Shown here: positions 1 to 64,000 of the stretch, in pieces
How positions within the stretch are numbered: the first letter of the stretch is position 1
Layout of the letters: every line of letters begins with the position of its first letter
Source: Liolophura sinensis
Taxonomy: Eukaryota; Mollusca; Polyplacophora; Chitonida; Chitonidae
Direction: 5' to 3'
NCBI RefSeq assembly: GCF_032854445.1
Contig: NC_088300.1
Span: 26,517,608-26,581,607 of the forward strand
DNA: 64,000 nucleotides
Translations under genes and position numbers: made by a program
The notes under the pieces: generated by a model
Seen by the model: only the letters and a program-made list of their open reading frames with translations
Database searches by the model: none
Told to the model about the DNA's origin: nothing

Positions 1-19
1 AGGGGCCCTTTTGTTTCAG

Positions 20-88
20 AATCCAGAGCATGTCAGAACAGTCATACGAAAACTTACAAGCAGTCTCACTTTAAATGTGGCAAACTAG
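20..88 (+). CDS. Probable last coding exon of an unidentified upstream gene (partial)
   Basis: A pyrimidine-rich acceptor (ttttgtttcag) ends at base 19. It is followed by an open frame of 22 codons that begins N-P-E-H-V-R-T-V-I-R-K-L-T and stops with TAG at 86-88. The peptide has the mixed basic and hydrophobic look of a protein C-terminus. A polyadenylation signal AATAAA lies at 422-427, a sensible 3'UTR distance. The rest of the gene lies left of the window, so the protein cannot be named. It would run convergently towards the gene at 2136-2889. The call rests only on acceptor, frame and poly(A) signal, and chance is possible. Confidence 0.4.
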   Translation, partial: NPEHVRTVIRKLTSSLTLNVAN

Positions 89-421
89 ACGCCTTGTGAT
101 GAATTAGAGGTGTGACAGCGCTGTTTGTGTCGCGTTTCCAGTCGGCATAGACAGAACATGTTCTGTACAGGTCCCCTCCCTACTTGATGATGTTGATTGC
201 TGCTCTAGCTGTCCAGGATGTCTAGAACCAGTAAACAAACGTGCCCCTCATGTCTAGACTGTGAACGGATTGGTTTTTCACGCCTGATGCCTTCCATATG
301 CTAATTCCATGAGGTAGAACTGACAGCACTGGGACAGCCAACTCTCAAGGTAGATAATAAGTATGACAGAAAAAATGCCACAGGCAACATAAAACCCCAA
401 TGAAACAATCAAAGCTGTGGA

Positions 422-427
422 AATAAA
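422..427 (+). terminator. Poly(A) signal AATAAA for the partial gene at the left edge
   Basis: Canonical AATAAA about 335 bases after the TAG at 86-88. No other plus-strand coding exon lies nearby. Confidence 0.3.
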
Positions 428-579
428 CTCATCAAACATGTGTAAGAATTCTGCTGTGTATCAATAATCTGTTTAGAACAGTATTTAGTCACAAACATTT
501 CAGAGAAAGTGAAACACAGGTTAGAATTTTTACATGTAATTTGAGCTGAGCAATATTACTGTGTAATAAGTGTACATTG

Positions 580-606
580 GGTAAAAAAAAAAAAAAAAAA
601 AAAAAA
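580..606. repeat. Poly(A) tract
   Basis: A run of about 26 A residues. It could be the tail of an old retroposed sequence or a simple microsatellite. Confidence 0.7.
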
Positions 607-716
607 TAGCAGTAAGTCCAAAGGACAAGCCTCGTCTTCTTTAAGGGCTCATGGGTTCAACATATCACAATCTTCACATAGCAGAGCTACAAGTACCCTG
701 GTGCAGTAACTTTCTG

Positions 717-846
717 AGGGAGTGAGTGTTTGGGGTTTAACGTCATACTTATAGTCTAGTCCCTTCGGAGAGGTGCGGTAAGTCGTCTCAGTGAAGCAGC
801 ACTGTACGACATTAAACCCCAAGCACTCACTCACTCGGAGAGGTGC
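717..846. repeat. Small foldback element with GAGTGAGTG-type inverted arms
   Basis: The left arm at 717-744 (gagtgagtgtttggggttta) is the near-perfect reverse complement of the right arm at 808-836 (taaaccccaagcactcactc). The roughly 60-base loop contains gtctcagtgaagcagcac, which recurs in reverse complement around 1615-1640. The word cggagaggtgc occurs at both 764-774 and 835-845. This is consistent with a small palindromic transposon-like element carrying a captured SINE fragment. Confidence 0.6.
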
Positions 847-978
847 CTATATTCACCTGTCTGTAAAATTGCTCATACTAGCTACCAAACTTGTCTTTAG
901 TCAGTGACACATAACAAGACAAGCTCTACACACTGATATGTTTGAAGTTTATATTCTTACCAGGAAATTGAAGTTAGA

Positions 979-1360
979 GCACTTTTTCTAATTCATAATG
1001 TTAAAGTCCATAAGCTCGCATTCGAGGGCAAGCACCAATTGCCTCGGGTGACGTCATAATTATTAAAAAAAAACAGTGGAATGCTGGGCATAGGGTGTTC
1101 AACATGTTTTGAAGGAGGTAAAGATGCAGATATGGATATTAGGAAATTAAATTGATCTAGTTATCCGCAGAAACTGTAGTGTAGGCTGTGTTATTGCATG
1201 AAATTGCTCAAACTGCTTGTTGGTGCAGTGATTGTGAAACAAATTACAAACTGTCCAGCATGCAACTTGCTTTTGAATAATTATGATGTCACCCAAGGCA
1301 ATGAGTTCTTGGTGTCAAAACTAAGCCTATGGACATTAACTTCATGAATTTGAAAAAGTA
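979..1360. mobile_element. MITE-like element with about 85-bp terminal inverted repeats
   Basis: The arm at 979-1064 and the reverse complement of 1276-1360 align along their whole length at roughly three-quarters identity. Shared stretches include actttttc, aattcat, gtccata, attgcct and gggtgac.tcataattatt. The internal 210 bases have no open frame. The element is about 380 bp, a typical size for a non-autonomous DNA transposon. No clear target-site duplication is visible. Confidence 0.6.
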
Positions 1361-1544
1361 TTATAACTGCATTCTCTTTGTAATAACATGGACCCCCAAC
1401 ATATCCATGTGTAAAGCTTGGGTTGTTACGTGAGACTGACTAAAGGCAATTTTGGTAGCCTGTATGACTGATTTTACAGACGGCTGAATTTAGCCAATTC
1501 TCTAAAAGAAATAGATGATAACAGTGTTTCAGTCACATGACAAC

Positions 1545-1845
1545 AAAGGTGCCCTGAGAATGTATGTAATGTGCCTCCTTGTTGCAGGACAGATTTCCAC
1601 CGCTCTTTTATCTAGCGCTGCTTCACTGAGACAACTTACCCAAGGCAAGTAAGCCACCCGGCTCAAGCCACTATACTGATACGAGTCAACCAGTTGTTGC
1701 ACTATGCTGAGTGCCAAGCGAGGAAGTTACACCTTCCTCTTTTTTAAGATCTTTGTTGTGACCCGACCTAGGTGTGATCTTGGATCTGCCGATCCCCAAG
1801 CAGACACTCAACCAACTGTGCTATCAGGGCCAGTGCAGTAACTTT
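1545..1845 (-). mobile_element. tRNA-derived SINE candidate
   Basis: Read on the minus strand, the right end starts ccctgatagcacagttggtt, which fits a tRNA A box (TAGCACAGTTGG). A degenerate B box (ggtcgggtcac) follows about 50 bases later, then an unrelated body ending near 1545. The body shares gtctcagtgaagcagc with the foldback element at 717-846. This is a pseudo-tRNA head, not a functional tRNA. Confidence 0.4.
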
Positions 1846-2135
1846 CTGTTCAAATATGGTTGGTGTAACAAGTGAACTACTGTAACTGTCAGGTTATAAC
1901 ATGAGTAAATTCGTTTTAAAAGAAGTTGATGTCTTGCACTAGGTCCCTTATAAAACACCAGTAACAAAAAAAAAAAAATGCCAAACACCCTTTTAACTTA
2001 GCACATTAGCAACTGTTTTATCTCAAGATAATTGATGGTAACAAGTGGAAATTAAACATGTTCCAAACCTGTCATTGTATCAGTGATATGAAAAACTGTT
2101 ACTGTTATAATTCTGTAGTTCTTTACTGTTATTTT

Positions 2136-2889
2136 TCATGGCTTCTGAAGTGTTTCTGACAAAGCCTTCACACGTTGACGCAAAGTCTCTTTCTGTTTTT
2201 TCAGCGATTCCTCCAAACACTTGGCTTCTTGTAAGATACTTTCCAATCTTGTAGGACAAAGTTCTTCAAACTTTTCACTCTCTTCTAAACGTTTAAGCCA
2301 CCTCAATGGCATCAGCTCACATTCTTTTAACAATTCATTGAACACTTCTGCTATCGGTCGCCGGGGACCGGTGCGCTCACTTTTTCCCTCAGTGCACAGT
2401 GGAAGGTCGAGCTGCAGTCGGCCACTCCCTGTCACAGTTCCATTCGCACTTTTATCCGCATCACTTTTTTCATTGGGCGTATGAAGCGATTCCAGCTTAC
2501 TTTCCTCACTATTTGAGCCTGATCCAGTAATTTCGTACTTGTCGTTGTCGTCTAGTTTCGGCTTTTTAAACACCGTCGACGATTCTGGTTCACAAAAGCT
2601 GTGCTTGGATTCAAGGGAGTCGGAGTTTTTGACACTTACGGCACCCACTTGTTCCGAAAGCTCTGTTGATCCCGCGTCAGCAGAATCCTTGAAATTCACT
2701 TGATCGCTGCCGCCGTCACTTTCACTGCGATCACCAGTCACAAACAAGTCACTTGACAGAGCTGAATCTACCCCCGAGTCATTCATTATCTGTTACCAAC
2801 CAAGCTACAACAAATTAATCAGTCAGTCTTTCATGAAAATGTCGTCTGCTGTACACAGAAACGCCACCTGGATATTTTCGCGACTTACC
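2136..2889 (-). CDS. Unidentified 216-aa acidic, Ser-rich protein with C-terminal coiled coil
   Basis: One coding exon runs from ATG (2784-2786) to the stop at 2136. The start is supported by a likely 99-nt 5'UTR intron (acceptor at 2790, GTAAGT donor beginning at 2888) with a non-coding exon upstream of 2889. Residues 1-140 are Ser/Asp/Glu-rich and probably disordered, with a basic KKPK at 74-77 that could be nuclear-targeting. Residues 143-180 form a compact Trp/Leu-rich segment (R-P-I-A-E-V-F-N-E-L-L). Residues 180-214 are strongly helical with Leu heptads, consistent with a coiled coil. The organised C-terminus and biased codon use argue that it is real, but I do not recognise the family and give no function. 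Its 5' end lies about 1 kb from the divergent stathmin-domain gene. Confidence 0.65.
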
Positions 2890-3739
2890 TCCCCTGTGAT
2901 CGAAGTTGGAGGAAGGTGAAAGTGTGTACGACCCGAAATCGTATCCGGTGGATTCGGGGATCCTACGCACTTAAATCTTTATTTTAAGTGTAGACTGTCG
3001 GTATTATAGTTATTCTTCGTATACTGTGCATGGACAAGCACTTTCGTCCACGTTGACGGTAAAATATAGCGACATATCGCTTGTTTCAATAAAATTTCGA
3101 GGAAAAAGAGTCAGAAAGATTTCTTCTATTAATGTTTCATCCACTGTTGCTCTTAATTAGGATGTGTGCTATCAGTTTCTTCACTCACCATGTAAATATT
3201 TCGTACCCCCCCCCCCTCTCCCTCAAACAACCATGATAACTAATAATGTTTAAAATCTTTCAAAAAGAAAACCGAAAAATCAGGCGTATTATGAAAATCA
3301 TACTTGAAAAGGGGGAAATTATTTGATATCGCATACGCAGATAAACCCTCACACTAGAAGACACTGTGATGTGTGTAATACACGTACTTTCGAAGACAAA
3401 CATGTGTACGCTACAGCTAAACCTGTATAAACACTGTTGTATTGATTTGATTTAATAAGGAATTTACTACACTAAACATGGTTAGAATAAATATGGGCGT
3501 AAATTTCTACAGCGCGTGTAAAGTAGACCAATGATAAACAAAAACATTTGGATGTTGACATCACCTCTGGAACTGTCAGTATGTCTATTTACACGTCGCC
3601 TGGTAACGAGTGTGACGTCACAGACTGCACATCGGCAGTGCTCACGTTCCAATGCCTTATACTTGAGATGGTAATTGTAAGGATAATGAACATAGTAAGT
3701 CCTCAAACTGTCCATCGAGTACTGAAAACATAGTTTATG

Positions 3740-3957
3740 TATGAGTTATTATAACAAGATATATTCTGCGGGATTTGGTATTTAAGTAAATTGTGAGACT
3801 AAGACTGGTTGTATGAAATTTCTTACCAGTGTCACAAGCACAACAACAACACGTTTGTATCTCGTGGCCCATATATAGTAGGCGTACATCGGTACGTACA
3901 TGTAAGTTGGACTGCCTGCTTGGAAGTTGGAGTTTTAGATAGCAATGGATATTCACA
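3740..3957 (+). other. Probable non-coding first exon of the stathmin-domain gene
   Basis: A consensus donor GTAAGT starts at 3958. An ATG at 3946 in this exon would give only six codons after splicing to the exon at 4294, so it is a small upstream ORF and not the start. The 5' limit is a guess; no clear TATA box is visible. Confidence 0.4.
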
Positions 3958-4009
3958 GTAAGTACCTTTCGGATAGTGCTTGTGTATTTAAAAATTACGT
4001 AGGCCTACA

Positions 4010-4012
<3 letters not shown>

Positions 4013-4075
<63 letters not shown>

Positions 4076-4079
4076 TTTT
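4013..4079. repeat. (TA)n microsatellite followed by poly(T)
   Basis: About 27 TA units run directly into a T run, inside intron 1 of the stathmin-domain gene, 55 bases after its donor. Confidence 0.95.
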
Positions 4080-4365
4080 ATTTTTTTATTTTATTGAGTA
4101 TTTTGGGGAATAATAATACTTGTGCTTTAAAAATTAGCAACCAGTTGGAGTCACACTGGTTGTAGCTTACATTGGCTTCAGTGTGTGTTGCATTTTTGTT
4201 TTGTAAATCGATACTTACATAAATATCAAGTAGCAGGCATTCAAGATTTTAAAGTGATGTCATGTACATGCTTTTGATAATTTTTATTTACAGGAATTTA
4301 GGAAGAGTACTGGCTGTAAACAGAAGGCCTTAACATAGATCAAGGATCGCACTGCCAACAACATC

Positions 4366-7300
4366 ATGGGATGTGCATCATCAACAGCTGCTGTTTCCCC
4401 AGCTCCTGTTAATAATAATCCACCGAAGAATGGGGGAAACAATAACCATACCATTAAACAATGTTCTCCACTGAAAGAGTCTAAGGTTACACCAATCGAA
4501 TCCAAGAATACCTCATCACTGCCTGGCCAAACCAGATTTGACCCAGGTACAGTCTTCAAATGATAGCTTTAGTTTGTAATTAGACTCGTTTCTTTTTAAT
4601 ACCTGCAGATTGTACAGTTTAGCAGTGAATGGCACTTGCTCTTCAGTCACTGTGACACCTGTGGTGCAGTTTCGAACCCTGCCTTGGACAGAGAATTTTT
4701 ACATTCCCTATCTCAGTCAATACAGGCCTTTGGTGACAAACTAACAAGCAGTCAACCATGCTATTTTCACTAAAAATCATTTGTTGCAGACCACTTGTTT
4801 TCCACTGATATGGTATGCACATGCATGTGTGACATGTGGGAAACTTTGTCATCAGAAACTTACCAAAGCTTTATAATTCACGCCAGCATGCCAATTTCCC
4901 TTAAACATGAAACTGACCGCAAAATAAAAAAATAAAGAAATATAGTCAGACACCTCAAGATACCTCTGATGTTTTGTAGGATAGTGTCATTGTGGTAAAT
5001 ATAGAGATTTACTGTTTGTAATGATCTGTATAAATTTTAGTAGTGATTCATATGAGCTGCGACATCCCATAACTCATACTCGCTACTGGTAAAATGGTAT
5101 GGTCATTACAAGAATTTACCATAATTACTCTGTTTATCACACAGCTGTCACAAGGGACACCTATTTATTGATCACATTCACAGTCAGTGTATTTTTTGTG
5201 TGTGTATGTTGTGGACTGGAAGTCTCTAAATATGAAGAACCAAAATGTTGAATTATAGCTTGAACAGAATGTAAAATGTAACTCAAGCATCTTTCAAGTG
5301 AAAAGCATTTAGTAAAAATTTTGACACATTTTGTACATGTATTTCAAGTTATTAGCGTTTCTGAAAAAAAAAAAATGTGACTTCTTATTTATTGATAATT
5401 AAATTACATTTTAGGTCCAAAAGGTGGTATAGCATTTGATGTATCTTTAGATGGAAACAAAGTCAACAGTCTAATATTAAAGCATCCTCCAAAGAAATTA
5501 CAGGTAAGTAACTTGTGGAAAGGGTTAGTGCCAAACCTGTAGATAATATAATGTTGTAATCTGGGATATATCAGCACTTGACCATTATATCCTAAAAATT
5601 CTGCTGTTGTTTGCATTCCAACTTTTCTCTTGCTTTCTAAGCAGATTGAGACCTTTATGCTTTGTGTTACAAATTTTTCAAGATTGGTTGATTAAATCAA
5701 CTTTCTATCTTTTTCAAAATTTCCATTTTATGCATTTTCAGTAATGTTCTCATAATCTATCAGAAATCTAACAATACATTGAAGTTCAGTTGCAAGAGCG
5801 TTTTTCAAATATGTTGCTTTTCCAATTTGCAGAGACTGGAGCCTTTGAACCACCCAAAGCTGTCAGCTGACATGTTACTGGAGAAACAGAAAATAGCAGA
5901 AGAAAAACGACAGCATGTATGTTTTGTAAAAAAGTGATCTAAAAGTTATAACTGAATTTTTTCCTCTTCAGTGCATGTCATTCAGTGAAAACTTTTATTG
6001 ATATAGATGTGCACATTTCTACATGAAATTGTCTTAAAAGAATAAGGAAAATCCAGGCTGTTCATCAGTGATATTTCTTTATACTGATGGGAAAATCTTT
6101 CTTCTTGACACATCGCCATGATAAGACTTAAATATTTCTGACTCGCCAATCAAGCCATTATAATCATTCATTCATCCCTTCTTACTGAAACCTTACAGGA
6201 GCTGCAGAAAAAACGTGAAGTCTCACAGAAAGGTTCTCGAAGGAGGAGGGACTTGTTGAGAGCTAGAGAATTTGAACGAGAACAGACTAGTCAGCAAGTA
6301 TGTATCCTAGCTGAAACAGCATTGATTTTTGTTCATGACAAAAGATAGATTAAATGTATCATAGTTATTATAATTCGCCTCCTTTCATAGCCGAATTTTC
6401 TGTCTCACTGTATCCCTTAAACCTGTCACTTATGGCATCCCATTCATCACTAATGATACCCAATATCTGCTCCCAAGTAGCTAAAAATGCTCATATTCTG
6501 GAAAAAAACAGTCAAACAAACATTTGGAAATTCTTTTATCTATTTGCACATTTCACATTAGACACGTAAATTGTACTCATAGCAGCCATCCCCCAGACAG
6601 CCACTTTCTCAATATTTTGAACATAAATTTTGGCACTACTATGGCGTTGATCTTTTCTCTGCATCTTTTCCATATATATAAGGATTTTTTTTTTTTTTTT
6701 TTTTAATTTTTTTGGTAGCACTTAGTTGTGTCTAGAGTTATTAAGTGAACAAAACTAAATGATGGAACTGCAGTCATGATACCATGCATGGTAAATCTTG
6801 AAATGTGATTTAAATTAAAGTGCTCTATTATTGGTAGGTATTACTGGTATTTTGTTATATTTCTTGCTTTATGTTTAGATTGAAGACAGTTTGAAAACAG
6901 CTGATGAGATGAGAGCAGCGAAGCAAAAGGAGATCATTGAAAAGCAGAAAAAACGTGAAGAACGAGCAAAGCGAGTGAGACAAAGAGTAAGTTAATTATT
7001 GTTTTCCACACGTGTACACTTATTACAGTAGATATGCATGTTAAGCACAGTCTCCTTGGAATATTAAGTAATAGTTGCAATAGTGACAAAAAGAAATTAC
7101 ATATTGAATCTCAAGCTTGTCAACAAAAATGACAAAGTAATATGTTATAAATAAAAGGTTAATAGAATTGTCACTGATTGGCTGCTGTGAGAGTTAGGCA
7201 AATCCTGGTTTTGCTTAGACTAGGATGAATATTTGGTGTGGCACATTTATTTAAACATGACAGAGTCACAGGGTTTAACCCAGGAAACCCAATCTCCACT

Positions 7301-9336
7301 GTCAGCCAATCGGCATCAAGTCTGTATCCCTGTAAACTCTAGGAGTAAACAGTCTATCTATATCAATGAAATTCAGGTTTCCAGAAGATTTTTAGCACTT
7401 GTAGGCAACAGGTATTAAGTTTGTAAGTGTAATCAGACAAAGAAAGATAATTCTCTCACCCACATATATCACTGACTTTGTATACTATTGAAATAATCGA
7501 AATACATGTATATCAGTGATCAGTATGGATTTGTTTTGTTTTAAGTGTTGTTTTGTTTTAAGTGTTAGTAAGTGTCAGGTCATTTAGATGGTTATATATT
7601 CCTGTATTACTTAGGCAAAGCAGATGAATGAAGCAGCTGAGTGTGATATCCCCGAGTTAGAGAAGGATGAGACATTCAATGCAGAGGACGGTTGGTATTA
7701 CATCTATTTCCAGGGCAAAATCTCTGTCTGCTCCAGTGGCCAATGTTTAGCCCTGCTCCCAGTGGTCGTTTTCCCAGTTTGCAGCCACAAATACCCCAAA
7801 TGCAGACTGATTTCCCAAAACTTACGATTTCAGATATGCACACACCTCTTTTTTATTGTATGAACAGTTGAGGTAAAGTACGATATGAGAAGTGCAGGTT
7901 TGTGGGTTTGATTTTGGTTAAATTAAATATTTTATGCAGGCACAAGTTTTTATTAAGTGCATGTTACCTGGTTAAGTGTCAGTTAACTGTAAAGTACACA
8001 TCACTTACATATCACAGCTCCCAGATACACCTTTTCCCCAAAACATGCGGTTTTGCATTAAAATTTTCCCAGTCATGAGCTCACAGACCCTTTCCCCAAA
8101 TCTGTTGATTATGCTCGGATTTCTAAACATCAGTCAGATCTTCTGATAGGTCAGAGTCCAGGGCATTACAAAATCCATCAGCACATCATGAGAGTTGCGT
8201 ACATATAAAAGCATGTTTTAGAATTTTTAACAAGACTCGGTTGTCATTGCTGTATAAATTCACAGCTTCTCCAAGAGCATCATAACAATGAGCTGCCACA
8301 CAAATTTCTTGTATTTTAAGTGATCATTCTTTCATATACCTGTAATACTTTACGCTGGCTGAGGTGTAGTTTCAAATTGAAAGCTGGAGAGAAATAAGGC
8401 TCATATATTTGCGATCACAGAGTCCGGTACCCACACCCTCCTTCTCCTGCCCACCCTCCCACTCCTGCCCACCCTCAACATCATTACATGCTTTTCATAA
8501 TGCTTGTGTCTCAGCCAGATGATTCATATCTAAGGGGATGAAAAAATGAATTGTGGTGCAATACCAAGTACAAGTATCTATGCCACGGCATTGTTGATTA
8601 TCACAATGGGGACCTGTCAAACGCCCGGCCGCAAGACCTAGACGTCGGTTTACTAACATAAAATGTTCCTTTCCCAGCTCATCATGATGACGTCACATTA
8701 ATTTATGTTACAATAGAAACTGATACATTGTAATGGTGTAGACGTTATGCTGCAATCCATTCCTGACATAGCATTGGCTCAAGGTCCTGCTTCACACTAG
8801 CGCCACCTCACGGGATTAAAAAATGTGCCACCTCCCCGTTAATCTATGTATAATCTACAGATAGATGTACAGTCAATCCTCTGTGTTTTTAGGGATTGTT
8901 GATGAGATTAAATCACATAAAACTTCACCTGACTTTTCACCAAATAATCACCTGCATGTGCTACATTTCATACAACAGGGGAAAATTTTCTTGAAATACT
9001 GTAATAGGTGATTTACTGTAAGTCTGAATTTTCTCACAAACAGTAGTTTAGTGGTTTTAATCAAACTGTATAGTTCTTGTAGTAAATGTTTCTTCTGCTG
9101 TGTTCACAGATGAGGACTGGAATGATGATTCCAACTATGACCATGGCTACTATTCAGGGGAGAAAACCCATTTAAGTGGGAGGAGCCCAACCAAGAGAGT
9201 CAATGTTAACTCTGACAAAAGACTGCGCAACATCACCAGTGCCAGCACTGTAGACAGCGTGGATAATGCTTTTCTCAATCATCCCCGCTTGGACTCAAGG
9301 CAGGCAGTTGTGGAGGACGATTTCTTTGATACGTGA
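4366..9336 (+). CDS. STMND1: Stathmin-domain-containing protein (STMND1-like), 287 aa, coding exons 2-8
   Basis: Coding exons are 4366-4546, 5415-5503, 5833-5916, 6199-6297, 6879-6986, 7615-7690 and 9110-9336 (TGA). All junctions are GT-AG and the phases fit, giving 287 codons plus stop. The N-terminus MGCASS is a classic N-myristoylation signal (Gly2) with an adjacent palmitoylatable Cys3. A Pro/Asn/Ser-rich linker follows to about residue 60. Residues about 65-200 form one long charged helix (K-Q-K-I-A-E-E-K-R, E-K-Q-K-K-R-E-E-R) of stathmin-like character. The tail after 200 is acidic and disordered (D-E-D-W-N-D-D). Stathmins bind tubulin dimers; membrane anchoring plus this helix matches the stathmin-domain-containing-1 class. 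The family call rests on the MGC start and helix pattern and is fairly but not fully certain. The exon 7 donor (GTTGGT) is weak; read-through there adds codons before a stop at 7861-7863. Confidence 0.7.
4640..4775 (-). mobile_element. tRNA-like SINE head (degenerate)
   Basis: The minus strand has an A-box-like tagcatggttgactg and, about 70 bases on, a good B box (gggttcgaaactg). It sits in intron 2 of the stathmin-domain gene and is probably an old SINE. Confidence 0.35.
8651..8830 (-). repeat. Dispersed repeat, copy 1 (second copy at 26121)
   Basis: The reverse complement matches 26121-26300 along about 180 bases. Shared words include ttttttaatcccgt, aggtggc, ctagtgtgaagca, cagtttcta and gatgagct.ggaa. 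It lies in intron 7 of the stathmin-domain gene; its relative is in an HSP90 intron. There is no open frame and no tRNA head, so the family is unknown. Confidence 0.6.
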
Positions 9337-10990
9337 CCGTCTCTTCAACAGATATATTTGTAGGTAGATGTTTCCGGTTTCCGCCTTCAGCAAGTGCCTT
9401 AGTCATGGGAACCCAAGCCAGTTACAGTCAGCTGCATGTACATAATATATTTCCCTGGAAACGCACATCGTGACACAGAGGAATGGCTGGAATCTGCAGT
9501 TATCCAGCTTCTGAATTCACACTGACAGTGAACAAGTTCAAGCCCCTTCCCTAATGATGTACAGTAGTCAATCAGATTATAATTCAAGCACACTGTCTTG
9601 TGAATGAGCGAGATGTTTTTGAAGTTACAATTTTTCGATCTTCAATAAGCAATCAACCATGCATTTGGCCCTAAATTAACTCGTGATAAATTGTTTCCCA
9701 CTGTCTTTTATAGGGTGGAGTAAACATTATTTTGTGGTATACCTGGGTGGTACAAGTAGCACTGATTATCTGTTCTAGATGTATATCATATACATGTACA
9801 AACCTCACAGTATGCATTTTTTTAGAAACAGGGTTTGTTAAATTTGTCTGAGGTACTTTTAGAAATAAGACAATGACATTATACAAGATTTATACCACAC
9901 TGTGATATTTATGTATCAGTTTATTACGGATATATGTGATAAGAAGTGTTTCACAAAAGTTCATGTTTTAAGTCCTGTATTCACATTATTTCGTTTCTGT
10001 GTTCTGTGAATCTCTCTCTCAAGACAACTGAATGTTTCTGTTGGTGTGGAATTCCTGTTTGTTAATAATCATCTAATATTACAGTACAGATTTGTAAAAA
10101 TGTATTATTGGATCCCTGCTATGGGTGTGAATCATTTTATCATGATGATATTTTGAAGTGAAGACATAGAAAGATGTATTATTTTGGCAATATAATGTTT
10201 TCGTAGATGATGAATATATTGTCTGGGTACTAGTAGCCCGGAACTTGACAGGTGTGAATGTATTGTTTTTACATGGCATCTTTTGATACTGAGTATTACT
10301 GTTTTTTTGTTGTTGTTGTTGTTATGTACAACTCTTGAAAGGAAGGCAACACTTAATACGTGTTGCATTTTTACCTGATATTTCATACTTAACCTTTAAT
10401 GTACTGGTAATGTGAAATCCTTTTTCACCTTTCTTTCCCGAGTATAATCGAAACCAATCGACTAGTACTGTGTTACTGTGTTGATGACTACAATGTTGTA
10501 TCGACCAGCCTGTTGAAGATTACTACGTTGTATCCAGCAGTGTGTTTCGGACTACATATATATGTACTTGTCATGCGACGGTTTCGTGGTTCACAATGTC
10601 TGCCTCAGACTGTCCTCAGTTACATCCACTAATCCAGTGTGCAGTGCATGTGTTAATAAGGCTTCAGATTACCGTATATAGGTATACATATTCCCTGTTA
10701 TATCAAGTTCCTTTACAGAGATGTCCCAGGTCTGTATGTGCAGAATAAGAGAACTTGTAAAACTAAATCTGTACGTCTGTACATATTGCAATTAACTACG
10801 CTGATGTTTATCTGCTCTCCGTCCATTTAAATACGTGTATGTATGCTGCTGAAGTCTGGAAGTTCTTGCCTTCTTGTCAGACTGCTGGTTAAGCTGCAAC
10901 TGTTTTATTATCTACTTCTATTTTGTGAATATTTTCTTACATATTTATCACCAATTACACATTTATAAATAAACAGTATACTAATATCTG
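9337..10990 (+). other. 3'UTR of the stathmin-domain gene
   Basis: About 1.65 kb of AT-rich non-coding sequence runs from the TGA at 9336 to the first convincing AATAAA at 10968-10973. Open frames inside it are short and show no family features. Confidence 0.5.
10968..10973 (+). terminator. Poly(A) signal AATAAA of the stathmin-domain gene
   Basis: Canonical hexamer, and the last good candidate before the convergent HSP90 gene. Confidence 0.5.
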
Positions 10991-12530
10991 GACTATAACT
11001 GGTTTTCTTTTTCTGCAGATGGTATCGTGTACTGATACAGTTAACTATGGCTTGGTTAATAATTATTGCAGAATTTAGGTGGAATCCTTGTGATTATATT
11101 ATTGTGATTATTGCAAAAGTATGAAAATGTACCTCAAGCTTGTCCTAGTTTTAGCCTCTTATTCTACGCTATACCCTGATTCTGTTCATTTTCCCTTTCC
11201 CAGGTTTTTTGACAAGTAAAGATATGAATACATTATTTATTATATGGGATTAAAAATGTGAAAAAAAAAAAAAATCAATATTCATGCTACAGTTACATGT
11301 ATATTGACTAAAAATAGCAGGCCAGCGAGTCCCAAACATGAAAAGAAGTAGGGTACATGAATTCTTCCAAGTGCACAATGAAAGTCATAATTTTGTCAAA
11401 AATGGAAGTAGCCACCCTAAACCCAAACTTGGTCTGGCATCATCTGCTATCAACTGCAAATCATGAATGCTTCTGCCGCATTCTAATGTTGACAAATTTT
11501 CACTTTTTTTTTTTTCAAAAGTTAGGTATTCAGAATTGGCATCACATGTCCATATTCTAGTCGTTTGTTTTAAACTTTTGACTGGGACTTGTATTCACAT
11601 TGCCCATAATCGTAAACACCTTGTGTTTAACTCACAACAGAAAAAAAAAAAAAAAATCCAAAAATTTTTCACAAATTAGGTGATCTTGAAATTTTAGTTT
11701 CATCCCTCTTCCAGCACAGAAATAAAAAAAAAAAACAGAACTTTATTCTGCCCCTAAAACTATATTAGTGTTACTTGGTTTAATCTTGCGATCTGGATCA
11801 ATGACTTGGGATCTCCAGCAAAATACTGGAAGTGTCATGGCCTCGAGCTCCACGCTGAGCAAAGGGAATTGGAAAAATCTCACTAGAAAGCAGATTTTCA
11901 GGTAGTGATAATCTTGCGACATACCTACTTTCAGCAACAGTACTACGCATTGATTGCGCCAGTACTGCATCATTTGTACTCTAATGAACAAAGAGCAAAA
12001 TGGCAGAACTACAACAGAAGACATTAGTGTTCAAAGTAGCTCCTGCCGAAATGTTTGCTGGGACGCTTTGTCAAATCGAAAAAATTTAAGAGGCTATGCC
12101 AGAAATTTTTTGCACACAATCAGAGCAAATCTAATTACATTTCTGCTGTTATTTTAGAATACCCCAAATAATTATCTTTCACAAAATATCAGCCTCGTCA
12201 ATGCATATTATCTCAAATCATTAAGTTTCTAAAATTTAGAAAGCAGTCACAGCTTGTTCAAACTTCTGAAGCACTTTAAAGCAGCATTTATCAACAAAAC
12301 AAGACTGATATCACTTAAAGGCAATAATTTTAGTTACTCGGCAAATGCAGAAAATATTTGATCGGCGAATATGAAGTTTTTGCCAAAAAATCTCAAGTAG
12401 CATCTTTAATATATAGCAGAATATGTTTACTACTTCCAAATCATTTTCCCAAATCGTGGTTCTAAAGTCTTAGCTCATACAGGATAAACCCACTACGAAG
12501 ACATTTGTGGATGAAAAGGATCTTTATTAA
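10991..12530. other. Intergenic space between convergent genes
   Basis: This holds AT-rich sequence with A and T homopolymers at about 11262, 11507, 11641 and 11726. I see no coding exon or recognisable repeat. Confidence 0.5.
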
Positions 12531-12532
12531 CA

Positions 12533-12538
12533 TTTTTC
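12533..12538 (-). terminator. Poly(A) signal of HSP90 copy A
   Basis: AATAAA on the minus strand, about 275 bases beyond the stop codon at 12814. It sets a probable 3'UTR of about 300 nt. Confidence 0.6.
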
Positions 12539-12813
12539 TTTTCACATGTCCTTTTCTTCCAATTATATTCATGAAAATTTTAAGACACAGACAAGTACAA
12601 AACACGATCACAATGAATCCACATGAACAACAATTTTTAAATAGTTGTGAGGACACCTCGACGATCTTGTCATTAAATGATGAGAACTATCAATTCTTTT
12701 CTTGAAAGTAATATGCTGACAAATTGCTGAAGGGTGGGGCTACAAGAAACAAATTAATAATAGTGTGTACAATATGGAGGAGGATTCAGTTGAACATTAC
12801 TTTTTTTAAGTTG

Positions 12814-15800
12814 TTAATCAACTTCCTCCATCTTTGAAGCATCATCATCATCGCCTTCCAGAGGTGGCATTTCCTCAGTCTCTGCCACTGCCTCTCCTGT
12901 TGGCACTATATCTTCATCATCAATTCCTGAAAAACACAACATGGTTGCATTACAAGCCAATTCAACAAACTGACATTTTCTGGGCAAGTATGCGAATCCT
13001 CTTAATCACAGGATGCAGTAAGCTGCGCCATCTGAAGCATTTTTTTTTTTTTTTTTTTATAACTGGCCTAATACCATATTCACTGTGGTTATAGCCATGA
13101 AACCGAAGTTACCATACGAAATTCTTTCCAACAGGCAATCACTCTTACATCATGTTTCATCACCTTGGGATGCACATTATTTTAATCAACAATCCGACAC
13201 TATATTCCACTGCTTGTATATTGGGATGTTTTGTTTTGTCACATTGAAAATTATTCAAACACTATTTGGTCTAATCATGACACTAACCCCCAGGTTCTCC
13301 ACTAACAAAACACAAGATCTAACTTCTACTTACCAATTACTGAGATTTTCTATTTCAGAGTAACCCACACTAAGACAACTTTCAACATGAAATAAACCCA
13401 TCTAACCCAAGTGGTGTTTTAACAATTTTTTTAAGTGAAGTTTTCTATTATAGGATGGTGGTCAAGTTGGCTGGCGGAGGAAACCAGACTGCCTGAAGTG
13501 ATCTGCCATTGGTGAGATCCCAACTAAACTTCAAAGCTACACCATAAGCCATGAAAAGTAGATTTCACAGTGTCTTTGGTTGAGAGCCTTACACTCACCG
13601 CCTGCCAGCAGTTTAATATTACGGTTGAAGCCTAAATTTTATTTACCTAATCCGAGTTTGATCATCCTGTAGATTCTGGCTGAGTGAGTTACATTGTCCT
13701 CCAGAGAAAAGCCTGATGCCAGCAGAGATGTCTCAAACAACAACATCACTAAGTCTTTCACAGATTTGTCGTTTTTGTCTGCCTTGACCTTTTCTGATAA
13801 AGATCGGATAATCTGATGGTCTGGGTTGATCTCGAGGTGTTTCTTGGCGGCCATGTACCCCATGGTGCTAGTGTCTCTGAGGGCCTGGGCCTTCATGATG
13901 CGCTCCATGTTAGCTGACCAACCATATTGACTGGTTACAATACAACAGGGAGAGGACACCAAGCGGTTGGATACTACCACCTGAAATAAGCAGAAAATAT
14001 AACATACATTAAGTATTGCTATCCTACATAGAATGTATGTTGAGCACCTGTCTACCAACTCGAAATCTGAAAACAAACCAAGTTTCAGCAACAAAGGAAA
14101 TATTTTCCCTAGAAAAGTTTCACTTCTTCTAGGAACGTTTAGTGTTAGTATTGTATCCTACCAGTGTTTGCATGATCCATTTTAGAAGCAGTATTACAAC
14201 AATTAATTCACAACTGCTACCGGGTCATTACCTTTTCCACCTTTTTATCCAGGATTTCTTTCATGACTTTGCACAGCCCCTCCAGCTCAGCTTTTGCTTC
14301 CTCAAACTTTTTCTTTTCTTCCTCATCCTCTGGCAACTGAAGCCCCTCCTTGGTCACACAGACTAGCGTCTTTCCATCGTACTCTTTAAGCTGCTGAACT
14401 GCGTACTCGTCAATAGGGTCCACCATATAGAGAACCTCGAACCCTCGCTTCTTCACACGTTCCACAAATGCGGAGTTCTGGACAGCTTCACGACTTTCTC
14501 CTGCAAGAAACCATGGCAACAAAATGTAAACTCATTTTACATAATATGGTTGTAAATAAAATTGACATTATAAAATATCCACAGGGTGAATTATCCAAGA
14601 TTTGTGAAACATTCATGGTCGTGTTCTAATGATTGGTATGTGCAACGAGCTAAAAATTACATGACTGCAGTCATTTATGGTTGAGAAAACCTCTATTCAG
14701 CTCTTACGAACAAAAAGAGTTGCCTATTTCTCATCTGGACAAAGATGCCTTAAGTTCTACCCTATTTTCCTGGAATATGGCAGAACACCTAAGTACAGAT
14801 TTATACCTGTGATGTAATAGATGTCTTTCTGGTTTTCCTTCATTCGAGAAACATATTCCTTGAGGGAGGACATCTCGTCTCCACTGGTTGACGTGTGGTA
14901 CCGCAAGAAGTCCGACAGTTTCTTTCTGTTTGTTGTGTCTTCATGCATCCCAAGCTACAATGAAAAGCAACAATTTTTCAGGAAAAAGACAAACACACAT
15001 TGCTTTTCCGCAAGCTTACCCAAGAATTCAAGCAAACTTTGAATTACTGCAAGTTTACACAGGAATCTTCAAGTACACTTTGAATTGCTGCAAGCTTACA
15101 CAGGAATCTTCAAGTACACTGAATTGTTGCAAACTTACACACTAATCTTCAAGCACACTGAATTGCTGCAAGCTTGCACAGGAATATTCAAGCACACTTT
15201 GAATTACTGCAAGCTTACACAGGAATCTTCAAGCACACACTGAATTGCTGCAAGCTCAATAGTAGTCCTTTAAGAACATAGGATTTCTAACTTATCTATT
15301 AACAACAGCTTTTAAAGAGTGAACAAAAGCTAGTGTCAGTGAAGATGAATTTCCAGTGCAAAATTAAAGCCAAAATGGTCCACCAGTGTATAGTACACAC
15401 TGATAAATGGCGCTCACCTTCAAATTTTTGCCGAACTGCTCGTAGAATTTCTTGTAGTTGTCTTTGTCCTCAGCTATGTCGTCAAACAATTCCATACATT
15501 TCTTCACCAGATTTTTCCGGATGACTTTCAAAATCTTGCTCTGTTGTAGCATTTCTCGGGAGATGTTGAGTGGTAAATCCTCAGAGTCCACCACACCACG
15601 GATGAAATTTAAATACTCGGGGATCAAATCCTCACAATTGTCCATAATAAACACTCGCCTCACATACAGCTTGATGTTGTTCCTCTTCTTGCGGTTCTCA
15701 AACAGGTCGAAGGGTGCTCTCTTTGGAACAAACAGCAAAGCTCGAAACTCTAGCTGGCCTTCTACTGAGAAGTGCTGCAAGAGAAAACCACAAGAATAAT

Positions 15801-18792
15801 CAACACACATTGACAATATATTAATTGCAGATTTCATGATGATGAATTATTTATTATACGGTAACTGACCTAAAGTTTCACCCTGGAACTTGGAAAGTGT
15901 ATCCCAGAATTCACTGCGTTGTTTGTGGTTTTTACTGGGTGCCACGAGAGAGCATCAAGGGTGGTTAGGGGGTTACACAGACTGTTCAAGAATGTAATAA
16001 ACAAGCTTGTGCTTCACCATCAACAGTTCATGTTTTCCTCAGTTTTAACTGTAATGATTTTAGTATATGCACTTCGCAACAGCTTGATTGTTTTAGTGTC
16101 ATTTTGTGATAAATGGGAATTGGGAGAAAACCCTGTGAAGATTAAGCATGACTACCTAGTATGCACGTGCAGTCTTGTATTAAATATCCGTTTTAATATC
16201 TGTATGCAAAGTTCTAGCAGAATTTAGCATCCCACTAATCAATACTCGTTCAATGGGCCTAGCAGTAGAGGAGATGAAGCTGTTAAACGGCAATTAAAGC
16301 AACACCTACACACGATTACTTCCGCCCCTGCAGCTAAACATTTCTTGTTCATTCTGGCGTAATTTGAAAGACCATCAACTTCTGCCCACATTTCGTAAAC
16401 ATGAATGACTACTTTTCAGATAATATTTTAGTCATACAGATTGGTTCAAACTACATGTAGAGACAAGCCACTTGCAATCACAAGACTTGAACTTTTCCAC
16501 GTGTCTACCCATCGATAATGCGGCCAAAGGCAAAACAATAATCTTAACTCACATCTGGGCCAAACTGTATACGGGAAATCATAAAACATGCAATTTATTT
16601 TGATATAAAGTTAGTGACAGTGTTGCGTAATGTGATAAACAAATCAGGTTTCCTAATATGCTGGACTCGCACACAGCGCTACCGAAAATAAAGGTAAATG
16701 TAAATGGTGGTAGTTTTCAGAAACCTTGCGTGGAGTAAGTTTTCTGTGTTTAACAGGAGGTTCACCATATAAAAACGCAGAAAAGGCACTCTTCTGCAGC
16801 AGGAGGACAGTTCCAAATGTTAAGAAACAAAATGTGCGTCTAGACTGACATACTAACTTGGAATTACATGGACACAGGAAGCTGAGGAGCTGAAATACGT
16901 TTGTACACATTCTTTGCATAATGATGGCTCTCAGAAGACAACCGTTTACCAGATAACAGTGTGAGGTGACTTCCACATAGGCCTAACCCGCTTAATGTGT
17001 TTGTAGTATACATTGTGCATGTACATTCCTTTCTTGGCGTGGTCATTCTCTAAGATAATGTTTGGAATGTAAAGGTCTGTAATAGACATCACCTGTCTTG
17101 ATATTTTCTTTGATTTCATTCATATTCATATTTAGAGATGAACATGTAGACCTGCACACCTCAATGTCAGTGATTTGACCTTATGTGACGCGCATTAGCA
17201 ATCAGAGCTGCCAAATGCCATTCACGGTTATGAAACAGGCTGCGGGTTTATCACTCTCTTCTGCCATCTTGCCGCCAACTCAGATTGTGGGAAAGTAAAT
17301 GACAGTAATTCATGTGTGAAACTTTAGATTATTTAGGGTATATTTAATTCCGAAATTACAGAGTGCCCACTGTAGTGAAAATTCCCGATAAACCTTACTG
17401 ACCAAAGGCAACAGCTAAAGTGAAAACAGAATGAGATGTTGTTTCATGTGAAAGCCAGATGGGCCCCATACATTTACCTCCACTATCACAAGCAGCCAAA
17501 GGGCAGAAATGCCACACCTAACTGCAGTTCCACTGAAGTAATTATCAGCAGCATATTATAATTTATAACTCTGATGCTTACATCAGCTGTCAGCAACAAG
17601 AATTTGGCTCCCAACAATAAATCCCTTACAACTGTCAATCCCTAAGTTTACCTTAACAGCTAAATGGTCCTCCCAGTCATTGGTCAAAGATTTGTAGAAC
17701 TCTCCATACTCCTCCTGCGTGATGTCGTCTGGGTTACGTGTCCACAGAGGCTTGGTTTTGTTCAGCTCTTCAAACTCTGTGTAGTTCTCTTTGATGGTTT
17801 TCTTTTTCTTGTCTTTCTTGGAATCGTCCTCCTCATCTTCATCAAGGTCTTCCACTTTAGGCTTATCCTACATGAACAATAGTTAGGTTAAAAATACATC
17901 CATCAAAAACCTTTCAATATGAGATTTTAAACTAATTTAAGTGGGAAAAGGAAAGAAAATCAATTTTCAATAATTTATGTCTTGAATCAAGGGACACAAC
18001 TCCTGGTGTCTGTTATATCTCCTCAATCTGCATTTGTTGACCAAGACTTAATCTCACCTTCTCTTCGTCTTTGTCTTCCTCTTTTTTCTCCTCTTCCTCC
18101 TCATCATCAGACACTTCCTTATCTCTTTGCTTCTGTACCAGAAGGCTGATAGGGTACCCAATAAACTGGCTGTGTTTCTTCACCACTTCTTTCAGGCGTT
18201 TCTCCTCCAAGTACTCTGCTTGATCTTCCTTCATGTGCAGGGTTATCCGAGTTCCTCTGCTCAGCTGTTCCCCTGTCAATGGCCGAATGGTGAACGACCC
18301 ACCGGCAGAAGACTCCCATATGTATGCCTCATCATCGTTGTGTTTGGACATAACTGTAACTTTATCTGCTACCAAGTAAGCCGAGTAGAACCCCACACCA
18401 AACTGTCCAATCATAGAGATATCGGCACCGGCTTGCAGGGCCTCCATAAATGCCTTGGTTCCGGACTTGGCAATGGTACCTAAGTTGTTGACCAGGTCTG
18501 CCTTTGTCATGCCCACGCCTGTGTCCACTATGGTCAGGGTGTTCTGCTCTTTGTTAGGGATGATCTGTATGTATAGGTCTTTCCCGCTGTCCAACTTAGA
18601 CGGGTCTGTCAAACTCTCGTATCGAATTTTATCCAAAGCATCCGAGGAGTTTGAGATAAGTTCTCTGAGGAAGATTTCTTTGTTGGAATAGAAGGTGTTG
18701 ATGATTAAGCTCATCAACTGAGCAATTTCGGCCTGGAAGGCGAAGGTTTCAGCCTCCCCTTCCTCAATTTGCTGGCTCTCGATTTCAGGCAT
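12814..18792 (-). CDS. HSP90: Cytosolic heat shock protein HSP90, copy A (723 aa)
   Basis: Coding exons, in order of translation, are 18058-18792, 17652-17867, 15418-15774, 14807-14954, 14232-14500, 13647-13980 and 12814-12926. All are GT-AG and in phase, giving 723 aa plus TAA. ATG follows the acceptor directly (ttttcacag/ATG). HSP90 is a dimeric ATP-driven chaperone for kinases, receptors and other clients. Residues 1-220 form the GHKL ATPase domain, with E44 (catalytic), N48, D90 in V-D-T-G-V-G-M, and the Gly-rich lid G-Q-F-G-V-G-F. Residues about 221-280 are the acidic/Lys charged linker. The middle domain carries R390 in N-I-S-R-E-M-L, and the C-terminal dimerisation region ends in M-E-E-V-D, the TPR co-chaperone motif. 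There is no signal peptide or KDEL, so it is cytosolic. It is paired head-to-head with copy B at 22318-28392. Confidence 0.97.
15012..15262. repeat. Minisatellite of 39-41 bp units in HSP90 copy A intron 4
   Basis: About six units carry aggaatcttcaag at 15061, 15102, 15141 (variant), 15180 (variant) and 15221. The core is gaattgctgcaagcttacac. The matching intron of copy B (25479-25861) has none, so the array arose or was lost after duplication. Confidence 0.85.
16005..16490. mobile_element. About 485-bp insertion in copy A intron 3, absent from copy B
   Basis: Flanking sequence on both sides aligns closely with copy B intron 3, where the same point reads cacgtggaaagtttgtttat without interruption. 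The insert ends carry short imperfect inverted repeats (aagcttgtg and cacaagactt), suggesting a small DNA element. Deletion from copy B is the alternative. Confidence 0.5.
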
Positions 18793-19305
18793 CTGTGAAA
18801 AAGAAAGTAAAAGTTGCATTACTACATTGTGGACGTAAAATGTATACATATTTTCACTGATTATTGGCAGCTGTAATTGCTACGATACATGTTTTTATTA
18901 GTTCTAATTTCAAACCCTGTCCCTACATCATTTTCCGAGAACAAAAGAAAGCTCTACATCCACGACGTACGCATATAGTCCGCGCATTCTATTTTTGCTA
19001 ATTCATTGCTCAATCCACTTACTGCTTTCACCAGTTCTACTGGGTCCGTCGCGTGAATCATTCAGCTTATGGTAAAAGAAATAGTTCAAACAATGCCAAA
19101 GGTATTTAATTAAATCTATATCAAGCCATGGTTCATCAACCAAGGAAGTTAACATGAAGTTAACTTCTTCAAAACCACGTGGGGAGTTCCTTTGTCGGTA
19201 AATCGATCATCATGATGCCGACTGATATTATGTAAAATAAAAAACAAAAATTATGCATACCGGTATTTGCATTTTCATTATGGCCTTACATTCTGTTTCA
19301 CTTAC
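18793..19305 (-). other. 5'UTR intron of HSP90 copy A
   Basis: The donor is GTAAGT at 19305-19300 (minus strand) and the acceptor cacag abuts the ATG. An intron just before the start codon also occurs in copy B. The two intron sequences are not alignable by eye. Confidence 0.7.
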
Positions 19306-19550
19306 CGTGATGATTAACTATGAGAATATCAGAAGAATCGACTAGAACTCCACTGCTCCTGTTGAAGGTAGGTGCGATCGCTTGTTCCTGCAGCGACTTG
19401 ACTAACGCACGTGTTTGTCGAAATGATTGATCACGTGACTGGAGATAACAGCGTCATTTCAATAAAAAGTAAAATTAAAGAGGTTCCCAGATATTTTGAG
19501 AAACGTAACGCAACAAACAATGACTCACATTTATTTTTGGCTATTATTTT
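19306..19550 (-). other. Non-coding first exon of HSP90 copy A (5' end estimated)
   Basis: The exon ends at the strong donor at 19305. Its 5' end is placed about 30 bases downstream of the TATA-like sequence. It contains a palindromic E-box, tcacgtga, at 19431-19438. Confidence 0.5.
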
Positions 19551-19576
19551 GAAAAATAGTGTAATTTTCAGCAGGC

Positions 19577-19651
19577 ATTATAAATATAAAGAACGCCCTA
19601 TTTGATGCGCAAGTTCATCATTTCGCCGTAATGCGGTTTTCTAGAAAGTTC
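19577..19651 (-). promoter_or_regulatory. HSP90 copy A promoter: TATA-like box plus perfect 3-unit heat-shock element
   Basis: ttctagaaagttc at 19639-19651 is a perfect TTC-nn-GAA-nn-TTC heat-shock element. A TATA-like TATATTTA (minus strand) lies at 19581-19588, about 50 bases closer to the gene. The arrangement fits heat-shock-factor control; inducibility itself is inferred. Confidence 0.7.
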
Positions 19652-19993
19652 ATCAGGCGAATTACGGAAGTGTTGATGGAGTTTAGTTCCGGCCGTACTC
19701 CACGCAGCGATGTGGCCAAATCGCCCCTACTTACGAACTACAATCAAGTTACCGTGTATACACATTACTCGGATTCGCTGAAGTATATCTGCAGCATTCC
19801 GGACGTGGTTTGAAAAACATGTCAAATGCTATTAGATATGGCCTAAATTAGAAACACAATTTAGGTATAGTATATGGGTTTATTTTACACCAGTTGAAAA
19901 AGAAGAGACGAGAACTTTATGACAGATACAAGAATATACATGGAATTTATGCATACATGGTAGCGAAAATAAATGCTAATTTCAACCACCCCA

Positions 19994-20258
19994 TGTTTAT
20001 TTATTTATTTATTTATTTGATTGGTGTTGTGCGCCATACACAAGAGTATTTCTCTTATACGACAGTGGTCAGCATATTATGGTGGGAGGAAAACAGGCGG
20101 AGCCCAAAGGAAACCCACGACCATCTGCAGGTTGCTGGCAGACCTTCCCACTTTCGGCCGGAGCATGGGCTGGAAATGAACTCACAGCGACCGCATTTGT
20201 GAGAGGCTCCTGGGTCATTACGCTGCGCTAGCGGGCTACCCGAGCCACAGAGGCCCCC
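19994..20258 (-). mobile_element. tRNA-derived SINE (family 1), near full length
   Basis: On the minus strand it starts gggggcctctgtggctcggg (tRNA head), passes a B-box-like tgtgagttcatttcc, then the body, and ends in (AAATA)n. It shares the conserved 3' body (caccaatcaaataaataaat) with the other family copies in this window. It lies between the two HSP90 promoters. Confidence 0.85.
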
Positions 20259-21512
20259 GATAACCCCACGTCAATGCTGCATTAAAGTACTGTATTTAAA
20301 TTACTACATATGTTCAACACATTAAAACATATGCTCTAGACACAATGTATACCCTTCAGAATATATCAGCGGCTTCTATGCACAGTTCAAAATCTGTAAT
20401 AAAATATTAATTAACGTTCATATAAAATTTATAATGCAGGTCGCTTTTATAACTTTTTCATATTTTATAATCATTTAAACAATATAAATAATACAGGTAT
20501 GAGGTTAATAACTTTAATTAAGAAATTATACAAATCAAGGTTGTCCAACAGACTTTTTTTAATATATTATTTAATTAAGGACCAACATATGATTTTCTGT
20601 GTAATGCATCTATGTTCATAGCTATGGGCCTATCACTGCAATAAACGAAGCATCCCAATCAAGAACCTCGGGCGATTTTTAATAAATGCAGCCTTCATAC
20701 TGATGTACTTATAGGGTTTTAATGCACGCCTATACACATGCAATAATTTATAGTTTATTAAACTTTTGATGATACGTACGTTTTTTAAAATAATATAGTC
20801 TCGTGGATGCGAGTACGCTCGTGACACCACCTCTTTCAGTGAAGATTGAGTGTTTATACCAGTATCTGGCGTGTCTTGCATTGCATGGCGTAAATATGAA
20901 CTCGCGTTGTACAGCTTGTATGTAATGTGTGTTTATTGTCATATGTTCATCAAGATCAGATGATATTTTACACCAGGCCTATTACAACCTCATTGTGCAT
21001 GCATACGTATGTGCGTTAAGAGCATATAAAATCGTTAACAAGCGGAGATGAAATCGAACTTCATGTCACTGCTAATAATGATGAAATCAGTTAATTTAGT
21101 CAGAGTATATACGTAAGTTCAGTACACGTTCTGCGAACCCCAGGCATGTCATTCTAGGCTTATCTAAATCACCAATTTTAAAAAAATGTTTTTCAACAGC
21201 TTTAAAATTTTTATACAACTATAAAATCAGTTTGTCTGTATACAGGGAAGTAAAACAGACATGTATACAGTTACGTGAAATGAATGGGCTTCTACTAAAT
21301 ACACGCACAATGTCGGCCTGCATGCGTAAACAAACTTTTGTGTTGTATTGAGTGGCAACATTTCTTATCTTTCGTAATAAAACATACATGTTTACATGTT
21401 TCAGAACTAATTTTCAGTCGCTTGTAAACACTGCGAATGTTCAGGAAAAATATCGCGAAGAATCTAATTATAATACTCGGACGTTGACACAGTTGAAGTA
21501 TTTTTGATCAGA
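20259..21512. other. Central spacer of the HSP90 inverted pair
   Basis: AT-rich single-copy-looking sequence. I see no exon or repeat beyond simple AT richness. Confidence 0.5.
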
Positions 21513-21561
21513 GAAATTTCTGGAAAGCCGCTTCACAATAATACCAATGCAACTTCCTGAA
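21513..21561 (+). promoter_or_regulatory. Heat-shock elements upstream of HSP90 copy B
   Basis: gaaatttctggaa at 21513-21525 is a perfect GAA-nn-TTC-nn-GAA element. A two-unit TTCctGAA follows at 21554-21561. They lie about 220-270 bases before the expected transcription start. Confidence 0.7.
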
Positions 21562-21742
21562 TATAGTCCCTCGTTATTTCGTTGATATAGCCACAATTAT
21601 GACCTTAACATTGTTCCCATTAAATTATAATTGCAAATTTAACGTAAGTAATGCGCCAGGGTATTGCTTCAAACGTCAAAATTAGCCAAGAAAATTTTTT
21701 TCGAAATGATGGAGCAGGGTTTATGGGTTGCCCTGTTTGGAG

Positions 21743-21757
21743 ATTGGATTGTATAAA
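21743..21757 (+). promoter_or_regulatory. HSP90 copy B core promoter (inverted CCAAT and TATA box)
   Basis: ATTGG at 21743-21747 is followed by TATAAA at 21752-21757, which predicts a start near 21782. Confidence 0.75.
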
Positions 21758-21781
21758 TGCGTCGCGAAAGCTCGAGACCTG

Positions 21782-21875
21782 TTAGATTACTCAAGAACTA
21801 CTTAGATATTCGACGATCACAAAGCGTTAGCAGACGACATACTGCGTTTCCTGAATATTTGCTACTGATATTAAG
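21782..21875 (+). other. Non-coding first exon of HSP90 copy B
   Basis: It runs from the TATA-predicted start to the donor at 21876 (attaag/gtgagt). The intron 21876-22317 ends directly at the ATG, mirroring copy A. Confidence 0.65.
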
Positions 21876-22317
21876 GTGAGTTATGGTTTTGATCAGATCA
21901 GGATGGACGGGGTAAAACGTTGTTGTAGTGTCTCAAAGATCGCCGAGAATCTGTGCTAAAAACTAAATTATATCCACATTTGAGACACCGTTAGAGCCGG
22001 GAGCACTGAGCACGTGTTCTTGCATATACGGACGCATCATCATTTTCTGGTCGACTTTAAGTCTGGCTAAGCACAGTGCGTTGGCATTTCATTCTTTTTT
22101 ACTTTATTCTGGTGTATTAATAGTGGCAGTCCTTTTGAAACTGCTGAGAATATCTGTATTTTAACTTGAAGGAATATGAACCAAATTATATAGGCTGCCT
22201 GTTTTTTACTTGGCAGAAATATATGTACTACCTGACAATGACAGGTGAAAGTGCGCAGGTGGAAGACATTATTTCAATAATTCTATGCTAACGTATTTAC
22301 TTGTGGTTAATTTTCAG

Positions 22318-25300
22318 ATGCCTGAAATAGAGAGCCAGCAAATTGAGGAAGGGGAGGCTGAAACCTTCGCCTTCCAGGCCGAAATTGCGCAGTTGATGAG
22401 CTTAATCATCAACACCTTCTACTCCAACAAAGAAATCTTCCTCAGAGAACTTATCTCAAACTCCTCGGATGCTTTGGATAAAATTCGATACGAGAGTTTG
22501 ACAGACCCGTCTAAGTTGGACAGCGGGAAAGACCTATACATACAGATCATCCCTAACAAAGAGCAGAACACCCTGACCATAGTGGACACAGGCGTGGGCA
22601 TGACAAAGGCAGACCTGGTCAACAACTTAGGTACCATTGCCAAGTCCGGAACCAAGGCATTTATGGAGGCCTTGCAAGCCGGTGCCGATATCTCTATGAT
22701 TGGACAGTTTGGTGTGGGGTTCTACTCGGCTTACTTGGTAGCAGACAAAGTGACAGTTATGTCCAAACACAACGATGATGAGGCATACATATGGGAGTCT
22801 TCTGCCGGTGGGTCGTTCACCATTCGGCCATTGACAGGGGAACAGCTGAGCAGAGGAACGAGGATAACCCTGCACATGAAGGAAGATCAAGCGGAGTACT
22901 TGGAGGAGAAACGCCTGAAAGAAGTGGTGAAGAAACACAGCCAGTTTATTGGGTACCCTATCAGCCTTCTGGTACAGAAGCAAAGAGATAAGGAAGTGTC
23001 TGATGATGAGGAGGAAGAGGAGAAAAAGGAGGAAGACAAAGACGAAGAGAAGGTGAGATTGGTTTTCATTCCCTTTTATTCATCATGTAAATTGAAGAAT
23101 TGCTTAACCAGACCTTCATTCATATCATATGCTTTAAGTTAAGTGTTTTAACTGATCCTGACCATCAGGTGCAAAATCATTATAATGTAGTAATTTAAGC
23201 CAACCATCAGCTAAAACTAAAGTAGCCAACCTCTAATTTCAGATGAGAGAATGTAAATTATCCTGGAAGAAATCACAGTGATCAATAAAACAAAAATAAT
23301 TTTTGAGTTTGTCCATGTTGATTGTTCACTTGGGATAGAAAGCAGTTTTAGTCAGGAGTTATGCCCTTTGGATAGAATATATAGATACCGTACATGTTTG
23401 ATGTTTAAGCTGAATGACATCATAAAATTGATCTGAAACCTCCAGCATCACTGAGTAAAAGATTTGGTGACAGGTTTCTAAACCTAAGTGTTCTTACAGG
23501 ATAAGCCTAAAGTGGAGGATCTGGATGAAGACGAGGATGATGATTCCAAAAAAGACAAGAAAAAGAAGAAAACCATCAAAGAGAACTACACAGAGTTTGA
23601 AGAGCTGAACAAAACCAAGCCTCTGTGGACACGTAACCCAGATGACATCTCGCAGGAGGAGTATGGAGAGTTCTACAAATCTTTGACCAATGACTGGGAG
23701 GACCATTTAGCTGTTAAGGTAAGATTAGGGATTGACAGTTGTAAGGGATTTATTGTTGGGAGCCAAATTCTTGTTGCTGACAGCTGATGTAAGCATCAGA
23801 GTTATAAATTACAATAAGCTCCTGATAATTACTTCAGTGGACCTGCATTTAGGTGTGGCATTTCTGCCCTTTGGCTGCTTGTGATAGTGGAGGTAAATGT
23901 ATGGGGCCCATCTGGCTTTCACATGAAACTACACCTCATTCTGTTTTCACTTTAGCTGTTGCCTTTGGTCAGTCAGGTTTCTCAGGAATTTTCACTACAG
24001 TGGGCACTCTGTAATTTCGGAATTAAATCTACAGTAAATGATCTAAAGTTTCACACGTGAATTACTGTCATTTACTCTCGCACAATCTGAGTTGGCAGAA
24101 AGAAGACAGAAGACAGTGATAAACTCTCAGCCTGTTTCATAACCGTGAATGGCATTTGGCAGCTCTGATTGCTAATGCGCCCCACATGGGGTCAAATCAC
24201 TGACATTGAGGTGTGCAGGTCTACATGTGCATCTCTCAATATACCCGTGAATGAAATCAAAGAAAATATCAAGACAGGTGATGTCTATTACAAACCTTTA
24301 CATTCCAAACATTGTCTCAGAGAATGACCACGCCAAAAAAGGAATGTACATGCACAATGTACACTGCAGACAAACTGTTTGATCGGGTTAGGCCTATGTG
24401 GAAGTCACCTCACACTGTTATCTGGTAAACGGTTGTCTTCTGAGAGCCATCATTATGTAAAGAATATGTGTACAAATGTATTTCAGCTCATCAGCTTCCT
24501 GTGTCCATGTAATTCCAAGATAGTATGTCAATCTAGACGCACATTTTACAGTTGGAACTGTCCTCCTGTTGCAGAAGAGTGCCTTTTCTGCGTTTTCATA
24601 TGACGAACTTCTGTTAAAAACAGAAAATATACTCCATGTGAGGTTTCCGTAAAATACCATGATTTACATTTACCTTTATTTTCGGTAGCGTTGTGTGCGA
24701 GTCTCACATATTAGGAAACCTGATTTGTTTGAGTTGTTAACACATTACACAACACCGTCACTAACTTTATATCAAAATAAATTGCATGTTTTATGATTTA
24801 CTGTATACAGTTTGGCCCAGATGTGATTCAAGATTATTGTTTTGCCTGTTGCCGGCAAAAATTATGCTATCAATGGGCAGACACGTGGAAAGTTTGTTTA
24901 TTACATTCTTAAACAGTCTGTGTAACCCCCTAACCACCCCTGATGCTCTCTCGTGGCACCCAGTAAAAACCACAAACAACGCCATGAATTCTGGGATACA
25001 CTTTCCAAGTTCCAGGGTGAAACTTTAGGTCAGTTACCGTATAATAAATAATTCATCATCATGAAATCTGCAGTTAATAAATTGTCAATGTGTTGATTAT
25101 TCTAGTGGTTTTCTCTTGCAGCACTTCTCAGTAGAAGGCCAGCTAGAGTTTCGAGCTTTGCTGTTTGTTCCAAAGAGAGCACCCTTCGACCTGTTTGAGA
25201 ACCGCAAGAAGAGGAACAACATCAAGCTGTATGTGAGGCGAGTGTTTATTATGGACAATTGTGAGGATTTGATCCCCGAGTATTTAAATTTCATCCGTGG

Positions 25301-28300
25301 TGTGGTGGACTCTGAGGATTTACCACTCAACATCTCCCGAGAAATGCTACAACAGAGCAAGATTTTGAAAGTCATCCGGAAAAATCTGGTGAAGAAATGT
25401 ATGGAATTGTTTGACGACATAGCTGAGGACAAAGACAATTACAAGAAATTCTACGAGCAGTTCGGCAAAAATTTGAAGGTGAGTACCATTTTTATTGGTG
25501 TGTAATATACCATCCTTAATGCTGTAGTCTTAAAATAAGTATAATTGCTGGTGACTGAATAGTATGCAAGAGGCAAGATTCATTCAATCTGTATTGGCAG
25601 TTCACTGATTTTTTTTCTAAAAATTCCTCATTTTTTAACCAGCTCAATATTATGTTGAAAGAAAGTAATAAATCTGCATGGAATGGTCTCTAGCCTTCAC
25701 ATGGCAGGAATCCTTGGTTACATATTTTTGCTTTCATTAGAAAATGATACTGACATCAACAAAACTATAGTTGTGAATTATTGCCTAAAATTGAAACTAG
25801 AGAGACGTGTTTGCCCGTATCAACTAATGAACGTATGTATTTACAAATTCCACTTGTTCAGCTTGGAATGCATGAAGACACGACAAACAGAAAGAAATTG
25901 GCCGACTTCTTGCGGTACCATACATCAACCAGTGGAGACGAGATGTCCTCCCTCAAGGAATATGTTTCTAGGATGAAGGAAAACCAGAAAGACATCTACT
26001 ACATCACAGGTAACTTGATATTTTAATATAATTGTCCTTTTCCTCTTTCAAGATCTATTCTTATCTTCAGAAACTTGGCTAGTTTTCCTAAAAGCATATG
26101 GCTGATGTGAAGTTGGCATATTTTTTAATCCCGTAAGGTGGCACTAGCGTGAAGCAAGACCTCAATCTATTGTTATGTCAAAATTTGTTGTTGTGCAACG
26201 TCTACAATGTTGCAGTGTATTAGTTTCTACTGTAACGTACTTGGGCTGTATTGTGATGTCATAACGATGAGCTAGGAAGCAAGCATTTAACGTCATTAAA
26301 ATGGCGTCAAGGTCCACATTGATCAGATTCTGTTACCGTACCTAAGGCACAAACCTGCTTAACAGGAAATATCAAACAAGGTAATGTTTACCATTCTGGC
26401 TAGTTCAGTTGGAGTTGTGTGTAGGTGACTCATGTTAATCAGAGATCAGTGGTAATGATGAGTTTTTTCACCGGAGTTTAAATTTTGTTGCCATGGTTTC
26501 TTGCAGGAGAAAGTCGTGAAGCTGTCCAGAACTCCGCATTTGTGGAACGTGTGAAGAAGCGAGGGTTCGAGGTTCTCTATATGGTGGACCCAATTGACGA
26601 GTACGCAGTTCAGCAGCTTAAAGAGTACGATGGAAAGACGCTAGTCTGTGTGACCAAGGAGGGGCTTCAGTTGCCAGAGGATGAGGAAGAAAAGAAAAGG
26701 TTTGAGGAAGCAAAAGCTGAGCTGGAGGGGCTGTGCAAAGTCATGAAAGAAATCCTGGATAAAAAGGTGGAAAAGGTAAGTACCCAATAGTGGTTGGAAA
26801 GTGAACAAGTTTTTTCTTGTTCCATAGGATGAATTCCATAAGATGGAATTCACTTCGAAGGACATTTTTCAAAATTTCTCAGGGCATAACCTTATCCTGT
26901 CAGCAATCAACATTGTAGGTATTCTTTATCCTGGCTAGTGAAAAATATAAGGATTTCTTAAAATATCATTTCTTTGATAATTTGATCAGTTGTATTGATG
27001 GTCCAGTATTATGGCTCCTGTACTGTAAAGAATTTTGTTTTGTATGGATATAGGATTTTGATGCTCTGTGCTATATTATTCCCGAGTAGTCCGTAGCACA
27101 TTATAAAATGTAAAATTTAAATTGAATAATGTTTATATTTGTGTATTTTCTGCTTATTTCAGGTGGTAGTATCCAACCGCTTGGTGTCCTCTCCCTGTTG
27201 TATTGTAACCAGTCAGTATGGTTGGTCAGCTAACATGGAGCGCATCATGAAGGCCCAGGCCCTCAGAGACACTAGCACCATGGGGTACATGGCCGCCAAG
27301 AAACACCTCGAGATCAACCCAGACCATCAGATTATCCGATCTTTATCAGAAAAGGTCAAGGCAGACAAAAACGACAAATCTGTGAAAGACTTAGTGATGT
27401 TGTTGTTTGAGACATCTCTGCTGGCATCAGGCTTTTCTCTGGAGGACAATGTAACTCACTCAGCCAGAATCTACAGGATGATCAAACTCGGATTAGGTAA
27501 GAACCACATATGTTCATAAGTAACATCCCTTAAATTACTGTATTTCACTTAAAGTTTGGCCCGTAAAAAAAAAAAATTCACTTTTAGAGGTAAATAAAGG
27601 CCACAAAGTCCGAACACTTAAGTCGTTTCAGATAAGATATAATCAAACTTCAGACAGCTCATGAAGTGTTTTTGGGGGAATTTTTTCGCGAATTTGTGGG
27701 TTGGTTCACTTAAAGTCAGATACTTGTCAGGAGAGACCTGGAAAGCTTCACTTTAAGTAGATGATGTATAAAATAGCAGCACTTTTTGTTTTTGTCATCG
27801 TTAATATGTCTCAGTGGCCCGGGAAGGAGCACGATTGAATTAGAATCGAGTAAAATGTTTCAGTTGTAAAATGTTAAACTTTCAGTGAAATACAGTAATT
27901 TGAAATCATGAACATAAGCAGCTACTCAAAAATTGAGTTGTACATAATCTATATGAACTGAGTGTAACGACAACAGGTTTTACATCACATGGTTATGCTT
28001 CTAAGTAGCTTCTAAACTTTAAAAGAGAAATTAAGAAAAAAACATGGACTGAATAGAGCACTGGCTGTGATACATTTATTTATTTGATTGGTGTTTTATG
28101 CCATACTCTAGAATATTTCACTTGTACAGCAGCCACCATTATGGTCAAAGGGAACGGAGCAAAGGCTGTGATATACCATACACTGCAGCAGAATGTGGGG
28201 AACATCTTGTCAAAGAGCATGTTTCATCAAAGATATCTCCTGCTGAGAGTTTTTTGTGCTGGTGTTACAGGTATTGATGATGATGATTCTGCCATGGCAA

Positions 28301-28392
28301 CAGATGATGGGGCTGGAGGAGACACAAGTGAGGAAATGCCCCCACTGGAGGGTGACGACGATGATGCCTCTAAAATGGAGGAGGTGGACTGA
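22318..28392 (+). CDS. HSP90: Cytosolic heat shock protein HSP90, copy B (727 aa)
   Basis: Coding exons are 22318-23052, 23500-23718, 25122-25478, 25862-26009, 26507-26775, 27163-27496 and 28271-28392 (TGA). Positions and phases equal those of copy A. Exon 1 (245 aa: ATPase domain and start of the linker) is identical in protein to copy A. Exons 3 and 6 are also identical; exons 2, 4 and 5 differ by one inserted Lys and a few substitutions (E/D and T/S in exon 2, S/A in exon 4, K/R in exon 5). Landmarks are E44, N48, D90 and R391. Exon 7 differs clearly upstream of the shared end: copy B has [14 protein letters not shown] where copy A has [11 protein letters not shown]. Both then converge on [10 protein letters not shown] and the M-E-E-V-D motif. 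It is complete, with no frameshift. Confidence 0.97.
23719..25121 (+). other. Intron 3 of HSP90 copy B, closely alignable with copy A intron 3
   Basis: The first 250 bases are almost identical to the reverse complement of 17651-17400, and similarity continues to the acceptor. The main exception is the about 485-bp block present only in copy A. The other introns of the pair are not alignable by eye. Confidence 0.8.
26121..26300 (+). repeat. Dispersed repeat, copy 2 (relative of 8651-8830)
   Basis: It lies in copy B intron 5 and matches the reverse complement of 8651-8830 over about 180 bases. It is absent from the corresponding copy A intron (14501-14806). Confidence 0.6.
27533..27900. mobile_element. 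MITE with 25-bp inverted ends (CTGTATTTCACTTAAAG family)
   Basis: The left end aattactgtatttcactta and the right end (reverse complement aattactgtatttcactga) match at 24 of 25 positions. It is 368 bp, has no coding capacity and lies in HSP90 copy B intron 7. Related ends occur at 32332-32522 and 36048-36190. Confidence 0.75.
28073..28165 (-). mobile_element. SINE family 1 fragment in HSP90 copy B intron 7
   Basis: It has the tail plus the first 80 bases of the conserved 3' body (atttgattggtgttttatgc). The tRNA head is missing. It ends about 105 bases before exon 7. Confidence 0.7.
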
Positions 28393-29135
28393 AGAACATG
28401 ATGTTTAACCTCTCTTTTCAATCACCCTAAATCATCCCAGGCTTCTTGCAGACAGAATCTTTCTTGGGAAATCAGGTCCTCAAGTTTAATTGGCTTTATG
28501 CAGAAGTGGTTTCTAGATCATCACCTTTGATGATCGTGCAAAAAACGTGCAAAAGACTTCAACAGAGTGGTGGTGTCATGGATGACTTCATTTGTATATA
28601 AGCCTGAATTCGCACATCAATTAGTATTCATATCACATTGTTAGGGGGATCCACAAAGTAGAAGTTTTGTTAGGTGTGAGTATATGTGAGATTAAAATCA
28701 TGTTCTTTGTTGTTAAGAAGGTACAACTGAAGACTCCATTCAATATTACCACTTCATTTTATTCCATTTTATACTGTTAAACAGGTTTTCACTTTCAGTT
28801 TACATGTTCAGTTTGTTGGTCTGCTGTGTAACCACTAACATTTCATGCCAGATATTGTTTTTGTTTCTTTTATATATTTATAAAATGTCCAAGCTTTATG
28901 GATAGCATTTGATGTGATACACCAACACTTAGCTGTTTATTTGTAGTGAAATGTATAGTAAGTGTTCAAGCAACATAACAATTACATTGAACAGCTCTGT
29001 TCCAGAATTACAGTTCTTGATTGCAAGTGAACTGCGATAACCAATGATTTATGAGCAACTTACACTTGAACTCGGTTTCGTATTACTTTGTAAAAGTAAA
29101 CGTTGAATTTTCAAATAAACGTAGTTTATTTGTAT
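28393..29135 (+). other. 3'UTR of HSP90 copy B
   Basis: Non-coding sequence from the TGA to AATAAA at 29114-29119. It is not alignable with the copy A 3'UTR. Confidence 0.6.
29114..29119 (+). terminator. Poly(A) signal AATAAA of HSP90 copy B
   Basis: Canonical hexamer about 720 bases after the stop codon, with no earlier good candidate. Confidence 0.6.
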
Positions 29136-29924
29136 CATATTTTCACTGTGGATCTGTTTTGTCAGTATTATTGTTTCATTGTGTTATCTGTTCAGAATAT
29201 TAAATTGCCTTCGGTTCAAATGTCCAGTTTTATTTCCTTTATTACTGGTATTAAGCGATGAAGAAAACAAGAAATATACCAGGTAAAAAGATCAGTCCAG
29301 GAAACTTCTTGTGAAACAGTGGATTTTCACAAGACTAAGCCAGTCAGTTTTTGTGACATTCATTCCTTTTGTGTAAAATTAGTCTCAAGGCCCATTGGCC
29401 AAGTCGTATACACCTGGATCTACATCCACGTGCGTTTAGAATGTAGAAATATAATCTGTGGCTAAAACCTTTCGAGACGTCCTGGGTCAGTGTTGCCATA
29501 GTAGAATTTCTAATGCACTTTACTTGGATGAAAAAGTTTCAAGATAAAGTAGTTTTCCTGGACATGGTCCTGGTTGATGGTCTTTTTAACTGATGTACTT
29601 AATTTTAATACTTTCTTTGCCTTTATTGAAGTGTTCAATGTGCTGGGTAATAAGTGTGTTCACACACAAGTATGGTAGTATCCAATTAACTCTATTCTGA
29701 CTGCAGCAGTAGCCTTTGCACATTTTGCTCCTAGACATGATACAGAAACCAAGCAAACCACCTTGATGTTCATCTGTTGAGCCAGAAAGCAGTACATTGG
29801 CTAGTTTGGAGTTTACCATCCATCCATTGATGCCAGACACCTAGTGTCTTGGTCTTTATTGGGCTTACGATTGAGAGGAGCATATGTTACAGCAATTTTG
29901 TCCATCTGTCCAATTGTTTTCCAC

Positions 29925-31345
29925 GGAGAGTTTTACTTTTTGGTGAATACTTAAGTACACAAATGGCAATGAGTCGCATCTCGCATTTGTTCATTTCTGC
30001 AGTTGTCATGGTAACCACATTTTCCGTATATATACTATGCAAATAGATATGATTTCTTGTCTGGGCTATAACTGTTTTTCTGTGTAGAGTTCTAATTTTT
30101 GGCGGTTACATACATACACAAATGACGATGTGTTGCGACTCCCATTTGTTCATTCCCTCGGTTGTTGTGGTTAGCAACTCACCAGTTTCCCTACATATAC
30201 TATATTCATGCAGTAGATAAAATTTCGTGTCCGGGCTGTAACTGTTAACTGTTTTTTACATATAGTTTTAATTTTTGGTGGATACATACACACAGATGAC
30301 GATGTGTTGCGACCCCCATTTGTTCATTCCCTCGGTTGTTGTGGTTAGCAACTCGCCAGTTTCCCTACATATACTATATTCATGCAGTAGATAAAATTCC
30401 GTGTCCAAACTGTAACTGTTAACTGTTTTTACATATAGTTTTAATTTTTGGCGGTTACACACAGATGACGATGTGTTGCGACCCCCATTTGTTCATTCCC
30501 TCGGTTGTCGTGGTTAGCAACTTGCCAGTTTCCCTACATATACTATATTCATGCAGTAGATAAAATTCCGTGTCCAAACTGTAACTGTTAACTGTTTTTA
30601 CATATAGTTTTAATTTTTGGCGGTTACATACATACACAAATGACGATGTGTTGCGACTCCCATTTGTTCATTCCCTCGGTTGTCGTGGTTAGCAACTCGC
30701 CAGTTTCCCTGCGTATACTATATTCATGCAGTAGTTAAAATTTCTTGTCCGGGCTGTAACTGTTAACTGTTTTTACATATAGTTTTAATTTTTGGTGGAT
30801 ACATACATACACAAATGACGATGTGTTAGGACTCCCATTTGTTCATTCCCTCGGTTGTTGTGGTTAGCAACTCGCCAGTTTCCCTACATATACTATATTC
30901 ATGCAGTAGATAAAATTTCGTGTCCGGGCTGTAACTGTGAACTGTTTTTACATATAGTTTTAATTTTTGGTGGATACATACATACACAAATGACGATGTG
31001 TTATGACTCCCATTTGTTCATTCCCTCGGTTGTCGTGGTTAGCAACTCGCCAGTTTCCCTACATATACTATATTCATGCAGTAGATAAAATTTCGTGTCC
31101 GGGCTGTAACTGTTAACTGTTTTTACATATAGTTTTAATTTTTGGTGGATACATACATACACAAATGGCGATGTGTTGCGACTCACATTTGTCCACTTTC
31201 GCAGTTGGTTATCAGATTGCCATTTCCCTATGTAAACTATAAAAATAGATATGATTTTGTGTCCAAACTCCAGAACTCTGTTTTCTACATAAGTTTTCAT
31301 TTTTGATGGGACACATTTGTTCACTTGTGCGGTTTTCATGGTAAC
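29925..31345. repeat. Satellite-like tandem array, about 175-bp unit, about 8 copies
   Basis: The word cagtag(a/t)taaaat recurs at 30211, 30385, 30554, 30729, 30904 and 31079, with spacings of 174, 169, 175, 175 and 175. Central units are nearly identical; the first (about 29925-30070) and last (about 31145-31345) are strongly diverged. Each unit contains actgttaactg and catttgttcattccctcgg. Minus-strand ORFs here are repeats of the unit, not genes. Confidence 0.95.
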
Positions 31346-32331
31346 CACAAAACCAATCATCAACACCAACGAAGGTTCCCCTCAGGGGTTATACTCGCCA
31401 CAATGCTGCTGGTGTTCATTTACACATTTCAAACAAATGCATTTGTTGGGGAGTATGTTGTGTTCACCTGTTTATATTTCCTTGATGGTTTTTGAAAAGT
31501 CTTGAATTTAATGAGGCAAGTCTTGAGACTGCCTCACTGGATTTCCATGCCACAGATACCATGAATATACATGAACATGAACTGATGTTGAGTACAACTC
31601 AAATGTGTTACTAAGAGTATCAGTATGTCAAACCTAACTATTATGGTAATGTGTCTCGCCTGTTACATGTCAGTTATATGTTAGAAACACTTGGCAAACT
31701 CTTTGAAAAATTATACATGCAAGCATCAAATTAATAAAATTTTGACAGCTGAAAGTTAAAGCATCGTTCTTCAAATATTTTTATTTGGTTTGTAAGGAAG
31801 ACTGAGTCTATGGTTTAAGCCCAAAACGTGCCCTTGAGTTCAGGCTCGAGTGATCGTTACTGCTAAGAAAGAAAAAACAAGAACAAAACAATTTGTTGAT
31901 ATCATTTTAATCTGGTATACATCAGCTGTTACAGCACATGTACTTTACTTTTAACAAAACATGTCAAATCTAACCCGCCATCCTAGATTAACACCGATCA
32001 GTAATCATTTAAGAGATCGTCTGACACAACAGTATCTCATGATGTCCACTTGTTTCTTTATATGTCAATAATGTGCATGTTAATGCGGTAGAAGAAGTTA
32101 AGTTGTATTCGGCAACATAAAAAATACAACAGTTCATCAAAACAAACGATTTGTTACATGTAGTAACAGCTGTTGACCAGTCTTTGAATGAACCTATTAA
32201 AGTTTCTTGTGCATAGTTTTCTACACAGCAGTGAAAAGCCTTCCTAAACACAATACAGGGAAGTTTGGAACATAAAACAGTGAAAGCAATGAGACCTGAC
32301 ACTACCTGTGTTGCTGGAGCAGGAGAAGGTT

Positions 32332-32522
32332 CTGTATTTCACCTAAAGTTGGCCTGTAAAAATGACCTTAAAATATACTTTTGATGTAAACAGTTCTTTT
32401 CTTTTTCTGATATGAATAATCAACTTTACAAAAAATTTTGAAGTGGCCCTATAATGCAGATGAATCAATCAGAATCAAGCAAAATGTGTCCTGAACAAAG
32501 CTAAACTTTAAGTGAAATACAG
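32332..32522. mobile_element. MITE, CTGTATTTCACTTAAAG family, 191 bp
   Basis: It starts ctgtatttcacctaaagttg and ends with actttaagtgaaatacag, its inverted counterpart. It belongs to the same end family as 27533-27900. Confidence 0.7.
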
Positions 32523-32927
32523 CAGTCCCTAATAAGTTGACATTTTTTCTCACCCTATATTTGGTTAAACAAAATTTTTAAATAAAAACATATTGGTAAC
32601 CTGGACTCTATTATAGTTAAATGATGGTGTGGATACTTTGAAATAATGCTATGTGTAATAACTGCGTAATGTTTACGTAGTTATGCCACTGGTAATTCAC
32701 GTTATCTTTGTATTGATTCGTTGAACGTGTACAGGTTACATGTGGGACCAAATATTCAGTTAGTCAAAAATGTAGTTCACTCACCGGGCTACTGTAAGGC
32801 ATGTTTAAAAGATCCCCCAGACCTGACGTGACATATTACCTCTTTTGTAGTACTTGACACCTTGCATATTCTGTGTAATGGCGTAAATCTTGTGTAGGCT
32901 TCACTCTCTCCTCATCTGTAATGACCA

Positions 32928-32956
32928 TTTTGTTTGTTTGTTTGTTTGTTTGTTTA
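32928..32956. repeat. (TTTG)n microsatellite
   Basis: About seven perfect tetranucleotide units. Confidence 0.9.
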
Positions 32957-33565
32957 CAATAGGCCAGTCCGTGTATAGATTTATTGTCATCTCAACCCCA
33001 TTTTTTAAGGTTACTTGGTGTTTTAATATGTTGTAAATGTTCCAGTTGAGTAAATGACCATAACTCACTTTATTATGGGTAGTTGTTGATGTATGCCAGG
33101 AAAGTCTAGCAGACTATTTTGTGCAATATTTTCCTACGCTCCCATCATAGTGCTTGGAGTCGGGCGTAGCAGGACTTTCAAATGCTTTTACATCACATTC
33201 CCAAGGTAAACATGAGGTGGTTTAATGGAGTTTTATCACTTTAGGATAATGCTCTTCCGATTATATTTGTATTTGTAACTTAACTGCCTTGGTCATACTG
33301 ATCAAATAATTTTTACTATGACCTGCCCTTGATACTGTTGTGAAAATGAGCATAACCATATTCCCGGGTGTTCGATTCCTCGAGAACTTTTTTGTCAGTT
33401 TTCCTTATTCAGTGGAAATAGTTGGTGTTTTTAAAACTTCAAGAAAAACGCTCTCACGTATGCACAAAAGCTCCTGTTAACTATATTTCTAGTGTTATGG
33501 TTTTCTCCATTTTTGTCTTCGATATTAGTTCCTCAAATCTGGCTGATCGGTAAAGCTTGGATGTG

Positions 33566-33722
33566 ATTGGTAAACTTAGGTCATATGGTCAAGAGCCCGC
33601 TGTATAAATACAGAAGCTTTCCAAGTATTTGCAGATGACACACCACATCTCAAACAGTAAACATCTTACTACATAATAATCAATACATCCTGTAGTGAAT
33701 ACCACTGTATTGAGTGGTAAGT
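33566..33722 (+). promoter_or_regulatory. Orphan promoter-like block: CCAAT, TATA and splice donor
   Basis: ATTGG (inverted CCAAT) lies at 33566-33570 and TATAAATA at 33603-33610. A possible 80-base leader then ends in the strong donor GTAAGT at 33717-33722. A two-unit TTCaaGAA lies upstream near 33438. The order resembles the HSP90 copy B promoter (CCAAT, TATA, short untranslated exon, donor). No downstream plus-strand coding exon is recognised. Confidence 0.35.
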
Positions 33723-35870
33723 AAATGGATCGTTGGATATTTTATGTAGGTATCATACCATAGTGTGATATGGGGCAAAAGGCTAATAAGAGTTGTGCCA
33801 TCTCACCCCTTCACTCAATACCAAGCCTAATACATCAGAACACATTATATGTAAAGGTGTATGTCACAGTGAATTTGTGAGATATCACAAATCCTCTTGG
33901 ATCTTCAGTGTTTATATCAGAATAAAGACGTATGCCTTACAGCCAAAACTGACTTATGTTCATTGGTCTTGTAGTGATCAACTGGTTCATTTGGATGTTA
34001 CTATCGATTTTACATCTATTCACTGATTGGTGACCTTCAAATTAATGTGTGATTGGTGTTTGCAGTATTGTCTAAAGAGGAGTAATGAGTACTGTTATAG
34101 TGTGTAACCTTAGTAAACCACTGGCATACATCCCATTGGACCATTCTTTTAAATCCAGAACTAATCACAGCAAGGTATTGTAAGGATCCTCTGTCACCAG
34201 TATGAAGACTCCACTTGGCTACCATCATACTCCTCAGAACAGCTACACTGAAATAAGAAAAAAACACAGACAAATGATAAAGGCGATAGATGAAGACGGT
34301 ACTGTGTATACAAAGTACATCAACATTCATGGGTCTGTGAAAAAAAAATAGGATGTTTCATTCATTATTACTATCCTCAGGCAGAACACCGTTATAACAT
34401 ATAGGCTAGAATGGTATCTAGGGAATGTAATTCCATATGACCAGGTCTAAAAATGCAGAAGTCTTTTTATTTTTTGCAACAGAACACTGTGAGATATTCA
34501 AAATAAGTTTGGTACTTGACAGCATTTATTACGACTTTCAAAACTGTAAGGCCCTAGATCTAACAATTTAGTAATTAGCCCTCTACACTGAGCTTTGAGA
34601 TAAAGATGTACACTGAAATTTGACTTGATTATCTTGGCCAAATCAAAAACAAGAAATTCATAAAGATCTCATTTGCTCCGACCATATATGTACATGTACA
34701 AATTCAATGCGCCTTGCAGGGAAAACACACACTGAGCTCTGGAAACCTTCAACTAAGAGGCAACTTGTGACAGGATAAAGGCAACTTGACGCTGTTACCA
34801 GAGGAAACAAGTACTTTCAGTTCTTAATACTGACTTTAATTAGAAAACTCAGCTTGGTTAGTTGATTCCAGGGCTTCTTTCTGTCAAAATTTACGCTTTA
34901 AATAATCTAAATAAACAATGTATTTAATATGGAAAATAGTAGGTGATATTTACATCAAGGGGGTAAACTGACTAAAACCAGCAGACAGGCGTGAGGAGCT
35001 GAAATGAAGGCATATGGAGGAGCAAACAGGTACTTGCACCAAAACAGCATCTGATATATATGGCAAAGCATACAGGCAATGTTAGGAAAGAAACTGTGGT
35101 TAGTTCACATATGCACTCAAAAGAGTGGTGAAATCAAAAGAAAACCTAATAGCAAAGAAACAGCCAACAAGAAACACACTTTGTCCTTGCTTACAACTAA
35201 TGTTTTACATGCATGTGTAAATTTGGACATGAAAATTTCAAATGCATATACTAATAATGAAGCAGCGCTCAAATCACCGAACGCTACTTCTTCACACATG
35301 GTAAAAACATGAACGAGAATTGTGTGGTGCACCCCACAGTACTATACATCAAGTCCCCAATGAGTACATGCAGATACCAGTCTTGACATATCGTACACAA
35401 GGATCTCACCTCGGCATTGTATTGCTTATTTAACCCCAATGTGCAGTTGCACATACACTACTGTGAACCTGGTATCCAGTACCTTACGGTTCATATCTGC
35501 ACAGAACTGTGTGTTACTGCTACAAAAAAGCTCTTTCACTATAATGCCTTGTTTTTTTTTTTTTTTCTTTTTTTTTTCAACTTCCAGAACCAAAAACTAA
35601 GCAACGTACAGAGTTTTTAAACTTAAGACAGAAAGGGCTGTGTGGAATGAGCCCCAGAACCATTCAGTACTGAGGTTGTGTGGATCTGATATACAGACTG
35701 ACAACATATTGCACAAAGCTTACAACACTCAGATGCAGAACAACTGTCTAAACCAACAGAAGATGCTTTTTAATCAGAATCTTGATTCTTACTTAGATCC
35801 AAACCAAGACTGGTCAATACAAGGTACAATGACATTTTTGAAATGACCAATGGAAAAGTTCTTAACTTAC

Positions 35871-35988
35871 ATTCAGCAATAGAGCTGCAGATCTGAAGAA
35901 GAAAGCATGGCTATACCACAGTACCACTTCCCCCCATATTGTTTATTGTCTGCAGCTGGGAAACGGAGGAATGAGACTGTGATATCGA
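35871..35988 (-). CDS. WDR20: WDR20 alternative terminal exon (C-terminus ending S-G-T-V-V)
   Basis: The acceptor tgtttttgcag is followed in phase 0 by 25 codons (start S-I-S-Q-S-H-S-S, end M-G-G-S-G-T-V-V) and TAG at 35911-35913. WDR20 exon 3 has a consensus donor GTG/GTAAGT at 44934, also phase 0, so direct splicing keeps the frame. From memory, some vertebrate WDR20 isoforms end in S-G-T-V-V, which supports the assignment. A further donor (GTAAGT from 35870) lies 40 bases after the stop. Exons between 36.0 and 44.9 kb may exist that I did not find. Confidence 0.55.
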
Positions 35989-36047
35989 CTGCAAAAACAA
36001 CAGTGTATGATCAGTAACTTCTAAAGTGCCTAAAGCTGAAAAACAAG

Positions 36048-36190
36048 TACTGTACCTCACTAAAAGTTTAACATTTTTTAAAGAGACATGACACAGACAC
36101 GATACAGACACGATATTGCTGAAATACTGATGATGTGGCAGTCGGTCATAATCATTCATTACATAGCAGAATTCTGGTGAAATACAGTAT
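36048..36190. mobile_element. Short MITE, CTGTATTTCACTTAAAG family
   Basis: Inverted ends actgtacctcactaaaag and ggtgaaatacagtat enclose about 100 bases. It is the third and most degenerate copy. Confidence 0.45.
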
Positions 36191-37200
36191 ATTATGATTA
36201 TGAAACACATATCCTGTAACAAGAAGTGGGGAAAGTTGACTGGAATATTAACGGTGAATGACAGTGATCTAAATATTAAAATGTTAGCTAATACACGGCT
36301 CATTTTTCAATGGGAATCTGGGAATCTAATTTTCAAAATCTAATTGGATTTTATAGGAAAATGTTTTTAACTGATCAGTAAGATCTGTACCTGTGTTTAG
36401 AATTTAGTATTTATCTCCGATACAGCTTCCCATCATTTATATGCATAAACAAATGTTAACTGAAAGAACAATTTGAAAAAAATTACACAGCAACCTAAAA
36501 TTAGATTTGTGTCAAAGTTGGAAAATCTGTTTTGTATTCCTGCAAAATTTGACGAAAAATTGGCCCTGTGTTCTGTAGGTTCTTGATGGACATAGGTCAG
36601 TTACCTGGAAAAAGCCAATGCCGCTATACTATTATGCATGTTAGGTGCACGCTGGTTCCCTCCACCTTAACCTGACAGCCTTCGAATAAATGCAAGTGAA
36701 ATAGCAAGACAATAAACACCAATCACATAAATAAATAATAAATGAACTGTTTGGGGGTGATAATTGGGATAATTTCTTCACACCTGTTATATACAAGTCC
36801 CATGTTCTTTTTTGCTCTTCATAATAGAGTTTGCATGGTTAAAGCATTGTCACAAAAAGAACAACAGGAGATGTCCTGCCCAATTTTGTAGTCTTAAGAC
36901 TTAATGTACATGACTGCATGTACCAATCACCCTCTTATTTTGATGATGTAGTACTGATACTGTTTATCATATCATACAACTTTGACCGATAGGTGTAGGT
37001 GTACTAACAAAAGTTTTCCTTACAGTCCGTCAGTGGTAAGCTTTATGGATGGAGGAAATGGGTGCAAACCACTGCCCTCACCCAGTATATCTAGGCTTAA
37101 AACCGCAGCTGAACTAGAGAGAGCAGGATTTGATTTGTGATTTCACTGGCAGGAGCCAGGCCCAGTGAGCTCCAGCAAGACAAACAGTTTACCTGAATTA

Positions 37201-37570
37201 TCTATTTATTTATTTATTTATTTATTTCATTGTTGTTTAACGCAAACTCAAGAATTTTTTCACTCAAATGGTGGTCAGTTATACATGTATGGTGGGAGGA
37301 AACTGGAGTGCCTGGTGAAATCCACGAATTATTGACAAACATGTCCATATATAAGGTACACATATGCACAACATACTGATGGAGGAAAAGTGGAGTTCCA
37401 CGAACACTGACTCTTTACATGCTTGTGCCCGATTGCTTGTACCCACAGACCCTGCCACCATGCAGTGAGAGCGGAGGAATGTACAAATTCTGTGTCCACA
37501 ACCAGGATTGAACCAGTATTAATCTCAGCTACATTCATACTTCAGTTAGCAGGCTGGTATATCATGTGTC
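37201..37570 (-). mobile_element. tRNA-derived SINE, family 2
   Basis: The minus strand has a B box ctggttcaatcctgg near 37505, then agaatttgtacattcc and the body, ending in an (AAATA)n tail at 37201-37225. The same agaatttgta.attcc block occurs in the copy at 46740-46975. The 3' body differs from family 1. Confidence 0.6.
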
Positions 37571-39799
37571 TAGATTTCCTTGAAGATATACAAGGTCACC
37601 AAAGACATCTGAATAACTGAGACGATCGGACCAGTGAGGACTGCACCATTACTCTCGCATTCCCCAACCTTTTTTTGTCACGTTAACATTTTGAATAAAT
37701 TACATTTTACAGAACTTAGCAGAAAATAAACTACATGTACTTTGTGTTCTATACTGAATACTTGGATTTTGGTTTTGTGACCAGATATGAGTTAGCCATA
37801 CAAAAAAAGGTGGAAGAATTTGAGAAAAGGTGGAACATCAGTCATAAAATTTAACATGTTGGGTGAAATCGGGCACTTGAGCAAGACTTGCAAGTTATCA
37901 CACAGACTAGTAAAAATGAGCCTGCCCTATCATTTTGAAGAAAATTCGTCTTTCTCGTAAATCCATTAAAATAATAAAGGACTAATTCCAGCTTCTAAAT
38001 AATTCCACTCCAAATGCAGTGTTACAAACTATTACACAAAGCCACCCAATGCAGTCAAGGGGAGATAAATGGGCCCACAGCTTAGACATTCAATTCTGCA
38101 TTGACCAACTCTCTTTAAGATTCAGATGCAAGATCATACAGAGGATCACACTATCCCCATGGCTCAACATCAAAAAGCATTCATAGAGTTTATGTTCTCA
38201 CTGCAGACAAATAAAGGTTCTGTTACCTATGAGTACTCAAATAAGTTGACCTTGCAATAAAAAAAATTAAAGAGAGTTGGTAACAGAGTAAGACCTGAAT
38301 GAACTTGTCAACCTTGTGAAATAATAGCTAATATACATCTAAAGTTTTTGTCTGCTGTTAGAGACTTCAAATAATTTTGAATCTGAGAGCAACTTCCAGA
38401 ACTAGTCTGAAAGGAAAAACACATATTTTAAGCACACAAATTTCTAATGAACACTGGGGACATTCAGGTCTCGCCCAAAAGCATGTCATACAGAGCCCAA
38501 ACACAAAACAAAAATAAAAACAAAGCTATCTGACTGATATTGTAAATAGCTATATTCTTTTTAATACTTCACAATAAAACAGTCACATAAGCAGCAAATT
38601 CCACATAACAAAGCAGTGTCTTGGACTTTTGTAAATGTTTAGTACATGTGACTTGCTCGGACATGAAAGATCTGAAGCCATTTCGCATTATCGTGTTGGC
38701 TGAAAACCAGCCTCATGAAAATACCCCCAAAATATTTAAATAAGTACCTTTGTTTCCAAACACGAACAAGAATGATCCAAGCAGACATATGCTCATATAC
38801 CGTAAATCGCATTAACATGAACTCACCCCTCTGGGTTCATACTGTATTATGTACCTATGACCATCACCTGTTGCTTGGATGTCTCCATGCTTCAACCTAA
38901 TTATTAAAGCTTAATTAATATGTTTGAAGGTGGCAGACGCACATGTCGCAGATGTAACCATGGATACATAGAGGTGCATGTAGGTGCCAAAAATATGCGT
39001 ATCATTCAAAAATGGACGCTATAAGACCCTTACTTGTGCGATTAAGAAATGGCCCATTCAATGATTTCAATGCATTGCATTGGAAAATGTACCGATCAAA
39101 AACACGGCCTGTTCAATGACCTGTACACGAACATTCATGCGACTTTCACAGACCTATATAATGCTGCTAAGAGACGCTGTATATATACCTGAAGAAAAGT
39201 ATTAATCAAAGGAGAACCTTCCCAATGCATATAATCCCAATGTATTTTAAACACCTTTAAAACGACAATGTTAGCATCACAAAGGACAATGTCCTATACC
39301 ATATATTGTTTTGACAGGGACCAGCTGTTTGGTACAGTAGAAAACTGCCATGCAAACAACACTACAAAATGTGATTAGCTGCAAGATTTGCTATTATCAG
39401 TAAGTCCTGCACTAGATTAAAAGTATCTCCAGGCTTGCTGTACATATTGTACATGCACTAAAACCACACATTAACAGAAGGAATCATCAGTGATGAAAAC
39501 TATCAAATATTCTATGTACAGTATTCGAAAATGCAGCTGTTGAGATGACCTTGAGGTTTATTTGAATCACAGTGAAGTAGTGGGGGGTGGGGGGTGGGAG
39601 TTTTTTGTTATTTTTGTGACGGGTAACCTTCCTTCCTATGTTTATCACAGTTGTGTCAGTATGAATGAAAACTGCAGTATGATATATTACCATCAGTATT
39701 ACTGAATGCGTCCATTCCTGATGGCGGTACTGATCTGGGTCCAAAATGTTTGTAATGTAGTATTTGTAAATGTGGAACATCCTAGGCAATTCAATCAGC

Positions 39800-39856
39800 C
39801 TCGGAAAACTAATGCTTGTATAACGGAAAACCAATGCTTGTATAACGGAAAACTAC
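39800..39856. repeat. 22-bp tandem duplication
   Basis: aatgcttgtataacggaaaa occurs twice in direct succession, with a partial third unit on the left. Confidence 0.8.
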
Positions 39857-40360
39857 ACATACTTGTAAAAAATACTAAATGATAAAATACAATAAACTTC
39901 TAACACACTTTACATGGTGTCACGTGATCTGTTATGCTTCACCATATGTGATTATTTGAAGTTTAAAGTTGAGCACAGTCAAGAAATCGGCACAAAATTA
40001 CAGACTTGTTCCAAATGTGTACATCTAGTTTAGCATATCCACAGTGTACATGTGAATCTGCTCTATGTGTATGCAGTACTGCTGCTGAATGCCTTGATCT
40101 GATGGGTGATCGTCCACCATCCAGAGTTCAACATTTTCCACAAGCAGGGTTCAGCTCTGTTCAACAAAGTTCAAAACTTCACCAGTGATTGGTCATTCAA
40201 ACCTTGAACATTAACCTCAACATTGAACATGCCCACATGTATGTAAATGTACTTTCTATCTCATGCACACTGTAAAAACAACCTTGAATCTGTAAGTGAC
40301 AAGAAAGCTTGTGTTCATAGTAGTCTTGCTCCAAGGCCATAAAGCCAGAGACCTGAGCTC

Positions 40361-40635
40361 TATATTTATTTATTTATTTATATGATTGGTGTTTTACGCC
40401 ATACTCAAGAATATTTCACTTATACAACAGCGGCCAGCATTATGGTGGGTGGAAACTGGGCACAGCCCGGGGGGAAACCCACGACCATCCACAGGTTGCT
40501 GCCAGACCTTCCCACTTACGACCAGAGAGGAAGCCAGCATGAGTTGGACTTGAACTCACAGTGACTGCATTGGTGAGAGGCTCCTGGGTCATTACGCTGC
40601 ACTAGCGCGCTAACCGACTGAGCCACTGAGGCCCC
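40361..40635 (-). mobile_element. tRNA-derived SINE, family 1, full length
   Basis: On the minus strand it starts ggggcctcagtggctcagtc. A box tggctcagtcggttagcgcg and B box gtgagttcaagtcc lie at normal tRNA spacing. The body ends in an AAATA-repeat tail. This is the best-preserved copy in the window. Confidence 0.9.
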
Positions 40636-42028
40636 AACTCAGCACTATAAAAGGATGTTACAGGAATCACTCTGAGGAAGGGGTTTGTAGGTATAAGACT
40701 GGTTCTCAGGTAGTGCACCTCAGGATGAATAATTTACACCTGCTCTTGTCTATTTTTTAATAACGCCTGTTTCTTGCACAATGTTTCCATTTTCCATATT
40801 ATGTTGTACAATGATGGCCTTAAACTTATTTTTTATGACTCATGTTGAGATTTTCTGGAATATTTTACGAGAGAAGTGTAAATACTGATGATGAAGAGCA
40901 CTTACATGTCAAGGACACTCACACAAAACAAACCATTGTACCTCACTTCCATTTTCATACAATTAACCATTTTACACAGATGTACATGCATCTCAAAAGT
41001 GTTGTTAAAGACACAAACTTATCCCTTTATTCCTCTGAACTAAACTCCATGAAACAATAATATACATACTGTAAGTGGCAGATGTACTCTGAGTGGGGAT
41101 TACATACATGTACATGTGATAGCACTAAAGGGAGAGAATTCTTAATTTACGTATACATGTACTTCATTAACAATGACACAAAATCTGGTTACAAGAAAAT
41201 ACATTACCTAATGCAGAATATAATTGTAAATAAGCATGTGTTTTGACTTTTTTTTTTTTTCAAATCGCACATAAATATTTAAAAATGTACATACATGTAT
41301 TGGAATTATCGGCTTATTTGATAAGTTTATCTCCTAACACTCAAACATGTCTGGGAATAACATGTAACATGAAATATCACACAGTTCGGCTCATGAACAA
41401 TTTGTGCATATTTAAAGTTCAACTTTGGGAATTCATGTCAACATGGCTGCCTGTTTTAGGGCAAATTACATTACTGTACATACGAACCCATGCGTTAGAC
41501 TGGAAGATATAGGCCCCCTGGCTGTGATTTATTTTTACTTACACCCTCCAAATTAAAACAAAGCAAATGCACAAGTCTAACATTTCTAAATGCCAAACTG
41601 TCGAGATAAATATCACCGAAGTATTCATGACTTCATACACTAAAAAAGGCTAAAGATTACATACGACTTTGAAATATTTTATATTGGATGGACAAGATAA
41701 ATTTATGCCGCACCTTACTCTATTTATTTCCAAATGCTACATTTCTCTCCACTTCTGACTGTCATTGCAAAATGCAGATTACAAGGTCCTTCTTATTTGA
41801 GCTGCTACCAGAGCAACAAGCTGTATTAAAGCATTATAGTATTTCGTTGTTTCAACATTAGCCATCCTCAAAAATATCATTGTTAGGCATAACCTGACCC
41901 TGATGCCTTCAAAACTGGGTTGCTCAACCCATAGCTACTTTTTGTCTTTTTTTCAAATTAATGAAGAAGACAGGTACTTAAAAGAAAATAACAGGAAAAG
42001 CAAAATAAAAATAAATCGTATCATACAC

Positions 42029-42051
42029 GGGGGGGGGGGGGGGGAGGGGGG
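42029..42051. repeat. Poly(G) tract
   Basis: A run of 22 G interrupted once by A. Such tracts can form G-quadruplexes and are error-prone in sequencing. Confidence 0.9.
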
Positions 42052-42452
42052 CCTTTTGGAGTCAGTCGGATTAAGTCCTACAAAAAAATTTCTAAGGATG
42101 GCCTGACCACCAGTCCAATACAAAGGGAAAAGCAAATCTCTTTACAGATGAAATAACACAGACATCACCATCATATAACTCTTTGTCAACACCATACCAA
42201 GTACATGTGTATTTACCTGACTTCTTGTGTTGATATTCAATGACAAAGGGGTATGTTATGGTATGGGTGAGACATTCTTGATTTAGACTTGAAATGTTTT
42301 GCAAGATTCACTCTATTGCATGAAATTTACTGTTCGAACAAGAGAATAAATACACTGTTGATTGTTAAAATTAATACTAGGAATCATTATCTGTAACTAT
42401 TTAAACGGTTTAACACAAGATATTCCCTCAACAATGACTTTCAAATTTATGT

Positions 42453-42619
42453 TTAAAGGGATACAGAATTGACGATCCTTGGCTGACATTTACTGGGTTA
42501 AATCCTTGGTCAAGCTTGAATAAATGTACCGTAAATAAATTTCAGCTTAGGCAAGGCATACCCTGGACATGCCTATCTCTCAAACCAACCAATACAAAAT
42601 CTGTTCTGTATCCCTTTAA
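42453..42619. mobile_element. MITE with TTAAAGGGATACAGAA inverted ends
   Basis: The left end ttaaagggatacagaa and the right end ttctgtatccctttaa are perfect inverted repeats of 16 bp around a 135-bp core, with TTAA at both outer edges. A diverged relative ends at about 47491 (attctgtatcctttaa). Confidence 0.8.
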
Positions 42620-44913
42620 GCCAACAATAGACCTTTCTAAAGTGTCAATCAAGAGCATACATTTGACTGATCATAATGAACACTGCTCCTAATATGTAAA
42701 CCCGATATATCCCACACCATATTGTACAAATGACTGTTCAGTCTATCTGTGACGTCACAACTTTCAATGAGGGTGGAATGATTTTTTAAGATGGGGTCAT
42801 GGAACACCGCGTTTGTGGGACCCATCAACTGATATTTGAGTGCTTTAGTTTGACTTTATAGGCTAGTACGCGTACATACATTCTGTTGTAATGTACATGA
42901 ACATCATCTATGTACTGTGCTTCTTCAACCTTTTTGCATGTTGGCAGGGTGTTGTTTCAAGTATATTCTGAAGGCAGTATTCTGTGTAGACTGATAATAT
43001 TATACTTTTTAGTATAAGTAGTCCTGAAATTGGACAATCCAACCAATGTAGTTTTGTCACCAAAAACAAATTATAAATGTGCATAAATTGCACTGAAGAA
43101 GTAGGGTATTGTACATGTACATACATGTATATTTCTTGAGGTTCCTGATCACAGACAAGTGCAATTAGATACATGTACAGGTTTCAAGCTTTGACATGCA
43201 GTTCTACAAGCGGTGAGGCATAAACCTGTAAAGCCATTACCACAAACTGTGTTTTTCTGGCACAGTTCCCCTGTTGTGAGCTCTACTGTCTGGGTCATGA
43301 CTGACAAGAGCGCACCTGAATACATCACAGTCCTGAGCAAGGAGCCAATGTAATTAAAATACGATCATATGAGAACCGTTATGTATGAGAACAAATCATG
43401 AGGGACTTTGGTAATAACTCCAGTTCAAAACAGGGAAATCCCCCAGTACACGTTAAGCACAATGTATAAAGGAGCCACACCCGTAGCATGTGTGCGCTGG
43501 ATATTCCACAGGTTTCTCAATGCATACATGATGTGGGATACATTTCCGTTAGTAGACCATTTTACAAATATGTATATGTCTACATGTATGATCTCATTTT
43601 AATCACACTGGTGACATGTTATCATAAAGACAGGACTTACTGTGTGGTTCGATAAAAACGTGTCACCCAGAGTTGTGACAAAAAATATTCACCTGATCTA
43701 CATGTGCATGTATGATGTTCCACAATCATGAAAATGTGAGCAGAAATTATCTTCACCAATTATACCATGCTGGCAAAATTCTCAATACCAAGGGCTGAAA
43801 ATATCAGTTTATACATGAACAGCTGTACATGTATATATAAATCTACGAGAAAACGCAGTCTTAATCAGTAGGGGTGTAGTACGTGTATGTATGACTCAGG
43901 GTCAAAATGTACAGCTCAGAACTCCCTTCTGAGAAGAGTACATGTAATCATGCTACCTTTAATAGCGAGAAACCCAAGAATTTGGAGCAAATGACTGAAA
44001 GTGAAACCCAAGTTTTAATATCTGTCCCAGCCTTTCTAAAACTTGAAGATCCATGTACATGTACATGTTATCCAGCTTTAAGTTTTATTTGTTTTCTTGT
44101 GAGTGAATTCTGGTGACAACTGAAATCATTAAACATTTGCATCCATATGAGCTAGGCCTTTTTAGAAGGTTGCAGAACCCTGTTCCCGAATAGGGTGCAA
44201 GGGTGAATCCTTGCACCCTACAAGACTTCACTCTTCACCTTACAAATAAAATATGATCATGCTTAGAATATTTGTACAGGAACTTGAAGGAGCCTTTTGT
44301 GATTGTACATCTACCGATGCCTCATAATCTAGTCCATGTTGGTCGCTCATCTGGTCTCAAGTTTTTACCCTTTCGTACAAAACCTTGATAGACAATAAAC
44401 TGGCTGAATTGTCAATGATTATATATAACAAATGTTCACTGTAATAAGTACGATGAAAGTCTCTATACTCTGTTGAGGTTTCCATGTCTGTGAGCTTACC
44501 TTACCACAGGGGTGGAATTACATGATTCATTTACATGTATAAGCAGCAAGCATACACTTGAACTTTTGATTTGTTATTAGGGTAAAGCAAGACTGAGAAA
44601 ACAGCAGCTCATTTTCACTACAATTCAACATGCATACTCTTTGCAGCATTAAATAAACATCCCAGCAGCAAATGATGCAGATTAGTTTCCATGGTAACAA
44701 CAAATAAATGTTACACTGAATGTATAACCATTCCTTCTATAGCACAGCCTCAGTCAGGGAAATGATCAATGTCCAGTGCAAACTTAAACAACCGGTAACA
44801 CAGTCAAAGCCACAATAGAAATTTAAAATGAAAAAAAAGAAAAATAAAAAAAAAAATAAAAAAACAGAAAAAAAGGAATGGAAAGCTGAAGTGAAACTGG
44901 ACTGTCGCTAGAG

Positions 44914-47900
44914 TTAATACCCATTTTCACTTACCACTTTTCCCGGTCTAGCCCATGTATAAACACAGCCCTCTTGGCAGGCTGTCACTATACATTCCTC
45001 CCTAAACACTAAAGATGTCAGCCGCTCATGGGCCACCTTTTTACAGATAAGAGGTTCTAACACAGGTATATCGTCTAGCCGAGGGCAGGCTGGAGTGCCT
45101 AATAGTTTGATAGATTCATCCACAGGACGAACATGGTTGGCCTTCATTAGGTTAACTTTGTCACTACTTCTGCTAGCCAAACTGAAGTTCCTCTTATGCT
45201 CCTTTTTGTCGTGGTTATCTTTGTCTTTCTTTTCGCCCAGAGACAATGTAGCAAACTTAGGAGTAATGTTTAAGGCGTTTGGAGCAGCTGGTATATTTCC
45301 ATCCATATATACACTATCTTTTGAAACACAGTTCACTTTCTGCGAGTGCGGCAGGCTGTTGCTGCGCGCAGGTAAGCCAAACGCATTCTGACTGATCAAT
45401 GTACTTGTGCGTGTTCGCCCGACAGGAGTTCGTATAACATCCTCCGTCAGGTCCCAGAGACACAACATTGTATCCTGCCCCACAGAACCGAATCGGTAAG
45501 ATGTTAGTTTGAGGGACTGCCCGTCCCCGGAGTTACGATTTGCGCTTGACGTCCCAGCCCGCTGGGCTGACACGTTATTCGCTTGATGCTCTTTTGGAGG
45601 TGACGTATGGTTACTAGAGTTTTTAGCGGTATGAGCACCATCCTCTTCCGTAGCAGAAAAATCACAGTCTTGAGGGGGAACACAGGAGGTGAACATGTCA
45701 AAGGCCACCACGTTGACCCATGACCTATGACCTTCACCCCGACACACGACCCGTTTTTCCTGGACACACCAGACTGTCACCAGGTCATCTTCACCGCCAG
45801 TCACGATGAATTTCCCATCCGGCGACCAGCACACACACAACAGACCCCCAAAGTAACTCTTCATTGTGCCCACAAGGTCCATAGAGTCGTAATTAAAGAC
45901 GCGCAGATACCCGTCCTGGCCCACCACAGCCAGGTACTTCCCGCACGGGGAAAACGCAAACTCGTTGATAGCACCATGTCCCACAACCCAGCGATAGAGT
46001 GGGTTTCTAGTGCTCTTAGTTTTGCATGTGGTTATAGAGTAGCCTTCACCCTGTTTGAACGGCTGGTAGTGAGGGGGCGTGGTTCCACATGGCATTTCCT
46101 CATTGTATACATACATGTGACCGCTGGCATGAGACACTAGGAACTGGTTTGGGGAGGCTGGGATCCACTTGATACATGTCACTTTTGTCTTGTCTATCAG
46201 TCTCTGAAATACCACAAAAAGACATCAACTGGGCCCTCCCATATTAGTATATACATGAATCTACAGACTAGTGCTTTAATTACGTGATAAATGTATTGTT
46301 TTACACTTTCATACTGAATATCATCAGGATTTTTTTCCTGTTTTGTATTCTCCTCTCAAATCATTGAAGGTCTTATTATATATTTTCCAAAACTCTCACC
46401 ATTCCTAACAGACATAAAAAAATCTTTAAATGAGTGTTTACAAATTCACGTATTACGTTGTCAACCCTAACATAACTAGCAGCTTGTCAAATCCAAGGGG
46501 AAAAATAACATCGAAGGTAAGTAAATGAATCTTACCATTACAATACATGATGAATACTGTAGTAAACTAAAGACTGATAAGAGTTTTAAACACTATTAAA
46601 TGTGAAACTTCAGAAAACTCTTCGATGCAACCCTTCCATTCTTGGAGAATGAAATCATGAGATGATTTACACAGTTTAAATTCAGTTCTAATCTAATTCC
46701 CCAACTGGGCAAATTACTGACAAACTTTCCCACATGTGACACACAAATATGCCCATCATACTGGTGGAAAACATGGTCTTCACGAAATGTTAAAACTTCA
46801 GAAATGGTCATGTGAGTGTCATCAACCACTTATTGCCACCAAAGCCCCCACAAGCAATGGAACGAGGGAATTTACAAATTCTTTTCCGAAGAATTTTGAG
46901 CCCCCATCTTGTGTGCCCTAGCAATTAACAGGCAGACAAATTTAGCCATTAGACCAAGGCCTGCTCTCAGGGTGGTTAGCATTCAGAACTCTGTCGCACA
47001 AACAGAAAGAAAAACTTCATGAATTACAGGGATATAACCTACATGTATGCTTTACTGCTGCAGCTACTTGGGGAATTTCCCTTTAACCAACCAATGTTCC
47101 AAAAAAGAAAAAAAAATTATCAGTGTGAACTGGTTCACAGAGATCTCTACTCTAGCATACAGTGTAGAGTACATCACTGTAGTTCACAGGAGATTGCTAC
47201 ACAGGTTGGGAAAGTACATGTGTTAAATCACCATTTGTATCTATAGTGGTTCACTTCAAATACATGAAAGTGACAGAGCCTTCAAAAAGGATAAGTAACA
47301 GGTTTGCTGAAAGCTGACAATCCTTGTCACCTTGCCTCCTTTCGAAATTACAGTTACAGTCTCCAGATTTGATCACCGTCCCTAGATTTGGTCACCCCAA
47401 AGTATATGTACAGTAAGTTGCATTTAGCTTAGCCTATGTTTAACCAGGATCTCTCAAACCAGCCAACCGGAGACGATTCTGTATCCTTTAAGCTACAGAC
47501 AAGGCTTTACTTTTGACAGGGATCTCGGTATCAGATTCTTGTACAAAACAAAACAAGGGGAATCTGCTTGGGTTACCATAACAAGACACATTTACAACAC
47601 AGTATAACCTTCAAAGTATTAAAGTTACGAACGTGAAATTCCAAAAAATCTTTTAACTTCTCATTTGCCTTAAAACCAACTTGTTCAAGATACTAGATTT
47701 GGACTACATTCGAGCAAAATAAACAAATGGGGATGCATTTAGATTCTGGTAAAAAAAAAAAAATTACAAAAATAAAGCCTTGTGCACGTATAATTTCAAT
47801 TCAGCCATGTATATTCCAGGTATGGGGTGTGGCGTTAAGCCATAATCATTCATTCCAGATCTTAACTTTGATTGCTGTTAGCCAATGACGCATTCCATAC

Positions 47901-50900
47901 CTCTTCGTTACAGAGCTTGCTGAGTTCTTTTTTGATGGGGTCAATCAGCTGTATCTGTCCAGCAGTAAAGCCGACCAAGAGTAAAACGCTGTCACTGGTC
48001 AGGTTGAACTTGTTAAAGTCATGACATGTTGGGAATGTGCCACGATACGCCCGCTTATCTATTGGCTTGGTCAGATCTGCAGCCTGCAACAAAAGAAATT
48101 CAGTATTCAACTCCAAAATGTAACCGCTGATAGCTGCTTCTCTACATATATCACCAGAAACAGGTAGAGAGTGGATTTTAAATAAAACATGCCACACAAA
48201 TATGAAGACATTATCTGATAATAGAGAAATCTATATAAGAGAAAATATAACTTGGAATCTTCATCCATGAGAAACAAAACTAAGTTACATGTTTGACCCA
48301 AACACCATCCAGATGGGAGGGGACTCATAAGATGCTCAAGTTAGTAGGTCATGTAATTTATTTATTTATTTGATTGTTGTTTTATGCTGTACTCAAGAAT
48401 ATTTCACAGATCAAACGGCGGCCAGCATTATGATGGGAGGAAACGGGGCACAGCCTGGGGGAAACTCACGACCATCTGCAAGTTGCTACCAGAACTTCCC
48501 ACTTATGGCCAGGGAGGAAGTCAGCAGGTGCTTTGCTTGAATTTACATTGACTGCATTGTTGAGATGCTCCTGGGTCATTGCGCCTTGTTGGTGAGCTAA
48601 CTCCCTCAGCCACAGATGTCATGTAATGTGATCCCTGAAAACTCAGGTCCATTTTCGATGAACTCAATGAAGAGACAATTCATAACTTGACTCATTTAAA
48701 AAGTGAAGTGTTTCATCACAGAATTTTATGAAACTGTCACCTGCTCGGTGCTAGGTTACCATGACATAAACCACAAGACATCTCTGAATGTGAAATATTA
48801 AAAGAACGTCTTTAGATAATTTCCTTCAATTTTAAAGATGCACTTACGCTAGTTTATACAAGCTACGAAACATACATGCTCATGTATTTTAATTTAAACG
48901 AAGAAAAAGAATCTGATAGTAATGGGTATACTTGTACTTCAGTATTTTGTTACTTTCCAAGGGTGGTAAGAGTTCGTGTCTCTTGCCAATTTTCACCAGA
49001 CAAAAAAAAAAAACACGAAGATTTTGTGCCTGGTAAATATTATATGGAATTCCAAGAGCATGAATCGTACATATAAGTGATTATGACACTGTAGACCCGA
49101 AAACTACTTGTGCAAGACATAAGTTTAAAAAAAAAATGTTCACTATGGTATACACAATTACAGGCAGCCACATTCCTGTGGTCTCAACTACAGTATAACA
49201 CACATGTCTGGAAAAGAATGCATAACTCCAGCTTCACCGCAGAGATTTCATAACATATACTGTACATATACATGTAACACAGTCTGTTTAATTGTGATAT
49301 GTGCCATGGCAGTCGCTATCTGCTGTCCACATATATGTACATGTAGTGGTATATGAGCCTGTACTTGACACAGAGATGATTGGCACCAACAGAGCATGTC
49401 AGATCCAGCAGGTCAAGGTGTTGACAGTATGGACCAGTCCTGTTTAGTGTTTAGTGGAATACTGCCAGTTGGAAACACCCACAGCTTACATCAACATATA
49501 TATCTACCCTAAATGACAATAAATTTTGTCCATGACTAAAACTATTAACTTACTCATTTTTCCTGATTGTGACAGTTCTTTTGATCACAAAAAAGTGTTT
49601 TAAGGTCTGTTGGGATGGTAAGATGATACCCTACTGGATAAATGTGAGTTTCAGCACCCAAATATACTATTTTGCAATATTTATTTGCCTCTAAAAGTGC
49701 ACTTTTGTGTGCAATACATTTTAGGTCAATTAGGGTATATATATTGTAAATAGCGTGTATAAACATGCACAGAATATGTTTTCCAGAAGACACAATGAAT
49801 GTTAATGTACAATGTACATGTATCTTAACGACCATTCTGTAAATATGGCTTACCATATATACATGTACGTGCAATAGAAATAAGCAGACATGATGACTTT
49901 ATGTGACAGACTGAGATTGTATTATTTTCCTCAACCTGTGAAAGGATTATGATTCTTTCTTATAGTTCTCACATACACCCTAAATGATCTGAAATTTCAC
50001 CGACAAAAGTGCATTTTTATATCGTTTCAACGTTATTTTTGGTGCTGAAACTAACAGTTTTCCAGAAGAATATCATCCCTGTTCCAAGCAAACCTCAAAA
50101 CACCTTTCCAAAATCAATAGAACTCTCAGAATAAGGGAAAATGGGCAAGTTAGTCACAGACGAAATTTATGGTCATTAGGGTAGATCCTTGTCCCAAGCT
50201 AGCATTTTTATATTTTCGGAGAGGTCCTGCACCTGGCCCCTGAAATCTGCACATATCCCTCTTAAGGAGCAATGTTAATATTACTTTCAGTGGAAAGTGC
50301 ATTTGATCTGCCTTTGACCCATATATCTTTTGATTTCTACCTGAGGGTCTCCAGATATGCACCACCCCCCAAAATACACTGACATTAGGATTTATTTCAT
50401 AACCCGTGAATTCTGCGCACAAACTTTTAGCATAACTACAGTACTTGTAGGTATATCATCAACTCAGTGATGTGCATGTGTGACACTGTATCCAAACCAA
50501 CACCTCCCTGAGGTCCATACAAAATGTCACCTTATTATCACATGGTCTGATCCAGATCAGAATTCCCAGGCCAGTCTGAAGCTAGGGTCACATGACCAGC
50601 TCACTGAACTGCTCAGCCACCTCATTCATTCTCATGCCACCACACTTCTCATTCATAATCTTATTTGACGCACTGAATAAAATATTAGTCAAATATCTGG
50701 AGGCCTGCATTAACACATGGCATACATGCAGAGGCAAGTGAAATCTGCCTTTGTACTACATAAATGTATTTAAGTACAGTGCTAAAATCTAACAAATCTT
50801 ATCTAGTATTTATATATTTTCTGATTGGTGTTCCACAAAACACTCAAGAATTTTACACTTACACGACCAGTTGTCAGGAGACATGATATTCAGTTCCCTT

Positions 50901-53900
50901 GTCCCACTGGAGTGGTTCTGTGTTATCATATGTTCTGTAATGTTATAGGTTATGAAGTTTGCCCTGCATACTTGCCTATTAAAGTTTCTCCACTAACAGA
51001 AAAAAAACAAATTCATGCCTAATTCAAACCTTGAATAATAGATTATGGCATCACTCCACGTCCGCAATATTACAGCCGTATTTGGAGAAGATTAAAGAAT
51101 TGAACATGTGCAGTCTGCATGCTTGGGTTACATGTACAAGTATATATGCCAACTTTATACAATCTTGGCAGAATTAACAACTACCTAATCAGCAGTAAAG
51201 ATCTGTGTTCAGAATCGAGCCAGCTATCAGAAATACATTCATGTACACCCCCACCACCTGTGTCCCATTTCGACACTGGGAATACAGCACTGTGGAGTGA
51301 GGGTAACTAAAGGGTGCTGCATTAATGCACTGTCTCTGTACATCTCCGATCGTCAGCGTATCCACCAAACTGTCACAATAATATGCACACTTACATTCAT
51401 GTACAGTATCATATGCTACAGTAATTAGGCCATGTATGTACTTCACAGTGATCAATTACTTACATGTACAATATAAAATTTGATTTCTGTTCCATTGCCC
51501 ATTACCTTTGACAATGTTTCATAATTTACAGGCTTTTCATGGAGAAAGATATCAGTACATGTACTATTAAGGCACACCAGCCTACGAAATACTACTGCTT
51601 ATGATATAGAAATGCCCACAATATTTCCTTCAATCAATATAATAATACGCATGAATAACGTCCAAAACATACGGATACTCAAGGCGGTGCTATTATTGGT
51701 AGAGAACATGTTCTGACATGTACATCAAGTCTATAAAGATGTTGACAGGTAGAATTTGAAATTGCATGTACATGGACACATTACACAAACACCATTGGGT
51801 AATCCATTCTCACAGGTGGAGAAACAGATGTGTTCATAACCTCAGGTGTGTACAGAATTGCACATCAATGGGTAAAAATACAATTACCGTATCTGACCTA
51901 AAATTTCGTCCATGACTTACTCATTTTGCTCTATTCTAGAAGTTTTATTGATCCTATAGATGTATTTTGAGGTTTAGTACCTAAAAGGTAGGCTGATATT
52001 TTAGTTTCAGCATCAAAAACATCACTGTTCTTTGTTTCTAAAAGTGCACTTTTCTCAACGAATTTTCAGGGTAAATACCGGAATCTGATGCCAGACTAAT
52101 CTTCCTTCTAATGCTGTCAGTCCAGGTTAGTGTTGAGGAGCACAGAATTACAGCAGAAATGCACCTGACCAAGTTACTCTCACTGTTCACAAAAAATCTG
52201 ATTCTGAAATCTAAATCTATCGAATCCAATGCATGTAACCAGAAACTTTACAGTAATTACATTTTCTAAGAATCACAAAAAGAATTTTTTAATGGGATTT
52301 ACAGCTGAGGCCAATGCAGCCATCTGAAACCCACTAATTCATACAAACATGAATACATAAAAATATGTACAGCAGAGCCTGCACAATGTGGGCCGAACTT
52401 TGTATTCAGAGAGTTGTATTTTTGGCAGCACATATATGTATACACCTCTTCAGGTATAAATGTCTATGTATACAGGCAATCTGCCGGCCCAGTGTACTGG
52501 CATTTTTGTGTAAATATGGTAATTGGCAACACCAAAAGTAGGTTTCAGCCTTCTGCAAACTTGTCTATATGTACCACTAAACAGGGTACATCTGCCAGGC
52601 ATAACATTAGTCAAGTTATCAGCCCACAGGCCTCTGAAAAGTCACCTGAATATCAATGTCACAAATGTGTGTACAGCGTTCTCTTGTTTGTGTATTGGGC
52701 CTAGATGAATATATGTATGGTATACATGCTGTACATGTGAAGACTTGTGATTAATGACTGGCAACCGGTGCAGTTTACATTTTAGTACAACACTGCTGTC
52801 ACATGGTAACTTCCACACTTAACAGACGACAGAGATTCACACATGACTTGAAGTCCATTGTACTTTCTTTCTTTGCACAGAAAATACCCTACTCCAGAAC
52901 ATAACAGCAATACAAAATCTTAATGACACAATTCTGTAACTTACGATGACTGTCACATTGTAAGATGCGCTCCAGTTATTCAATATAGAACTTTTCACTT
53001 AAATGTACTATCAGATTTCTACCCAGGTTTGCAAGGTACCAGACAAACTTATCGGCTGTGACATTCTTCAGCTGAATGAACCTCCCATCAAGGGCCTGGA
53101 ATAACTGTTAGTCTAGACATGGTACCTATATTATCCTGGCACCCAATCATTTATATTGTTTCGAACTGATATAAACACATAAAAAAAATTTATCTTCAAA
53201 TTCAACATGTGATGTAAGCACTGAATTGCAACAAAAAATGTTCATGAAAAGTGTTCATGTATTGTCCTTTGAATGTTGTTTAAACAACACACTACTCAGG
53301 AATTTTGCAGAAGTAGTTTCATTTTAATACACCAACGCTGTGTTCATCATCTTTTATTCAAGACACTATATGGCTTGTAAACTTTGAGCTGGCTCTAAAG
53401 GTGAAAATATTTGTGTTAAACTTGGGAAAGTTCCCCAGTTTCTCTTCAAAGTCAAATACCTATTAAGAATACAAATCAACTTACACATTTTAATGCTGGA
53501 TAGCAATACATACACGTTAACTGTACATCTCGCAAGTTCTAACTACATGTCGTGAGCATGACTGTAATCCTCCATTACAGCAGAGTTTTCATAAATACAC
53601 GAAAATACAATCAACACATGCCCAGTAAATACATGTACATGTACCTTGCACTCCTACATATACATTGTATGTTTTAGTACAGCAATTGCTGTGTAACAGT
53701 AACATAGGTGCCTTATTTATAAGGCAGATTCAGTTGCAATGCTACACAATATGGTACAACTCTGCCAAGTCATGCTCCGTAAAAATCTGTATAACTTGGC
53801 ACATCCCTTGAATAGTTTTAACAATGGAGTACCAACAAATACAGTAAATGACCCCAAACAGTGCAGCTTTTCTTCCATAACTACTAAGATAACTCTTTCT

Positions 53901-56900
53901 ATTAATTCTGGCACATGTAAAGTCACTATACTACGTATGTATACAACTTGCATACAACTCCTTTCATTTCACCAATGAACTATATAACGGCATCTTAGTA
54001 CGTCATTGGCATTTCAGGCTAATTTAACTTTCAAAATGTGTCCCCTTTAAACTTATAAGGAGCAACACTCATGAAAAGCTTACAAGAATTTAAAAAAAAA
54101 GTCTGCATGTAAGTTCCACGAATATTTCTAAGGCTGAGATTCCAAAGCCTCTTGTACTAAGGTTACAGTTTATCCCAGTGTGAGCCGTATGTCATGATAC
54201 AAGTAACTGGGAACTATATGTAAATGTATCTTGTACTAAGGTTACAGATTATCCCAGTGTGAGCCGTATGTCATGATACAAGTAACTGGGAACTATATGT
54301 AAATGTATCTTGTACTAAGGTTACAATTTATCCCAGTGTGAGCCGCACGTCATGATACAAGTAACTGGGAACTATATGTAAATGTATCTTGTACTAAGGT
54401 TACAGATTATCCCAGTGTGAGCCGTATGTCATGATACAAGTAACTGGGAACTATATGTAAATGTATCTTGTACTAAGGTTACAATTTATCCCAGTGTGAG
54501 CCGCACGTCATGATACAAGTAACTGGGAACTATATGTAAATGTATCATTACCACCAGGGGCATTTTCTACTCAGTACATGCGTTGTTCTACTCAGTACAT
54601 GCGTTGTAATAACATGATATACATACATACTGGTACCATATACTGTACAGGCACACATTTTAAATGTCAAACGAGGCTACGTCTGCAACTGTAGCCAACC
54701 ATATTTCAACCACAGATATATAATCAGAATATCTGGGGATTAATAATAAAATGTCAATATACATGTTCTGATGCTTGCTGACCACATACTCGCTGCTGCT
54801 AAACTAAAGTAGCCAAGTAATATACCCTAATACCTCAACCTTTCCGCATCTAAATGAAGGAGCAACTTCTAATGAGTTTTAAAATGTTCCACACACACAA
54901 TGTTTCCAATAACAAGACATACCTTATTGTATTGTCTGATTTTGAACAAATATTTAACAACCAATAGTTAAATTCTATCACTGCTACTAATAACCAATAT
55001 ATACATGTAAACTGAACAACAGGGCTTTTGAAGCTCCATTTCTAAACCCTATCACTGCTACTAATAACTAAAACACACAAGCAGTAAGTCAGTTCCATGT
55101 AACACATCTGTAATGCTAGTTGTACATTGTACAACATGTGAAGGAGACTGACCCAGCATGTGCACTCACAGCTGCACACACTGATGACGACTCACGACTC
55201 ACGTGAATACAATGAACAACATAGCACACGGTTGGGAGTTTGTGTGAAGCAAGTTTCAGCCTTCGTGTCAAGGACGATGTACATAGAGTTGTATTACAGC
55301 CATCCCTAGATTTATTACATTCAGCATTACAAGTAATCACGCTGTTAGCACTAATGAAGCACCTTTCGGATAATACACCAAGGTACCAAGATCATGTCAT
55401 CTGTGCATGTGCAGTAGACTGGAGAATTAAGGCTTCCACATCCATGTGTAGTATGGCAGACATTCAACACTGGCAATGTGACATATACATGTACATACGT
55501 GCATGTTGATCAACAGCTTTATATTGTGCTACATTACTGAACATACATGTACATCTCAGTTTCATACATTTTCTCGCAAGACATACACTTTAATTATTCA
55601 TATAATTTTACTGGTGTTTTATATTTTATTTATTTATTTGATTGGTGTTTTACACCACCTGATGCTTGACATGATGTAGATGTAAACTACAAACCAATTG
55701 AATGAAGGACATTTTTCTTTTCATTGGTGCTTTACATTACCATCCAAATGGAACAGAAGAAAGTCGTATTGCAGGTGTTTTTAGTCACCAAAATGAATCA
55801 GAAAACATTATTAACTGGTGTTTTATTTTCGTCAATAATTTGAATCAGAAAAACATTTAATGGTAGTTTACCCCATCATTCAACTAAGCCAGAAGATATT
55901 TTTTACAAGTGTTGTGCACTGCACTTCAAATGAATCAGAAGATATCTTGTTTCATATTGGTGTTTTACCCTGCACTAAAATCTAGTCATAAAGGCAACTG
56001 AATATTTATTGGAATTAAATGCATGACTTTAAGATTACTTCACTTCTATAAAAGTACCCAAGACTGGATTAAACCACCGCGCTTATCAGTCGCCCATCAA
56101 ACCCCACGACCCTAACAAACTTATGACACTGACGACGAAGTGACAGCTAGTCTATTAACCAGCACGATTTCACAAATGACCTCAACCGCCAAGTACTGGC
56201 AATCTGAACTGAGATAGTTCTCCACTATAGTTATATGTTTTCATCCAGTGCACACGTACTAAATCTGTGTCATTTAAAAACACAATTCATGACAGACATC
56301 TCTCTGAAACATACATTAATATGGATACCTCACTTGTCTATGAAATAAGGGAGCTCACGATTATGGGTTAATGCCACCTCAGCAATATTGCAGACATATT
56401 GTGGTGATGATTTATCTACTTACTTATTTGATAGGTCTTTTATGCCATACTCAAAAAATATAATTGGTAGGTGGGGGGAACCCACAACAACCATTAGATG
56501 GTTGCACACATTCCCACACACAACCAGACAGGATATATTTATGTATCTGATTGGCGTTTTACGCCATACTTGTAGACAAAAATAGTTCGCTCATAAGATG
56601 GCAGCTATCATTATGGTGGGAGGAAACCCACAACCATCCACAGGTTGCTGCAAAATTGTGGAGGAAGACAGCCTTAAACTCCTCAGAAGCCCCTTGGGGA
56701 AATGAAGTACATAGATGCAGTTATATGACCATGTAGATTAAGTAGCTTTGACATAATAAAAAATGCAAGCCTTGAACTAGGTTCTAAAGTTCCTGCAATA
56801 CTTATGAACCATAGATCAGCTCATAGCACATACTCACTGCTCCAATTAGAACTTCAAAACATCACAGCTAATGAACACACATGACTGTGTACATCATGTG

Positions 56901-59900
56901 TACACCAACATGAGTGTCTGAGCAGCTGCTTTATCTGAAGAAATCAGAGACAAATGACAAATATCACTGTCAACCTAATCAAATCTTGATAAAAACATAT
57001 GTTTTAAATCTCAACATCATACCATATAGTCATATACCAGTTACCAGCTAAAACCATGACCCATCAAACCCATATTACCATCTATTTGTCAAAGGTTAAA
57101 ATGCAGGAAGGAACTACATGGGTATACCAGAACACTTGTTCTGTTTAACATGCCATTTAGTTTCTCAGTCGCCCAACTGATAGAGGCACTGTATTAGGTA
57201 ATAGATCTGGATCTACTCAGGGCACTGGCAGTCAATTAACTTTTGCTCAATTAGAAAATAGCACACAGAATGAAGTGTTGTGTTGTATACATGATGGACA
57301 TTCCCCACATACGGTGGTAAATCATGAATCCTGCACTGCTACACTTGTAATACTGCTAACCCTATCTCAGAAGTGTTAATACTTGCCTCCCATACAAGAT
57401 ACAAAAGATAAAGAAAAAAGAGCAAAATTTAACCACACAAATACATGTTGAAATAAAAAAAATAATTACACAGGTGTTATTACAGCCAGGAAATCCTTTC
57501 AAGTTACAAAAAGCTTTGATTCATTATTTTAACCACTACCTTTGATCTTAGCAGGTGTACACCTGAACTGATTTACAACTTAACACTCATCTTCTGCACT
57601 TGTTGTGTTATCAAACACTGATGAAAGTTGACAATCATTTCATCTTTTCGAACACAGTGGAGTCATTTTCTTCTAAATGTATCAAAATGCTTTTGAATTT
57701 CAAGTTACTGTGTGCAAGTGAATTTGCCTTTCGTCTACCTGTGCAACACAAGGAATAAAGTAGGCTCTTTACATCTTTGAAAAATACAATAAGAATTGAA
57801 ATTATTCTTCATACAGTTTATGATTATTCCTCACTTTTTTTAATGAAGTAGTACATAGTAACTACTACATCAACATGTGCAAATACTCCTAGCTAAGTAA
57901 AGATTCAAGAAACATGCATCACCATTTGTCATTTTCCATCATTTATTTATTTGATTGTTGTTTATAATAACAAACTGTTTTTCCACACATAAGATGCTTA
58001 TTTATTTCATTTATCTCATTAGTGTTTTACGCCAAACTCAAGAATATTTCACTTGTACAACGTTGGCCAGCATTATGGCGGAAGGAAACGAGTCAGAGCC
58101 CGGGGGGAACCCATGTAAGATGGTGGTGAGAGTGCCTAGGATAAACTACAGACCTACAGATACAAAAATTTCAAATAAAATGCTTATCAGCCTCCCACAA
58201 CAGTTCATACAGCTGTAGCTAGTTCGAGATTCCTCTTCCTTAGGTATGGCAAAACTTTTGTTAGGCCCCAAACCAATGTCTGGTATCTGATGTAGTTACC
58301 TGCCCTTTTCCAATATGTTGAGACTGTCAGTACAGTGGGTCGCTTCGAATTCACCAAGGAGTCTCAGGCCCACACAGCATAGGAAATAATCAATCAAAGT
58401 TATGGTTGCGATAAAATAACAGGCCAAAAGATAAAAAACATATGTGTGTGAAAACTTCAAGCTGTCGAGATGTATTTGATGGGTAATTTTATTTCTCCAA
58501 CAATGTGACAAACTGCATAAGACATTAGTTCGGGGCATCCTTAGACAAACAAAATTTTGTCAAACCTAACTTCAGAGCAATCTCAGACTAAGCTATAACA
58601 ATAATTACAGTTTGATAGTACAAAACATTCTCTTCCGCAACATAGAAAACGAGCAAGATAACTGTACCATCAACACACACTTACAACATCAATGTCAACA
58701 TAAAAGGATACATGAAAAGGAACTATAAAACGAATATTACGTTTCTACGCCAAATGAGGAAAATTATTCAATTTTGGGGGTATTTTTATACCTGTTAATT
58801 AGCCTTCTATATTATGCATAGTTTTCGTCGAGGGTCAGATTTTTTCAGAAATTACGTCATCGTTGATCCTGCTCAGAACCCGGTGAACACTCTCAAAGTG
58901 CCCTGAGCCTCCTGAACCATATTAGCTACCGTGTGGGTAAGGTGACATGTACATGGATACTGCATGTCTTCTTCGGGTCAGCTTAACGCCCCCGTCCGCC
59001 CCCCTGCACCCGCCCCCATTCGGTCTGTTCCCCACATCCCTGCCCCCATTCGGTCTGTCCCCCACAGAGTTCTTTTTAAACCAGGATCCTCAATGACATC
59101 CTCACTGCAAGGTGCTTAATTTCTGGACTGACCACTGGGGCCATAAGACTGTATTTTGAAGCCATTTTTAACCCCCAAGGTGAAAGCTGAAAAATTTATT
59201 TGTACTGTTATATGTTATTACATATGTTAATCTGCATATTAAGAAACCAAAGCGTTTCATGTAACCAATAACTCAAATCAAAGGTAAATTACACTCTGAA
59301 AGTGAAACTTCCAGTATCCAAGACTTCCTATGGGCTACCAGTATATCTTTCAAAAACAACCATGTCATTTATAACGATCGCTAACACTTCTATTCCCACA
59401 GGTAAACACAGGTGATAAATTCATAAACCAAACGAACATGATATTGCAGGACGACTATGTGAAGTATGTCGGTATGTGCTACAACATAACTTAGTTCACA
59501 CTGAATTACAAGCAGGTCGCACTGAAATTATTGGCTGGACAGGTTAAGGCTGGTGAGAGAGATAAATACACTCTCAGTCTATTTATGATATTTATTCATC
59601 CAGCGTGATTAGATGAGAGCCTACATCATAAAAATCTGTGAAGAAAGCAGTGTAAATTATCATTACCTTTCTGACCCCCTTGTACACATAGAAATAGAGT
59701 TCTCTTCCGGCATTGAAACATATCCTATCTGGCGCAGGAGAACCGTCGTTGACATTAATGAAAGAGACCCGCACGGGGGTGTTAGCTTGTCCATTAAAGG
59801 CAACTCTAGTTGGCCTAGAGTATTCAGAGAGTGGCATCAATTTATAAGTTCCTTCCCGAGTACTAAAATGCGTCCTTATATCGTCCTTACCACCTCCCTC

Positions 59901-59915
59901 ACTCTGCGCCGCCAT
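44914..59915 (-). CDS. WDR20: WDR20, WD-repeat activator of USP12/USP46 (573 aa, short-terminus form)
   Basis: Exons are 59667-59915 (start ATG, 83 codons), 47901-48083 (61 codons) and 44914-46203 (429 codons plus TAA), all phase 0. Length is close to the vertebrate protein of about 570 aa. N-terminal family blocks are F-S-T-R-E-G-T-Y-K-L and R-E-L-Y-F-Y-V-Y-K-G-V-R-K. WD repeats follow (for example G-L-L-C-V-C-W-S-P-D-G-K and F-G-S-V-G-Q-D-T-M-L-C-L-W-D-L). A long Ser-rich insert contains R-S-N-S-L-P-H-S, and a final blade ends T-A-C-Q-E-G...R-P-G-K-V-V. WDR20 binds the USP12-UAF1 and USP46-UAF1 deubiquitinases and raises their activity. The last six codons lie beyond a consensus donor (GTG/GTAAGT at 44934), so this form is made by not splicing; the alternative uses the exon at 35871-35988. 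Confidence 0.93.
46740..46975 (-). mobile_element. SINE family 2, degenerate copy in WDR20 intron 2
   Basis: The minus strand has A box tggtctaatggctaaatt and B-box-like gggctcaaaattc, then agaatttgtaaattccc and a body related to the copy at 37201. Confidence 0.5.
48355..48618 (-). mobile_element. tRNA-derived SINE, family 1, diverged full-length copy
   Basis: It has the (TTTA)n end at 48355 and body word attatgatgggaggaaac. The tRNA-head remnant is at the right end (reverse complement of ctccctcagccaca). It lies in WDR20 intron 1. Confidence 0.8.
49504..49737 (+). mobile_element. MITE family C, copy 1
   Basis: The ends ctaccctaaatgac and ttaggtcaattagggta are inverted. The core contains ttttgtccatgact and ctaaaagtgcacttttgtg. 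Three further copies are at 49976, 51884 and 63294. Confidence 0.6.
49976..50183 (-). mobile_element. MITE family C, copy 2 (inverted relative to copy 1)
   Basis: The reverse complement reads ctaccctaatgaccataaat, then tttcgtctgtgact, matching copy 1 in order. With copy 1 it forms a 680-bp inverted pair. Confidence 0.6.
50805..50890 (-). mobile_element. SINE family 1 tail fragment
   Basis: tatttatatattttctgatt, then ggtgttccacaaaacactca, matches only the 3' body. Confidence 0.5.
51884..52081 (+). mobile_element. MITE family C, copy 3
   Basis: It starts ttaccgtatctgacctaaaa, then tttcgtccatgacttactca, and ends aacgaattttcagggtaaat. Core and end words match the copies at 49504 and 63294. Confidence 0.6.
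53023..53095 (-). other. Cryptic coding-like exon candidate in WDR20 intron 1
   Basis: The minus-strand acceptor ttattccag precedes a 73-nt open segment that translates, in the phase left by WDR20 exon 1, as A-L-D-G-R-F-I-Q-L-K-N-V and T-A-D-K-F-V-W-Y-L-A-N-L-G. It ends at a possible donor (ctgg/gtagaa). The amino-acid composition looks protein-like. 73 nt is not a multiple of three, so inclusion in WDR20 would shift the frame of exon 2. It may be an alternative exon, part of a nested gene, or a fossil. Confidence 0.3.
54151..54545. repeat. Five-copy 79-bp tandem repeat with dimeric higher-order pattern
   Basis: Units start cttgtactaaggttac at 54151, 54230, 54309, 54388 and 54467, exactly 79 bases apart. 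Units 2 and 4 share acagattatcc...gccgtat; units 3 and 5 share acaatttatcc...gccgcac. The array therefore expanded partly as 158-bp dimers. Each unit contains inverted words (tcccagt/actggga and cttgta/tacaag). Confidence 0.97.
54568..54607. repeat. Two-copy 21-bp direct repeat
   Basis: tactcagtacatgcgttgt occurs twice in succession just after the 79-bp array. Confidence 0.85.
55621..55662 (-). mobile_element. SINE family 1 tail fragment
   Basis: The word tttatttatttgattggtgt identifies the 3' end. Similar ggtgttttac or ggtgctttac words recur to 55975 and may be further decayed pieces. Confidence 0.55.
56408..56530 (-). mobile_element. SINE family 1 fragment, left of a tandem pair
   Basis: It contains ttatttgataggtcttttat, then gccatactcaa, with a shortened body. 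It directly abuts a second fragment. Confidence 0.6.
56531..56700 (-). mobile_element. SINE family 1 fragment, right of a tandem pair
   Basis: It contains tgattggcgttttacgccat, cattatggtgggaggaaacc and ccatccacaggttgctgc. The head is missing. Confidence 0.65.
57995..58112 (-). mobile_element. SINE family 1 fragment
   Basis: It contains tcattagtgttttacgccaa and cagcattatggcggaaggaa, and is cut off after ggggggaaccca. A second tail piece precedes it at 57943-57965. Confidence 0.65.
58990..59068. repeat. C-rich imperfect direct repeat
   Basis: gcccccattcggtctgt occurs twice within a C-rich strip about 600 bases inside the WDR20 first intron. Confidence 0.75.
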
Positions 59916-61333
59916 GTTGAGTTGTAATGAGTGGCAGGTACCCGGATGGGCTGGAAAATGCGCATGTCCTTACAGATAAACTTCCGTTGTGTGACAACAT
60001 TAACACGTGGGGCACTTGTTTACAAATCGCACGAGAACAATACAAATCGTTAACAATAATGGTATTGATGGTATTCGTGTTGGTAAAGACGTTGAATGTT
60101 TTTGACTTGCATATGCTTATCTTTAGAAAAACTTCAGGTAAAATAGGGTGGATATAAAATGAACGCCAGCTTTACAGTACATGTAGCAAAATAACCACGT
60201 GACTTGCTCCAGCAGGTGCGCTTCTTCTTCCTCTTTCACTTTTCATTTCGCAGCATGCCTCTATATACTTATATCGCCATTGAAACCCACAATTGCAACC
60301 ACAGCGCGTAAATACCACTTGCGAAAATCAGTTGATCAGTTACTCCAGCCTTAAATACGCATTCCATGATGCAGTATACCAGCTGCGCCTTATCGGCAGT
60401 ATCCAGCCATCGTGGTCGGAGGTTTAAATATTTTATTTTTCCCACAAGTCGTACAACGTCGTTAACTTAGTCCCTTATTTATTAATGTACACAGGGTACA
60501 TACGACCACAATATCTAAGTCAAAGTTGATCGGCAGGATTAACTAAAACATGCGTTTAGATCAAACCGCGGGCAGTGAAGCAGTTCCAGGTTAATTTTCA
60601 GTAAATTGGCAGCTATGCAAGTATATAATGAATATAATTGTTATAAAAGTGTATTTTCTGTATACATGTGGTGACGATTTATAGACATGTAAGCTTCTAG
60701 CTGGAGATAAATTTATATAATTAAGTCTTTACATTAGTCGAGAAGATGATTCATTTCGAGATATACTAGTCTGTAGTGTAAGAGATTTGAAATGCTACCC
60801 TCTATGTAATGGCTAAGACTAAACTAAGAGATGAGTTTACAATGTCACGTTTGTACATTTTATGACTAAGGGGTTATTTAAATAGATGAAGATAACATAT
60901 TAATCTGATAGTTATTTTTCAAAAGGCGAAATGAGTAGTCAGCTGCTTGAGTATAGTAATGTTTTGAGAAGAAATACACAGATTATACATAAATAATGAT
61001 ATAAAAAATCAGGCCTGAATGAACACCAAACTTGTTGAAATCAGATCCAGTGGTGTCAGCTCAGGGCCTAATTTTAATGGTGATGAGATTGAAATCAATA
61101 CGAAAGATGTGTTTTCAGGGGCCGCAACTCTTACCTGGAAGTTGCCACGTCGCGCGAGGGTTGTTCGGTTTTGACGAGAATCAACATGGCAGTCTCCGTG
61201 ATGAGATGCGCGAGAAAATGACAGATGAGACATTCGCATGCATTCCAGATTGTTAACCGTTTCCAAGTCGCATCTTTACTTATAGTCATAAATATTCCAC
61301 GTACTCACCAATTCTCCTCGATGGGATTGGCGC
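59916..61333. other. Divergent promoter region of WDR20 and VPS54
   Basis: 1.4 kb separates the two start codons. It contains an E-box cacgtg at about 60196. No TATA box at a convincing distance is seen for either gene, as is usual for housekeeping promoters. No exon is recognised inside. Confidence 0.4.
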
Positions 61334-63749
61334 ATGGCTACTGTCGGCGTAGTAAGAAACAGCTCCGTTAGCTGGCGGCGCTGCTCTGTTTGCCAGGACT
61401 CGGGAAGTTTCAAATCCCCAAGGGACTTCTGTCGGCATCTTCGAGACTTTCATTGTACAAAAGAGGGTGGCTCGTTTGTGTGTCGGTATGGTTCAACTGG
61501 GGTCTGTCCATCCCTGCCGGTGGAGGGTGTGAGTGATAAGGACTACGAAGACCATGTTGTTCGGCATCATGTTTATGGCAACACTGCCAGCAGAGGTGTG
61601 CAGAAACATTCACAGTTTTACATTACCTTAGGGTATTCATAGTTCATAGTTTCGAGTACCCGCCTATGCTCCTACCGTAGGCCTGGCTTCTCCCATGTGG
61701 ACTTCCACGCGGACAATTTCACTACAAAAACCGGATCAAACTCTTTTTTTTGCTATCCACCAATTCCCTAATACAGCAGAAATGTAATATATCAAATCCA
61801 GCATTGATAAACCATCTTTCAACAGTAATCTAGCCATCTGTTGATACATGTAAAGGGTCAGTGTTTTAGTTGAAATGATGTCCCATTAGCTGAATAAATG
61901 GACAAGAAAAAGGACACAAATATTGGTTTATGTTTGCAGCAACTCAACATGCTTGTTTATAGGCTTGATTTGGCATTCTAAGGATTGTTCATAATGGCAG
62001 CCATGCCCTGAGGAAACTAGGTCAAGCTTTGTCATTACGAAGGTGTCTTTGGTCACAGTCTTTTACGTTTCATTTGTAGACAAAGGAATGAGTTCGGCTA
62101 GGAGTGAGCAGTATGATTTACAGATTGCCAACTCTAGTCATACCCAAGAGCCATCAGTGGTGCAGGATCAGCACAAGTGGACGGTGTATCAATCGTCTAT
62201 CAACCTCCCTGCCCTACTCAATGATCCCCGACTTTCCAAGAGAGAAACAGACTTCTTCACGAAGACATGGGGGGACTCATTTGAGAACACGCTCATTTTA
62301 CCTTCGCCTTATTTAAGGGAGATAACTCAATCTCATTTTGAAAAATATCTTCACAAGACTTCAACAGTAAGCCCCATTTCTCTTGAACCTCTTACATTTT
62401 CTACATGACATACAAAACATTCCTGTATATTCAGGTAGAGCACTCTTCTATCATCGGTTAAACTACATTTTTCTTGATTGTACCCCAGTTATTTTATTTA
62501 ATGGATGTTTTAAATTCTTTCAACGTGTATATGGTGTCCAGCAAAAAATCCTGATTCTCTGAACTAGTGCTTTTTAAATCTGGCTGAAATACTTTCTTAA
62601 TATTACTGACCCTGTCACATGTATTTTTTTACTCTTTCACTCAGACTATAGCTTTTACTGCTATAATGCTGGCCATAGTCATATTAAATAAATAAATAAA
62701 TATAGCTTTTAGCTTAAATATTTGAATTGTCTTTCTGTCTTCACTAATAGCTTATGCGTTGCTGTAGCTGGTCCATCCCACCATAATGCTGGTGTAAATA
62801 TAAGTGAAATATTCTTGAGTACTGTGTAAAACATCAATCAAATAAATAAATCAAACATAGCTGGTCCCGGAAAACGTGATCTAATTATTAATGTGTCAGA
62901 CTGTACTCTTTTTTTTTTTTATCCAGAGATATAAAAAACACCAGCGTTTAAAAGCCCTTCCAGAGAAAGCCGATAACAGTCAGATCTCAGAAACGTCGAA
63001 ACAATTTTCAGGAGGACACATTAAACAGCTGGGTAAGCCATGGTGTTGGAAGAAACATTGTAATGTGAACTTGTTTTGTGAACTTGTTTTGACATTAATT
63101 TATGGTTTGTTCCACAATTTTCTGTATTCAGGGAATGTTTTGTATACTGCATCATGACATAACCTCACAATGGTGTGTAAATTTTGACACTTACACATTC
63201 TGATGACGTAAAATACAAGCTTTTGGCCTTCCAACAGGACCTATTTGACATAGAAATATCAGAACTGAATGTTGTGATAACTTAAAGTATGACTTACTGT
63301 AAATGACCTAAAAATTCGTCCATGACTATGTTGGTCATTTTTGCTGATTGTGGTCCAGTTTCACATAGGGGCGTACAATGTTTTTTTATCGTATATTTGT
63401 CATACAACATTATTACCGTGCCATTGTCCTATATATGCGATTAACATCTTTGTGAAATGGGGCCCTGGACTTGGAAAGGTGTATTGAGGTTTGTTTGAAG
63501 GTTGGTTGATTGAGGAAAGTTTGGATTGAGGAAAGTTTGGACCATTTACAGTATTTTTTTCATTATCGCAATTGAGAAGCTAAAGCTTTCTCACTCTGAC
63601 CTTGCTTTGCAAGCTTAAGAAGTATACTTCATTTGTTTTTTAAATTTTGTCCTGTTCAAAAGTAATTAACATTAATTGACATTGTGTTTAGTTTTGTTTT
63701 GCTTTTTTTTCTAGAGAAAAATCGAGAAGAACTCGAGCAAGTTCCAAAG
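61334..63749 (+). CDS. VPS54: VPS54, GARP tethering-complex subunit (5' part, runs off the window)
   Basis: Exons are 61334-61595, 62080-62366, 62927-63032 and 63715-63749, in phase, for 230 codons; the rest lies beyond 64000. Residues about 125-165 carry the VPS54 block (D-Q-H-K-W-T-V-Y, N-L-P-A-L-L-N-D-P-R-L-S-K-R-E-T, D-F-F-T-K-T-W-G), and exon 4 ends L-E-Q-V-P-K as in vertebrate VPS54. With VPS51-53 it forms GARP, which tethers endosome-derived vesicles at the trans-Golgi. Exon 1 encodes a C2H2-like finger (C17, C20, H35, H40) and a second Cys/His cluster (C50, C58, H74, H78), which I do not recall from the human protein. Its donor (G/GTGTGC) is weak, but joining it makes a clean frame into exon 2 (R-D-K-G). 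The gene is divergent from WDR20. Confidence 0.85.
62640..62703 (+). mobile_element. SINE family 1 tail fragment, plus orientation
   Basis: ctataatgctggcc is followed by aaataaataaataaata. It lies in VPS54 intron 2. Confidence 0.45.
62770..62860 (+). mobile_element. SINE family 1 3' fragment, plus orientation
   Basis: cccaccataatgctgg, taagtgaaatattcttgagt and catcaatcaaataaataaat are the reverse complement of the family body seen at 40361. It ends about 65 bases before VPS54 exon 3. Confidence 0.7.
63294..63552 (+). mobile_element. MITE family C, copy 4
   Basis: It starts ttactgtaaatgacctaaaa, then attcgtccatgact, and ends ggaccatttacagtatt. The outer tactgtaaatg/catttacagta words are inverted. 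It lies in VPS54 intron 3. Confidence 0.55.
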
Positions 63750-64000
63750 GTAGAGTCCTATTCACAAGTTTTCACTTTATCATGATGACTATTTCTCTAA
63801 CACCTTAGTAAAGTAATCAGCTCTTGATGTCAAATCAGAGAGATCTGATGCTAAACCAGGCATTTTCCGCCCTTTAAATAAATGTAGGGAAAAAGAACTT
63901 GAATGGATGCTAAGTTGTGCGTCTCCACCATGAGGAAGGTCAAACAGTATACAGCGCGCAGGTTATACGAACAGTTTTAAGAACATGCACTTTCTTCAAA

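Follow-up and report, generated by a model that had tools for sequence, protein, structure and literature searches.

The two cytosolic HSP90 genes that lie head to head in the genome of the chiton Liolophura sinensis are, with high probability, the product of an old inverted duplication followed by repeated, patchy gene conversion between the arms, in the course of which a transposon would have been carried across. Silent divergence between the arms is a mosaic, both arms contain one and the same transposon insertion, and that insertion predates their last exchange of sequence. The first-pass annotation of this locus had proposed an old inverted duplication with repeated conversion, and the uneven silent divergence, a break within exon 2, and the transposon common to the arms all bear this out.

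The window, the whole stretch of 64,000 nucleotides analyzed here, contains both genes complete, A on the minus strand and B on the plus strand, each with seven coding exons separated by GT-AG introns and encoding proteins of 723 (A) and 727 (B) residues that end in MEEVD at the C terminus (Table 1). Their ATGs are 3,525 bp apart, in keeping with the annotation's description of two complete inverted genes around a spacer of about 3.5 kb. A profile search matched PF00183 in both proteins, and residues 4-727 of B align with cytosolic HSP90-alpha chains over the ATPase, middle, and C-terminal regions; this chain search was run with B, and A is placed by its identity to B in exons 1, 3, and 6 and near-identity in exons 2, 4, and 5. 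A profile search of the contigs of the 609-Mb genome (632 contigs) returned 12 HSP90 pieces in the window, 8 on C7, and 5 on C8, and the relatives on C7 and C8 are closest to endoplasmin (one exon piece) and TRAP1/HSP75 (two exon pieces). With exon 1 as a DNA query, only arms A and B were recovered among the best candidates scored, and neither this nor the profile search produced a further cytosolic HSP90 among those candidates. By sequence, A and B are cytosolic HSP90s distinct from the endoplasmic reticulum and mitochondrial relatives. Downstream of gene B lies WDR20 (44914-59969, minus strand): a match to WD repeat-containing protein 20 at 8e-147 comes from the frame at 44914-46224, and the frames at 47862-48230 and 59592-59969 are presumably earlier exons. 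Human HSP90AA1 likewise neighbors WDR20, so the chiton pair may occupy the ancestral HSP90 locus. Two further open frames in the window, at 2136-2792 (minus, 218 aa) and 61995-62408 (plus, 137 aa), have no Pfam match at E 0.001.

Table 1. Positions of the HSP90 pair and associated features within the window
Feature	Position	Strand	Remarks
HSP90 gene A, coding part	12814-18792	-	Splice sites, open frame; PF00183 matches exon by exon
HSP90 A coding exons 1-7	18058-18792, 17652-17867, 15418-15774, 14807-14954, 14232-14500, 13647-13980, 12814-12926	-	
HSP90 gene B, coding part	22318-28392	+	Splice sites, open frame; full-length match to HSP90-alpha and HSP90-beta chains
HSP90 B coding exons 1-7	22318-23052, 23500-23718, 25122-25478, 25862-26009, 26507-26775, 27163-27496, 28271-28392	+	
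Spacer between ATGs	18793-22317		Both 5'UTR introns, presumed non-coding first exons, promoters; two sides unrelated
Exact three-unit heat-shock element, gene A promoter side	19639-19651	-	
Exact three-unit heat-shock element, gene B promoter side	21435-21447	+	
Second exact three-unit heat-shock element, gene B promoter side	21513-21525	+	
Homogenized continuous stretch, arm A	15418-17801	-	Exon 2 (last two thirds), intron, exon 3
Homogenized continuous stretch, arm B	23566-25478	+	Same parts
Inverted-repeat transposon, gene A intron between coding exons 2 and 3	15856-17335	-	About 1.48 kb
Same transposon insertion, gene B	24035-25042	+	Without a 487-bp stretch present in A (16009-16495)

Exons 1-6 of the two proteins differ by four substitutions and one indel in total. 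As the annotation had described, exons 1, 3, and 6 encode identical protein and exons 2, 4, and 5 differ at few sites, namely E258D, T296S, and one additional K in B (exon 2), S451A (exon 4), and K551R (exon 5; alignment numbering throughout). The main site of difference is the linker in exon 7, which is followed by a 20-residue stretch common to A and B. Comparison of the arms by blastn gave seven matches, which cover the first six coding exons, a single intron, and, at 72% identity, exon 7. For coding exons 1-7, dS is 0.069, 0.283, 0.014, 0.401, 0.018, 0.014, and saturated (pS 0.83), respectively. Uniform divergence, which had been named in advance as one of the results that would count against conversion, is rejected by a G test for a single common silent rate (p = 6.5e-21 for seven exons, 2.9e-7 for exons 1-6). 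Exon 2 is itself a mosaic, with 10 of 22 codons differing at its start and 2 of 51 at its end (change point, permutation p = 0.0012), and exon 4 is unhomogenized at silent sites (dS 0.40; p = 6e-6 versus the four long exons). Conversion had been predicted for all of exons 1-6; homogenization is seen in exons 1, 3, 5, and 6 and over the later part of exon 2, with exon 4 and the opening third of exon 2 largely spared. The longest identical run in exons 1-6 is not significant (p = 0.053), and the sum of squared runs gives p = 0.007. Exons 3, 5, and 6 retain one silent difference each (1.4-1.8%), close to the heterozygosity of 1.24% given for this chiton genome in a passage of PMC11068029, which indicates that they were last overwritten recently, near allelic divergence, with ages that are loose at one silent difference per exon.

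Outside the exons, introns 1, 2, 4, 5, and 6 and the 3'UTRs score no better between A and B than shuffles do, and the two promoters show no similarity above shuffles. Intron 7 yields one weak, A/T-rich gapped match (score 21 versus a maximum of 18 in 200 shuffles under one scoring scheme; p = 0.05 under the other), at most a trace of similarity. The alignable intron sits between coding exons 2 and 3 and had been numbered 3, which holds only when the 5'UTR intron is counted as 1. It has 95 mismatches in 1,379 aligned columns (93% identical), with 19 of the 500 columns lying within 250 of an exon mismatched versus 76 of 879 deeper in (Fisher p = 5e-4), a gradient that is equalled by 63 of 1,379 circular shifts and on which we place little weight. 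Identity also reaches past the 5' edges of exons 3, 5, and 6 into the preceding introns (29 of 30, 29 of 30, and 19 of 20 bases) and has no such extension upstream of exons 1, 2, 4, and 7. The intron after coding exon 3 carries, in gene A only, a tandem array of a 41-base unit (15010-15256; about 6.2 copies, 85% matches).

Near-identity of most coding exons is what a recent duplication without conversion would produce, provided that introns, promoters, and UTRs evolve very fast. That account is extremely unlikely, however, given that five introns are at chance level beside one that is 93% identical in aligned columns, that silent divergence ranges more than tenfold among exons of one gene, and that a five-copy hsp70 cluster in the same genome has alignable flanks beside ORFs that are 97-98% identical. 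The mosaic refutes it, save in the event that local mutation rates shift by over tenfold within a few hundred bases. Nor does the pair resemble two alleles joined by misassembly into an inverted repeat. Coverage by HiFi reads was only 14x, with a mean read of 8.3 kb, according to the assembly details in PMC11068029, but alleles at 1.24% heterozygosity would keep alignable introns, whereas the promoters, the 3'UTRs, and five introns are unrelated here, and every common stretch is far shorter than a read; such an artefact is almost inconceivable.

Most of the alignable intron is an interspersed repeat. In a genome search that scored the best 40 of 524 candidates, it has at least 57 matching pieces outside the arms at 66-87% identity, which fall within intron positions 305-1805. 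From its terminal inverted repeat, a 22-base piece is present 205 times when one mismatch or fewer is allowed, versus 0 for the backwards pattern. Six copies of the element and their flanks contain no stop-free stretch longer than 131 aa, which speaks against a coding gene in this intron, and the element is therefore taken as non-autonomous or decayed. We aligned arms A and B with six other genomic copies out of the 57 pieces mentioned above. Identity is 92.2% between A and B and 77-81% between the arms and the six, A and B have in common 80 derived changes at 926 scorable sites, and a tree of the eight copies joins them with support of 1.000, a stem of 0.099, and tips of 0.048 and 0.043. Among the 77 differences between A and B within the element, the change is assigned to A in 31 cases and to B in 33, with 9 ambiguous and 4 fitting neither. 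Both arms hold a single insertion, and about two thirds of its changes predate the last sharing between A and B. Independent insertion at the same base is ruled out by the common derived changes together with nearly 300 bp of non-element flank present in the introns of both arms (score 267). The 487-bp stretch absent from B is covered in the other copies (mean 5.7 of 6) and so was lost by B.

HSP90 is among the most conserved proteins, and one could suppose that the duplication is old and that selection alone, through silent sites and a functional intron element, has kept the arms alike, the alignable intron being a place where a regulator might reside. Silent sites were nevertheless free to change in exons 4 and 7 and at the start of exon 2, a transposon copy from which B has lost 487 bp makes up most of the conserved intron, and a search for RNA genes found no Rfam match at gathering thresholds and no tRNA in the window, all of which renders selection alone very unlikely. 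The homogenized tract includes neutral DNA in the form of this transposon.

The order of duplication and insertion can be approached if introns and transposon copies are taken to drift at comparable speed. Duplication after the insertion would cap the divergence of the other introns at about 0.29 substitutions per site, double the sum of stem and tip. When fragments of the element in A are set against the six copies, the scores at the first percentile of 200 draws are at least 39 (140 bp), at least 132 (400 bp), and at least 221 (670 bp); the other introns, compared between A and B, score 9 to 21. Since the latter fall far below the former, we infer that the duplication is the older event; the element appears to be younger, and its transfer from one arm to the other is very probable. 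As a sequence common to both arms, the transposon supports conversion with no need of related species.

The exons with low silent divergence measure 735, 357, 334, and 269 bp and those not or only partly homogenized 216, 148, and 113 bp, a correlation of length with silent divergence (Spearman -0.77, exact one-sided p = 0.025) that is drawn from seven exons. Exons of 216 bp or less have largely escaped homogenization, near the minimal efficient homology of about 200 bp that a passage in PMC3924818 gives for yeast and rodents. Exon 1 breaks a strict rule of length, being the longest and yet having a dS of 0.069 versus 0.014. The annotation had spoken of conversion over selected stretches, a wording that can be refined, as the homogenized parts look like those long enough to recombine rather than chosen ones.

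In the most probable account, an ancient duplication of an HSP90 gene gave rise to the inverted head-to-head pair, the arms of which would then have overwritten each other in part, repeatedly, and at differing times by gene conversion. With introns, promoters, and 3' ends having drifted past pairing, the exons under selection would have been left as islands for recombination. Exons 1, 3, 5, and 6, as islands of more than about 250 bp, would still be overwritten, some as recently as alleles diverge, and those below that size (the start of exon 2 and exons 4 and 7) would be out of reach. The transposon would have landed in one arm after the duplication, and one or more events that spanned the intron, from inside exon 2 to exon 3, would have brought it across, the transfer making a long new island of homology. 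The runs of identity fit conversion at the DNA level that halts at unrelated intron. Most of their boundaries lie at or near exon edges, as they would if spliced RNA had been copied back to DNA, touching the exons and sparing the introns, but identity spans the whole exon 2-3 intron, extends upstream of exons 5 and 6, and starts inside exon 2, and an RNA template would delete introns; the intron-spanning tract excludes this route there, and we give it scarcely any credence overall, although single exons might still be affected. Returning to conversion between DNA arms, the transposon itself might have been the driver if breaks there, for example through excision and subsequent repair of the gap on the template of the other arm, began the exon 2-3 conversion, a proposal that we regard as doubtful. 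Were it true, transfer of the element would have rebuilt long homology between arms that were nearly unable to recombine, the 487-bp loss in B would be the scar of an interrupted repair, and a decaying inverted pair would have regained concerted evolution by means of a mobile element.

The spacer contains three exact three-unit heat-shock elements, one upstream of A and two upstream of B, versus 0.037 expected, and neither the gene bodies nor a 13-kb control has any; when one mismatch or fewer is allowed, the spacer contains 5 versus 1.07 expected and the control 9. Both genes may on this basis be heat-inducible. Donors of the presumed non-coding first exons, read from the sequence, lie near 19306 and 21876. 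Also within the spacer, at 19995-20258, is a short interspersed repeat with many genome copies at about 83-85% identity among the 40 best of 5,416 candidates scored. As far as sequence can tell, the pair probably yields close to a single HSP90 protein from two unrelated, separately evolving heat-shock promoters.

Benedict et al. reportedly found in 1996 that concerted evolution in the Hsp82 pair of Anopheles albimanus is limited to coding sequence. That pair is similar in comprising two cytosolic HSP90 genes with a coding part that evolves in concert and a remainder that does not, whereas homogenization in the chiton proceeds exon by exon, skips short exons, and crosses a transposon-bearing intron. 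The Drosophila Hsp70 loci 87A and 87C, said to have been treated by Leigh Brown and Ish-Horowicz in 1981, are reportedly also inverted heat-shock gene pairs under gene conversion; the genes there are intronless, so that an effect of exon islands would be invisible. Conversion in linked inverted heat-shock pairs is treated as an established theme in the relevant portion of PMC3199776, which counts Anopheles albimanus Hsp82 among linked inverted pairs. The same source describes Capitella teleta Dlx genes as linked inverted duplicates with a converted patch that extends briefly into an intron; as presented there, they differ from the chiton pair in lying tail to tail, in having a single short patch, and in encoding transcription factors. 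The two Aplysia californica hsp90 copies, in the lines that PMC3774752 devotes to them, are three nucleotides apart and have dissimilar flanks, and they resemble the chiton genes in being near-identical amid such flanks and, unlike the linked chiton pair, are on separate contigs. Within the chiton genome, five intronless hsp70 genes (L007-L011, on C10 at about 18.98-19.05 Mb; two plus, three minus) have ORFs that are 97.0-98.4% identical over 10 pairs and flanks alignable by blastn. Their ungapped upstream identities are unreliable because of indels, and the cluster, likely a second and younger inverted heat-shock case, serves as a contrast only.

No publication on this chiton HSP90 pair was found in the literature searched. 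The process itself is known; what is new is this instance of it, the relation to exon length inside a single gene pair, and the use of a transposon as tracer. With seven exons of 113-735 bp, most of them amid unrelated introns, the pair offers a natural test of the homology needed for recombination, and its exons divide into homogenized and escaped near the 200-bp minimum from yeast and rodents. A transposon passed from arm to arm would place conversion after the duplication without a second species. To the extent that the promoters can be read from sequence, the locus suggests a way for an animal to maintain an essential protein almost unchanged between two genes with unrelated heat-shock promoters.
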